Assembly (NCBI GenBank): GCA_037447655.1 | Contig: JBBHKE010001544.1 | Span: forward strand, 362,939 to 426,938 | Source: Zygnema cylindricum | Lineage: Eukaryota; Streptophyta; Zygnematophyceae; Zygnematales; Zygnemataceae | Length of the DNA: 64,000 bases | Direction: 5' to 3' | Part shown: in pieces, positions 1 to 64,000 of the stretch | Layout: every line of letters begins with the position of its first letter | Numbering within the stretch: the first letter of the stretch is position 1 | Position numbers and translations under genes: made by a program | Notes under the pieces: model-generated | Databases searched by the model: none | The model's input: only the letters and a program-made list of their open reading frames with translations | Told to the model about the DNA's origin: nothing

Positions 1-2760
1 TGTAACTTTGGAAGTTAACAGTGTGTATGCTGAGGTTCTTATGTGCTAAGTTGTGTGCTAATTGGGTCTGTGGGTCTAGATCTACAGTGTGATAAAGTTC
101 AGTAAACTGTGAGATATTGAAGTGGTGAAATATAGGTCTTTTGTGGGGACTTCTTGAAAAGCTTCTGCTTAGGCTATGTCTACTTCTACTACTACTGCTG
201 CAGCTCCACCTGCACCAGTTGTCATAGAACAACAGGTTATGGGCCTGTCTTTAAGAATCCCTATTTTTAATAGTCAGAAGTATGCTTACTAGGCGGATAT
301 GGTTGAGTCACATTTTGAAAATGCAGGACTGCTGGATATTCTGGATGGATCACTCGATGAAGCAGATCCAACATGGGCAAGGAAGAATTCACGAGCTCGG
401 AATACTCTCAAACTCTGCCTTTCGGAGAACATGGTCATGTCGAGAATCAAAATGAAAAAGGCGATTGACATATGGAAGTCTCTAAAGACTTCATATGAAA
501 AGGCGAATGTTCAAGAGGAACTTCTGTTTGCTGAAAAGATATGGGACTACAAATACTCGGGGGGAACAATGGCCGATTATACCGACAATTTTAGAGCTCT
601 AATTGATGCTCATGCTTGTGCTGGAGGTTTTTTTCTTGAGTTCCAGCAAGCTGCACTGATAGTTAGGGGTCTTCCTAGTAGCATGAAAGATGCATCAGCT
701 GAATTGAAAAAACATGACAAGTCTAGCTGGACTCTTCAGTTAGCTATTAATATTATACTTGAAGAAGAGTCTACGTCAAAGATGCTTAGTGGAGACAAGA
801 ATTTAGAAGCATTCAACACAAACTTTTACAGGAAGAGACAGTATTATCAGGGGAGAAATCAGTTTAATCAGCAAAGGAATCTGTTTAACCAGAATCAGGG
901 TCAATTTAAACAGTTTAATCAAGGTCAAAATAGACAATCTTTTACTGTTTGTTTTTACTGTTTAGAGAGAGGTCATGGTTATCGGTACTGTCCTAAACTC
1001 AAAAAGGCAAATGAGACAGGATTATATAGGCCAGGATGGCAGCAGAGTCAATTTAACCAAGGCTTTTCTGGTCAGCAGTTACAGAACAACTCATTATTTT
1101 CATCATCTGTTACTGAGGAGGATGAGTCGTTGAGCTTCATTGAGCAGGATGATTCGGCGTTATTTGCAATGGCGGCGGCAATGGAAGGCTCCAAGGACAC
1201 TGGGTGGATAATGGACACCGGAGCGTCAGCACATATGTGCTGGAACAAGTCACTTTTCACCAATCTGAAGTCAACACCTGCAAGAAATATTTACTATGCT
1301 TGTGGAATGAGTGTACAAACATCTGCACAGGGTGATGTCTCATTGCTGATAGATGTAGGAGGGAAACCAGTAGAAAGAACACTTCATAATGTTTTATTTG
1401 TTCCTAATTTCAAAAAGAACCTTTTTTCTACGTCCTTGGTTGAAAGTAAAGGCTTTGAGGTCTCACTTAAAGGAGGTAGGCTGGTTGTGAGCAAGCTAGG
1501 CAAAATAGCAGTCACAGGAACAAGAGATGCAAGCAAAATGTACCGTATGGATATGGCCGATTCTAAAGAAAATGATGTTCTCTTTTTTGGTGTACAATAT
1601 GAGAATGAATTATGGCATAAAAGACTAGGACATGTCAACTATGATAGCTTTACAAAAATGGTCAAATCTGGTAAAATAGAAGGTGTTTCACTAACAAATG
1701 AGCCAGTAAAAACATGTGATGGTTGCTCTTTAGGCAAGATTCATAAGTTGTCTTTTCTCAGCAATCAGATCACAGATCAACAAAAGTCTTACAACTTATT
1801 CATTCGGATGTTCTGGGACCAGCGCAAGTGCCATCTGCTGGGGGGGTTTGTTTCATGGTTGCTTTTACAGACGATTTTTCTCGGTTCACAAAAGTCTACT
1901 TCATGAAAGAAAAGAGTGAAGTGTTCGGCCACTTCAAACATAACAAAGTTTGGGTGGAGAAACTGCATGGAGTTCCGATTCTTTAACTTAGATCGGATAA
2001 TGGACAGTTCCTTAGACTCCTCTGCAGAATGGTGTCTCTGAGAGACTAAGCAGGACCATTACAGAATGTGCTAGATTTATGCTAGCTGATAAGAATATAG
2101 ATTTGAAATTTTGGGCTGAGGCTGCAAATTGTGCAGTTTATATCAAAAATAGAATTGCATCTCGTTCGGTCAGTACTAATCCTTTTGAACCATGGACAGG
2201 TAGAAAACCAGATGTCGGTCATTTTAGGGTATTTGGAAGTAAATGCTTCATTCTAAACACATCTCCAAATACCTAAAAAATGGAACCAAAAGGTTTACCA
2301 GGTATACTTATGGGTTATGATGATAATTTAAAGGGCTATAGAGTTTATGTTTTCGAAAGGAAGAAGATAGTAGTGTCTAGAAACTTTTTTATAAAAGGTG
2401 AGGCAGAATCAAGAGATTTATTCTTTATGAAAGAAAATGAGGTTGCAGAAAAATTTCAAAAATATTTTATTTTTGACACACATAAAATAGTGTTCTATCC
2501 ACCTGTTCAGCAGCCTCTTGCAGATCAGGTGATTTCGGAAACTCAAGTTCATCTTCCACAACAAATGGAGCTCGGAGACCAGTTACAAGATCAGTCACAG
2601 CCAGCTGTGAGGTAACAAAGATACGCAAGACATCTATCGGTCTTTGCCTCATAATTTCCGGGGGGAAGGAGAACTGGCAGTCGATTTCAATCAGGTTCCC
2701 ACTTTGCCTACACCGGAAGTGGGATTCCCTCGCACCAAGCATTTCTCCACCCGCTTGACG
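1..2760 (+). mobile_element. Copia element 1 (family 1), decayed; gag-PR-INT, no RT
   Basis: This is a Ty1/copia retrotransposon remnant. The 3' part of its 5' LTR (1-234) ends in GAACAACA, followed by a primer site GGTTATGGGCC (235-245). Gag starts at ATG 176 inside the LTR and runs through the primer site. A TAG at 290-292 replaces the Trp expected from the conserved context. The frame from 299 carries a UBN2-type gag, a CX2CX4HX4C zinc knuckle (near 955-1000), an aspartic protease with DTGA (near 1215) and the start of integrase with the H-H-C-C finger (about 1610-1735). A frameshift near 1780, a TAA at 1984-1986 and a loss of roughly 60 nt near 2008 break the integrase core. Homology to copia 2 continues with further stops to about 2760, just before the RT would begin. 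It is inactive; identity as copia is firm. Confidence 0.9.
235..245 (+). promoter_or_regulatory. Primer-binding site of copia 1
   Basis: GGTTATGGGCC lies directly after the LTR end (AACAACA). It is the complement of the initiator tRNA-Met anticodon region rather than of a tRNA 3' CCA end. It matches the first 11 of the 15 bases seen intact in copia 3 (36526-36540). Confidence 0.7.
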
Positions 2761-5760
2761 TCCTTCCTTTTTTTCGGAGGCTATCATTAGGATTTTGCAA
2801 CTTCTTGTCTTTTATATTGTACGGAGGATGGTCAACTCCCGGTTGGTCAACTCTTCGTGATTTCACGCTTAGTGTCTTCGGCGGCCAATCATCCCCTTAG
2901 GAAGAGGTTCCTTTGATGGCATTACCTGTACGGATGTCCAAATCCGCCCGCCCGGCAATGTAACACTATGTTCCAGTCTGGAAATTTCTTCCCTAAGATT
3001 TTGAGATGGCTCCTATCTTTGGAACCACCTTAAGCCAATTCCCTCTTTTTGATGGCAACCAATGACCACCCTTTAGGGCTTTTAAGATTTTTTTAGGGTT
3101 TCTTAGGGTTTTCCCTCAAATTGGAAATGTCCCTCTTGTGGCATCCGGTCCCGGATCACGACTTCCCGCAAGCAAAAGGGATAGCAATTCCCTATTAAGG
3201 GAAAAAAACCCTAATTTACCTAAAATCACATTTGTCCCTCCTACACCGTTAGGCTCCTTCATCCGCAATGGCGGTGCCAATACTAATTCCTCCCGCAGTG
3301 GGAGGTCCTCATGCTTATGACCTGCCAAACGGATGAATCCGGGTACACGGGATCCTTCTACTAAATATAAATTTTTATAATTTAAAATCCTCTGCTAGAA
3401 ATGAACGTTCTATTATTGATCTCTTCGGTCACCTCAATATACTTCCTCTCCAGGGGACCAAAATGTCAATTTTTTACGAAAAGAGAGGAAGACTCTGTTA
3501 CGCGGTATCTACCCGGTAAACCGCTAATCTCTCCAATTTTTTTCTATTGAAAGGGAATCTGAAAATCCCTTATTCCCTTGGAATCGTTTCAGCAGATAGC
3601 CGCCTCCCAACTCCTCATGGTAACACCCTTCCTCTCACCCTTTAGCCAAAACCCGTTGGTGTGGAACATTTTTCTTGGCGCAGGCCTTGCAGGGCCGGTA
3701 GACCGAGTTTTTTATGACTTCCAATCATCCCAAGGTCCCACGGAAAGCTATTCACTACTCTACAATGATTTGGAAAGGCTTCCCTTCCCACCGGTTAAAT
3801 CCCTAAAAAAGACTGCCAAGGACAGACAGTTGGTCAATTCTCACTAAACCTTTCCAACTGTTTTTCTTTAAACCAATCTTACCGGGTTCTCAAATCTGAA
3901 AGCAGGGTCTTAGGATTCTCTCTTGTTACAATATCTATAGTATGACCGCCTTAGAGCCACACCATCCGTTCATACATAAGCGACATCTACGGCCACCGTT
4001 CTCCAAAATCGCCAAATTTCCATCCAGCGACGGCTGTAGCCGGTAACTCTAAGTAAATTGGTTGCAAAGCTAAGAATTAGGCCATGAAAATATTCATATC
4101 TCTCGTGCAAAGGACATAACTAACAAGAATCACATTAATTAGCCCCCTTGTTGGCCTCCATTGCCACCAATCCACTACAGTTGAGGTTATTGTTCGGAAT
4201 AAGGGTCTTAATGTCCATGATATTCTAGAGCTAACAGAGACCACGAACACGAGAAGGGAGAGTAGTGATAGGCAACGTATAGATGGAACACCAGAGATAA
4301 GGTGGCCTTCACCAACCTTATACAGATAAAAGCCCGCCAACAAAGACTTTCCACAGTTCACCCCACAGAAAGTCGAAGAGGGGCCCCAATGGTTTTCGTT
4401 GTTGTTTCTTGATAGCTTTAGTACTCTCATTTACCCGTGTGAGGGGGAGTCTGAAGACTTTGAATCTATTTGTGGTGGACAGCTACACTATGTATCAAAA
4501 TTTGTGTGTCAATAGATTAATCTACATACGGGTGTGGCGGCCCGGGACTCAAAGACTTCTAAGGTGAGAAATTAAGCTCACCAAGACTCGACGGATCAGT
4601 TTGTGCCATTTGCCGAAGGTTTTTTTTGTTCTTTGAACAAGTCTCTCCATGATTTTCTTTGTAATTGTGGCAAAAAAAGATTTAAAATCAGGGTTCCAAA
4701 GAGTCCTTTCTTCAAGCCTTCATGTTGCTTTTAACCGTCAAAGCGTCTTAGGGACTCTTCAACAAGGGCAAGCTGAGGTTTATCTACGATGAAGCACGGT
4801 GGAGGATGACATACCGAGACTCCTAAATATTATACGAAGGGATCTTGTCCACATCCATGATCTTCCGAGGTGTTGAATTTAGTTTGTTAGAGCTGTGGGA
4901 TTGTGGGCGTCATGTACAGTAGTCAAAGAGTAGAAATTAATCTCTTTCTGTCTATTGTGATCTTTGGTAGATTTTTTTAGTTTTGGTACTTATTCTAGTT
5001 AGATTTGGCTATTTCACTTGTTTTCTTTTCAGTAATCTCCTTTGACCTTTGTAGCCTTCAATCGTTTTTTTTTTGTTTTTTTAACCCATTTGTATCTTGA
5101 TGGTTTTTTATGGTATCAAAAGTCAAAATGCATCACTTACTAGGGCGCGTGATATCTTGGCGCTCATCAAGATAAGATAGATCAGATCACAATCCAAAAA
5201 CCGGAATGAATTGTACGTAAAAGACAAAACAACATCGTCCTAAAAAGATTAACAGAGCTACATAAGAAAAAGAACAATCTACATTTAGACCATGCCAACA
5301 TGGAGACCTTTGTCGCGTGGGGATTTTTAGTGTTGGTGGAACCTTTTTAAAAACCAAGTTTGGATTATGCACGTTAATTTATCAGTGTTTTTTTAGTTTT
5401 TGATTTGTAGGAGTTAAATTGCGTTTGTGCATATACGGTAGTTTATGTATAGTACCTCATTGTTGATGTTGTTGGTTGTACTTCAATACAGGACTGTTCG
5501 CTACAACATAGTTTCTTAACTTGTTAGTAGACCATTAACCTAGTCTATTTGTATAAAAATAGGACAAGAATATTTTCCGCTATTCACAATTGTGCATTTT
5601 CAGTGATGTTCTCTGTTCAATATCTTTCGTTTTTATATTAGTGTTTTGCATAAAACTTTGTTAGTTGTTTGCACACGCGGTAGTTTGTACCTTGGTTGAG
5701 AATGGGATCAATTTTTTTGTATTGAATGGATTTTTAATTGAGTCAAAGTTGGTGTGTTGG
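2761..5760. other. Intergenic stretch, nothing recognised
   Basis: No coding region can be supported here. Open frames such as 3578-3847 and 4077-4430 have no motifs and no splice context. The stretch is probably old, unclassified repeat DNA. Confidence 0.4.
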
Positions 5761-5796
5761 AAGATATATCTTCGGTGCTTTTGTTTTTGTTTTGTG

Positions 5797-5851
5797 ATGG
5801 CATCTACTTCAGCTGGCACAACAACTGCTCTCTAGTTGTCACAGAACAACA
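5797..5851 (+). repeat. LTR 3' end remnant (family 1-like) with gag start
   Basis: From the ATG at 5797 to AGAACAACA at 5851 this matches the last 59 nt of the copia 1 LTR (176-234). It encodes the same Met, Ser/Thr-rich, then Val-Val-x-Glu-Gln-Gln pattern, with a small net deletion that shifts the frame. The following sequence (TACATAATGGCC) is a poor match to the primer site. The 5' limit of this LTR copy could not be set. Confidence 0.55.
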
Positions 5852-8768
5852 TACATAATGGCCTTTTTCCTAAGGAAAAATTCTTAACGGATGAGAAAAT
5901 TAAAGGTAAGGCCCACACCTCTATGATTTGTTGTCCATAGCCTATTTCAGCTATGGATTACTCACAAAAACCACCCATAGACTACCCCAAAACAGATGTG
6001 TTTCAGACAGCACAGATTACTCCAAAATAAATAAAAGCAGTTCAAACTACACCAATATGCAATATATACTAGAAAATACAACCTCTTAAAGTTGCAGCCA
6101 GATCCACAAAGGAATCCACAAGATATGAGCCCCAGAGTTTCCCAAAAGCAACAGATGGCTTATCAAACTAACCAGCTAAACTTCTCACAGAATTCTACAG
6201 AGATAACATAACATACTGAAACTACACACACATACATTTTCAGATCATAATGTATCTTCACAAAGTTTCATGCAAAACATCCACCTGAGTGATCACACCA
6301 TCGGGTCAAAGTTGCAGAAAAACAGTCTGCCATTACTTTGCTAAATTCCACTGTGATACTGAAAAATAAACTAAGTCCTACAATTTATACTCACATAGTT
6401 ATCTACTGATCCCTGCACAAAAAAAATAACTACAAGTGTAACTTAACTCTATACTCGAATAAAGACACTGTACGTCAACGGTACGCCTACGGTATCGGAA
6501 GTACGTCCAAACCCTAATTATGACTTTTATCCTGTTTCACTATTGTAACACTAAAAACTAATTCACTTCATACAAGTTAAAGTATTTACAGATATTTACA
6601 AATAGGGGCCGTACATAAATTGTGCCACTTGCTTAGAGCGTTGTTCCATTAGGCGGTCTCAGTAAACGTCAAAATTTTGTTTTTTGAAGCCATCGTTCTA
6701 TTGTGTTGGGTCATTTACCGACATTTTATTTGCGTGGCAAAACGTGATTGGTCCACAAAATAGATGAATACGAATGGAAAATCTTCAAAGAATCTCTGAC
6801 AGCAAATTTTGACCATATATTCGTACCAGCGAAGGTAAAAAGTGACTCGTACGAAGTATTGAACAAAATTTGTACGGGCGGACGAAACTTAAGATTTTTA
6901 AAAGGGTACGAAAATGTCAAAACGGTTAGTGGATGGCTACAGACGCGTGAAACAATATCCTCAGTCAAATATTTTCTTGCGGCTTCCGGTGGCCTCGCAT
7001 CCTCCCTGGCGAAAGGCACAAGGCACATGTCATATGCGACATGTACCCACCTGGTCGCGCGGTCGTCGGGGATATTTGTTCACTTTTCCACGAGGCACGA
7101 TGCTATTTGTTCAGGCGCTAAGAATTGATCTACTCCGGGTCACTTGTTGCGAACTGAAAGTGTTCGACGATGGCGTATCCGATTATGAAATCGACGGTCC
7201 ACGTTTACACCCATAAACGTGGAGAATCGAATCCCTCATTCGGTGGGCTTGTTTTTTTGACGTTTTATTTTTTTTGGTACGGCAATGTACGAATTTCCAG
7301 TAGACAATGACATTTTTTCACTAATGGAACCTTACCCTTAGTTAGCAATTGGCGAATCTGTACAAATGACTGTAAGCGTCCGTCCAAGTCAATCTCCGAA
7401 TTTGCGGATCACCGTAAGATGTAAAATATTTCTTCATGGTGGACGACACGTGTCCATTAATATTATCCAACTTCGTATCGCATTTGTCGACTCGATTTGT
7501 ATCAACCGCGTAATCTTCGTCCCGTACAGGACCATTCCAAGATAGCTGCCATGTATCTCGTTCGTTGGATCATCAACATCTGTCCGTCCATCATGTGACG
7601 CGTGTACTACTCACCAGTAATATTTCCAGAGTACCTACGTATCATGAACTGACGACTCGTGTCCTAACCAAGGTACTCTACACTCATCTGTTTTGAGGCA
7701 ACTGTCACACTAATACCAAAAAATTTCGTAGTCCTAAAACTCCCCTCACAGCCTCATCTACCGAGGACTAAAGCTTTCAAACTCAACATGATTTTCGACT
7801 TGAGGATTCACCGAATCCTTTGGGTGGCTTCTAAAATCATTGCGATCACTAGGATTGACAAATAAGTCACACCTCACTTCTCGGAGGAGTTGAGGGAAAT
7901 GTTAAAGAATTTGTAGTCTCTACAAAAGCGGCTGCTAATTGGACAAAATATCACTAAGGAATTGTTTAAGTACATGCTAGATGGACAGCCTAGTTGGACG
8001 AAGACAAAAAAAAAAAAAATAGAAAAAAAAAAGGAAAAAGAGAGGTAAGAGAGAGAGAAGAAAGAAGAGGAGGAGAGATGATGAGAAGAAAGAGAGAAAA
8101 GGGAGCAAAGGTAAGTATCAAGAAAAAAAAAGAGGACAAGAGGAAATACGATCTGAAATTCTTTTATTGCTGAGGGCGAGTTTTTAAAGATTCAGTTTAA
8201 AATTTTATACTTTTTAGCATTGAACAACAAAGAAGAGTTCCCAACAACAACTGATCTTCTTTTATGATATAATGTCCTTCATGTTTGTAGTAGGTGTCGC
8301 TCTCTCAGTCTCACCCCTTTCACACATTTTGGCGCTCACTTCTTCACTCACAGACCGTCATCTAAATAATAGATAACTAATTTTTGTTCTTTAATTGTTG
8401 TAAATAATTGATCCTAACACATCCCACCCTAAATAGAAACGAATTAAGCAAAATGACAATAGAAGTACAACACGACAACCCAAACGACAACGTACCAAAA
8501 AAAAAAAAAACAAAATCCAACCCGAAGCATCAAAAACAACCAATCACCACCCACTAGACGATTCAATACGACCCGACAATCTTATCAATTGCCTTTTTTG
8601 GTAAGCCTTTACAACAATGAGTTTCTTGCAGGACTGACAAAAGTCTTGGTCGAATCCTTTGCTCTCTTCCAAATCCTATCTCACATTCTAAGTCTCAAAC
8701 TTTCGCCTGAAGCTCTTAACAGAGAGTGGTATTAAAGAGGGAGGAAGGTGGTCTCGAGGAGGTTGGTA
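5852..8768. other. Intergenic region downstream of the LRR gene
   Basis: No gene is recognised. Overlapping open frames at 6726-7216 on both strands lack family motifs. A purine tract of A and GA runs occupies about 8005-8150. The 3' UTR of the LRR gene should lie just below 8769, but no clear polyadenylation signal was identified. Confidence 0.4.
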
Positions 8769-11700
8769 TCATGGACGAGGAGAGGGAGGAGGAACATGAG
8801 GTTTTGAGTGTGGAGGAGAAAGACGCGGACGAGGGAATGAGGGGGGACGAGCGGGAGGGGAGGAACGAGTAGGTGGCTTTTTTCGTAGCACTACAAAACA
8901 ATGAGAGAATAACTCCATGGTCAATTGCACTATTTCTTGCCACAAAACTTACAATGCCATTCAGAAATTCGAATTCAATGACGATAGGCATACACGAACG
9001 GGAAATATAATAGTAAAAGGTCTAGTGCTTCTAAATTTACCTTTTTTATAGCATATAGCTCAAAAGCAATTATCATCATGCTAACCATGAACTAACTTGA
9101 TATCAAACATTATTGCGGAATGCTAAGGACTATCTTGATAGAAATTTTGAGCTTCGCCTATGCATGCGAAATTGTATAAGTTGGCTTTAGAGGAAGAAAA
9201 TTGTGGGAGGGAATGATGTCATAAGTGCTTAGAATAGAAAAGAATTGTTGAGTTTATTATCTAATCTCAAAATTCAACTTATTGCCTTTGGTTTGCAAAC
9301 GATACACTTTCTTGCAATACATTATTAAGATCATGATTGACAAATCTTAAGTTATTCTCATACAGCGAGAAGTTGCCATGAATAACTTTTTCGTAAAGCA
9401 AGCATGAGAATAGAAAAATAAAATTGGTCAATTTGTTGTGGTTTCCTTTCTAAAAAAGTTTAATGTGCGTCTTTTGCAAAGAGAACTTACGCTTGCAAAT
9501 AAACTTGTTCGCTTGATTGCTGTATCCTTCATTGCATGCACATGTAGGTGACATCCCGGTCGTGTCTTTGGAGCAAATACCGTGTCCCCCACAAGGCCCT
9601 CCTGGTTGGGTCGCATTGCAAAAGGCTTTACAATCTTTTTTACTACGTTGTTTGTTGGGTTCACACTCAGATGGTAGGATTGAGCCAAACAAGCAATTGG
9701 CTCCCAGCTCTTGACAGTCTGGGCTTCCATTGACTGTAGAAATTGGTCCACTGAAATAGTTGTTTGCAATATCACTGTAGATATGCTCCAACACAGCAGA
9801 AGAAAGAAGCTTGGTAAGCCATAAAACATTATGACACTTTTAAATAATTAAAATGTTGATGAAGGCACGCACTTTGATTCATGTACAAAAAATCATAATA
9901 AAATGGCATACACTAAACCTTTTATATCACACTCTCTGATTAACACCTTTTTTTATTAACTTAAAACCTATACATGAAATGCTCATTTGAAATTGTGAAT
10001 CATTAATGAAGATTGTATTTGGTAGTGTAGTGTATCGGCAAGAAATTTATGACGATAACACCGATACCGATAGTTATCGGTTATCGAACGGTCAAGAGTC
10101 CCGATATATCGCTCCAAGACCAACAAATTCTTTATCGGCGATAATTGGAAAAATATAGTACGCTATACATCAGTAATTAATAACATATTGCATTATATTT
10201 TTCACTGTATAAAGCGTGGCATGCTACGGGTAACAATCTGTTCCGCACTCTGTGTAACATAATAACGGCGGTTCAGTACGACGGAATAAGCCAACTGTAC
10301 AATTATCGCCGATAGTTATCGGTACCGGTATTATCGCGATAAAAAAACGATATTATCGGTATTTTATCGGCGATAATACCGGTGTCGGTATATCGTGCCA
10401 ATACACCGATTATCGGCTAGCCAAAAAAGGTACATATCGATTATCGGCAAAGCCTTGCCAATACACAACACTAGTATTTGGAATATAAATGAATGTCGCC
10501 ATCCATATTCTTGACATTTCGTGAACGTTTTCTAAATATGTAACTTCATCTAAAAATCAAAACTATTAAAACAACTATATAGACAACTACATATACCAAA
10601 AAATCAACATTTCAAGAAAGTTAAGGAAAATATGTAGGTTATAACTTCGGTTATTATCTCCAAAAAGTCTCTTAAAATGTTTAATTAGACAACGTGTAGT
10701 TGTTATTCAATGAATCACTAACATTTTGTCCACACTTGCTACGGGTAATAGTTGAAAAAACAAACAAACAAAATAAAATAAAATTGTGAAGCCGTTAAAA
10801 ACAAAAGGCACTAAGAAATGGAAAAAAAAAGTTGCGAAATGAAATGTTCTCCCACCACATGGATTTTGTCACGATTACCTCCGCCCGCCTTTTTCCTCCC
10901 GCCATCACAGATTAACAACCAAAAACAAAAAGGAGATATAAATAATTGCTAGATTTATTGTTCCATACCACATCTATCTCAATCCCAATCCACCCCAACC
11001 CCCCACCCTCCCTCTTTATCATCCTTCACTATTTTCATTTTCTACGAGGAGATATCATAAAAATAGACATAAAACAAAGAGGAATTCTGACAATGCAAAT
11101 ATAAATGAAAATTTAAATCAAAAATAAAACTTGAAAATTAGTATTTTTTACTAACGATCACATTTTAGAGTGCAGCATTGATGCGCAACATAACCAAAGC
11201 ATCATGTATCTTACAATTCTTCGAGGGATGTCAGTTGAGCGATGGACCTTGGAATGCTTTCACTAAACTGGTTGCTGCCTAGCCATCTAAAAGTCGACCA
11301 TTTTTTTACCACCCCACCCCCCCCCCCCCTCCCCCCGCCCAAAGCGCCCAACCGTTAATATGGGAGCAAGGTTATAAAACGAAAAAAAAAGGTTGGGTGT
11401 AAAATCTACAACAATAAATTTGAAGAAATTTTTTATCTACCATCACATTGACAAAAGAATATTCAATAATTTGGAATTGGGTTTTTGTTTAATCGATATA
11501 TTTGATTTTCATGCACAATTTCCACTCACAATTGAATTCTATTGCATATTCCACCCCACCCCTCTTGGGATAACATCCTCCATCCCTATTTCAATATAGC
11601 ATCAAACAATTGTTAATTGAGGAAAATAATACTAACATGAACCCAACAAGGCTAATTGAAACTACTTGAGACACGAAAAAACATCAAATATAGATAAAAA

Positions 11701-14700
11701 AATATATATATATATATATATACATATATGCATATATATACATACATTGTAAAATTAATTCTATCATGTCGAGTTTCTAAACAAAAAATACATCTTAGTC
11801 AATCGTTTCCTCGAATACACCAGCATACAAATAATAAATATAATTTTTTATTTATGTTTTATCTCTTGCTCCTCCTCCCTTTCCTGTCACTTGCTTGCTT
11901 GCGCAATTAAAATGGTTAAAAGCTTACAAAGAAACAAGAATGATCCAGAAAACCTTAAAAAAACAAACACAACAAACATTTTTATAAGAAAAATCATTGC
12001 ATTTTACTCCCTCCACATGGATTTTACCGTGATCTTTAGCCTCCCCCCTTTTCCTCCCTCATCATGGAAATAAAAATTTCGTACAACCATAAAAATACAA
12101 ATAAACTCGCTAAAAAATATAAATAATCATACACAATTGAGAAATGCATTGTTCCACATTACATGGATTTCAATCAAAATCCCCTCACCTCCCCTCCTCT
12201 CCTCTCCACTTCTTTCCCATCCCCCCTCAACTTCCTCGATCACGTCACTTTACATTCTGTAATTTTACTTTTTTTATTGTAGATAAAAATCTCAATTTGT
12301 TTAACTTATAAAGTAGCAAGAATAAAAGTTGAAAGGTTTTGTATTTTTTTGATTTGATTTTCTCGCTAAAAATCTTTTTAGATTAAAATCATTGATTAAC
12401 GATATAAACTAATATTACTAATTGATTTTTTTAATTGTTAACATGCATAATTATTTTTGAAATTTTGTAGCCAATAATTATTTATGACATTTATCACTCA
12501 TTGTTTATGTTTTCGAAAGTATTTTTTAATTGTGCCAACTAATTCAAATAGGGAAAAACTACAAAATTTTACAATCTATTATTATATTCTTTAATTCTCT
12601 TTTTACACATCAACCATAATCATTTGGAGTACACTTTTGATGCCCAACATAACCATTGTCACGTGTCTTACAAGTAATTGAGGGATGTCAATCTATCAAT
12701 GGACGATGGAATACTTCCACTCAATCGGTTGTAAGGTAGAGATCTGAAACACAGTGTAAATTACAATTTTCAATATATTTTTTTGTCAGGTTGAACGTGT
12801 ATGTTGAATAAAAACAAGAAAAAGATATTAATCACTCTAGTCCCGAATAGTTTGTGTTGCCTCTATTTATTTGTAGTAAAATCGTTTGATGTGGCAGATT
12901 TTTTAGATAACATTTTCGACGTACAATATAATTATTATTTTACTTACAATATTGCGAGGGAACTGAGTCGACCAATAGATGATGGAATTCTTCCAGTCAA
13001 CTTGTTGCCATAGAGAAATCTGTGGTACCCAATATCCCACCCTATCCTTCCCCACAAGCCACCAAATACAAGATAAGAAAAACCATGTTATATTGAATAT
13101 GAAAAATCATAAGGTCAAATTGCCTTTGTTCTTTTTTCTTTTTAAAATCAAGAAATATTTTTTATATATAATAATTATTGTCATTAAACATAATTATACA
13201 TTAGAATAATTAAAGAGTAATACAAATTATCATTGTACTTGGTATTATGTTTTCAATATTTATTATCATTCAACGTTTAATATCATGCAATAAATTACAA
13301 TTTACTAGATCTTATATAATATCTTATTATTTCTACTTAATCAATACCTTAATATATTTAAATAAGTTCACTTATATTGTTATTGATAGTTATTACACTG
13401 TAAGTCACGATTGTCCTTCCCCCCATCATCCCACCACAGACCATAACCATTTAGAGAACACTTTTGACATGCAACATAATCAAAGTGTAGCGTGTCTTAC
13501 AATTCTCGGGGGATGTCAATTTAACATCGACCATTCGCCTCCCCACTCTCTCCACCCCCCCCCAAGTGCCTCTCAGTTAATATGGGCTACAAGGTTATCA
13601 CCACTCAGTAAGAATATTTAGCAACTACATCAAGAATTTTTATCAAACACCTATTTCCTATAACTTGATGAACATAACCTTTTTGGATTTTCATCTGCAA
13701 CTTATACATTGGACGCTCTCTTCCTATTTGACAAACTGAAAATTGGCGATAGTGGCACTCTCACGACAGGAGTGGGAGGAGAGTGCATGTACGTTAGCTT
13801 GGGTAGGAAGGGATAGACACCGTACAGTATAGGGGGTAGGGTGATCATAAAGCGGTAAGGACAGTGGGTTGTCGTGGATATAGTTCGTAGTATGTAGGAG
13901 GTAAGAGGTGGGAGGTGGGAGGTGGCACGTGGGAGGCTTAGTGCGGTGTGCTGTTAGGTTCGGGTTTGGTGTGCATTATGAAGAATATAGCGTTCGCCGT
14001 CCAGGATTGAATTTTGGTGTCAAAATAATAAAAATAAAAACCTTTTTTTTTTGTTTGTCTGGCCTGTGTTTTCAATGTCTGAAGTGCCATTCTTTGTATG
14101 TGGTGTCTGATGCCTGGTATTTGGTGTGCACTGTTTGGTTTGATAAATCATGATATTTAAGAGTTAAAAATCAAACAAAGACATACTATTTTACCGCAAA
14201 TGGCATCAATAAGAAAAAGTGGAAAAGGGAGTCATTTTTTAAATGACGAGTCTTTAATTTTCTGTTTTTTGTTTTCCTAATTTTAAGCCCTTCTGTAAAT
14301 TTTCCATTTTTTTTTTTTAAGTTACATGTATTTCGGCCCCAAATTGACATATTTCCATCAAATTTCATTTTTCCCGAATACTTTTCTTCTGTGTTTCTAT
14401 TTTTTTTAAATTTCCGACATCAACCCTAAGATATACTGAATGTATCTATTTATAAATCACAAAAAAAAGAAAACTCTATCGATAAAAACATCTAATTATG
14501 ATATAATCCCAGATTTTCTATGAGTTTTTAATCCTCCTCTCCTCCCCATATCCGTTTACAATGTGCAATTTTGAGAATTTTTATGGCAAGAAATAAAAAA
14601 AAAAATTGTTGATCTCATGGAAACTTCTTTCATTTGTTTTTATTTGCAGCTTATTTTTTGGCTTTTGCTTCTCAATCAATTTGTATCCCCTCCCCAGAAC

Positions 14701-17700
14701 CCTCCCCCCGTACGCGCCCCTCTCCGTAAAAGAGGGTTTCTTACGGTATATCATGCTTTTGCTTCTTAGAGAATTTGCCAACCCCCCTAAACGTCGCCCC
14801 CCAAAAATCCCTCTCCTCCCGCGACCCCTTCCCCCCTCTCCGCGTATTGTATTATAGGAGAGCCAAGTGGAGAGGGGAGTTGGAGGGTAGAGGTCACGGC
14901 GGGTGACGGGTTGAGGGTAAGGGTTTGGAAGGTAGAGGCGAGGGGTGGTGTAGATAGAGGGTAGAAGGCGGAGGAAGAAGGGGTGGAGGTAGAGGCGAGG
15001 GGGTGGAGGTAGAGGCGGAGGGGTGGTGTAGATAGAGGGTAGAAGGCGGAGGAAGAAGGGGAGGTAGAGGACAGGGAGGCAAGGTATGGTAGAGGATAAT
15101 GGTGGGCGGAGGGTGTTTGGCGGGGATGGCTGACGGTAGAGTTTGGGAGAAATTTTTGAAGAGTATTATACAAATTCTAGTTTATAACCCTTCTTTTTGT
15201 TTTTGTATTATGATTATTTAAGGGTGTGCAGGCTTGAGGGCGACATGGATCTTAAGAATAACGAACTTAGTGGAAACATTCTTTCCTCTCTTGATTTTTC
15301 TTTTATGAATTATTTACAGGATTTTATTTTTTTCGATTTTTCAAAATGTTTTGCGTTTTTATTTACGCTTTTTTGACCTTTACATGAGTAAATCTCATTT
15401 TCAATTTTATTTCTTCTTACAAGAGCAAGGCAACACATTTCTTCTGGCTTTTTTCTTTTGAGAACAAATTTAGAGTGCAATATTGTTGCGCAACATAACC
15501 ATAGTGTCATGTATCTTACAAGTATTTGAGAAATTTCAGTCGACCGATGGACGATGGAATGCTTCCATTAAACTTGTTGAAAGATAGCGTTCTGAGACAG
15601 TAGGCATTTCCAAAAAATCGATCACCCTATGTGCGCAAGGTTATACACTACAAAAGAAAATACAGTAATAGCAACTACAAGAAAAGAACTTATAAAGGCC
15701 CATCTTACAAACATTAATAGACTAAAGAATGTTAGATTTCAAATTGTAATCAATGGTTTTGACCCGTCCAATTGAAAAACTCAAAAAAAGGCTCTTTCAA
15801 AGATTAGATCATTCTTTTCCTATAAAGAGAGAAAATAAAAATCGGACACCTGCTCTCCCCTTCCTCACCTAACGTCTCCATCTCCTAACTCTTCCTTCTC
15901 CAACCCACCACCCTTATCTGCTCTTTCTCCATTTTCTTAGACAAAAACAAAAGTTAAAAAAAAAAATCAAAAGTAACATGCAATTTCCGGATTTTCTTAA
16001 TTGCAGTCATGAAATTACTCATTCCTTTTTTTTTTGTTTGTGCATTAGATGCATCCCCCCTTCCTCCATTTACTCACAAGTATTTCAGTTTTGTGAAGTT
16101 GCCAATCTCTACCGCAATGCGTCCCACCAATCTTTTGTTCCATAGATTTCTGCATCCCCCGTCCATCGATCAGTGAACGGCATCCAATCATCCCAACCCC
16201 CCTCCCCGCTACCACTCTCCTCCACTCTTTTATGCTCTAAGAGATATTTCCACCCCCTTCTGTTCGTGGTAGAAATGGTTTCTGATTCATATTCTCACTT
16301 CCCCCACCACCAACTCTCTTATATAGTAGACTAAGCACTTGAGCCCCCTTCCCATTGTTCGTACACCAAGTTACCCCATTGTCTTCCAGCCCCACACTTC
16401 TCCCCTTTCCCAACCTCGTTTCCGACTGACAAATACCAAAAAGGTATTTGCACCGCAAAGTGGCAATTAAAGGTTTTCCCTTACTCCCTCACGTCCCCTC
16501 TCTTCCACCCCACCCCCTCGCCCTTCTAATAGTCAAAAAAAGGGAATACTTCCATCCTCTATAATATTTGAGCTGGTTCCCTCGACCCCACCCAACGTTC
16601 CCCCTTAACGATTTCCCTTGTTCTCCCTCCTCTGTCGCCCTCTATCCACTCTCTTTCCATTTGGTATCCCTCATTCCCTTGAACCCCCCTTTCTCCCTCC
16701 TTGTGCCCCCCTCTACCTTTCCTAACCGTCTCTCCTTATGAGATCCCTCAATCTCGTCAGCCCTATTTCCCACACCCTCTTCCCTTGTCCCTCCCCTAAC
16801 GAGTTCCCACGTTCTTACACCACCTCCGCTCCCCATTACCTCCTAACCACTCGTGTTTGGTACACCTATCATTATCTTCCACCCCCTCCCTTCCCCTCTC
16901 CCTCCTCCCTCTTTCATTGAGCAAGATCCCTTATTCTCTCCTATTCGTCTCCCACTCCTCTCCTCCTGCAATCCCTCACTCATTTTCTACCAACCTTCAC
17001 CCTCCCCAGCAATCACATTTCCCTCCCCTCTCTCCCAACGGAACCCTTCAATTTATTCTTTCCCCCTTTTTCCTCCCTCCCCCTCGCCATTCACTATCCT
17101 GACACGAGCCTTGTTCTTCTTTCCCCCCCCTTCCCCACTCTCTCTTTTGACGTAGGGTAGAGTCCTACAATAGGATCGACACTCGAATCGAAATGTACTC
17201 ACAAAATGGCAAAATATCTCAATGCGAAAACGAATTTTAACTCCATTGAAACATCAATCAGCTCACATTACAAATATTGAATGCACATTATCAAAAGATA
17301 GAGACAAGATTTCCACTCACCAAAATACACTCATAAAATATAGAGTCTATTATAATACATTCTTTGAACATTGATCCTAAATTAGACTAACTCACTCACA
17401 AAAATGACATTTGTGACTTAGCTTCCGAAATTGAATCAAGAAATCTAATTCGCGAAACTTCACATTGAACGCAGATTGAGGAACGACGCAAACCAAAACA
17501 GTGTGGATTCATCGCAGCAGGGAGTGCACGCAGCGAAAATTACTCACATCTCATACACGCGACGGGAATTGTCGCACCAGAAATATTTTACACCACATTT
17601 GATTTCGGGAAATTTCTCCTTGTTCACGATCGCCGCCTTCACCGCCTCCAGAGCCGACTCTGCAGCACAAGTACGGACAGACGAGGCAGAGGAGCGAATC

Positions 17701-17879
17701 AGATTCCTATTTCGCACGTGTGAAGACATGGACCGCAAACCAAGAAGAAGAAAATGGGAGGGTAAAGGAGGGGAAAACTTACTGTCGGGCTCCGGCATGG
17801 GTCCGGTGTAGTCTCCCATTACGAGTGCCACGTGGCAGGCCAAGATGAGCACTGTCGCGAAGACGCTGGCGGCAGCCAT
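8769..17879 (-). CDS. Secreted LRR-EGF-proline-rich protein, 9 exons
   Basis: Exons, in order of transcription: 17783-17879, 17548-17659, 16078-16149, 15520-15591, 12948-13019, 12672-12743, 11215-11286, 9491-9774, 8769-8890. All junctions are GT-AG, the phases agree, and the 975-nt CDS (324 residues) has no internal stop. The start context GCCATGG is strong. Residues 1-22 look like a signal peptide. An LRR N-cap with its Cys-x-Trp-Cys region spans about 33-70. Five plant-type repeats (LxxNxLxGxIPxxIxxLxxLxxL, the first with IA in place of IP) fill 70-190, each in its own exactly 72-nt exon. Residues 191-241 form a C-cap with Cys 210, 217, 227 and 238. An EGF module has Cys 242, 251, 257, 268, 270 and 283. 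The tail (285-323) is rich in Pro, Arg and Ser. It is probably an extracellular or wall-associated recognition or adhesion protein. No membrane segment or kinase is seen. The last exon is the least certain; without it the frame would end soon after the EGF module. Confidence 0.75.
10023..10473. mobile_element. hAT-type MITE in intron 7 of the LRR gene
   Basis: The terminal inverted repeats start TAGTGTWGTGTATYGGCAAG at both ends. They are flanked by a perfect 8-bp target duplication, GTATTTGG (10015-10022 and 10474-10481). The 451-bp body is full of short palindromes of the TATCGGCGATA kind and has no coding capacity. An 8-bp duplication with a TAGTGT terminus is typical of the hAT superfamily. 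Confidence 0.85.
13501..13530 (-). pseudogene. Relic of a 72-nt LRR exon (3' part only)
   Basis: The 3' part of an LRR exon survives here, with a GTAAGA donor at 13500-13495. It is followed by the same intron sequence that follows live exons 4, 6 and 7 (ACATAA, then a CTTAC donor context on the plus strand). The 5' part and acceptor are lost, so splicing should skip it. Confidence 0.6.
14942..15070 (+). repeat. Two-copy G-rich minisatellite
   Basis: A unit of about 77 bp that includes GTGTAGATAGAGGG and GAAGGCGGAGGAAGAAGG occurs at 14942-14983 and again at 15019-15060. It is purine-rich and intronic. Open frames across it, rich in Pro and Ser on the minus strand, are by-products. Confidence 0.7.
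15233..15320 (+). pseudogene. LRR fragment on the opposite strand, in an LRR-gene intron
   Basis: On the plus strand, codons from 15233 read as a plant LRR (DLKNNELSGNI, then SSL). The sequence is preceded by a plausible acceptor (TGTGCAG, 15225-15231). It lies in the intron between exons 4 and 5 of the minus-strand gene, so it is inverted relative to the host gene. The LRR core is one codon shorter than the standard 72-nt exon and no GT donor follows. Confidence 0.55.
16194..17150 (+). repeat. Pyrimidine-rich tract in intron 2 of the LRR gene
   Basis: Roughly 950 bp of mostly C and T on the plus strand (CCCTCC, CTTCC and similar) lies between exons 2 and 3. The LRR transcript would therefore carry a long purine tract. 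No exon was recognised inside it. Confidence 0.7.
17826..17837. promoter_or_regulatory. 12-bp palindromic G-box inside exon 1
   Basis: TGCCACGTGGCA is a perfect palindrome with a CACGTG core. It lies within the signal-peptide codons of the LRR gene. The same 12-mer recurs upstream at 17927-17938. Confidence 0.5.
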
Positions 17880-18720
17880 GGCTAACCACTCGCCACGTCA
17901 GAAGGATACAAAAGCTTTTTAGCAAGTGCCACGTGGCAGATCTAGCTCAAGAGCATCTGCTATTCAAAATAAAGTGAGGGATTGTCTCTGTAGAAAGAAG
18001 AAACTGCTTTTTTTTTTTCGCCAGCGGTGCCAATTAATTGTTATGCGTCAGAGGAATCGAAGATTTGTAGCCTTCTTTAGGTCGGTCTCACATGTAAAAT
18101 TAGCTTTAAGATTTTGACTTTAAATTGATCTGGCGCTTCGCACGCTTGAAGATAGCTGCGGTTTGTACAGCGGTTTCCGCCGATTGAAAAAATCCCGTTA
18201 TATACTACAGTATTTATTTATTTTCTATTTTTTTTTGGTCGGAAATGTTTATCTTTAGCTTAAATCTGCCACGTGTCACAAAGATACGTGAAGAATCATT
18301 CCTTACAGTACTTTCAGCCAATGTAGTAACCAATGACATCGCACTGACCCATACTTCTCCAGTATTGTTAATTTTTTAGAGCGCTGATTTATTTTTTCTT
18401 TCCACGTAATCACTAATGTCCATTATAAATTTGTAAAGACGAGCCTTTTCGTTTAAAAAATTTAGTGCGAAAAAATATTTCATGCGAAAATTTCTTGAAT
18501 TAATTATATTGCCTTCCCGAAAAAACATTCGACCAATAGGATCTGATCTTTCGTGACATAACTGGAAGGGCTCGCCCGTTGATTGGACCAAAAGCATAAG
18601 TTTCACACGTGTATTCCGGTCTAACGATCTCTCGCACGCTTGGCGACGATTCAATTGGTACGGTCTGTACAGAGTGGAATTGCACATCAATATTTGAAGC
18701 TGTTCTCAAGTGTGAAACAG
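17880..18720. other. Upstream region of the LRR gene
   Basis: This is the presumed promoter and 5' UTR of the minus-strand LRR gene. Apart from the G-box palindromes noted separately, no gene is seen. Short open frames at 18376-18709 have no recognisable content. Confidence 0.4.
17927..17938. promoter_or_regulatory. 12-bp palindromic G-box upstream of the LRR gene
   Basis: TGCCACGTGGCA begins 48 bp upstream of the start codon. A further ACGT element (CCACGTCA, 17893-17900) lies closer, and a near copy, TGCCACGTGTCA, lies at 18267-18278. G-boxes bind bZIP and bHLH factors in plants; the role here is inferred from position and repetition only. Confidence 0.5.
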
Positions 18721-18727
18721 TGCACTA

Positions 18728-20263
18728 CACCGCCAATCGCTATTAGCGTAGTGTACGCTAATCCCGTCCCGCTGTTTTTTTTTTTTTTCTCCATTAGCGT
18801 AGTTCATTCTATTTTTTTCTTTACTCTATTTAGGGTTAATTTTTTGATACCGTACAAAATGGAAGTACACCGCAGATCGCTATTAGCGTACATGGCAACT
18901 AATTAGGGTACCCTTTTTTTGGGCAGGATTATCAAATAGAATAAAGTACACGCTAAATGTTTTGCACGTTATTTGAGGTACCCGCTAGTACGGACATAAC
19001 TGTAATTTAATTTCCTTTTAAACGTTGTTGTGTACGGACTGCCAGATCTGGCCTATTCCATACCTTTTAGATTTAAAAGTACAAAAATATAATATATAAT
19101 TGCATAAATATTTTCCGGCATACGCAGATGTCAAAACGCGACTGCGTACGATTTGAACAGTTTCGTACATATACATATTTTAGTGTGGACATAATGGCTG
19201 AAAATTTTTACAAAGCAGTTTACAAATTAGAGTACATGATAAATTGGTATCGTAGTGTGCCGAAAAACACAATTTACCGTAAAGTACGCTAATTGTTTCA
19301 TTACGCTATCTATTTCATTACGCTAATAGCGATTCACGGTGTACTTCATCATTTAATTAGTGTGGTGTAAGGACAGAGTCAGACCGTACAAAATTGTATC
19401 TTTTTAAGTGCAAAAGTATAATCAATGAGTTTTAGTAACCGTGGACGTATGAGAATGAGCGCTCTAAAAATGGGATATAATCGGGTTGTCAAATATCACG
19501 TTCGCATATTCGTCCAGCAACCACGTTTCGATGTGTGAACATTGCGATTTATATTACGATTTGTAAGATTTTGTACGAATACCTATATTGGTAAAGCATA
19601 TTTGCGACCGACATTTTTTTTCAAAATTAAATTAGAATTATTAAACAATTAGAATGTATGTTTTCGAAATTTTCAAATTCTTAATTAGCGTACACCACTG
19701 TAATTTTCCTACCCTTAGAAACTTCTACGCTAATAGCGATTGGCGATGTACAGAACTGTACACCGTAATCGATAATTACAGTGTATAAAAATAATTACCA
19801 TGGTATACCTATTTAAAGGCGAAAATTTTGAAAAATCATACATTCTAATTGTTTGATGTAATTTGGATCTTTGAAAAAATGTCGGTCAAATCTTACACTA
19901 ATAATGGTCTTTGTACAAAATCTAACAAATCGTACACAAATCGTACATTCACACGGTCGAAACGTGGCTGTCGAACGATTAACTGCGAACGGGATTTTTT
20001 ACGACCTAGTTTTTTTATTTTTGAGAACGCACATTCTCATGCGTCCACGGATACTAAAACTAATATATTGTACTTTTTAACTTAAAAAGTTACATTTATG
20101 TACGATCTGATGCTGACCATACACCACTCTATTTAAGAGAACGTACTGAAAATAACCCTAAATAGAATAAAGAAAAAAATATAATGAACTACACTAATGG
20201 AGAATAAAAATAAAAAAAGCGGGACGGAATTAGCGTACACAACGCTAATAACGATTGGCGGTG
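18728..20263. mobile_element. TA-flanked element with long TIRs (CACCG family)
   Basis: The left end from 18728 and the inverted right end to 20263 match over more than 100 bp (CACCGCCAATCGYTATTAGCG, then CCGTCCCGCT, a T-run and TTTAGGGTTA). Each end is flanked by TA (18726-18727, 20264-20265). The element encodes no recognisable transposase and carries a nested relative at 18868-19341. TA duplication suggests Tc1/mariner-type mobilisation. Confidence 0.75.
18868..19341. mobile_element. Nested 474-bp CACCG-family MITE
   Basis: The left end CACCGCAGATCGCTATTAGCG and right end CGCTAATAGCGATTCACGGTG are inverted copies, both flanked by TA (18866-18867, 19342-19343). It lies inside the larger element at 18728-20263. 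Confidence 0.7.
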
Positions 20264-20950
20264 TAGTCCACAATAACCTTTGAGTTTTCACGGTTTAATC
20301 GTTAAAACAAAAGAGAAACATTTTCCATTTTTTGTCGTACATGTGAAAGGCCCTTAAATGAAATCGATTGAGCTATCATTCTGACCGCCATTTCTGGCAA
20401 CCTACAGTAATAACGTCGACGTGTCTTTGACTTTGGCGCTTTTAGCACATGGCGTTTATTCGACAGGTATAAAGCAATTATTGGATCGCTGACATGTACG
20501 GTAACTTTTAGTGTAATTTGTCCACGTGTTGGCCTCGGAGCATGTCCAGCCGTATAGGTCTCTAGTAGTTTGTCGTTTAATCTTATGGCACCATTGGCCG
20601 TAATCTTTGCGCATCTAACACTTCAAAAAAAGGAAACCCTTTGCCCTTTCGCTTAAAGTCAAAGCTTCGTCGAGAGGCTTCTTTAAATGTACGGTCAACA
20701 TTAGTGGCTGTACTATTTTGGGCGAGGAGCAGAGGTCACAAAAATCAAAAAATTTAAGTACCCGAATCCGACATTTTATATTTTTTTCAAAATCTGAACT
20801 CCCGAAATCCGGGCGAGTTATGTCACGCTCCAAAATTGTTACCCGGTACCCGATAAGCGTTTACGAAACTCGATGTGTCAGCTACACGTACCCGAATAAG
20901 TACAAATTTAGTGGCATAAAGTGCAATAATGTTGGATAGCATGGACACTA

Positions 20951-21488
20951 CACCGCCAATCGCATTTAGCGTCAAAGATTAAATAGTGTATAAAAATAAT
21001 TAGCATTATTAACGCTAATTGGGAATTTGATTTTTTTTTTTTAAACTTATATTCTTATTTTTTACTAAATGCTAACTTGGGTTTTTCAAAAATTAAATAT
21101 AAACCCTGAACATGCTTACACTACAGTAGTATAGGTATCCGAACAAAATATTTAAAAGTCGTAACGCCTTCGCGTAATTTTACCGTCCTTACTTGTTAGA
21201 CGATTTTATGTCAGTTAAAATTTTTCCGAGTGCACATTCACATGCGCGCGCCTATGTAAAATTATTTTTCTGTAATTTTTCACTTAGAAAGGTACAATTT
21301 TGTATGGTCTGACACTGACCGTACATCACACTATTTAAATCGGTGTACTTTCGTTATTGACGCTAATTGGAACAGAACCCTAAAAGGTATAAAGAAAGAA
21401 AAATAATTATTATTGCTATTTAAGAATTTGGGTCAAAATTTGGGGGAACTGAAATTAGCGTTCAATACGCTAATAGCGTTTCGCTGTG
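20951..21488. mobile_element. 538-bp CACCG-family MITE
   Basis: The left end CACCGCCAATCG is flanked by TA. The right end CGCTAATAGCG...CGCTGTG is followed by AA rather than TA. The interior carries the family motif with GTACAATTTTGTATGGTCTGAC and CACACTATTTAAA, also seen near 27705-27740 and 29950-29990. Confidence 0.6.
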
Positions 21489-22437
21489 AACTGTACAATA
21501 CACGATGTACTGTAATACGAAACCTTCAATTTTTTTCGCCTTTTGCTTACGCGGCCGTACCCGAGTTTTTTTTTTTTTTTGGAATCAACCGGCCGAATCC
21601 GGCCTGCCCCCAAACATTGGCACCCGAATCGGTTCCGGACCCGAAGCGGCCGACTAGGTACGGATTTGGTACGGAATTTCGTAGCCAGTTGTGACCTCTG
21701 GCGAGGAGCCATTAGTCTCTATAAAGAAGCTGTGCTGTATACGTGTCCTAATTCAGCTGCTACCACGTAAGCTAAGATCGGATGCTAAAAATAGTCAAAG
21801 ATTTTCAAAACCAGCCAATTTTGGTTTAAAAGCTTAAAGTCTTCAATTCCGTACAATTTGATTGCGCGCCGATAATATGTCATGACTCTTTGAGCGGAAA
21901 CTCACGAAGATGTACGGATGGCAGAAAGAGCGTAACAGCAATGTATAGTTCGTCAACGATTTTCAGTTAAGTCCTGGACGGTTGTCCAAAGTCACGTGGC
22001 TTGTACCACGCTGCTCAGTAATTTAAGGACACGTGTTGCGGGCTGGCTAATCAATTATTAAAGCGGATGGCGCGAATGCTTCGCGGATGAGCACCCAAGT
22101 TAAATCCAACGGTCATTGATAACTCCCGTACCTATGGAAAATGTTGCTAAGATCCTCTGGAATGACGCTTTGACAATAAAACAAAATAAGTGGTCGGGTA
22201 TAGTACGAAAAAATACAGAGTTTTGTAAGCAGCCTCAGTTTTCGTCCGATGAAGCTACACTCTAGTTAAGGTGAGTTCGCAAGGTTTAATCATAATTAAA
22301 CATTTTGGGCGTTTCAAGGAAGGGGCTAGAAAAAGGGGGGTCGGGGGGTCCAAAATGTGCAAAGCAGCTAATATTTCAAAAGTGTTCCGTATCGAACTGA
22401 TTCTAAATCGATTTTAAGCAGCTTCATTACAATTTCC

Positions 22438-22620
22438 TAGTGTTTTGTATCGTCAACGATTTGCCGATAATCGATATGTACCTCTTTTTGGCTTGCCGAT
22501 AATCGATATATCGGGACGATATATCGATTTCGGTGTTCTCGCCGATAGAACACCAATAATATCGGTTTTCCATTGCGATAACACCGATGTCAATATTTAT
22601 TGACGATAACTGTACGGACA
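22438..22620. mobile_element. Fragment of a hAT-like MITE
   Basis: CTAGTGTTTTGTATCG and the following GCCGATAATCGATA palindromes match one end and the interior of the intact MITE at 10023-10473. The other end was not found. Confidence 0.45.
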
Positions 22621-23157
22621 ATACAATTAACTGTACGGTTTGTTCCGCAGACGCCCCACCGATACCTTCCCCCCTCTATTTCGGGATGAAATCGCGATTT
22701 TTGCTTTTTTTTTATTTATTTCGGGGGGTTTTACCTGGGTGTCACGCTCCCATACCCTTCCAAAATGTCCTTTGACTGTTAGCTTTTTTTGCAAGGTTAT
22801 TTATGCCCTCGTATCACTTCCATAGTTTGTCTATATTGGTTTTTTTTACTTTTAAATGCAAATTTTAGTCCATTTTAGAAACGTTCAGCAATAAGGTCGG
22901 GCAAAATAAATACATAAGTTGAAATTTCAAATTTGGACGATTATGCGCTATTGTTGCAGATTCCACATACATTGATTCTGTACATGGCGTTATTTAAGGC
23001 ATATTTCCTAATCCTATTTGTGTTCCAGCTTAGAGGCATCAACATACAAGTTTCCGATGCCACAATTCACCAACATTCATAATCATTTAACCATACACTT
23101 GGTAATTTGCTAGATTGCCAAAGCCAAATTTACAAAATCTCAATCTCCCGAAAATCT

Positions 23158-23482
23158 TCAATGTCAGAATTTTAAAAAATTAAATTCCCAAACATTCAAT
23201 GTTATAAATTTTGCAAAATCATTGATTTTGAATCAGGCAAATTATAATATTCCTACAATCTCCAAAAATAATCAATGTCAGATTTTAAAAATTCAATTCC
23301 CAAATATTTAATCTTATAAATTATCTGAAATCTCCGATTAAATCATCAAAATTCTAAAATACCTACAATCGCCAGAAATTTTCAATGTCAGAATTTTATT
23401 AATTCAATTCCCAAATATTCAATGTTATAAATTTTGCAAAATCACCGATTTCAAATCATTCAAATTCTAAAATTCCTACCTT
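23158..23482. repeat. Tandem repeat, three units of about 110-114 bp
   Basis: Units begin TCAATGTCAG at 23158, 23272 and 23382. Each contains TTCCCAAAYATT and TTATAAATT in the same order. The array is AT-rich and non-coding, and lies downstream of the hAT transposase relic. Confidence 0.7.
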
Positions 23483-23747
23483 TTTAATTTGCACCCTCTC
23501 AAAATCTAAAACATTTCAACAGCACATTCTATAAATGTACAAAAAGAAAAAATAATTACCACTTCATTAAATTTTTTTGGATGAACATTTCCACCAATCT
23601 CCAATTTCTTTTCTCCATTCCCTTGAATAACCTTATTTCCCACATTATAGTCATTAATTCCTTCTTTTGAATCACCTTCCTTTTTGCATCACGAACATTG
23701 ATAAAGGACTCCGTTACTTTCCAAGATCCTTTTAAAAAAACTAGCTT

Positions 23748-26044
23748 TTAAATGGATTCCGGACTAAGCCGGTTCCGCTTCACCGTGGCAATTTGGCACG
23801 CAGCTGAAAATACCTGCTCCAAAAGAGCCGAAGGCCGACAGCTGAAAATACCCGCTTCAAAAGAGCCGAAGTAGCAAGAATAGACAAAACAATGCAAGCT
23901 AAAGAGCTCAATGCTGGAAAAAAGTGGCAATTTTCGGCCTACCATTTCAAAGGGTTCTTGGGATCATTCTCAGAATGCTCCAAAATATGACTTCCTTTGT
24001 GGAGTTGGATTCCATGGAGCAAATCCTCCTTCAACTCATCTCCAGTGAGTTTATGATCAAAAAAATTTGGAGGACCTTCTATTTTGGACGTGGGGGACAT
24101 TGGTAGCTCTGTTTTTGGAGTCATAAAAATATCAACATCATCCTTAGCCATCCCTTTCACCATAGACATGTACTCTATTTCCAACAGTCCACCTTCGGCA
24201 CCAGCGCCTGAAGATTGAGAGCTTTTTACCTTCGAGTCAAACTTCTCCAACAAAACATTTAGTATTTCCTGTCACACTTTATCTTGTTCTAAAGAAGACA
24301 AAAAAACAATTTTTTTTGTCCTAAGATTCAACGCATAAGCAATAAACATTTTCATGGGGCGGGTCGCAAGCTCAAGAGTGCCAAACCGTATTTCAAAATC
24401 GGAAACCATCTCGCACGCAATTCGGTGAATTGTCTGTTGTAATTTATAAATCTTTAATACAGTAAATAGGGGTAAAAATAACTTAGAATATTTTCTAAGT
24501 AGTCTATTGTAATACTTACCTTAATTAGCGTTACAGTAGCAAAAAGTACAGCAGAGTGTATTGTACTTTTACAGGGACACGTGTCGCCAAAAGAACGTAT
24601 GCAGGTTTTTCGGAGTGACGCCGACAGTCAGCCACATGCGTCACGCAGTTGACGACTTGATTCACATGATCGGAAGAACGAGATGTGAACCGGGTATTCC
24701 GAAAAAATATGGTAGAGTTGGACGGTACCATCGTCCATTTAATTTGTTCCAACTAACGCGATTCACCTGGGACCACAAGCGTGATTCACGAGGGACCACA
24801 AGTGTGATTCGCGTGGGACCACAAATGACGAAGCACTCCGGTGTTTCGTGCTACACAACCACATTCGGTTGGACTTTAGCGACTACCGCTGACTAAGCAT
24901 TTGGAACGTTTTGTGTTTGGTTGGAACGTTTTATGTACGGTTTAATATCTGGAAATATTTGAATAACATTGTTTTGTAGTTTAGTGTAATATAAAATAGT
25001 GTTCCATTAATCAAGTTTTTAGAAAATAATAATTAGGGTTTTGAGATACAGTGATGTAAAGGTAGGATGCTTTGTCGTTAGTCAGGTTAATAACCGTAGT
25101 AACAGTTACCCAAATTAGTGTAGATCAGTAGATACACACTGTGAGTAAATAACTTAGGACTTAGCCAATTTTGTAGCATCTTGTTTTGGGAATATGATTT
25201 TCTAAGGGAAATTTTTGAGAAACTTCCAAACATCATATCTTCTGGTTTACAGTGTCATTTGGGTTGCAATTTGGGAATTGTCAGTTTCATGTATTGTGTA
25301 TCACTATGGCAAATTTGAGGCATATTGGCCTTCTGAGTCATGTTTGGTGTAAGCTGAAAGTTGGTTGTTGAGTAGGTGCTTGATAGCTTTTGCTGTTTTC
25401 CATGTCTACTTCCACTACTACTGTTGGTTCCCCTCCTACAACGGTGGTTGTAGAACAACATTGTCAAATGCCCATCATTCCCAATCAAGATGTCATCAAC
25501 CACATTTTTCAATCCTTTAAGAAGTAATTTTATTATAATTGGAACCCAACTCAATGTCACGTAAGTTTCTCCTTCTAACACTCTTTGCGCTACCCATAGA
25601 AGGCTTCAAAATAGTGACGTCTTATTTGATTACAGTCTATGACTCTTCACTTAATTTGGCATTTATTGGAATTACAGTTATCATTATCATCAGTGTACAT
25701 AATGGACTCTTCAAATATAAGAGTGAAGCAAGTATGGCATAAGTGGACAACCACCTTGTAACTGCATCTGGTACCAAGGATTTAGCAAAGCTTTTGAAAA
25801 ACCTTACAAGATTTCTTGTAGTTTTCATTTGTCCTAACACACCTGGTCATGCAAAAAAAATTCCGGTGACCAACTCTAAGAGGTGATCGTCCCACCCGTG
25901 CCAATCGCATGACATAGATTTACCGACTTTTTTTATAGCATCCATTGTGTCACTGACACAAAATGCCATTGCATCTTCAGAAATTTTTTACCTTCCAAGC
26001 ATGTCCTTATAGTTTTCTTTTATGGCTTTTGCTGTGGACTTCTG
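23748..26044 (-). pseudogene. hAT (Ac-like) transposase relic, split by a solo LTR
   Basis: On the minus strand, 26044-25466 holds an RNase-H-like core with typical hAT context (a SDTMDAIKK stretch, a Cys-Asp-Trp-His stretch, and TRWLSTY). 24429-23748 continues the same protein after a solo LTR, with a stretch resembling the iAyaL-R-K block. It ends in the hATC dimerisation region (NPLKW, FFPALSSLA, ATSALL, VFSA, KRNRLSPES). Stop codons occur in both halves (for example after PLKW and before the QEIL stretch). A 38-bp tandem duplication (about 23810-23880) disrupts hATC. The N-terminal part and BED finger were not found upstream. Confidence 0.8.
24435..25460 (+). mobile_element. Solo LTR inside the hAT relic (family 1-like)
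   Basis: The 1026-bp LTR begins TGTTGTAATTT and ends TAGAACAACA, flanked by a perfect 5-bp target duplication TTGTC (24430-24434, 25461-25465). Its last 59 nt (ATG at 25402) encode the gag N-terminus in the same phase as copia 1. Its middle (AAATATTTG..AACATTG, TTAGTGT) resembles solo LTRs A and B. The LTR interrupts the hAT reading frame, so it came later. Confidence 0.85.
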
Positions 26045-26690
26045 CGAAAAGGGGAAAACCTTAAACATACATTTATTATACCCCATTTTGAATAATTGAA
26101 ATGGGCAGATAAAGAACATTAAGACTCATTCTAACATTAAGACTCATTGGATACAGAAGTACGTGTCCAAAATGACACTTAGGATTTCTTCCTGAATGAG
26201 TTTGGCCAAACTTAAACTAACATTCATGTCTATCTCCTCAATTCTGGTCGTCCTCTCTTTTCCTCCATCGCTGCAAACGCAATTTGATTCGTTAAAGGAA
26301 TCGAAGAATCTGGTCTAATATTAAGTCGACGTGGCATTGCCCATTTGGCGCTTTTAGCATATGCCTTTTACGAGACCAAAATGCCAAAGTGTGAAAATTG
26401 GTTGGCCGACATTGACGGTGGTTTTTAGTGTGTAGAAGGTGTCCTTTCGTTCTGTCCTTTCTTCTTGCTTCTAGTACATTTCTTGTAATTTCCAACCGCA
26501 TCAATCGCCTGAATTTTTGATCTTAAGTACGGTAGGTACGGTACGAAAAGTCCTGTCGTGTCGGTGTTTCAGTCGGTGAAAGTCCGCCACGTGTGCACGT
26601 GGAAAACGGGATTGAAGTGGCGAAAGAAACATTACAGTACACCCTTGATCGCTATTAGCGTTAACAAATATTTAGTGTTAAAAACAGCTA

Positions 26691-26898
26691 CACCGCCAAT
26701 CGTTATTAGCGTTGTGTACGCTAATTCCGTCCCGCTTTTTTTTTATTTATTCTCAAATAGAATTATCCACACTATTCAGAAAAACTAATTTTAATTAGAA
26801 TAGACGATTTCTTCGAAAATTTCCAAATTCCCATAGCGTAAACCACGCTAATTGTTAGGCATACGCCAAAAACTTACACGCCAATACGATTGGTGGTG
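26691..26898. mobile_element. 208-bp CACCG-family MITE
   Basis: Ends are CACCGCCAATCGTTATTAGCG and its inverted partner CGATTGGTGGTG, both flanked by TA (26689-26690, 26899-26900). The left 40 bp are nearly identical to those of the 18728 element. Confidence 0.7.
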
Positions 26899-27396
26899 TA
26901 GTGTGATTAATGCTAATTGGAATTTACAGGGGTTTTAGAAGGAAATCAATCACTTTAATTTGTTTTTTAGGGTTTTTAAATATAATCACCTAGTTTAAGA
27001 ATTTGGGTAAATGTAGGAATTAAATGATTAACCTAATAGCGATTCAGTGTAGCTAATAATGAATACCCATAAATCGAAGTTTTTGGTATCGGATCGATGC
27101 TTTTGTCCCTATACGTAATTTCTCCTTGTGATTAGCTGCTGGAATTTAAGTGTTGTGTATCGACAATTCCGACATTCGAAACCTAATTTTGGCATACAAT
27201 ACCTTGGCTAGGTGTATCAAATGAAAACGATAGCGATATTATTTTGATATATATTGAGGAACCGATATCGAAGATTGACCTTAAAAGGTAAAATGGTTTT
27301 TTACTTTTTAGTGTTCGGATTGGTTTTATTTTATGCATTCGGCTCCTTCTATATGGTGTCACATATTTAGTATATCTACGCTTTGTAGCGACTCTA

Positions 27397-27894
27397 CACT
27401 GCATCGTAATTAGAGTAATGAAAAAATTAGAGTAAAAAAAGAGAAAGAAATAATTAGAGGAATTTACTCTAATTTACGTGATAGAGCTGTTTCAAAAAGG
27501 AATTTACTCTAATCTATGCGGTGTACTCTAATTTGGCAAGTTAATATCCTCTACTGTAAATAAGGTAATTGTACAGAATCTGACAAAACGTATAGTTTAT
27601 CGTCACTATGACGTTCGCACTACGCGTTTTGTTAAAACGCAGTTATATGATAATGGCATGTATTAAATCATTATTTGTACTTTTTACTTATAAAAGTACA
27701 ATTTTGCACGGTCGGACGTCGTCCGTACTCCACACTATTTAAAATGAACATATATTAGAATTAAAAACGCTAATTAATCCTTACCTAAATTAGAATAATG
27801 AAAAAAATAGAATCGATTAATCTATTTTATGTGATAGAGTCAAAATTTCGAGCGACCGAATTAGAGTAATTTACTCTAATTACGATTCGCGGTG
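27397..27894. mobile_element. 498-bp CACCG-family MITE, AGAGTAA variant
   Basis: Inverted ends CACTGCATCGTAATTAGAGTAA and TTACTCTAATTACGATTCGCGGTG are flanked by TA. In this variant AATTAGAGTAA replaces the CTATTAGCG subterminal motif, while the interior keeps the family GTACAATTTTG and CACACTATTTAAA blocks. Confidence 0.7.
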
Positions 27895-28269
27895 TACTTT
27901 ATTGAATGACATCAAATGTCTGACGTCATCTTTGCTTCAAGGTGGAAATGCTGATTTCCTATACGTGTCTAAGTGGGAACACGATAGTGGTCGAATTCCC
28001 TTCAAGCGGTGTTGTACATTATTACTTTATTATAAGCCATGTCTCTTTCCCATCTTGCGAAAGCTCAAAAATTATTCTGGCCTAGAAAAAGGTCGATTGG
28101 ACGGTCAAGATTGACTCCTTGAAGTCACCTTGGAATGGCTATAGTTCTCAGCGTCCGGAATCCGTACGGGATTTCTGTACTTTCGTGCTACCAAGTGACA
28201 CGTGATTGTGATACGCGACGACAGTGACATAATACTGTTAACCAGTACGCAAAAAATATACCAGCGATA

Positions 28270-28376
28270 GATAATTTTTTTTCATTAGACGATATATCGT
28301 TCCACTTACCGATTGTTGATCGATAATATTAACCATCGGAAATATTGCATTCGGAAATTTACCGATGCACAACGCT
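28270..28376. mobile_element. Possible hAT-like MITE fragment
   Basis: The ATATCGTTCC, CCGATTGTTGATCGATAA and ACCGATGCACAACGCTA sequences resemble the palindromic interior and terminal ACAACACTA of the MITE at 10023-10473. Boundaries are unclear. Confidence 0.35.
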
Positions 28377-29645
28377 ACACCGTTTATCTCTATTAGTGTG
28401 TATTCCTTTTCCGCCGTTTAAAACATTTTTTTCCGTTCATACTTGTCCAATTTTCGATTTGAAACCGCCAATAAGAAGATGACAATGTTACCTTTCAATC
28501 GCAACCGTCAAATCCACAATCCGACATGTGTATACGGAGATATGATGTTATAAGGGCGTGTCCCCATGTGTTCAAGTAAGGGTTTTTTTCCGTCATTTTC
28601 ACAAAAAATGGGACTTCCAACGAGAAAATACTACACCGTACGAAATATAGGCAAAAACACAAATACATTTTGCATCATTTTGGAACTTGGAAGGTACGAC
28701 AATTTGGCGTTATCTTTATCGCGACCCACTTTCAGCTCATCTTCACACTTGTAATGGAATCAATTTAACCAAAATATCACCCTATCGACGAATAAAAAGC
28801 ACGTATTGCACGCGTGAAACGTCTTCGAATTTTTTTGAATGAATGAGAGTACACGCTACTTTTTAACATGCTCCTCACGGGCATGTACATACAAAAATGA
28901 CAAGCATGTACGGAAAAAAATTCGTTGGGGTCTCGGACCTCCACTTTCATTCATGGGTACTTTGCAGAAATTTACAACGTTCTCGTCTCTCCCTATCTTT
29001 TTCATTCGACCGCTCCTCTTTCCTTCATATCTAAATGAAATGCATCAATAATAGTCTCAAATGAAAGATATACTTTATTCTTTTTTTTTTACTATTTTTG
29101 GTCTCATTTTGATGGCATATCGAATGATAAATGGTAAGAAAAAGAAATCAAGAAGCCATGGCCGAAAGTTTATGTGTTGATGACGTCACAAGGTAGCATG
29201 ACTTCGCAATGTCACAAAACCCTAAACATCTACAATGTCACAAAAAACTCGACGTCTACAACAGTCGCCGTTTTTGTAGGCGTCACTAACTTTAGGAAGT
29301 TTTGTAGTCGTCTACATTTCGTTTCGCACCATCGTAGGCTGTCGCATATTTTGTAGACGTCTACACCTATCACGTATTTGAAGAAATGAAGGCGCAAGTA
29401 ATGGTTGACATAGGAACACTTTGAAAAGTACACCGTAAAATATGCGCTAAAATCCAAAGTAATGTTTCAAAGTTTCGCTTACATGTAAACACGTCCTAAG
29501 AAACTAAAAAAGAATAACACTAATAGCGATTCACGATGAACCTAGGACGCCGACCTTCCATTAAGATCGTAATGAACGCGACGGCCAGAAGACTGCGTTT
29601 AGTGTCGAGACATGGAACCGTGTGAAGCTCTCAATGTGTACACTA

Positions 29646-30140
29646 TACCGTGAATCGCTATTAGCGTAATGAAACAATTAGCATCATTTACACTATTTGA
29701 GAATCTCATTTTTTATGGGAAAAATTTTTATTCTAATTTATCGTTAACTCTAATTTATACAATGCTTTGTAATAATTGTCGGCGCATAATATATTCACAC
29801 TAAAACATGTGCATGTACAATATCGTTGAAATCGTACGCCGTCGCTTATTTCTGACATCCACACGTGCCAAGGTAATTTTCACGTAGTTACATGTCAGCG
29901 CGACAACGTCAATATTGTTTATGTACTTTTCTATTTTAAAAAGTACAAAATGGTACGGATATGACAGACCTTACATCACACTATTTAAAATAGCACTACA
30001 TTAGAGTTATGTACCCTATTTAATTGGGTACCTCAAATAATGTTTTGAAACATTTAGAATGATTAATTCCATTTGAGAATCTGCAGAAAAAAACAGGGTA
30101 CCTCAATTAGAGTCATGAACGCAAATAGCGATTCACGATG
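29646..30140. mobile_element. 495-bp CACCG-family MITE
   Basis: The left end TACCGTGAATCGCTATTAGCG and right end AAATAGCGATTCACGATG are inverted copies flanked by TA (29644-29645, 30141-30142). The interior has the family block ending CACACTATTTAAAA. Confidence 0.65.
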
Positions 30141-30147
30141 TACTGTA

Positions 30148-30356
30148 CACCGCGAATCGTTTTTATCGTCTAAGGTTTTTTTCAAAACATCTTTTCTCCG
30201 TACACATTTGTTGGATCTTCAATTTGAGACCGCAAATTGGAAGTTGAGTACGTTGCCTTTCAATCGCAACCGTCAGATCCACAATCAAACAAGTGTATAT
30301 GGAGAAAAGATGTTTAAGTGGCAAAATAACTTTGACGTTAATAACGATTAGCAGTT
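30148..30356. mobile_element. 209-bp foldback MITE of the CACCG family
   Basis: The ends CACCGCGAATCG and CGATTAGCAGTT are flanked by TA. Inner arms AAACATCTTTTCTCC and GGAGAAAAGATGTTT pair perfectly. It abuts the previous MITE with only the shared TA region between them. A related, more decayed copy lies near 28378-28560. Confidence 0.65.
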
Positions 30357-31478
30357 TACCTTTCCACCAAGAACCGTACAAGTGTGACATGTCATGTCAC
30401 ATTCGCGGCCTTTTGTCTTTTGACCGTGGTTTGGTCACTGGAGTGCCAATTGTTATTTTCACTTATCAAAATGACGCCTCTGCACCGAATAGTCGGTTAG
30501 GTTCATAGTTCAAAAGTAGGCGTTTTTATGGTAAGCCTTTCGTAGGCGCACAAAACTTGGCACAAAACTCGCGCAAAGTAGGCATACTGTATGTGTGTGC
30601 GTTGTGCACATTCTTGTACGGACGTACGAATCTGACGTATCATCATAGTACACCGCACGCCGCCGAACAAAACTTTTTAGCGAACTGACACGGCGTAGGA
30701 TGACATTCTGAGGGAAAAAAATCCCGAAAAACAAAATTAACGCGGACGTAAGTCCTATCGTAAGTTGTGTTATGGGCTTTTCATGTGATCTTCTTAGATC
30801 GCTACTTTGATCAGCAACCGTCTGATCGTCCAAATCTGATGGTTTAAATAAAAAAACCTCAAAACTCACGGAAAAATAAATATTTGTTTGATTTTTTTTC
30901 AGATTTAGACATGATGTTAATTCTCTATCGATCAATGTGCAACTCAACCCTGTTACTATTTTTTTTCATTTTGCGACCTATACAATATGGGTCTTAAGGC
31001 CATATTGTATGTTTTGTGTGCAATAGGCATATTGTATGGGCGTACTTTCACCTACTTTTGAAATATAGTTAGGTTCGTTTTTGCTGGAAAAAAAAAAATC
31101 TACGCAATCCCAGGTCATGATACCAATTGAAATAACAAGTACNNNNNNNNNNCAGCAGAAGGAGTTTTTTATAGTCTCAAAGCAGGACCTCTCTACTTCT
31201 TCGACTTTTGTCACGTGAAGGTGCTCCACATCCGGGGTAATTCGAAAACATTTTGACTGAAACAACGGTATGGCCGGACATATTTGAACATAGCAATCGA
31301 ACAAATTCAAATCCTGTATTAAACATAGGTACTGGAGAGAGTGATGTTGTTTTTGTACGTAACAACCTAACAGATAAAGGTGGGACTAATTTGACAGACT
31401 TGTCCCATTTGACTAATGCAACGATTAATTTGACTGGAAAGAAGGGTTTCAGACTTAATTTTCGGAGATGAACGAGTT
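30357..31478. other. Unassigned stretch with assembly gap
   Basis: No recognised gene. It contains ten N at 31143-31152. A 145-codon minus-strand open frame (30510-30947) has no motif and low-complexity composition, and was not accepted as a gene. Confidence 0.4.
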
Positions 31479-33996
31479 GTAATAAAGCTAGTTGGACTTT
31501 ACAGTTAGCCATCAATATTTTACTAGAGGAGGAAGCTACATCTAATATTCTCAATGTTGAGCAAGTAGAGGCTTTTAATTCAGACTTTGGGAAGAAAGGT
31601 CAGTTTAATTAGCAACGTAATCAGTTTACCCTGTTCAGACAGTTTAATCAGGGTGGAAATAGACAATCCAACAATGCATGTTTTTGTTGTAGTGAGAGAG
31701 GTCATGGATACAAATTATGTCCTAAACTTAAACAAGCTAACGATACAAGTTTATACAGGCCGGTATGGCAACAAAGTCAGTTTTACAAAAGCTTAATGGG
31801 GCCTACACCTCGTGGAAGTGCACTGTTTTCAGCTTCTTCATCTCTCCAGGACGAAACTCTGATATTTTTTGAGGAAGACGACACGGATCTATTCGCTATG
31901 GCGGCAGCAATAGAGGGCGCAAAGGACCTTGGATGGATAATGGATATAGGAGTGTCAGCCCACATGTGCTGGAACAAGGCTATCTTAAAAAATCTGAAAG
32001 CAACGCCGGAGAAAAATATCTATTATGCTTGTGGAATGAGTGTCCAGACTCGTGCTATGGGTGATGTGTCCTTACTAGTTGATGTAGAAGGAAAAGAAAT
32101 TGAAAGAACCCTTCACAATGTCTTATTTGTGCTAGAATTTAAGAAAAATCTGTTTTCTACGTCGTTGGTAGAGAGTAAAGGCTTTGAGGTTAATTTGAAA
32201 AATGGTCGGCAGGTTTTAGCAAAAATGGCAAGGTTGCGGTTACAGGTACTAGAGATAGTAGCTAGATGTACCGCATGGATATGGCTAATACCAAAGAGAA
32301 TGATGTTCTGTACTCCGGTGTTTTGCACTCAGATGAGTTGTGGCATAAAAGATTAGGCCATGTAAACTATGATAGTTTGAGGAAAATTTTCATTGCTGGA
32401 AAAATAGAAGGTGTATCAATCACATATGAGCAGGTCAAAACTTGTGATGGTTGCGCTTTAGGCAAAATCCACAGATTTCCATTTCCTAAAGAGTCTGAGC
32501 ATCGGTCAACGAGACTTTTACAACAAATTCATTCAGATGTTTTTGGTCATGCGAAGGTTCCATCTGCCGGGGGGATGAAATATATGGTCACCTTCACAGA
32601 TGATTTCTCCAGGTTTACAAAATTTTACTTCATGAAGGAGAAGAGTGAAGTGTTTGGTCAGTTCAAACATTATAAAACATGGGTTGAAAAACTTCATAAT
32701 TCACCTATTTTGCTGCTCAGATCGGACAATGGTGGTGAATACACGTCAAAAGAATTTGAAACCTTTTTGCTCGAGGAAGGTATTAGTCATCTATTGACTG
32801 TTCCATATTCAGCGGAACAAAATGGGTTGTCGGAAAGACTAAATAGAACTCTCACGGAGAGCTCTAGGTCGATGCTCGTAGATAAAAATGTGGATCCAAA
32901 ATTTTGGGCAGAGGCTCTAAATTGTGCAGTTAATATTAAGAATATGATAGGATCCAGGTCGGTAGACACTAGTCCTTACGAGATGTGGATAGGTAGCAAA
33001 CCAGATGTTAGCCATTTCAAAGTCTTTGGTAGTCAATGCTTTATCTTGGATACGTCTACGGACAGATGGAAAATGGAACCGAAGGGATTACCAGGTATTT
33101 TGTTAGGATATGATGATCACTCTAAAGGTGACAAAGTCTTTGTATTTGAGAGGCAGAAAATAGTTGTAGCAAGGAATATCATTGTCAAAGATGAACTAGA
33201 CTCGATAGATTTATTTCAAATGAAGAGCAGCAAAAGCAGCAAAAGGTACAGAAGTATGTCATCTTAAAATTGCAAGCAAGAAATTGTCCCGCAGGTGCAA
33301 CATTCTCCAGTAATGACTCTAGAGTCAGACTCTCTCCGAATTCCTCATCCAGTTCAGTTACAACTGGACCACCAGCAGTCAATACACACGGATAGCAACC
33401 AGCGCAATCAGCGCAACCAGCGCAATGCGCGGCATCCGACGATCTCAGCCTCAGATTTTTCGGGGGGAAGAAGATCGAGCAGGTGCCTGCGAGCAAGCTC
33501 TCACTTTGCCTACTCGACAGCCTCAAGGGAGCCCTTGACCATCCAAGAGGCCTTCTCATCACTAGAGCACAATCACTGGATCGAGGCACCAAACGACGAA
33601 ATTAAGTCGATCATGGAGGCCCAAACATGGGAGCTTGTGGAACTTCCTCCAGACCAAAAGGCGATCGGCAACAAATGGGTATTCAAGGTGAAGTTAAATC
33701 CCGATAACACCATTGAACGATATAAGGCCAGAGTTGTGGCAAAGGGTTATAATCAAAAGAAAGGAATCAATTTTGAAGAAACATTTTCTCCGGTTGTAAG
33801 ATTTCTGACAGTTAGGATTTTGCTGTCCCTAGCTGCTATAGAAGATATGGAAATTCATCAGATGGATGTAAAGACGACCTTTTTGCATGGAGAACTAGAA
33901 GAGAACATTTACATGCAGCAGCCTGAAATGAATGTAGAACCAGGAAAAGAGCACTTAGTATGCAAGTTGCTAAAATCTTTGTACGACCTAAAACAG
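31479..33996 (+). mobile_element. Copia element 2 (family 1), 5'-truncated, gag to RT part
   Basis: This element is homologous to copia 1, joining it at the gag SWTLQLAI stretch (about 31490). It carries the zinc knuckle CX2CX4HX4C (31679-31720), a protease with DIG in place of DTG (about 31944) and a frameshift near 32225. Integrase follows, with the H-H-C-C finger (32340-32455) and catalytic Asp, Asp and Glu contexts HSDVFG, RSDNGGEY and EQNG-SER. A stop at 33265 and a frame change precede the RT (33560-33996). The RT is cut off at LYDLKQ by the insertion of copia 3 and resumes at 41907. No LTR is left at the 5' side. Confidence 0.88.
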
Positions 33997-36525
33997 TGTT
34001 GAAATTTATTGATTTATAGAGTATTTTCTAGGTTTAAATGTATTTGTATAAAAGGAAAAGAAAAGGACGGACAACCTGCCTCCACCTCCGCTCTCTAGCC
34101 CCCATACTTGTTGTAGTCACTGAAGGGTAGAGAGGGTGGTTGATCCATGGCTGCCTTAGTTCAACAGGCAGCTATTTTTAGTAGGTTACTTAAAAAATAC
34201 TTGACGGACCAAAGATTTGATCCCGGTACCTACAGTTCGTCAAGTTGGCCAGTAGCGGTCAACTTTATCCTAATAGACTAGGATCAATGCTAAGTGCTAT
34301 GGTATGTGATAGATATATATATATAGTTCGGGTGAATTAAAACCTTTTAACTACAACTGTTTACGGCGTACATAGATTCAGTTTTAGAAAGTACGTCGTA
34401 CGATAGTAATTCAAAACGGATACCACGCATTTTGTTTCGACAGCGAAACAAATGCCACGCAAGTATTTATTACGGCTAAGATTGCGTTTCGCATAAAATC
34501 CAACGGCTCATATTATCGCCGAAATCCTGGAGTGGTCACTTTGGCGTTTTATGACGTGGCATTGTTGTTTTTGAAAAGTTAGTTTCGTGCGAACGCGGCG
34601 TTTCGTGCGTACGCGATGTTTCGTACGTCCGCGTGTTCGCGTGCGTACGCATTAACGCGATATACTGTGGAGGTTCGAAAGGATTTGCGGATTGGGGAAT
34701 TAAATGTACGAGTAAAATTAATGAAGTAATTGAGTGGCGTGAAATGTGATAAGAAATGGACGGCGGATCGCGAAGCGATCTGACGTGAGATATTCGACGA
34801 AGATGAAATGGTACGTCGCACGTAAAGAACATAATGCGACATGTGAGATATATGGAAAAGTACGCCGCCGGTACATAGAATCTTTTTGGGACAGGTGTAC
34901 TTATTTTAGGCAGGCGCATTTATGACGAGGAACAAAATTGCAGTACGGACAATTTCGGATGATTTGACGTGGGTTTGTCAAGTGGACTTCTGGACCACGT
35001 GGCGCATCATCAAGGGTTCCAATTAAGAGCTACGGACGGCGGACAAAGGCCGCCGTTATTTTAAAAGAAGTGGGGATGCAAAATCACGTCAAATCACACG
35101 ATATTTATTTTTGGACGTCCCAGATGCTTTGACGAGATTCGCGAAGTCTTGTTGATTTATTCGCCATGACTCAGCATAAGATTTTGTGTACCTGTAAATA
35201 TTTGGAACAACATTGGTTTGTTTTATGTGTATTATAAATTAGTGTTGATTATAACATGTTTTATTTACGTGATCATTTAGGGTTTCGACAGTTTACTTTG
35301 TGTGTGTTTATGTGTCGTATTTGCAGACAAGTGTACGCTTACGATTGCTTGACTTTCAGGTGCACGCTTACGATTGGCTTATTTTTAGTAGTAGGTTATC
35401 ATGGTTAAATAGGACATAACAGCAGTTACGTAATTTACGTAGGATATTTTGACAGTTAGTTGACAGCTCACAAGTATATATATAGCTATGAGCTTTGTTA
35501 GTAAATCATCAATGCTTAGCATGAAAAGTAGGGACCGAAGATGTAAACTTTTAGGGTTGCCGATTAGGTCATGCATTTAAATGATACATTTATCATCTGA
35601 TTATACTTTTGTTTATATGTGATGCATTCATTTATTATTATATATATGTGTTAATTTTATGTTTGTTTGATATGCATTGTTAAAGCATTTGTCTTAGGGT
35701 TTGTTATGTTGATTATTCCATCAAACCTAAGATGTTATCCTAAGGTTTGTTTATGTTGATTACTCCATCAAACCTTAATGTTATGTTTGATATATCATGC
35801 ATTGTCTTAGGGTTTGTTATGATGATGGAGATATATTAAACTTCTATTCCATGAAAACCTAGATGATTTCATGCGTCTGTGTACGCATGCTTGCTCCGTC
35901 TATGTGCGGATGAATGATTGCATCTGTGTATGCATGTATGTTAAATGGAGGATGCATTTCAAATGATTGTTCATTAGCCTAACTTTGCTTAACATTTTGT
36001 TTGATAGTTTGGGTGGCTTCTGCGGTCTATTTTAGACCAAAGAACAACAGGCATGACCTCGAGCCACGTGGAAAGATGACATTCGGTCATAGGAATTCCG
36101 AGGAACGTACGGACGAGTGAAATGCGGACACGCGTCCGCTTAATAGCCTTCTCGTACATAGGCTGTACAAAAGGTACACCGGCAGTAGTACTTTTTGTAC
36201 GCTACAATAATTTAATTGGTCCATACTTTAATAGATAGAAGTTATTAGAGAGAATCAGGACTTATAAAATTTTGGTAGGTAGTCACCTCTCCCTTTGAGA
36301 GTTTGTACAAATTGGCATTTTTACTGCCTCATAACTCATCGCATGGCTGGGCATTTTTAGAGATTATTTTTCCTACGGACTCACGGAAGTTTATGCTGCA
36401 CAGGGGTGCATTCAGTTTGTCAGCTTGATTACCTGGCCAGCAGTGGCTGTGGGTTAAAGGGGCTAGTTAACAATTATCTAGAGGCTTCTTGTATTCTGTA
36501 GTCCAATGGAGGACACAGAATTGCA
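33997..36525 (+). repeat. 5' LTR of copia 3, with nested solo LTR A
   Basis: The two parts are 33997-34562 and 36055-36525; 34563-36049 is solo LTR A and 36050-36054 is its duplicated target. The last 20 nt (from ATG 36506) are the start of gag. G-box-like ACGTG elements (GACGTGGC, GCCACGTGG) are present. Confidence 0.92.
34563..36049 (+). mobile_element. Solo LTR A (1487 bp)
   Basis: It begins TGTTGTTTTTGAAAAG and ends CCAAAGAACAACA, with target duplication GGCAT (34558-34562, 36050-36054). The matching empty site is seen in the 3' LTR of copia 3 (GACGTGGCATGACC, near 41421). Internal short repeats include GTTTCGTGCGTACGCGAT near 34600-34650 and a TTAGGGTTTGTT...CCATCAAACC unit repeated near 35695-35785. 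There is no coding region. Near-identical terminal sequence is found in solo LTR B. Confidence 0.92.
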
Positions 36526-39500
36526 GGTTATGGGCCCACCCTCTAGGGTGCCCACTTTCAAAGGATCTGGGTTCATTTATTGGGAAGCCATGATGATGGG
36601 AGCTTTGTGTGAAAAACGATACTGGGGTATCGTTAGTGGACAAGTGAAACGTCCACCTTCGGGAACTCTGCCATGATTTGGAGGAGTAAGGTTTTCTGCA
36701 TCAGCGACTGCTTCCGCGGAAGAGGCAGATGATGGGGACAGTAGTGTGTCCGAAAAGGGGAAAGAGAAAGAGACACCCCTCACCCCTATTGCCATGGCAC
36801 CAGGAGCGGCGGCCGTGAAGACAGTGGAGAACGATGTTCAAATGTGGGAAGACATAAACATGACTGCCAAGAACTTCATTCTAAGGCATCTCACTCAAGC
36901 ATTGGCCACCTCTCACCTTAATATTTACAAGATCAAGGAGTTGTGGGAAAGTATGGTGGAGATCTATAGAGCTGGTACCACTCTGGATCTTTAGTTGGTT
37001 GAGCAAAAGCTAGTGAGTTACACGTACAAAGGAGGAAAGATGTTAGATTATTGCAATGATCTTTCTTGTTTGTATATGGAGATGGAAAGTGTTGGTTGGA
37101 CAGGCACAATGAAAATGAAAGTAAACACTCTCATCATGAAGTTACCAGACGAGTATGAGAACTTAGTGTACCGAGTACAAGAAATGTCTGAAAGTTCATG
37201 GAAGTGGAATACAGTGGTCAGGATGATACTTGTGCACGAAAATACCCTGGAGATCAGGGGAGGTGGAAAGAGCGTTCAAGCTCTAGCCGGCGGAAAGGAC
37301 AGGTGGAGACCGGAACTGAAAAAACCATACAAAGGAGAAAGAATCCAACCTGGAGGACCGAGGCCCCCAAAGGGCCTATGTCATTTTTGCAAAAAGCCAG
37401 GGCACTTTATTGCGGATTGTGCCAAGCTGGCGGAGCTGAGGCTCAAAGAGAACCAAGGAGGGGGTTCTTCCGAAGGGAAGAAAAAGACACTTTTGGTCAC
37501 AAAGGTGACAGGAGACATCGAGGACAAGTCCTCTGAGGAGGATGGGGAGCTTCTTCTTGACGAGAGTCTGGAGGAGAAGAAGATCCCTCGGAGACAAAAG
37601 TGTGCCGTTGGAGCAATTCGGGAAGCTCCACAGGAAGGATGGATCATCGACTCAGGGCCATCCATGCATATGTGTCGTGATAAGGACCTCTTCACTAAGC
37701 TAAGGAAAATCCCTACTGTAGAAATAGAGTATGGGGATGGGAGAATTGTTACTACAAATCTAGTGGGATCAGTTGACTTGAAAGTTTTAGTGGGGGGTAA
37801 GACTTCTATTATCACTTTCTTAGATGTGCTTTATATTCCTCAGCTAAGTAAAAATCTTGTTTCTACATCTGTGTTAGATGACAAAGAGTTTGATACTTTC
37901 ACTAGAACGGGAGTTTTTACAGCCAAGTATTGGGATGAAGTTTACTTCACTGCAGATAAGGGTAGCCAAAGAATGTTTAGGCTTAACCTGAGTAATGAAA
38001 AGAAGAATACTTACAATGTTGGTGTCCCAAAATTGATGATTTGGCATAAGCAATTGGGGCATGTGCATTTTGATAGGTTGAGGGAGATGAAGAAGCTGGG
38101 GGTGGTAGAAGGCATTCAGTTCAGTGATAATGAAATGGTGGATGATTGTAGTGGTTGTGCCCAAAGAAAAACTCACAGACTTCCTTTTCCTAAAGCCGCC
38201 ACATATAGGGGTAAAAAAGTACTTGATTTGATCCACACAGATATCTGGGGACCAACAAGGGTACCCTCAGTTGGAGGGAAAAGATATATGTTGACAATCA
38301 CTGATTATTGGTCTAGATACTCTAGAGTTTATTTTCTAAAAACAATGTCAGAAACACCAACTTACTTCAAAGAATACAAAGACTGGAGTGAGAAGTTGCA
38401 GGGAACCCCCATTAACAGAATTAGGAGTGATAATAGGGGAGAGTATACCTCTAACCAATTTGAGGAATACTTAAGAGATGAGGGAGTTCAACACCAGAAA
38501 ACTGTACCACATAATCCGGAACAAAATGGTGTAGCAGAAAGGCTAAATCGAACACTAGGAGATAGTGTATGCAGTATGTTGGCTGACAAGAAAATAGGAA
38601 AGAGATTTTGGGCAAAAGCCATGAACTGTGCCAATTACATTAAAAATAGAGTCCTCACATCAGTAGTCAAAGGTATGACACCTTATGAGAGATGGGTTGG
38701 AAGAAAACCATATATCTCTCACCTTAAAGTTTTTGGTAGTCAAGTTTACAGTCTAGATACGGATAAGAAAAACTTGAAACTTGATGCTAAGGGAAAACCT
38801 GGATATTTTGTGGGATATGATGAGGATGTTAAGGGATATAGAGTTTATGACTTAGCAAAGCAAGATATCATTCTGGTAAAACACCTAGTTGTCATGGATG
38901 AAGGAAAGTCAATTGACCCCTTTAAATATACATGAAGATAAGAATCAGGTTTGAGTCCGAGAGTGAGGAGAACTCTGTTTTTCCCGAAAAGGACATGAGT
39001 GATACCGTGATTGCAGATTTAGGGGAGATCTAAGATACAGGAGAGCTACCAGATACCCCACATATTTTCATGGATTTCGAAGAGACAGAAGAGGAGGAAT
39101 CGGAACCATCTTCCATGAATAGGGGAGCTAATGAGACACTAAGGAGGAATCCAAGACTTCCTTCTATTCCAGCTTCAAAATTTGAAAGGGGGAGAAGGAG
39201 CAGCAAAAGGCTACAAAAGAAACATGCTGCTCATAAGGTAACTAAGCTATCACATCTTGATGAGCCTCAGTCATACTTGGAGGCAGTGAACAGTCCAGAA
39301 AAGGACAGATGGATCAGGGCCATAAATGATAAAATGGCTTCCATCATGGAAGCAAATACGTGGGAACTAGCGGATTGCCCTCCAGACAGAAAACCTATTG
39401 GGTGTAAATAGGTCTTTAAACTAAAACTAAACCTTGACAATACCATCGAAAGATATAAGGCTCGTTTGGTGGCAAAGGGTTTCACCCAAAAGGAGGGGAT

Positions 39501-40860
39501 TGACTATGAGGAGACATTCCCCCAAGTTGTTCGTTTCCCATCAGTCAGGATTCTCCTCAGTCTAGCAGCAGCCGAAGACATGGAAATTCATCAGATGGAC
39601 ATTAAGACCGCCTTCCTCAATGGTGAGTTAGAGGAAGAAATCTTCATGAGGCAACCAGAGGGATTTGTGGAGAATGGAGAAGAAAGTAAAGTCTACAAGC
39701 TCATAAAATCCTTATATGGACTTAAGCAGGCTCCACGACAGTGGAATAAGAAACTAGATAAGTTTTTTACTGGTCTACGATATATCAGGATCAACTCTGA
39801 CCATTCTATCTATATGTTTGAGGATGAGAATGGTGTGGTCTTTATTGCAATTTATGTGGATGATTTGCTGGTGTTAAGTAAGTCTTTGGAAAAGATCAAT
39901 AAGTTGAAGAAATATCTTAGAAGCATATTTGACATGAAAGATTTAGGGGAGGCAAGATATATTTTGGGAATTCAAATGGAAAGAGATAGGGGTAAAAATA
40001 TCATAAGACTCACTCAGAAAGAAGCAATAGGAAATATGCTTAAGAAATCTCAAATGGAGAAAGCTAATAGTTGTACCACTCCCATGGACTTGAAAAAAAT
40101 ATGTGATGGGAGTGTAGAAGGGGAAGTGATAATCTTAGATGATCAGATGAGTCCAAAAAAGAGAGAGTTTATGAAGTCTATTCCTTACAGACAGGTCGTA
40201 GGAAGTTTGATCTACTTTATGTACTGTACAAGGCCTGACATAGCGGCAACAAAAGGAGTCCTCCGTAGGAGTCTGAACGATCATAGAAAGAGAGATTGGG
40301 AGGCAGCCAAGAGAGTCATGAGATATCTGGTTGGAACCTGAGAATTATGGTTGAATTTGGGAGGGGAGCACACTGATATCACCAGTTAGATTGATGCCAG
40401 TTATGGGGATGCACCTTTGAGAAGATGCACTTCTGGATATGTTTTAAATGTGGGGGAAGGTGCTTGCTGTTGGAGCAGTAAGCAACAAAAGGTGGTCGCT
40501 CAGTCTACTATGGAGGCTGAGTATATGGCGTCTTGTTCTACTGTAAAAGAACTAATGTGGGTGAAGTCATTATTGCAAGAATTGGAATATATCAAGGAGG
40601 GAGTGCATGAAATCTTTTGTGATAATCAAGCTGCAATCGCAATTTCAGCCAATCCAAAACACCATTTCAAAGCAAAACATATGGACATAAGATTAAGCTT
40701 CGTAAGAGAAAAGTTGAAAATGAAATTTTAAATCTTATGTATAGACCTGATGAAGAAATGGTGGCTGACATACTGACCAAACCTGTGCCCTCTCATAAAT
40801 TAAAATATTGTCGGGAAAAATGCAGGTTGAAAGAAAAATTAAAATTAGACTAGAAAATAA
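36506..40860 (+). pseudogene. Copia 3 gag-pol, interrupted
   Basis: One frame runs from ATG 36506 to about 38930, through a TGA near 36675 and a TAG at 36992-36994. It carries gag, a zinc knuckle CHFCX4HX4C (37379-37420), a protease with DSG (37651), and integrase with its H-H-C-C finger (38043-38160) and Asp, Asp, Glu contexts HTDIWGP, RSDNRGEY and EQNGVAER. A frameshift near 38930 leads to a second frame, with stops near 39031, at 39409-39411, at 40339-40341 and near 40387. It contains RT with YVDD (about 39856) and RNase H (about 40400-40700). A last frameshift near 40706 restores the C-terminus, which ends at about 40851. Gag and Pol were one polyprotein. Confidence 0.88.
36526..36540 (+). 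promoter_or_regulatory. Half-tRNA-type primer-binding site of copia 3
   Basis: GGTTATGGGCCCACC starts immediately after the LTR. All 15 bases are complementary to the anticodon stem-loop region of plant initiator tRNA-Met (GGUGGGCCCAUAACC, known tRNA sequence). Drosophila copia is known to prime from a cleaved half of this tRNA. The site also encodes gag residues. Confidence 0.8.
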
Positions 40861-40866
40861 AAGGAG

Positions 40867-41901
40867 TGTTGAAATTTATAGATTTCTATAGTATTTTCTA
40901 GGTTTAAATATGTTTGTATGAAAGGAAAAGAAAAGGACGGACAGCCTGCCTCCACCTCCGCTCTCTAGTCCCCATACTTGTTGTAGTCACTGAAGGTTAG
41001 AGAGGGTGGTTGATCCATGGCTGCCTTAGTTCAACAGGCAGCTATTTTTAGTAGGTTACTAAAAATATACTTGACAGACCAGAGATTTGATCCCGGTACC
41101 TACAGTTCATCAAGTTGGCCGGTAGCGGTCAGCTTTATTCTAATAGACTAGGATCAATGCTAAGTGCTATGGTATATGATAGATATATATATAGTTCGGG
41201 TGAATTAAAACCATTTAACTACAACTGTTTACGGCGTATATAGATTCAGTTTTAGAAAGTACGTCGTACGATAGTAATTCAAAACAGATACCACACATTT
41301 TGTTTCGACAGCGAAATAAATGCCGCGCAAGTATTTATTACGGCTAAGATTGCGTTTCGCATAAAATCCAACGGCGCACATCATCGCCGAAATCCCAGAG
41401 TGGTCACTTTGGCGTTTTATGACGTGGCATGACCTGGAGCCACGTGGAAAGATGACATTCGGTCATAGGAATTTTGAGGAACGTACGGACGAGTGAAATG
41501 CGGACACGCGTCCGCTTAATAGCCTTGTCGTACATAGGCCGTACAAAAGGTACACCGGCAGTAGTACTTTTTGTACGGTACAGTAATCTGATTGGTCCGT
41601 ACTTGAATAGATAGAAGTTATTAGAGAGAATCAAGACTTAGAAAATTTGGTAGGTAGTCACCTCTCCCTTTGAGAGTTTGTACAAATTGACATTTTTACT
41701 GCCTCATAACTCATCGCCTGGTTGGGCGTTTTCAGAGATTCTTTTTCCTACAGACTCAGTGGAGTCCAAGCTGCACAGGGGTGCATTCAGATTGTCAGCT
41801 TAATTACTCGGCCAGCAGTGGCTATGGGTTTAAGTGGGCTAGTTAACAATTATCTAGAGGCTTCTTGTATTCTGTAGTCGAATGGAGGACACACAATTGC
41901 A
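40867..41901 (+). repeat. 3' LTR of copia 3
   Basis: This 1035-bp LTR begins TGTTGAAATT and ends AATTGCA after a polypurine run. It preserves the unoccupied target of solo LTR A and repeats the gag start ATGGAGGACACA. Confidence 0.93.
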
Positions 41902-41906
41902 AACAG

Positions 41907-41990
41907 GCCCCTAGGCAATGGAATTTGAAGCTTGATGAATTCTTGGCCAGTCTAGGATTTCAAAGGATAAGTTATGATTACTCCTCCATG
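41907..41990 (+). pseudogene. Remainder of copia 2 RT after copia 3
   Basis: The sequence continues the RT directly after the duplicated AACAG (QAPRQWN, then KLDEF and SLGFQR). It ends around 41990, where opposite-strand copia 4 sequence begins. Confidence 0.8.
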
Positions 41991-44900
41991 GTGGACTGAG
42001 CAATAACCTTTTGCTGTTTGCTACTCCAACAGCAAGCCCCATCACCCACATATAATATATATCCAAAAGTACATCTCCTCATCGGAGTATCACCATAAAT
42101 GGCATCACTCCAAGTAGTGATGTCAGTATTCTCCCCACCCAAATGCAACCATAGATCCCTAGTTCCAATCAAATATCTCAGGACCCACTTAGCTGCCTCC
42201 CTATCACTCTTAGTGGGAGCATTTAGACTTCTACTCATCACTCCTACAACTGCAGCTAAATCCGACCGGGTACAATTCATAAAATAGATTAGACTTCCCA
42301 CTACTTGCCTGTAAGGAATAGTCTGCATAAATTTCTCTTCTTCGGGAGATAATTCTTTGTCTAAGACTATGACTCCTTCTTCCTCACTCCCCTCACTTCC
42401 CTTGTTTAACTCCATTGGAGTTGTACAACTATTAGCTTTATCCATCTGAAATTTTTCAAGCATGTTCCCTATTGCTTTCTTTTGAGTCAATCTTATAATC
42501 TTTCTTTTGGGGTCTCTTTCTACTTGAATTCCCAAAATATATTTTGCTTCCCCCATATCATTCATTTCAAATCTCCCCTAAAGATCGGTTTTCAGTTTAT
42601 TAATTTTTTCCATTGATTTACTTAAAACAAGTAAATCATCAACGTAAATTGCAATATATTTAACACCTTTCTCATCTTCAAAAATATAGATTGAGTTATC
42701 TGAGCTGGTTCGGATATATCCTAGACCGGTGAAAAACTCATCAAGCTTCATATTCCACTGTTGAGGCGCTTGTTTCAAACCATAAAGGGATTTGATCAGC
42801 CGACATACCTTACTCTCTTCTCCTTGCTCCACAAATCTTTCGGGTTCTTGCATGAAGATCTCCTCTTCCAATTCTCCATGCAAAAAGGCTGTCTTAATGT
42901 CCATCTGGTGCACCTCTATGTATTCTGCTGCTGCTAGACTGAGAAGTATGCGGACGGAGGGAAATCTGACAAGCGGGGCAAAGGTTTCCTCGTAGTCGAT
43001 TCCATCTTTCTGTGTAAATCCTTTTGCCACTAATTCGGCTTTGTATCGCTCAATGGTGTTATCCAGGTTCAGTTTAAGTTTGAAAACCCACTTACAACCG
43101 ATTGGTTTTCGCTTAGGTGGACAGTCCAACAGCTCCCAAGTATCGGCTGCCATAATTGAGGCCATCTCCTCATTGATGGCTGTCTTCCACTTGTTCCTTT
43201 CTGGATAAGTCATTGCCTCTCCATAAGTTTGAGGTTCATCTTAATCTGATAGTTTTGTTACTTTGTTGTTAACTTGTTTTTCTTGCAATCTTTTGCTACT
43301 TCTCCTTCCCCCCTCAAAATCTGTAGCCGGAATAGATGGTTCTCGTGAGTTATTTCGAACAATCTCGGCTTCTCCCCTATACATTGATTCCGAATCAATT
43401 TCCCTCACGTCTTTTGCTTTGGGTAGAGTTCTCACTGGAGTTTCTGCAGCCGAGTCCTTTTCAGTCTGATTTGTACCTGCAAGAATGTCATATTCTCTAA
43501 AACCTGGATTGTTAGGTGCTCAAAGTCATCGGAATTTTCTGACTCAAATCTGATTTTTACTGAATTTGTATACTTGAAGGGTTCTACAGACTTTCCTTCA
43601 TCCATAACTACTAGATGCTTTACTAAGGTTATATCTTCCCTTTTTAGATCGTAAAATCTATATCCTTTAACATCCTCATCATATTCTAATAAGTGTCCCG
43701 ATTTTCCTTTAGGATCTAGCTTCTAATTAGACCGATCTATATCTAGACTGAATACTTGACAGCCGAAAACCTTTAAGTGAGATTTGTCTGGTTTTCGGCC
43801 GGTCCATCTCTCAGAAGGTGTTTGATCTTTTATAGCTGAGGTAAGAACTCTATTTTTGAGGTAATTAGCGTAGTTCATTCCTTCGGCCCAAAACCTTTTT
43901 CCTATCTTCTTATCCGATAACATACTTCTAGCACTATCACTTAGTGTCATTTTTAATCGTTCAGCTACCCTATTGTGTTCCAGGTTTTCTGGAACTGTAT
44001 TTTAGTGTTGAACTCCATCTTCCCTCAAAAACTCCTCAAACTGGTTAGAAGTATACTCTCCACCATTGTCACTCTTTACTCTCTTGATTGGAGTTTCAGG
44101 GAGTTTTTCGCTCCATGCTTTATATTGTCAAAAACAATCATGAGCTTCTGACTTGTTTTTCAAAAAATACACCCTGGAATACCGAGACTAATCATCACTT
44201 ATAGTCATCATAAATCTCTTCGCTCCCGGTGAGGGTACTTTTGCCGGTCCCCTAATACCTGTGTGTACTAAATCTATAATTTTTTCTCCCCTATAGGTGG
44301 CTGTTTTGGGAAGGGGCAATCTGTGTGCTTTACCTTAAGCATATCCACTACAATCACTTAGATTCTCACTCTCACTGAACTGAATTCCTTCCACCACTCC
44401 CATCTTTTTCATTAAATCTTTTCAGTACTCTCTAGCTCCTTAAAAAGTGTAGCAACTCATTGCAAAATCCCAACCTCTTCCCCCTTTTGTATACATACTC
44501 CTTAACTTTTTGATCTGCAAACTGTTGTTGCTGATTCGTACTAGTTTGGTACATCTCTATGAGAGCCTTCCAAAGATCGGATGCCCTTTCTACCTGCAAA
44601 TGAGGACATGCTAGTCCTTGAGTAAAATGGCGGAGGATGAAGTGCTTTGCCGCCATATTGTTGAAGTCTTAGGTATCAGTATCATTCTCCTCGTTCCTCG
44701 GAATAGGTGACATAAATGCCGAACCAGTTGCTATTGGTGTGGTCGTCTCTTTCTCCTTTCTCTTGTCCACCACCTCTCCTTCCTTTGTCTCTTCCGTTGA
44801 AGATGGATCTGCATCTTTAGTGAATCTGCCTCCTGTAAATCCTGGAGGTATCCCAAGACAGGATGGACTCCTCACCTGTCCACTCACTATTCCCCAATAC

Positions 44901-46068
44901 CGTTTCTCACATAGAGCTCCTATCATCATGCTTTCCCAGTATATGAAGCCAACTCCATTGAATATGAGCACCCTAGATGGTGGGTCTATAACCTGCAACT
45001 TTGAGACCTCAATGGACCTCAGAGTAAGCAGCTCACACGAAGCCTCAAGGATAACCCTCACCCTTTTGTCTTTCAGCACGAATAATTGCCACCTTGACAA
45101 ACAAAAACTCTGATCACCTTCACCATTGTGAAGGTAAGTCTCCATTGAGTCGATAGCAAAAAGAATCTTTGAGTTTGCTCCCTTGAGCAGTAAATTATGG
45201 AGGGTCAAAGTTGACCTTTTGTACGGAAGCTCTCTGGGAGAGAGGGTCCTATCTACCAATTTTTCTAAGTCCTATCTCTCTCAAAAACTCTATCTACTGA
45301 TGTACGGAACCAATTATATTACTCTTCTGTACACAGAAGTATAGCTGCTGGTGTACTTTCTGTACAGATACTGTACGACATGGCCTAAATGTCGACACGT
45401 GGTATATCCAGATTTGCTCCCTTAATCCCCGAGATGACGCGATCCAATGTCATTCTGCCACGTGTCATCCGATGTGGCGATGACCAAAAACCGCCGAAAT
45501 CCTCTTCCGTGATCTCGGCATTCATTCCGGCCGTCCGATTTAAATGCATATTTAATCGTAGCCGTAATAAATACTTGTGCGATATTCGTTTCACTATCGA
45601 AGCAAACGCGCAGTACTTATTTCTTGTCCGTACATTAATCCGTACTTTTACATAACCGAATCTATGTATCCTGTAAATAGTTTCGGTTAAATAAATTTGT
45701 TAGGATAAAAATGTTTATCTAATTATCAAACCATATGTAATCTAACACTCGTTATAGACTAAATGGATAGAGTTACCGGCTACTGGCAGCTCTGATGGCC
45801 GATAGGTACGAGGATCAAATCCTGGATTCGACAGCTCTACTTTTAGTAAATTAGTAAATCAACTAATTTACTACAGTAAATCAACTAATCTACTACTCGT
45901 AAATCTCAGGATAGCATAGGTAGCCATGGCTCTAGCTTCATCTCAGACTTTTAGTGACTGCAACAAGTGTGGGAGTTGAAGAGAGAAATTAGAGGCAGAC
46001 TGCCTTTGCTTCTTTTCTGTATTTTATTTTAGACCTAGAAAATACTAAAATAACCATCAATTTCAACA
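41978..46068 (-). mobile_element. Copia element 4 (family 2), minus strand, 3'-truncated
   Basis: The 5' LTR is 44994-46068. The primer site GGTTATAGACCCACC (44979-44993) has two changes from that of copia 3. Gag lies at 45259-44432 with stops. A large internal deletion removes the zinc knuckle and protease, so gag runs straight into the integrase (about 44420-43720). Integrase has stops, and Gly replaces the first catalytic Asp (VHTGIRGP). RT with YVDD (43213-42578) is followed by a frame change and RNase H, ending at the QSTMEE stretch near 41985. The RNase H end and the 3' LTR are missing. Confidence 0.87.
44994..46068 (-). repeat. 5' LTR of copia 4
   Basis: The 1075-bp LTR starts TGTTGAAATT (at 46068, minus strand) and ends AAGTTGCA. 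It is clearly related to the copia 3 LTR but diverged. It lies against an older plus-strand LTR fragment of the same superfamily. Confidence 0.85.
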
Positions 46069-47093
46069 TCTAGGTGTAGAGATTTTAAAATAAAAGTCAA
46101 ATAAGGAGACAGTGACAGCTTGCCTCTAACTCATCACTCAAGTCCCCACACTTGTCGTAGTCATTGAATACTTGAGTAGGAGTTAGATCCATGGGTACCT
46201 TGGTTGTCCAAAGAGGACAGGAAGGCAAATCTTGAGAGAGTTACCTAAAATGTTTGACGGACCCGAGATTTGTTCTAAGTACCTGGCGTCCGTCAAATAA
46301 GCCTTCAGCCTGAACCTATAAGTCTATGATTAGTGGTAAGATATAGTAGGTTTGATAAATATATATTTTGTAACACGTAGACTAGTTCATTTAACAGGAT
46401 ATAGATACGTAATGCTTAGATACCGTTTTAGTACGTTTTTAATGTATTATATTAAACGAATACCTCGCATTTGTTTCGAACACGAAATAAATACCGCGTG
46501 TATATTTTCAACGGCTGTAGTTGTTGGCGGTTTTGATCGGACGGCCAAGATAGGCGCCGCGATCATGGAATATGTACTTTTGGCGTTTTATTGTCATCGC
46601 CATATCATGTGACACGTGGAGCGACGTGGTTGGATTGCGGCAACTTTGGAGATTATGGGAACAAATCCGGATATGACATGTGTCGACATTTTGGCCATGT
46701 CGTACAATGGTCGTACAGAAAGTACACCAACACATGTACTTTTCTCTACGACACAATAATGTGATTGATGCCGTACGTCAGTAGATAGAGTTTTAGAGAG
46801 AGATAGGACTAAGAATATTTTGTAGGTAGCAGCTTCTCTCCGAGAGAGCTCTTGTACAAAAGGTCATCTCTGACCATTCATAATTATCAATTTACTTGAC
46901 CATTTCCAGTGATTTTTTTTGTTGCAGACTCAAAGGAGTCCAGGCTACACAAGGGTGTAGTCTGTTAGAGTTTTTTCCAGCCAAGGTGGCTGCATTTTTA
47001 AGGTAAAGTCAAAGTGGGTGAATGTGTCCAAAACATATATTCTAACTTTGCATTCTGTGGTGGAGCTGAGCACACAAAAATTCTTATTTCACA
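46069..47093 (+). repeat. Truncated LTR of a family 2 relative
   Basis: From TCTAGG onward the sequence follows the copia 3 LTR in order (GACAGCTTGCCTC, CCCCACACTTGTCGTAGTC, GATCCATGG, GACGGACC) to about TTTCACA. The first ~30 bp are missing at the junction with copia 4. The sequence after it does not match the usual primer site well. Confidence 0.65.
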
Positions 47094-47185
47094 GGAGTGA
47101 AGCTATTATGGGTTTCTGATTGTCAAAGGGTCATTCATTTGGGTTTATATTAACTTGGAGTCGGCACTATCTAGATTAGCTTCTT

Positions 47186-47703
47186 TTGGATCTACGATTT
47201 TTGTGGGCAATGGAGCACACAATGTTTCAGGCGTTACCTCTCATGGATTACCGCGGCCCAACCTATTATCCTGGGGTCAGATTTTGCAATCAAAATAGTT
47301 CTCACAGCAGAGAAATTACAACCTACAACGAAACGTTTATTGACTTCCGCATGCACCACAGAACTAGTCCTCGGAATCACCAAAGAACTAGTTGTTTTCA
47401 ATTCCAAAACAAATCGGAGACAGTTTTCGCAGAAATATATGCCCACGCCTTTGTCACAAAGTGCAGTGATTATGAGTGCCTTGTTGGCCAAGACGTCATT
47501 TTTCGCGTAGGGGGGGGGTGGGGTTGATATGCATGATCAAACATTTTCGTACAGACCTAACAATTTTTCGGAACCCAAAATTTGCTTACCCTTTATCTCG
47601 GCCCGACAACTCATGCCTACTATGGCCCATTCGGCGCTAATCTTGCCAGCCTATGCCGCAGTTGGAATAGGTGCAGACATCATTGAATCTCTTACAGCGG
47701 ATT
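47186..47703 (+). pseudogene. Gypsy aspartic protease domain (decayed)
   Basis: The frame from 47186 contains a weak MDYRGP where D-T/S-G is expected and, near its end, CLVGQDVIFRVGG, which matches the C-terminal LLGxD segment of retroviral-type proteases. A run of G (47511-47519) shifts the frame. The new frame continues with VDMHDQTFSYRPN, the usual following segment, to a stop at 47703. The family is inferred from these C-terminal motifs and from the position upstream of the methyltransferase and RT. Gag was not found; a truncated LTR lies upstream. Confidence 0.6.
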
Positions 47704-47719
47704 AAATCTCACTTGATCC

Positions 47720-47751
47720 CCGGGTTTACTATAATTATTTAGTAAACCCGG
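47720..47751. other. Perfect hairpin between protease and methyltransferase
   Basis: CCGGGTTTACTA (47720-47731) and TAGTAAACCCGG (47740-47751) are perfect 12-bp arms around an 8-base AT loop. Confidence 0.6.
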
Positions 47752-47839
47752 ATTTATCATAAACTCTTCGGAGTTTGACCAGCTTTATAAATTTACTATA
47801 TCGATTCCTTTATCTAGTATTCCAAATCCACCCTCCATT

Positions 47840-48900
47840 ACGATTGATCCGTCCAGGTTCTTGCCCATTAAATGGACACTGGTCAATTTACAACCTCACC
47901 AAAACGGTCTCGTTATCTTCGACCTTTTTGCAGGAATAAGGACTTCACTTCTCTCTTACATTCAAAACGGTCTTCTGATAAAGCATTACTATTCCGTAGA
48001 TATTGACCCTTTACCCAGAGGCACTCAGTTGCACCAGTGTCAAGTCTTGCACGAACAGTATCGCTATCTCTTACCCCAGTCTGCGTTTCAGGATATTCAT
48101 TCGGCGTTGCCACAGGATATCCGGCTAATAGGAAATCATCATTTAATGGAATTGGAACGAATTGATCTCCTCTTTGCCGGATGGGAATGTCAGGGTATGT
48201 GTAGGGCCGGGAAAAGTTTAGGTCTCGCAGATCCGCGTACTAAGTTGTTCTTCGAGGTGGTTCGTCTGATCCACTTCTTCCAAAACTTGGATCGTCCTTT
48301 CAGATACATCTTAGAATATATCGCAGCTTATAATGATCCATGACCCACGGTTCTCGTAGATTACAAACGCAACGAATCATTGATTAGAGCACCTTTAATT
48401 ATCGATGCCGCACGCCACGGTTCAGTGGCCCACCCCGTTCGTTCTAAGTGGACTAACCTGGTGGACATGGGTCGGCTCCGAGAAGCTAACCTCGTTGTCC
48501 GACCACCTAACCTTTCCATTCACGATGCACTTCTTCCATTTCATAAGGTTCAGACCTGTATATAGATAGACTATCCTCCTGCATTTGGTCTTAACATCTC
48601 GGGCCAGCCACTACGTGCACTGCCTACACTAGTGGCATATCCACACTCGCAGGTATACTCACATAATGGACTAAGCATGCTTCTGAATACTCATACAGGC
48701 AGCTTAGAACAACCTTCTGCTGCAAAACGAGAACATCTTTTACATTTCATTTCAGGCACTACTACCGCCCTAAGACTCACCGAGCGGTAGCGCTGCACCT
48801 TACTTGGTTGAGTCATCGATCGCCAATCATTGTTATTCGTCTTGGGCATGGGGTTTGCAACTGGCCGATATGCACAGAATAATCCTTCTCAATCTGCTGG
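47840..48900 (+). pseudogene. Cytosine-5 DNA methyltransferase domain in a gypsy element
   Basis: One frame spans the whole domain. Motif I is DLFAGI (near 47920, SAM binding). Motif IV has the catalytic Cys at 48188-48190 in the context GWECQGMCRAG, with Glu where Pro is usual. LGLADPRTKLFFEVVRLI follows. The ENV position of motif VI reads EYI (48314-48322). IIDAARHG and a target-recognition-like stretch come next. R-x3-LLG-x2-ID and GMGFATGRY match C-terminal motifs IX-X. Stops lie at 48341, 48563, 48788 and 48809. The domain sits between protease and RT in the polyprotein, so it was probably released by the element's protease and could have methylated element or host DNA. It is now inactive. 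Whether it belongs to the Dnmt3/DRM, CMT or bacterial-like branch cannot be told by eye. Confidence 0.85.
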
Positions 48901-51900
48901 GGGGGGGGCATACACCATTTAAACAAACATCATCCAAATCCTCACCTTCTCTTTTGGTTACAATTTTTCAGCTCGATCTTTTTCCTTTCCCCGCTAAGTT
49001 TGACACAGATCACAGTATTTATGATTTTTTGGAACCTAGTCACATGAGTTGGTCTCTCCCACCATACACGGCTGCAAGATCTCAGGTACCGGTACGGGCA
49101 TCACCACACCGGACAACTGCATTTCCGTCTAGAAGTTGGCATCACGCAGTAAATTGTTTGCATCAGTTTCCTGTCGAGTATGAGTTGGGTCACTCCTTGA
49201 TAGCAGATGAACAACTAGCATTTGCACAAGCCAGGGAAACCATGACCATTAACACGCCTGAAAAACCGACATGGAAATTCGGAACTGGACTAACAGAAAC
49301 TGAACACGAACTTTTAGATGAAGTCATAAACCGAAACGTAGACGCATTTGCTTTCTCCCTGAAAGACTTAGGTCGACACACCACTTACAAAATGTCTATT
49401 GACCTGGAAGATGACAGACCTATATTTAAGCCCAAGCATCGTCTATCCGAAACTGAATGGGTATCTGTGGACAAACGTGTAGAAATTAATGGTCTTTTAA
49501 AGAATTTTCTAGGTCTGAATAGAAATAAGAAAGAAGCCGAGGCATGCCTCGTAAAAAAGACGTGGAGGGGAATTATACAGAACGTCGCATGTGTGGGGAC
49601 TATGGAGAACTGAGTTCACGTACAATCCAGGACCGACATCCAATGCCGTTAGCCGAGGATATTTTTGATCACGTGGGCAAAGCTAAATATTTTAGCATCC
49701 TAGATCTTGTTGTTTTTGAAAAGTTAGTTTCGTGCGAACACATCGTTTCGTGCGTACGCGATGTTTCGTGCGTACGCATTTACGCGATATATTGTGGAGG
49801 TTCGAAAGGATTTATGGATTGGGGAATTAAATGTACACATAAAATTAATGAAGTAATTGAGTGGCGCGAAATGTGAGAGGAAATGGACGGCGGATCGCGA
49901 AGCAATCCGACGTGTGATAATCGACGAAGATAAAATGGTACGTCGCACGTACGAAACATAATGCGACAGATGAAAGTTATTACATGGGACGCCGCCGGTA
50001 CGGAGCGTCGTATTTGACAGGTGTACTTTAAGTTGTCGCTTATTGCGACATGCATTTATCGAAAATGACGTGTACCTTAAATGCGACAAGGCGCATTTAT
50101 GACGAAGTACGTGATTTCGGTACGGACAAGATTTGGATCGTACGAATTGATTTCGGCAAGTTGTTCGAGGTACACGTGGAGGGCGGACGACGTCCGCCGA
50201 TATTTTTAAGGGACCACATTGTTTTTATGACACATTATCTAGTGGACCGTACATATGCGATGTCGGTTCACTACGTGGACTTATCCACAAGTGACTAAGC
50301 AAGTTGTCACTTATGACGCGGATTTTTGGATGCGTCGGTGTAAATATTTGAAGCATCAATGTTTTGTCTTATTTGAATTAATGATTTAGTGTTGATTAAA
50401 ATAGTTATATTTTACGTGATTAATGAGGATATCGACACTTTAATTTATGTGTCGTATTTGCAGACAAGTGTACGCTTACGATTGCTTGACTTTCAGGTGT
50501 ACGCTTACGATTAGTTTGATTTAATGACAGTTACGTAATTTACGTTGGTTATTTTGACACTTAGTGATTTGTTAACAGCTCACAAGTGTATATATAGATT
50601 TGAGCTTCATTAGAATAAATAATCAATGCTGGTTAGTAAAGTGGGGACCGAAGATGTAGTATTTTAGGGTTGTCGATTAGGTCATGCACTTTGAATGATA
50701 TAATGATTATTTGATTATACTTTGATTGTACTCTTGTTTATGTGTGATGCATTTGTTTTTATTATTTATTTATGTTATTTTATATATGTTTTGCATTGTT
50801 AATGCATTTGTCCTAGGGTTTGTTTATGTCGATTATTCCATCAAACCTTAGATGATGTCATAGGGTTTATTTATGTTGATTATTCCAAGAAACCCTAAAT
50901 GTTGTTGTATGTTAAATGGAGGATGCATTTCAAATGATTGTTCGTCGACCTATTTTTGCTTAGCTTTTTGCATGATAGTTTGGGTGGCTTCTGCGGTCTA
51001 TTTTAGACCAAAGAACAACAGATCTTGGACAAGGATTTAATCAAATCGAAATAGAGGAAAAATATCGACAAAAAACTGCATTTTGGGGTAGTGATAGACG
51101 TTGGGAATGGGCGGTTATGCCTTTTGGACTGAAAAATGCACCAGTAGGATTCCTGAAAGTCATGGACTCAGTCTTGGGGGGATGTAAGTTTGCCTGTTGC
51201 TATATCGACGATCTAATCATCGCTTCATCCTCTATAGAGAAACATGTCGTGTATATAGAGTGGGTGTTGAAGAAATTAAAAAAGGTAGGACTTAAATGTC
51301 ATCCTGCCAAATATACCGTTGGGGCCGAAGGGGTCCCATACCTTGGGCATTTTATCTCGTCCGAGGGAATTATCCCGCTAGAAGTCAAAGTGGAAGCTAT
51401 TAGTAAACTACCGGCCCCAACTGATTTGATTAGTCTGCGTGCATTTCTAGGGTTAGCCAATATTACCGGTTGTTTGTTCTTAGTTTCGGCACACTTCCAT
51501 CTCCATTAAATGAACTCTTGAAGAAATTTGTCCCCTTCACGTGGGGACCCTCTCAGATCAAGGCATTTCATGATTAAAGGACGCACTGTCCACCACCCCC
51601 ATCCTCCGTCCCCCAAATCATAAATAACCGTTTTGCCTACAAACTGACTTTGGTAAGCCCGGTATTGCCGCTATCCTTAGTCAACGCAAACTCACAGGTG
51701 AGGAATATGTGGTGGCCTACGCTAGTAGAAGCAACAATCAAGCGGAATCAAATTACAGTAGTTACGAGGGAGAATGCCTTGCCGCAGTTTGGGGTATTGT
51801 GCATTTCCGACATTCTCTCTATGGCAAGCCTTTTACCCTTCTTACACACCATTAACCATTGCATTGGCTCATGACCAATGAGAAGCTATCAGGCAAATTA

Positions 51901-52480
51901 GCCCGTTGGGCTCTTATTTTACAGGAATATGACATGGAAATAATCCATCGACCCCGGGCTCCTCAGTTTGAATGCCGAAGGCCTCTCCAACAACCCTTTG
52001 CCCCACTCTAATGATAACGGTGTTCGACAAGATTTTGATGACGAATCAGTTGCCTCCTTATCAACAGGAGCACATCTGATTTACAGTTTGGCAGCACTTA
52101 TAAACCACAAAACCGAACACGATCCATGGCGCGACAGTGCTTTAATTCTTTTTCTATCTACTCTGTCTTTTCTGGCGGGCAACCTATCAATGGAAGAGGT
52201 GCGTGTTCGTGAGAGAGCCCAAAGTTACTTATGGATAATGGGCTCACTTATTCGTCTGCTCTCAGATGGAAGTCATCGGTATGTCCCACGGCCGACGGAA
52301 CGACTATCATTTATCAACCAAATTCATACTGACCTTGGACACTATGGCACCAAACGGACTTTGAGTTTTGTACAGGCACGGTGTTGGTGGTCCGGCATGC
52401 AGGCTGATGTGGCGGCTGTGTTGGAAGAATGCATCACATGTGACCGGCTACGAACTTTATTTTCTAACTGATAGACCTCT
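48900..52480 (+). pseudogene. Gypsy reverse transcriptase, RNase H and integrase finger
   Basis: The RT N-terminus (about 49260-49540: DAFAFSLKDLG, then PIFKPKHRLSE) continues after a frameshift with RRMCGDYGELS and YFSILDL (49590-49707). It is cut by solo LTR B and resumes at 51021 (GFNQIEIEEKYRQKTAF, MPFGLKNAP, YIDD at 51201-51212). The thumb and RNase H lie in shifting frames to about 51950 (AYASRSNNQAESNYS, WALILQEYD). The integrase zinc finger (H-x5-H, then C-x2-C) spans 52320-52450. Frameshifts and stops make this a relic. Domain order and sequence identify Ty3/gypsy. Confidence 0.88.
49708..51020 (+). mobile_element. Solo LTR B (1313 bp) inside gypsy RT
   Basis: It begins TGTTGTTTTTGAAAAG and ends CCAAAGAACAACA, with target duplication GATCT (49703-49707, 51021-51025) placed within the RT LDLGQG codons. 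Sequence and internal repeats correspond to solo LTR A throughout, with indels. It inserted after the gypsy element. Confidence 0.92.
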
Positions 52481-52489
52481 CTTCAACCC

Positions 52490-53595
52490 TTGCCTATTCG
52501 GGTTCTCTTTTACAGGTGGTCGTGTGATCTTGCACTTCCCTTTCCCATTTCTCGAAGGGGCAAACAATGCATCATGATAATGATCGAGAATTTCGTAAAT
52601 GGGTGGAAGTTGTGGCACTCTCGAAGAAAACTGCCAAACTTACCACCGCTGCTTTTAAGGAGCACGTGCTCCTTAGTTATGGAGCCCCCGCAGAAGTACT
52701 TACTGACCAAGGAACCGAGTTCCCTGACGAATTTTAGGAGATGATGGAAAAGGCGTTAATCGATCACCGGCGGACGAGTCGATATCATCCTCAAGCAGAC
52801 GGTTTGGCAGAGAGAGCTGTACAAACCTTTAAGCGTGCTTTGCGTAAACATTGCTTGGAAAAACAGATTACAGTGTGGGATGAATCATTGGGATATATTG
52901 TCATGGGTTATCGCATGTCTGTACAGGCCAGCTTGGCAAATTTCAGCCCCTATTATGTGTTGTTTGGTCGAAAACCACTATTAGGTAGGAATGTACAGAA
53001 AGCCGCGAGCTTACCTCTACCTCTTATGTCTGATTCCCTGTTTTTGGAAGAACTAACTAACCAAGAGTTGCTTTTTGCTAGAGAAATGCCCATGGCTTTT
53101 GATAACATGCAGATTGACCAACATCGCGACTCCTTACGGTTTGCGACGACTCGCGGTGGCAGCTACCAGCCACAACAAAAACCCTTTTGGGTGGGGGATT
53201 ACGTTTATTTGCGACGGCAAACTTTTGACACACTCGACACGGATGTGTCAGCTCACATTTTGAGGATAACCAAAATCGACGCCAATGGATTATTAAGCTT
53301 ACAAGGGGCCGACACGCGAACTTTGCGGGAGCATTCAAAAAATTGTGCTCCTTGCTATCTACTTGACCTTTCCCACAGCATGGACCCGTGGCGGATGCCG
53401 ATTACCGAGGCCACTGAGTGTCAGTTGTGTCGGCAATCCAATGAAGAGACAACAAAGCTTCAATACGACTATTGCAATCTAGGATTCCATATAAAGTGTT
53501 TGGTTCCACTTCTGCACACTATCCCGGCTAGACAGTGGTTTTGCCACGGATGTCGCGACCTACCCGCAGTTTTTACCAGCTCTGCCGCATGCTAA
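52490..53595 (+). pseudogene. Gypsy integrase core and C-terminal PHD finger
   Basis: The integrase core is recognisable from about 52500 (IMIMIENF), with LTDQGTEF near 52700 and HPQADGLAER near 52790. From 52741 the frame is open to the stop at 53593. After an integrase C-terminal segment (VGDYVYLRRQ) comes a PHD finger (53419-53553) with Cys-x2-Cys, Cys, His-x2-Cys and Cys-x2-Cys at the expected spacing. The third zinc ligand is Tyr (TAC, 53464-53466) instead of Cys, which a single G-to-A change would explain. PHD fingers read histone tails, so the domain may have guided integration. That role is inferred. Confidence 0.82.
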
Positions 53596-53607
53596 GGAGC
53601 TTGGGGG

Positions 53608-53854
53608 TGGAAATTTTGTCCTTACTTACCTGACCTTGCTCTGTTTTTTTGAATTTCTTGCTAAGTCTATGTGTTCGAAATAATTTGCTTTTTCCGGCAG
53701 ATTCATTTATTATTTGTTGCGGTATATATATTTTGTACGTGATTGTGGTCACGAATACTGTGCATATGTCATGGTCATTCATTTTCTGGTGATAATCAGC
53801 GACCCAAGTTGGATGTGATGCATGCCATTGATAGTTACACCGTCATGCACGACA
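53608..53854 (+). repeat. 3' LTR of the methyltransferase-gypsy element
   Basis: The 247-bp LTR starts TGGAAATTTTG straight after a polypurine tract (AAGGAGCTTGGGGG, 53594-53607) and ends ATGCACGACA. It is closely similar over its whole length to 54796-55043. No 5' partner was found, because the element is truncated before the protease. Confidence 0.75.
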
Positions 53855-54795
53855 GCTGTCATGCCGTAAAACGTCAATATGTATTATTATTTAATCGCGT
53901 ACTAATTGATGTTTCAGTGACGTGACAGGTTCATATTCGAGAGTACAACTAGAGATACGTACGTGACAAAGTTCGGATTGTACTCCCGTACGACACCGCG
54001 GGAACACGATGTAAAATCAGCATGGAACTGAACCACGGTACAGCATCAAACGCTAAGAGTTCAAACTGCTACAAACTTGACAGGTGTCTGAAGTCATGAA
54101 CCCTAGAAGGTTCATGCATCATTTTTGATTAATTTAGGGAGAGTTTTCATCCTCGAGGTGTAGATGTAAGGCAGTCTAAGGCGACCTTGCAGCGATCGTC
54201 TCTAGAAACTGGCAGCGTTTAACATAGAAACCTGTCTGCTCAAAGACATGTAGGAATTAGTGTAGTTGTATGGATTAGTGACAACATAGGATAAATGCCA
54301 TTTGGCAATATATGAACTTTGCAAAAATTAAGCACGTGAATCCAACATTGGAAGGTTGTCGTTTTCTAGCAAGCATTATTCTCGTGATTTGTCGAACTCT
54401 ATCGCTAGGGTTTTCACCTAAATATTTAGTGACCGTCTAGTTTTTGAGTTAGGGTTTTTCCTTTTTTATACCCATAGTTTCATGATTGTAATTGTCTTTG
54501 AGCTTCTCCTTCTCTTTGTACTAAGACCTTACCTAATCTAGCGGCGCAAGCCAGCATGCAAGGTTTCCCTCTAGACTGTCTTCTACGTGCTGTGGTGGTT
54601 GAATTGCGTCCGTGGACTTGATGTTTCTTGCTGGCAGAGCTCTGACTTTGCAGTCTAGCTCCAGTCTTGTTTAGCTCTGTGGGAATACTAGCTATCTCGG
54701 CTCGTTCGTCCTGTTAAGGAAGGGTTCTTGTTTGTTGGTTGGACTCCTTTAGGAAATATTAAAAGACTTCAGAGCCTAGTGGCTACTATCGCAAA
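53855..54795. other. Stretch between two gypsy LTRs, no gene seen
   Basis: No coding region or known repeat was identified in these 941 bp. Confidence 0.4.
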
Positions 54796-55043
54796 TGGGA
54801 AAATTTCGTCTTTACTTACCTGACCTTACTCTGTTTTTTTAATTTTTTGCTAAGTCTATGTGTTCGAAATAATTTGCTTTTTCGGGCAGATTCATTTATT
54901 ATTTGTTGCGGTATATATGCTTTGTACCCGATTGTGGTCACGAATACTCTACATATGTTATGGTCATTAATTTTCTAGTGATAATCGGCGACCCAAGTTG
55001 GATGTGATGCATGCCATTCACAGTTACACCGTCATGCACGACA
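54796..55043 (+). repeat. Second gypsy LTR, apparently a 5' LTR
   Basis: This 248-bp sequence matches 53608-53854 end to end. It is followed directly by TGGCGCTACAACAG, which has the form of a primer site complementary to a tRNA 3' CCA end. It therefore looks like the start of another, otherwise unrecognised copy of the element. Confidence 0.7.
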
Positions 55044-55059
55044 TGGCGCTACAACAGCG
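55044..55059 (+). promoter_or_regulatory. Putative gypsy primer-binding site
   Basis: TGGCGCTACAACAGCG begins at the first base after the LTR and starts with TGG, complementary to a tRNA CCA end. The priming tRNA was not identified. Confidence 0.5.
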
Positions 55060-56786
55060 AAACCAAATCACCAAGTTAAAGATAAGAGAGTGCCTCAATA
55101 AGGTTTTCACAACAACGGGGGTTAGCTTCGCAAAGACACGTTGTTTTATATGTGAATGATTCCTATTGATAAGGGAAAATAACAAGGAACTTGTTCTAGG
55201 TTGTTAACTCATAAAGATGAACGAGGGGACCAATTGTTGAACTATAATAAAATGTCATTTACCATATGACTTTTTGGACATGAGCAAATTATTAGCTTTG
55301 TGAACCAAAAAACGTTAGGTGATGATATACGCCATCTGGCCTAACTCTTTAAAGAAGCTATTACGCTACGACGGTTAGATAAATTAATGTGAGACCCTTA
55401 AACTAAATTTGTGAAGGGTTTAAATATAAGTTAGTGATCTTTCGTGAGATTTAAAAGACCGTGGCTGATAAGTTAATGTAAAAGCATTAAAGACGAACAT
55501 AAATAATATAAATTAAAATAGTTTGAAAAAGAAAGTGCGAGTTAAATTGTTGTCTAAGAAAACAATGAGTTAAGATAGTGATCTCCACTTACGAACCAAA
55601 AAGGTCCAAAACATGATTTAGGGTAAAAACCATGAATAAAACACGAATTTTGGTTGTTTATATACGTTATGTGTTGCAGCTCATAAAACGTGATATCACC
55701 ATCACTATTTGAAAAACGTCGACAACGTACTTGAGGAACTACTCAACCCTGGTCAAAGTAAAAAAATGCACGTAAAACATAGATAACCGCCCCGTAACCT
55801 CTTTATGTTGCGACACCAAACTGATGTGGAAAAAAAGATGGTAAACATCTAATGAATTTGTAGACATACGGATATAGGTGCAAGTTAAGACATTCCCCCC
55901 CCCGTAAGCAAAAATACATACTCCTTCGGCAAGCTTAAAGACAAAACAATGGATGCTACTATAAAAAATGATGTTATAGTGGACGACATAGTTATTTGAG
56001 CCACTTTATATGGCAATTTAAACAAAGTCCGTGCGATAAAGTTTTTTTAGGTAAATTATGCTTAAAATTATACATACCATTTGTGAGGGTTCTTAGTCTA
56101 AAAAACGAGGGGATCAAACGAAAGGTTTAATGAAAATTCTTAATGAAGATTGATTGGATTTGATAAGGCCATAAGATTTGACAAAAGGCAAAAATTATTC
56201 GAGTGTTGGTGGGTGAGAATCCCCCAAGGCTTCAACCGTCGCCTACATGGTTGGTGATGACATTAATGGTCGAAGTGCTCGGGCAGTTGGAAGAGATTTC
56301 GCCACACCACACGAGCTACACCGCACCACGCATACGTGTTGTAGGAATAAGAAAAGAAGCTTGGGGTTGAGGAGGAGACTTGGAAAGGGTAATTACTCGA
56401 TACTTGTGTTATAGTCGTAGAGATTTCCAATCTGTTCATTTGAAACATTAACATCTTGATTGTGTTTCACGTGCCTCATAACACCCTCATGAGGAGGTAA
56501 GACGAAGACCGAAGATGCAAGATGAAAGAAAAAGCTGTCATGATGCCAATTTAGAGATTGTTTATGCTAAATGGTCAAGTAGGAACTAAAATGCATCTTT
56601 AATGCTTCCGAAGATGATAAGGAAGATGAGAGTAGAGTCGTGATCCATGGTAACCGATTCAATAACACTTAAACACGTCAGGTTGTGGACAAAATTCAGA
56701 ACGCTATGACATGTTGCTGAATTGGTGTGATGGGTGTATGTTACCTGTCTTATAGATTAAAGGGAGCCATAATAACGAGGATACGC
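55060..56786. other. Decayed stretch downstream of the gypsy 5' LTR
   Basis: No frame longer than about 65 codons and no gag or pol motif is seen. It may be the leader and gag region of a degraded gypsy copy, or unrelated. Confidence 0.35.
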
Positions 56787-56791
56787 TTTGA

Positions 56792-57827
56792 AGCAATTCT
56801 GTGTCCTCCATTGGACTACAGAATACAGGAAGCCTCTAGATAGTTACTAACTAACCCACTTTCAATGGCAACCACTGCTAACCAAGCAGACAAGCAGACA
56901 ATATTACTGCACCTTTGTGCAACCTAAACTCCCTTAAGTGCGTAGGAAAAAGAATCTCTGAAAACGCCCAACCAGGCAATAAGTTATGGGGTGGCAAAGA
57001 TGCCTATTTTATACAAATCCTCAAGGGGAGAGGTGACTGTACCAAAAACACTAAGTCATGATTCCCTCTAATAACTCCTATCTACTGAAGTACGGATCAA
57101 TTATGTTGTTGTACCATACCAGAAAGTACTACTGCCGGTGTACCTTTTGTACGACAAATGTACGACAAGGCTATTACGTGGACGCGTGCCCTCTTTTTAC
57201 CCGTCCGTAGGTTCCTCGGAATTCCCGCGACCAAATGTGATCTCTCCACGTGGCGCTAGGTCATGCCATGTCACAAAAATCCAAAGTGACCACTTCGAGA
57301 TTTCGGCGATGATGTGCGCCGTTGGATTTGAATCGAATTGCAATCTCATCCGTTATAAATACTTGTGAGACATTTGTTTCGCTGTCGAAACAAAATGCGC
57401 GGTATCCGTTTCGCAATAGTATCGTACTTCGTACTTTATAAAACTATATCTATGCATGCCTTATACAGTTTCAGTTAAATGAATTTGTTCCTTCCTAAAT
57501 AAATATATAATCTAACACATACTATAGCATTTAGCATCGATCCTAGTCTAACAGGATAAAGTTGGCCGCTATCGGCCAACTTGACGAACGGCAGGTACCA
57601 GGATCAAATCCCGGGTCCGTTAGATTTATTTTTAGTAACCTACTAAAAATAACTGCGTGTTGAACTAAGGCAACCATGGATTAACCACCCTCTCTATCCT
57701 TCAGTGACTACAACAAGTATGGGGGCTAGAGAGAGGAGGTGGAGGCAGAATGTCCGTCTTTTTCTTTTCCTTTTATAATAACATATTTAAACCTAGAAAA
57801 TACTCTAGAAATCTATTAATTTCAACA
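56792..57827 (-). mobile_element. Solo LTR of copia family 2, minus strand
   Basis: This is a 1036-bp LTR of the copia 3 type. On the minus strand it begins TGTTGAAATT (57827) and ends AATTGCT, a one-base change from TTGCA. The target duplication TTTGA is perfect (56787-56791, 57828-57832). It keeps the gag ATG context (ATGGAGGACACAG). No internal region is present. Confidence 0.9.
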
Positions 57828-57832
57828 TTTGA

Positions 57833-59100
57833 CACGTGTGGTGACACTGACACCATTAACGTACGTGTTAGAAGAGTTGGTTAAAGGCTAAAAGGTGAAA
57901 GTAAAGACTCGAGAGGAAGTTGCTACGTTTGAGGGGATTTGAGTATTATTGGAGGGAGGTATTGGGATAGATGGGGGAACCGAAGGTGGATGGATGGGGG
58001 GGGTGTGGCCTGAATGGATGATCAACCGTGGCTGACGAAGGGGAAGTGGAGGGTTTTCTGAAGTGTTTAATTGTAGGCACCCAAAACGATTGGGAGAATT
58101 TTAGCTAAGAGGCAAAAGTGTGGCACTAGATTAAGAACGCCCCTTATCTATTCATTACTGAGGGCAACGTATGATTTTTAATATAGGATATTTGTTTATC
58201 ACCTAAGTAAACGGTCCGGTCGAATCGGATACGATTGAAACACTGCCATTACGACTTTTGTGGAAAGTGTAATGTTGTGTATTGAAGGCCCCTTGCCGAT
58301 GTTTGATATGTACCTACTTTTGGGTACCCGATAATCGATATATCGCTTCTATTCTCGAGAAGCTCAATATCGTTATATTTTACCGATATACTGGCTCGAT
58401 GTGCCGATATGTTTATAACGCGATATTTCGGCGACGCTGGGTTCGAATAACGTTTTAAACCCCACAGCTGATTACCGTACAGCTGTACCGTGCTGAGTCA
58501 CCTCCTTACTTTTTGGAGGCGATGTTGACCGTTCGATTGTATTTTTTGGCTCGATGAACTGCGGATAAATGATGTATTTCGGTTTGCGTCATGTTATATC
58601 ACTATCAACGGTGTAAAACGATGCTTTCGTACTGTACCGCATATTTTAACCATCCAGATGAACATCTGAGGGGCAGTATGTATTTCGCTGACGGAACCGG
58701 CCATTGTCCACATAAGCATAGACCATAGTCTCATTTTACTGTACGGACATTTCTGGCTTGCTGTGACGAATTCTTCGTCAAACTCGACAGAAGTCTTTGC
58801 TTACACGCCACGTGCCACTATACCGTACCGCGGAAATGGTCAAGGAAATGGCGCGACGCACCAAACAACGACGCGTTTACACGAGGAATATCGAAGATTT
58901 TTGAAATATCCCGGGTTGGGCCCTAAAATTACTGTGGATCTTCGGTCCACGTCGCCAATTGTTTGAAAAATTTGAATTTTTAATTTTCGATGTACCTTAT
59001 TTTGCGTGTCCGTACATGCAACTGAGGTGTTACATGCTGCACTCCTGTACTCTATATACGTTTGAAACACACTATCTGAAGTGAAGAAGCTCAATTCGGG
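57833..59100. other. Intergenic; contains a hAT-like MITE fragment
   Basis: TAATGTTGTGTATTG followed by CCGATAATCGATATATCG (58270-58440) resembles the end and interior of the MITE at 10023-10473. No gene was recognised; open frames at 58763-59094 have no motifs. Confidence 0.4.
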
Positions 59101-59119
59101 ATAATCGTACGCATGTCGA

Positions 59120-59220
59120 TCCGTATGGTACAGTACTGTACTATACTGCTTACATAAGTACAGTATATTTTTCTGTACTGTACAGTACAGTAACTGTACT
59201 TTACTGTACTGTACTGTGAG
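59120..59220. repeat. TACTGTAC palindromic simple repeat
   Basis: Interleaved copies of GTACAGTA and TACTGTAC form a self-complementary, hairpin-prone stretch. Confidence 0.7.
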
Positions 59221-59624
59221 AGAGTTTCCTTATTCAAGCCAGCTTGCTGACTTCAAGATTGTCAATTCATTATTTGCCTTCTCTGTCTCTCTCTAATTCT
59301 TATTGAATCTTTCCTTAGTCATTTCTTTCTGATCCTGTCATATTCTCAAAAAGTTTTAATTTGACACTTACAGCAATTCCTTGGCGCTGCCATTCACGGA
59401 CTATTTAAACATAATTTAAAACATTGTTATCATCACTTGAAATCTACACATCCTCATCTTAACATCACTCTTGTAAAGTAATTCTTGTAATATTTATTCT
59501 TCATTCATATCCATTGGATGTTAACATCTTTCATAACCTAATATTTTTTTGTAATCAGCATGTAATTTTTAACATTCAACCATCATAACTTGATTCATGT
59601 TCTTTGGCACTTGAAGTTGTCATC

Positions 59625-59775
59625 ATTCTTGCATCATCTATTATCATTCTTACGTCATCTATTATCATTCTTACGTCATCTATTATCATTCTTACGTCAT
59701 CTATTATCATTCTTACGTCATCTATCATCATTCTTACGTCATCTATCATCCTTCTTGCATCATCTATTATCATCA
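59625..59775. repeat. 21-bp tandem repeat, about seven copies
   Basis: The unit reads ATTCTTACGTCATCTATTATC with small changes; the outer copies have GCATCA for ACGTCA. The period is a multiple of three, so both strands show open frames that are not genes. Most units carry TTACGTCA, a bZIP-type core. Confidence 0.9.
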
Positions 59776-60464
59776 AACAACATCATCAATTCATCTATAC
59801 TTCAGTCTGGTATTATCACTAGTATCCTTCTACCATCCCCTTGACATCAACTTGCATCAACTTACTTCTAACATAATCATATTCATCAACTTAAAAAAAA
59901 AAAAAAAAAACTTAATTTACTTAATTAACTTTATTAATCTTATTCCTCTTACTCATTAACTTTTTTTTCAACTTTTTTTTTTCTTTTTTTGGTTTTTTCA
60001 CCAAGAACATCGGACACCATCATGCATTCATCTCTTTTTCACACATCATCATACATAAATCACTTTTCATGATTAATGTCAAACTTAATTTTTCATCGGT
60101 CCCATCATTCATCATCATATATCATTTTTCATCATTAACATTACATTGAAATAATACATAAACATCACACATACACCATTTTTCATCATTAACATCATGC
60201 ATACATCATTTTTATAAATTACCATTATCACCATCTCAATGACATTTTCTTGCATTCCTATGTAATTAACTTAACAAACCCTAAAAATCACTAGAATTTC
60301 CGACCTATCCTCTTTTTTCAACTGCCCCCACCCCATGATTCGCCCTGGCTTCCCTTCTATCTCCCTCCTCTCCGAGGCTTACCCCTCCCTCTCCTCCCCC
60401 CTCTTGGGCCCTCCCTGCTTGGTCTCTCGCTCCCCTTCGCCATCGTTTCACCTCTCTCTCTTCC

Positions 60465-63161
60465 TTGTCTAGTTTTTCTTCTCATGGCTCGCCCTCTCTC
60501 ACTATCCCCTCGGTTATTCCGAAATTGACATCCTGTGAAGGCCCTCCCTCTCTCAAGGCAAAATTACCAGTTAGAGAGTTTTCCACTTTTACTAATTTGA
60601 GCTTTTTCTTTTCAATATTTGCTAGAGTTTTAGTTCTCTCTGCCTCTTTTTTTCGAGTTTTGGCCTACTTTGGTGGTAAAAAAATAGTGGTAGATTTCGG
60701 TGGTAAGGTTGGAGGAGTGGATTTGGAGGAAGGAGAGGGAGAGGGAGAGGGAGAGGAAGAGGAAGAGGAGGAGGAGGAGGAGGACGAGGAAGGAGGAGAG
60801 TTTTGGAAAGGACATAAGAAAACATCTATCAAAAGTGGCTCACAACAAAGAAAAAAAAATATTTGGGAGTTAGGGAGATTATTTTCTCGCTCGTTCCTCA
60901 ATTCCTGCTTATATCTCCTTGCGAAACTTCCATTTCTTAGGAAAAAGTTTCCCTTTTTTAAGAAAAAGTTTGTGGAGGAATTATTTCGACCTTTCAAAAA
61001 GCGGATGTTTTTTAGACGGTTAAGGAGATCGGTTTTGGTGATAGCACCTTTGCAATTAATTTGTGTTAGTTTTTGCATATTTGCAGGTAAGTCTCCCTCC
61101 TTTCCCTCCCCTCCTTCCCCTCCCTCCTCTTCCTCCCTCTCCCTCCCATCTCTCCCCTCCCTCCCTCCCTCCCTCCCTCCCTCCCTCCCTCCCTCCCTCC
61201 CTCCCTCCCGGTTTTAGTGAGAGGGATGGAGGGGAGGGAGGGAGGGACGGAGCAGGTGCTGCTTTGCATGCAATTAGTGTTATTTTTTGCATTTTTACAG
61301 GTTAGTCTCTCTCCCTCTTCTCCTCCCTCTCTCCCTCCCCCTCCTCCCTCCCTTCCCTTTTTCCCTTCCACTTCTCCTCCCTCTCCCTCCCGGTTTTGGT
61401 GGGAGGGAGAGGAGGGAGGGAGGAAGGGAGAGGAAAGGAGTGGGAAGGAGACGGAGGGAGGGAGACGGAGGGAGGGAGAGGGAGGGAGAGGGAGGGTGAG
61501 GGAGGGAGAGGGAGGGTGAGGGAGGGAGAGGGAGGGAGAGGGAGGTACAGAGAGGGACTGAGAGAGGGGATGGGGGGGGAGGGGGGAGGGGGGGAGGGGG
61601 GAGGGGGGGAGGGGGAGGGGGGGAGGGGGAGAGGGGGGAGAGGGGGAGAGGGGGAGAGGGGGAGGGGGGGAATGGAGAGGGGGAGAGGGGGGAGAGGGGG
61701 AGAGGGGGAGGGGGAGGGGGAGGGGGAGGGGGAGGGGGAGGGGGAGGGGGAGGGAGGGGGAGGGGGAGGGGGAGGGGGGAGGGGGAGGGGGAGGGGGGGA
61801 GGGGGGGAGGGGGAGGGGGAGGGGGAGGGGGGGAGGGGGAGGGGGGGAGGGGGAGAGGGGGGAGAGGGGGAGAGGGGGAGAGGGGGAGAGGGGGGGGAGA
61901 AGGGGGAGAGGGGGAGAGGGGGGAGAGGAGGGAGGGGGAGGGAGGGGGAGGGAGGGAGAGGGAGGTACAGAGAGGGACTGAGAGAGACAGAGTTAGAGAC
62001 TGAAAGAGATTTAGAGAGGAGAGAAGAGGAGAGAGTGATAGAGAAACATTTTTTGAAACTGTTATCTTTTTTGTGTTTGGTCGCAACACAAAAAAATGCA
62101 GGTGTCTATGCGACGATCAGCGAGTGTGCCACGCTATTTCCATGGGGGGAGAGAGGGAGAGAGAGGGAGAGAGAGGGAGAGATAGGGAGAGACAGAAAGC
62201 GAGTGGAGAGGAGAGTAGAGGGAGAAAGAAACAATTTTTTGAAACTGTTAATTTTTTTGTTTTTGGTCGCGAAAACAGCTGTCTATGCGACGACCAACGA
62301 GTGTGCCACGCTAGTTCTATGGGGACTGTTTTTGGCCGGTTCCGTTGGAGGACTCCGACTCTTTTGGTTTTTTGGGACGGGATGGTCTCAAGTCCTTGTG
62401 GCATCGAGTGTTTTGAAAGGATTGAGTCGGGAGGAAAAAGACGGAAACGATGAGGTGGCGGCTCGATTGCAACGTCGTGTAAGCGGTTTTCCTTTTTTCT
62501 TGTCTCGTTTTTTTTGTTGAAATCGTCTCCGTATGCTTTACTTTTCATTTCAATCTCTATTTCTTTTGTGTTCTTTCGTTTTCTTTCGTTTTCTTTGTAT
62601 AATTTTGTTTTGTTTTTTCTTTTTCTTTTGTTTCCCCTGCCCCTTTTCCCGGCGCCTCTCCCTCTACTTCTCCCTCTCTTCCTCCCTCTCCCACCCCTTC
62701 TTTTGCGTTGCTTTCTTCCCCTTGTTTTGCTTCTTTTCCTTCCTCTTTGTTCTTTGTCCTTTTTTTTTTCCTCTTTTGGCTTCATTTCCTTTTCCTTTTA
62801 GTTTTCCTTTCCTTCCATTTTCTTTCATTTCCTTTCCTTCCCTTCCTTTTTTTTTTTGCTTTTTCATTTTCGTCACGTGTAGATATCTTTGTGGATCAAA
62901 TCAAGAAAAAAGCGGTTCTATATACTTTTTGTTCCTTCCTTACTTTTTGCCGATAAAGAGTTCTGGACATGGTTGAATCTTAGGAGTTTAAAGTACTTGA
63001 ATTTTTTTTGTTTCGATGAATGTAAAGGTATAATTGTTCTGAAAGGGACGACTCTCCTACGATTGACGGTTATTTCCTCCTTGCCCCAAAACTTCACAAA
63101 CGAATTAGGCAATCTCACACTCTCTCAATTCTCGACACTCAAACATGTTTTTTCTGCATGA
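60465..63161 (+). CDS. Possible multi-exon membrane protein, unassigned
   Basis: Three segments join in phase. The first ends at 61086 before a GTAAGT donor; its frame is open from 60465 but its true start is unknown. The second is 62279-62478, between a CAG acceptor and GTAAGC. The third runs from 62883 (after TGTAG) to a stop at 63159-63161, or to an internal donor near 63026. The first has an acidic Glu-rich run, then a basic stretch with Lys-Lys, Phe and Arg-Arg, and a hydrophobic segment near its end. The second opens with a hydrophobic stretch ([17 protein letters not shown]) followed by a charged region. The family is not recognised. Coding status rests on phase and splice-site agreement; chance open frames are possible in this repetitive area. 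Confidence 0.35.
61090..62230 (+). repeat. Polypyrimidine then very long polypurine tract
   Basis: CCCT repeats dominate 61090-61208. From about 61400 to 62230 the plus strand is almost only G and A, with GGGGGA and GGGAGA repeats and long G runs, interrupted by a duplicated unique block at 62040-62150. It can form triplex or G-quadruplex structures. Long open frames across it are repeat artefacts. Confidence 0.9.
62053..62325 (+). repeat. Duplicated exon-boundary block
   Basis: TTTTTTGAAACTGTTA through TGTCTATGCGACGA and GAGTGTGCCACGCTA occurs at about 62047-62145 and again at 62236-62330. The second copy contains the start of the putative exon at 62279. The first copy also has a CAG acceptor in the same phase but runs into the purine repeat. 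Confidence 0.7.
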
Positions 63162-63639
63162 TTTGATTGCTTAAAGCCACACTAGTTGATTTAACTTTCG
63201 AGATTTTTTAACTCGGTTTTTAATGTCTGCTTTTAATTTTTCATATTTCTCAGGCATCACTTCCTTGACATCCTACTTTTTGTCTTGGTCTTTTTCTCGT
63301 GGTTTTCTTCACTTGGTCTCCTTCTCTTGGTTTTCTTCTCTTGGTCTTCTTCTCTTGACCTTCTTCTCTTGGTCTTCTTCCTCTTGGTCTCTTCGCCTCT
63401 TATTTTAAATTTGTTTTAACTTTTTTTGTGTAACTCTCATGTGAATAGTCTCGCTACAACTGGTGGGTGCGTTGGAGTCGAGCCGGGACAGTCGTAACAG
63501 TTTTTCAACTTATTATTTCAGCTTATTTAAGTTATGTTCTCACATACACATTAAATGATCGAGGCAATTCGAAATGTCACCAAACTTGTGAGTCACTGCT
63601 CCTCCTGTTTGTTTTGGAGGAGAGTTTGTTTCAGGGAGA

Positions 63640-63896
63640 TAGTTCAGTCCCTCCCTCCTCTGCCTCCTCTCTCTCTCTCCCTCTCTCTTTCTTTCTCTAT
63701 CTCTTTCTCTCTCTCTTTCTCTCTCTCTTAAATTCCTTAATGAATCCATCTCCATAATTCTTATCGATACTGTCCAATTTTCTTCATTTCAAAGCCAGTA
63801 TCTCCAAGTGGGAAGTTTCACAATTTCGACTTTCTGATCTATCTCTCCTCTCTCTCAACTTCCTTTCTTCTCTCCTTCCTTTCTCTCCCTCTCTCC

Positions 63897-63970
<74 letters not shown>
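63640..63970 (+). repeat. CT microsatellites
   Basis: CT and CTTT repeats lie at 63655-63730. A CCCTCT array runs into a pure (CT)n run of about 60 bp at 63905-63970. Flanking sequence (CTTGAACGAATCC and CTTAATGAATCC) is repeated after each array. Confidence 0.9.
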
Positions 63971-63973
<3 letters not shown>

Positions 63974-64000
63974 CTTGAACGAATCCGTTTCCACTAAAAT

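Follow-up and report, generated by a model that had tools for sequence, protein, structure and literature searches.

The window, a stretch of 64,000 nucleotides from Zygnema cylindricum (assembly GCA_037447655.1, contig JBBHKE010001544.1, positions 362,939 to 426,938 of the forward strand), harbors an element whose anatomy is nearly certain: a decayed, 5'-truncated Gypsy-type copy from a family with many relatives in the same genome. Its parts are listed below in window positions. L009, with which they were compared, is another copy of this family.

47227..47720, + strand: aspartic protease remnant, frameshifted, and 5' limit of the element in the window; blastn to L009 begins at 47227, tblastn aligns 47250-47720 with L009 residues 721-876 (65%)
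47720..48907, + strand: Dnmt3-type C5 methyltransferase region with three in-frame stops; PF00145 6.3e-11, 85% to L009 residues 877-1272, best PDB relative DNMT3A (1.8e-7)
47921..47938, + strand: motif I DLFAGI, from sequence reading
48188..48190, + strand: codon of the catalytic Cys in motif IV GWECQG, from sequence reading and comparison with DNMT3A
48900..49708, + strand: linker and N-terminal part of the reverse transcriptase (RT); tblastn to L009 at 48900-49481 and 49544-49708
49708..51020, + strand: nested insertion of 1.3 kb resembling a solo LTR (TGTTGTT...AACAACA, flanking GATCT), foreign to the element, splits the RT
51021..51461, + strand: RT core with YIDD; RVT_1 9.3e-22 on 50979-51509, tblastn 88%
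51517..51954, + strand: RNase H; tblastn 84% to L009 residues 1704-1849, the stretch with the RT_RNaseH match in L009
51953..53400, + strand: integrase with H2C2 zinc domain, core and C-terminal part, frameshifted; Integrase_H2C2 2.5e-14, 84% and 90% to L009
53419..53553, + strand: PHD finger with Tyr as third zinc ligand; PF00628 5.8e-6, WSTF PHD in PDB 1.1e-7
53594..53607, + strand: polypurine-like tract directly 5' of B1, a motif shared with other copies (see below)
53608..53854, + strand: repeat B1, 3' end CATGCACGACA, from repeat comparison
53855..53856, + strand: GC between B1 and A2, within the palindrome GACA-GC-TGTC, from sequence reading
53857..54797, + strand: repeat A2, 5' start TGTCATGCC, A1 not found; 53857-54785 aligns with the C1344 A repeat at 84.8%
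54798..55043, + strand: repeat B2, 3' end of the element with terminal GACA; 92.6% to B1

Two Copia-like regions are also present in the window.

Pfam searches of the separate open pieces of the window placed DNA_methylase at 47735-48343, RVT_1 and Integrase_H2C2 (51944-52471) behind it, and the PHD finger at residues 228-272 of the frame 52738-53595, scoring 26.7 bits (cut-off 24). With tblastn, the L009 frame aligned to the window in nine pieces of 53-91% identity, which run from protease to PHD finger in the same order; identity amounts to 85% for the methyltransferase and to 90% from integrase core to PHD finger. A preliminary description of this DNA had put a methyltransferase behind the protease and ahead of RT, with a PHD finger following the integrase, and had set a DNA_methylase match as a test; order, match and the motif DLFAGI were all recovered. 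The catalytic Cys that it had read in GWECQG is present as well, but Glu stands in place of the Pro that is usual directly before the motif IV Cys. Likewise, its PHD finger exceeds the cut-off but has Tyr as third ligand, where L009 has Cys. The proposed span of 47186..53854 had to be corrected, as the first homologous position is 47227 and the element extends to 55043. In addition to this altered zinc ligand, the window copy is marked by stops, frameshifts and the insertion in RT, and its 5' part is absent; neither the A1 repeat nor gag was found in the window, and the copy is therefore regarded as 5'-truncated.

Within the same assembly (353 Mb), 782 PF00145 candidates were obtained; 123 were scored and all 123 lay above the cut-off, host genes possibly included. 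We examined 29 copies, chosen mostly for long frames. One of them, L009, encodes protease, methyltransferase, RT, RNase H, integrase and PHD finger in a single frame of 2395 aa, in which Pfam recognizes the Gypsy order protease-RT-RNase H-integrase (rve 1.7e-11, RT_RNaseH 2.6e-34, the protease match of 0.012 being under its cut-off). A PHD finger was detected in 20 of the 21 copies having an integrase C-terminus, and the remaining one runs off its locus. The copies form two subfamilies, whose RTs are 44-49% alike and in both of which the integrase domains are conserved. Trees of methyltransferase, RT/RNase H and integrase-PHD, for which 9 of the 29 copies were dropped as being without three quarters of a domain, were mutually congruent. 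This congruence indicates that methyltransferase and PHD finger are ancestral parts of the element. The rearranged and broken state of the window copy might point to separate late insertions or to a chimaera of neighboring window genes, but such an origin is refuted by open frames at other loci that keep this order, and by the congruent trees, and we give it practically no credence. As the preliminary description had supposed, both domains belong to one element; its refuting case, later insertions with boundaries of their own, was not borne out.

Flanking sequences were fetched for four copies, three of which, all of subfamily 1, were complete at both ends; in the fourth, C1407 (L010), no recognizable A1 repeat was found. 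The three complete copies share the layout A1-coding-B1-GC-A2-B2, with A at the 5' end and B-GC-A-B at the 3' end, and no full repeat is identical at both ends as it would be in LTR elements. In each of them a 4-bp target duplication, TGTC...GACA ends and the palindromic joint GACA-GC-TGTC are present. A-repeat pairs are 99.5-100% identical in three copies, which marks these as recent. What had been taken for a 247-bp LTR (53608-53854) is no such LTR; it is B1 of the block B1-GC-A2-B2, the repeats being split in a DIRS-like manner. The B1-joint-A2 layout occurs in both subfamilies (L021, L025, L027, L042) and a polypurine-like motif precedes B1 in 19 of the 29 copies, with G-runs also elsewhere in these elements; the motifs for joint and purine tract were composed after viewing such sequences, and their counts are not independent tests.

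An ordinary LTR Gypsy element with A-B (A2-B2) as true LTR, in which B1, like the absence of B after A1, arose by accident in a founder copy that was later amplified, would account for the LTR-like TGTC...GACA ends of A2-B2. However, the purine tract precedes B1 and not A2, the B1-joint-A2 layout is shared by subfamilies with RTs so little alike, and we reason that ordinary reverse transcription would not regenerate two ends of which one has A-B and the other just A, which renders this explanation distinctly unlikely. Split direct repeats also mark PAT, Ngaro and VIPER in the published descriptions (PMC4157794, PMC6681497), and a tyrosine recombinase of the DIRS/PAT/Ngaro type might integrate the circular cDNA here, with the DDE integrase as a passenger. 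No tyrosine recombinase match was found in the four L009 frames of at least 110 aa, a scan outside which A1 and the far 3' ends lie; the target duplications of 4 bp that all three complete copies show and the integrase domains conserved in both subfamilies argue against it as well, and we consider a recombinase-driven cycle highly improbable.

The split end repeats rather suggest an insertion from a circle, a presumed intermediate. First, ordinary reverse transcription would yield LTRs of the form B-GC-A, for which the purine tract before B1 speaks; a candidate PBS-like TGG is located near the A end, roughly 18-25 nt away from where A meets B. Second, the cDNA would close into a two-LTR circle in which A is joined to B, in agreement with layout and ends. 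Third, the DDE integrase would open this circle at the internal palindromic GACA-GC-TGTC, whereby GC is lost and A1...B2 inserted, a mechanism in agreement with the 4-bp duplications found in all three complete copies. For these three steps the chances seem about even.

The methyltransferase is nearest to Dnmt3 in sequence and fold, with canonical motif order (structure model pLDDT 63.7). Protein searches with the decayed window methyltransferase as query (182 and 3331 candidates) returned no homologs elsewhere at E 1e-3, and viral contigs contained no match to it or to integrase-PHD. In the alignment, the catalytic Cys is present in 29/29 rows. All 13 rows of subfamily 2 have WPCQG and ENV; in subfamily 1, Glu precedes the Cys (ECQG) in 16 of 16 rows and Pro in none, so that the activity predicted for the subfamily 1 enzyme is uncertain. 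First-pass dN/dS estimates left out pairs with dS <0.05 or saturation. Values of 0.3-0.56 for the methyltransferase come from several pairs of low dS or with decayed copies, among them L015-L016 (0.44), L038-L019 and L038-L039 (both 0.56). In cross-subgroup pairs such as L009-L011, whose silent sites are saturated, dN was 0.16 for the methyltransferase versus 0.07 for RT, and the methyltransferase thus evolves faster than RT.

For the PHD finger, dN/dS was 0.32 in L012-L013, both open frames, and 0.84 in L016-L040, a pair of low dS or with decayed copies. These values and those of the methyltransferase weigh against the interpretation favored below. All eight open rows aligned keep eight of eight C4HC3 zinc ligands, and a ligand is changed in 5 of 20 PHD fingers (L028, L039, L040, L041 and the window copy). 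In subfamily 2 the domain is weak, with two matches under the cut-off (2.4e-4 and 4.4e-3) and L042 at 24.1 bits against 24. The structure model of integrase-PHD was poor (pLDDT 42) and no conclusions are based on it.

The observed/expected ratio of CpG came to 0.82 over the window as a whole. In subfamily 1 it reached 0.89 for the L009 frame, 0.87 for the A repeat of L009 and 0.84-0.87 for the window copy; it was lower in subfamily 2 (frames of L012 0.62 and L013 0.63, L042 locus 0.70). The self-silencing by self-methylation that had been proposed for the element is unsupported, as subfamily 1 CpG stands at 0.84-0.89 of expectation versus 0.31 and 0.43 in the two Copia-like regions; the CpG content of subfamily 1 bears no trace of long-term self-methylation at CG, a hint from few elements. 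C-to-T changes in the window copy were counted at positions where L009, L018 and L028 agree, and amounted to 44/445 in CG, 54/454 in CHG and 84/1415 in CHH (CHG versus CHH p = 7e-5, CG versus CHH p = 0.005). CG transversions were raised as well (31/445, p = 0.005), and the CG figure is therefore not pure deamination. The CG and CHG excess in this dead copy can reflect host-type methylation made by the host and is uninformative on the element's own enzyme.

In an element of the same anatomy, the methyltransferase could be non-methylating and retained in Pol for binding DNA or RNA. The Glu before the Cys and the retained CpG of subfamily 1 agree with this, as does KnitGypsy-Dnmt3 of Klebsormidium nitens, which gave no methylation in yeast, a result called inconclusive by its authors (PMC5890265). 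The catalytic Cys in every row and the intact motifs throughout subfamily 2 speak against it, and we regard a purely binding role as rather unlikely. Least supported in the circle-based scheme is its fourth step, in which an active methyltransferase and the PHD finger would take part: judging from sequence and fold, the PHD finger may tether the integration complex to histone H3 tails, and the methyltransferase may methylate the newly made DNA prior to or during its insertion, so that this DNA would arrive marked like that of the host. With these roles included, ordinary reverse transcription to a B-GC-A LTR followed by DDE integration of a circle opened at the joint is the course of events that we modestly favor. 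That the family is a lineage with a DIRS-like circle-based cycle, in which an ordinary DDE integrase cuts an internal palindrome and not LTR ends, with its own methylation writer and histone reader, is a serious possibility that falls somewhat short of probable. If true, this lineage would represent a living intermediate that links LTR with tyrosine-recombinase retrotransposons, and it would hint that methyltransferases accompany circular integration intermediates. With a writer and a reader of chromatin in one Pol, the family offers a natural setting in which to test how elements control their own silencing.

Chromoviruses are Gypsy elements with a chromodomain after the integrase. They share with the Zygnema family a chromatin-reading domain at the integrase C-terminus; here it is a PHD finger instead, accompanied by a methyltransferase and split repeats. 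PAT, Ngaro and VIPER have A1-coding-B1-A2-B2 repeats (PMC4157794, PMC6681497), but are described as lacking an integrase gene (PMC4157794), whereas the Zygnema family has an integrase and 4-bp target duplications. Split direct repeats are given as diagnostic of several tyrosine-recombinase elements (PMC4157794), and some DIRS-group elements carry a methyltransferase (PMC4157794, PMC6681497). Since the split repeats of the Zygnema family are combined with a DDE integrase and target duplications of 4 bp, the layout can exist without a recombinase. An origin of DIRS-type elements by union of a recombinase with the RT/RNase H of a Gypsy element, a proposal cited in PMC6681497, becomes testable in a genome with recent copies. 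SymbioDIRS-Dnmt3 of Symbiodinium resembles the family in the Dnmt3 domain within Pol and in its A-coding-B-A-B repeats, but is described with a tyrosine recombinase in place of the DDE integrase (PMC5890265). KnitGypsy-Dnmt3, compared through its published description, has a non-rearranged Dnmt3-type methyltransferase in a Gypsy Pol, reported to be under purifying selection, and a DIRS-like repeat layout with Gypsy domains (PMC5890265, Fig. 4c legend). The preliminary description had thought the combination of methyltransferase and PHD finger possibly undescribed; a Dnmt3 in a Gypsy Pol is already published. The PHD finger of the Zygnema family, with 0 occurrences in the main text of that article, and the circle-type integration by a DDE integrase may be undescribed, the latter, like the target duplications and the GACA-GC-TGTC joint, not being seen in that description of KnitGypsy-Dnmt3 (PMC5890265).

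The domain order that the preliminary description had claimed is real: protease, C5 DNA methyltransferase (MTase; shown here to be of Dnmt3 type), reverse transcriptase (RT), RNase H, integrase and PHD finger. This was verified by Pfam matches on separate open pieces of the window (DNA_methylase, 6.3e-11; RVT_1, 9.3e-22; Integrase_H2C2, 2.5e-14; PHD, 5.8e-6) and by comparison with the 2395-aa frame of L009, a family copy in the same assembly, which the window matched in nine pieces (53 to 91% identity) that run in the same order from protease and MTase through a linker, RT, RNase H and integrase to the PHD. The window copy is dead, because its MTase contains three in-frame stops, frameshifts are present, the third PHD zinc ligand is Tyr and the RT gene carries a solo-LTR-like insertion. 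Family homology starts at 47227 and neither gag nor an A1 repeat was found within the window on comparison with family copies; the window copy is therefore 5'-truncated.

The insertion (49708-51020; TGTTGTT...AACAACA, with TG...CA ends, flanked by GATCT) is 71.5% like 34562-35795. An inverted repeat (45193-45430 and 46648-46885; 238 nt, 80% complementary, 1217 nt between) sits just 5' of the truncated element. Gag-pol pieces judged Copia-like on visual inspection occupy 293-1906, 31613-34002, 36995-40341 and 41978-43240, with strong CpG loss in the first (0.43 observed/expected) and the third (0.31). Long Copia-like inverted repeats in opposite orientation were found at 38087-39986 and 42513-44412 (72-73% complementary), a 21-base-spaced tandem repeat at 59601-59794 and a long, purine/pyrimidine-asymmetric low-complexity stretch at 61066-62116.

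The assembly (352,776,454 bases, 2689 contigs) yielded 782 candidates in a PF00145 search; 123 were scored and all, the window copy included, lay above the cut-off, possibly with host genes among them. Together with the window copy, 28 stretches around PF00145 matches (20 of 10 kb, 8 of 5 kb), picked mostly for long open frames, were compared, and these 29 copies split into two subfamilies with between-subfamily identities of 37-42% (MTase) and 44-49% (RT). L009 is a single frame from zinc knuckle through PHD, and two copies of subfamily 2, L012 and L013, are open from MTase to PHD (1525 and 1520 aa). The PHD was found in 20 of the 29 copies, five of them with an altered zinc ligand; for eight of the remaining nine the stretch examined lacks the integrase C-terminal part, and in the ninth, L019, the PHD extends past the end of the locus. 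In L028 protease-MTase is inverted relative to RT-integrase-PHD; this is either one copy that has been rearranged or a back-to-back pair.

Trees of MTase, RT plus RNase H, and integrase plus PHD were calculated from the 20 copies in which each of these regions was sufficiently covered. The groups {L025, L042}, {L012, L013, L021, L027}, {L011, L026} and {L019, L038, L039} were common to all three, and {L015, L016, L017, L040} was recovered too, with integrase tree support slightly under the mark (92/95). MTase and PHD therefore travelled with Pol, and their union in one element, as first described, proved to be ancestral. The window copy groups with L009, L010, L018 and L028: the integrase tree supports this set (97/93), and in the MTase and RT plus RNase H trees its members are the rows remaining at an open fork. 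Among 24 hand-picked pairs, dN/dS was 0.08 (L009-L014), 0.14 (L012-L013) and 0.18 (L009-L018) for the MTase and 0.12 (L009-L018) and 0.32 (L012-L013) for the PHD, with higher values (up to 0.56 and 0.84, respectively) in low-dS or decayed pairs. The residue before the Cys of motif IV is usually Pro; L009 and other subfamily 1 copies have Glu in its place (ECQG), and despite this the subfamily 1 MTase has low dN/dS in some pairs.

The family carries split direct repeats, A and B, of which the window copy retains three:

53608-53854, repeat B1
53857-54797, repeat A2
54798-55043, repeat B2

Flanks were obtained for four copies. C1344, C829 and C1915 start with A1 (931, 1385 and 1475 bp), end with B1-GC-A2-B2 and have A1-A2 identities of 100, 99.7 and 99.5%; their termini are TGTCATGCC... 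at 5' and ...CATGCACGACA at 3', flanked by the 4-bp repeats TTGG, AAGG and CCCT. C1407 (L010) has B1-A2-B2, and no A1 was found within the 14 kb examined. The internal joint GACA-GC-TGTC is a perfect palindrome. Scans with motifs composed after such sequences had been seen located the joint in 12 of 29 copies, drawn from both subfamilies (in one of them AC replaces GC), and placed a purine tract directly before B1 in 19 of 29.

This purine tract suggests that plus-strand synthesis would start at B, giving a cDNA LTR of B-GC-A; the end of A might, tentatively, be read as primer site. From the repeat layout we infer that opening a two-LTR circle at the GC within one of its LTRs would produce the inserted form A-coding-B-GC-A-B. 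The DDE integrase is the putative cutter, since target duplications and TGTC...GACA ends fit. For the MTase and PHD, presence and conservation are what the data show; as their roles, we propose that the PHD may hold the integration complex on H3 tails and that the MTase may mark the new DNA. Methylation of cDNA as self-marking or protection was discussed for DIRS-type elements by de Mendoza and co-authors (PMC5890265).

By description, the window family fits the published KnitGypsy-Dnmt3 of Klebsormidium nitens, a Gypsy Pol containing Dnmt3 with DIRS-like repeats (PMC5890265); the term PHD does not occur in the main text of that paper. Split repeats are described for PAT, Ngaro and VIPER, and a Gypsy-plus-recombinase origin has been proposed (PMC4157794, PMC6681497). 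As far as a limited literature search goes, possible novelties are the PHD finger, the combination of 4-bp target duplications and a palindromic joint, and the circle reading.
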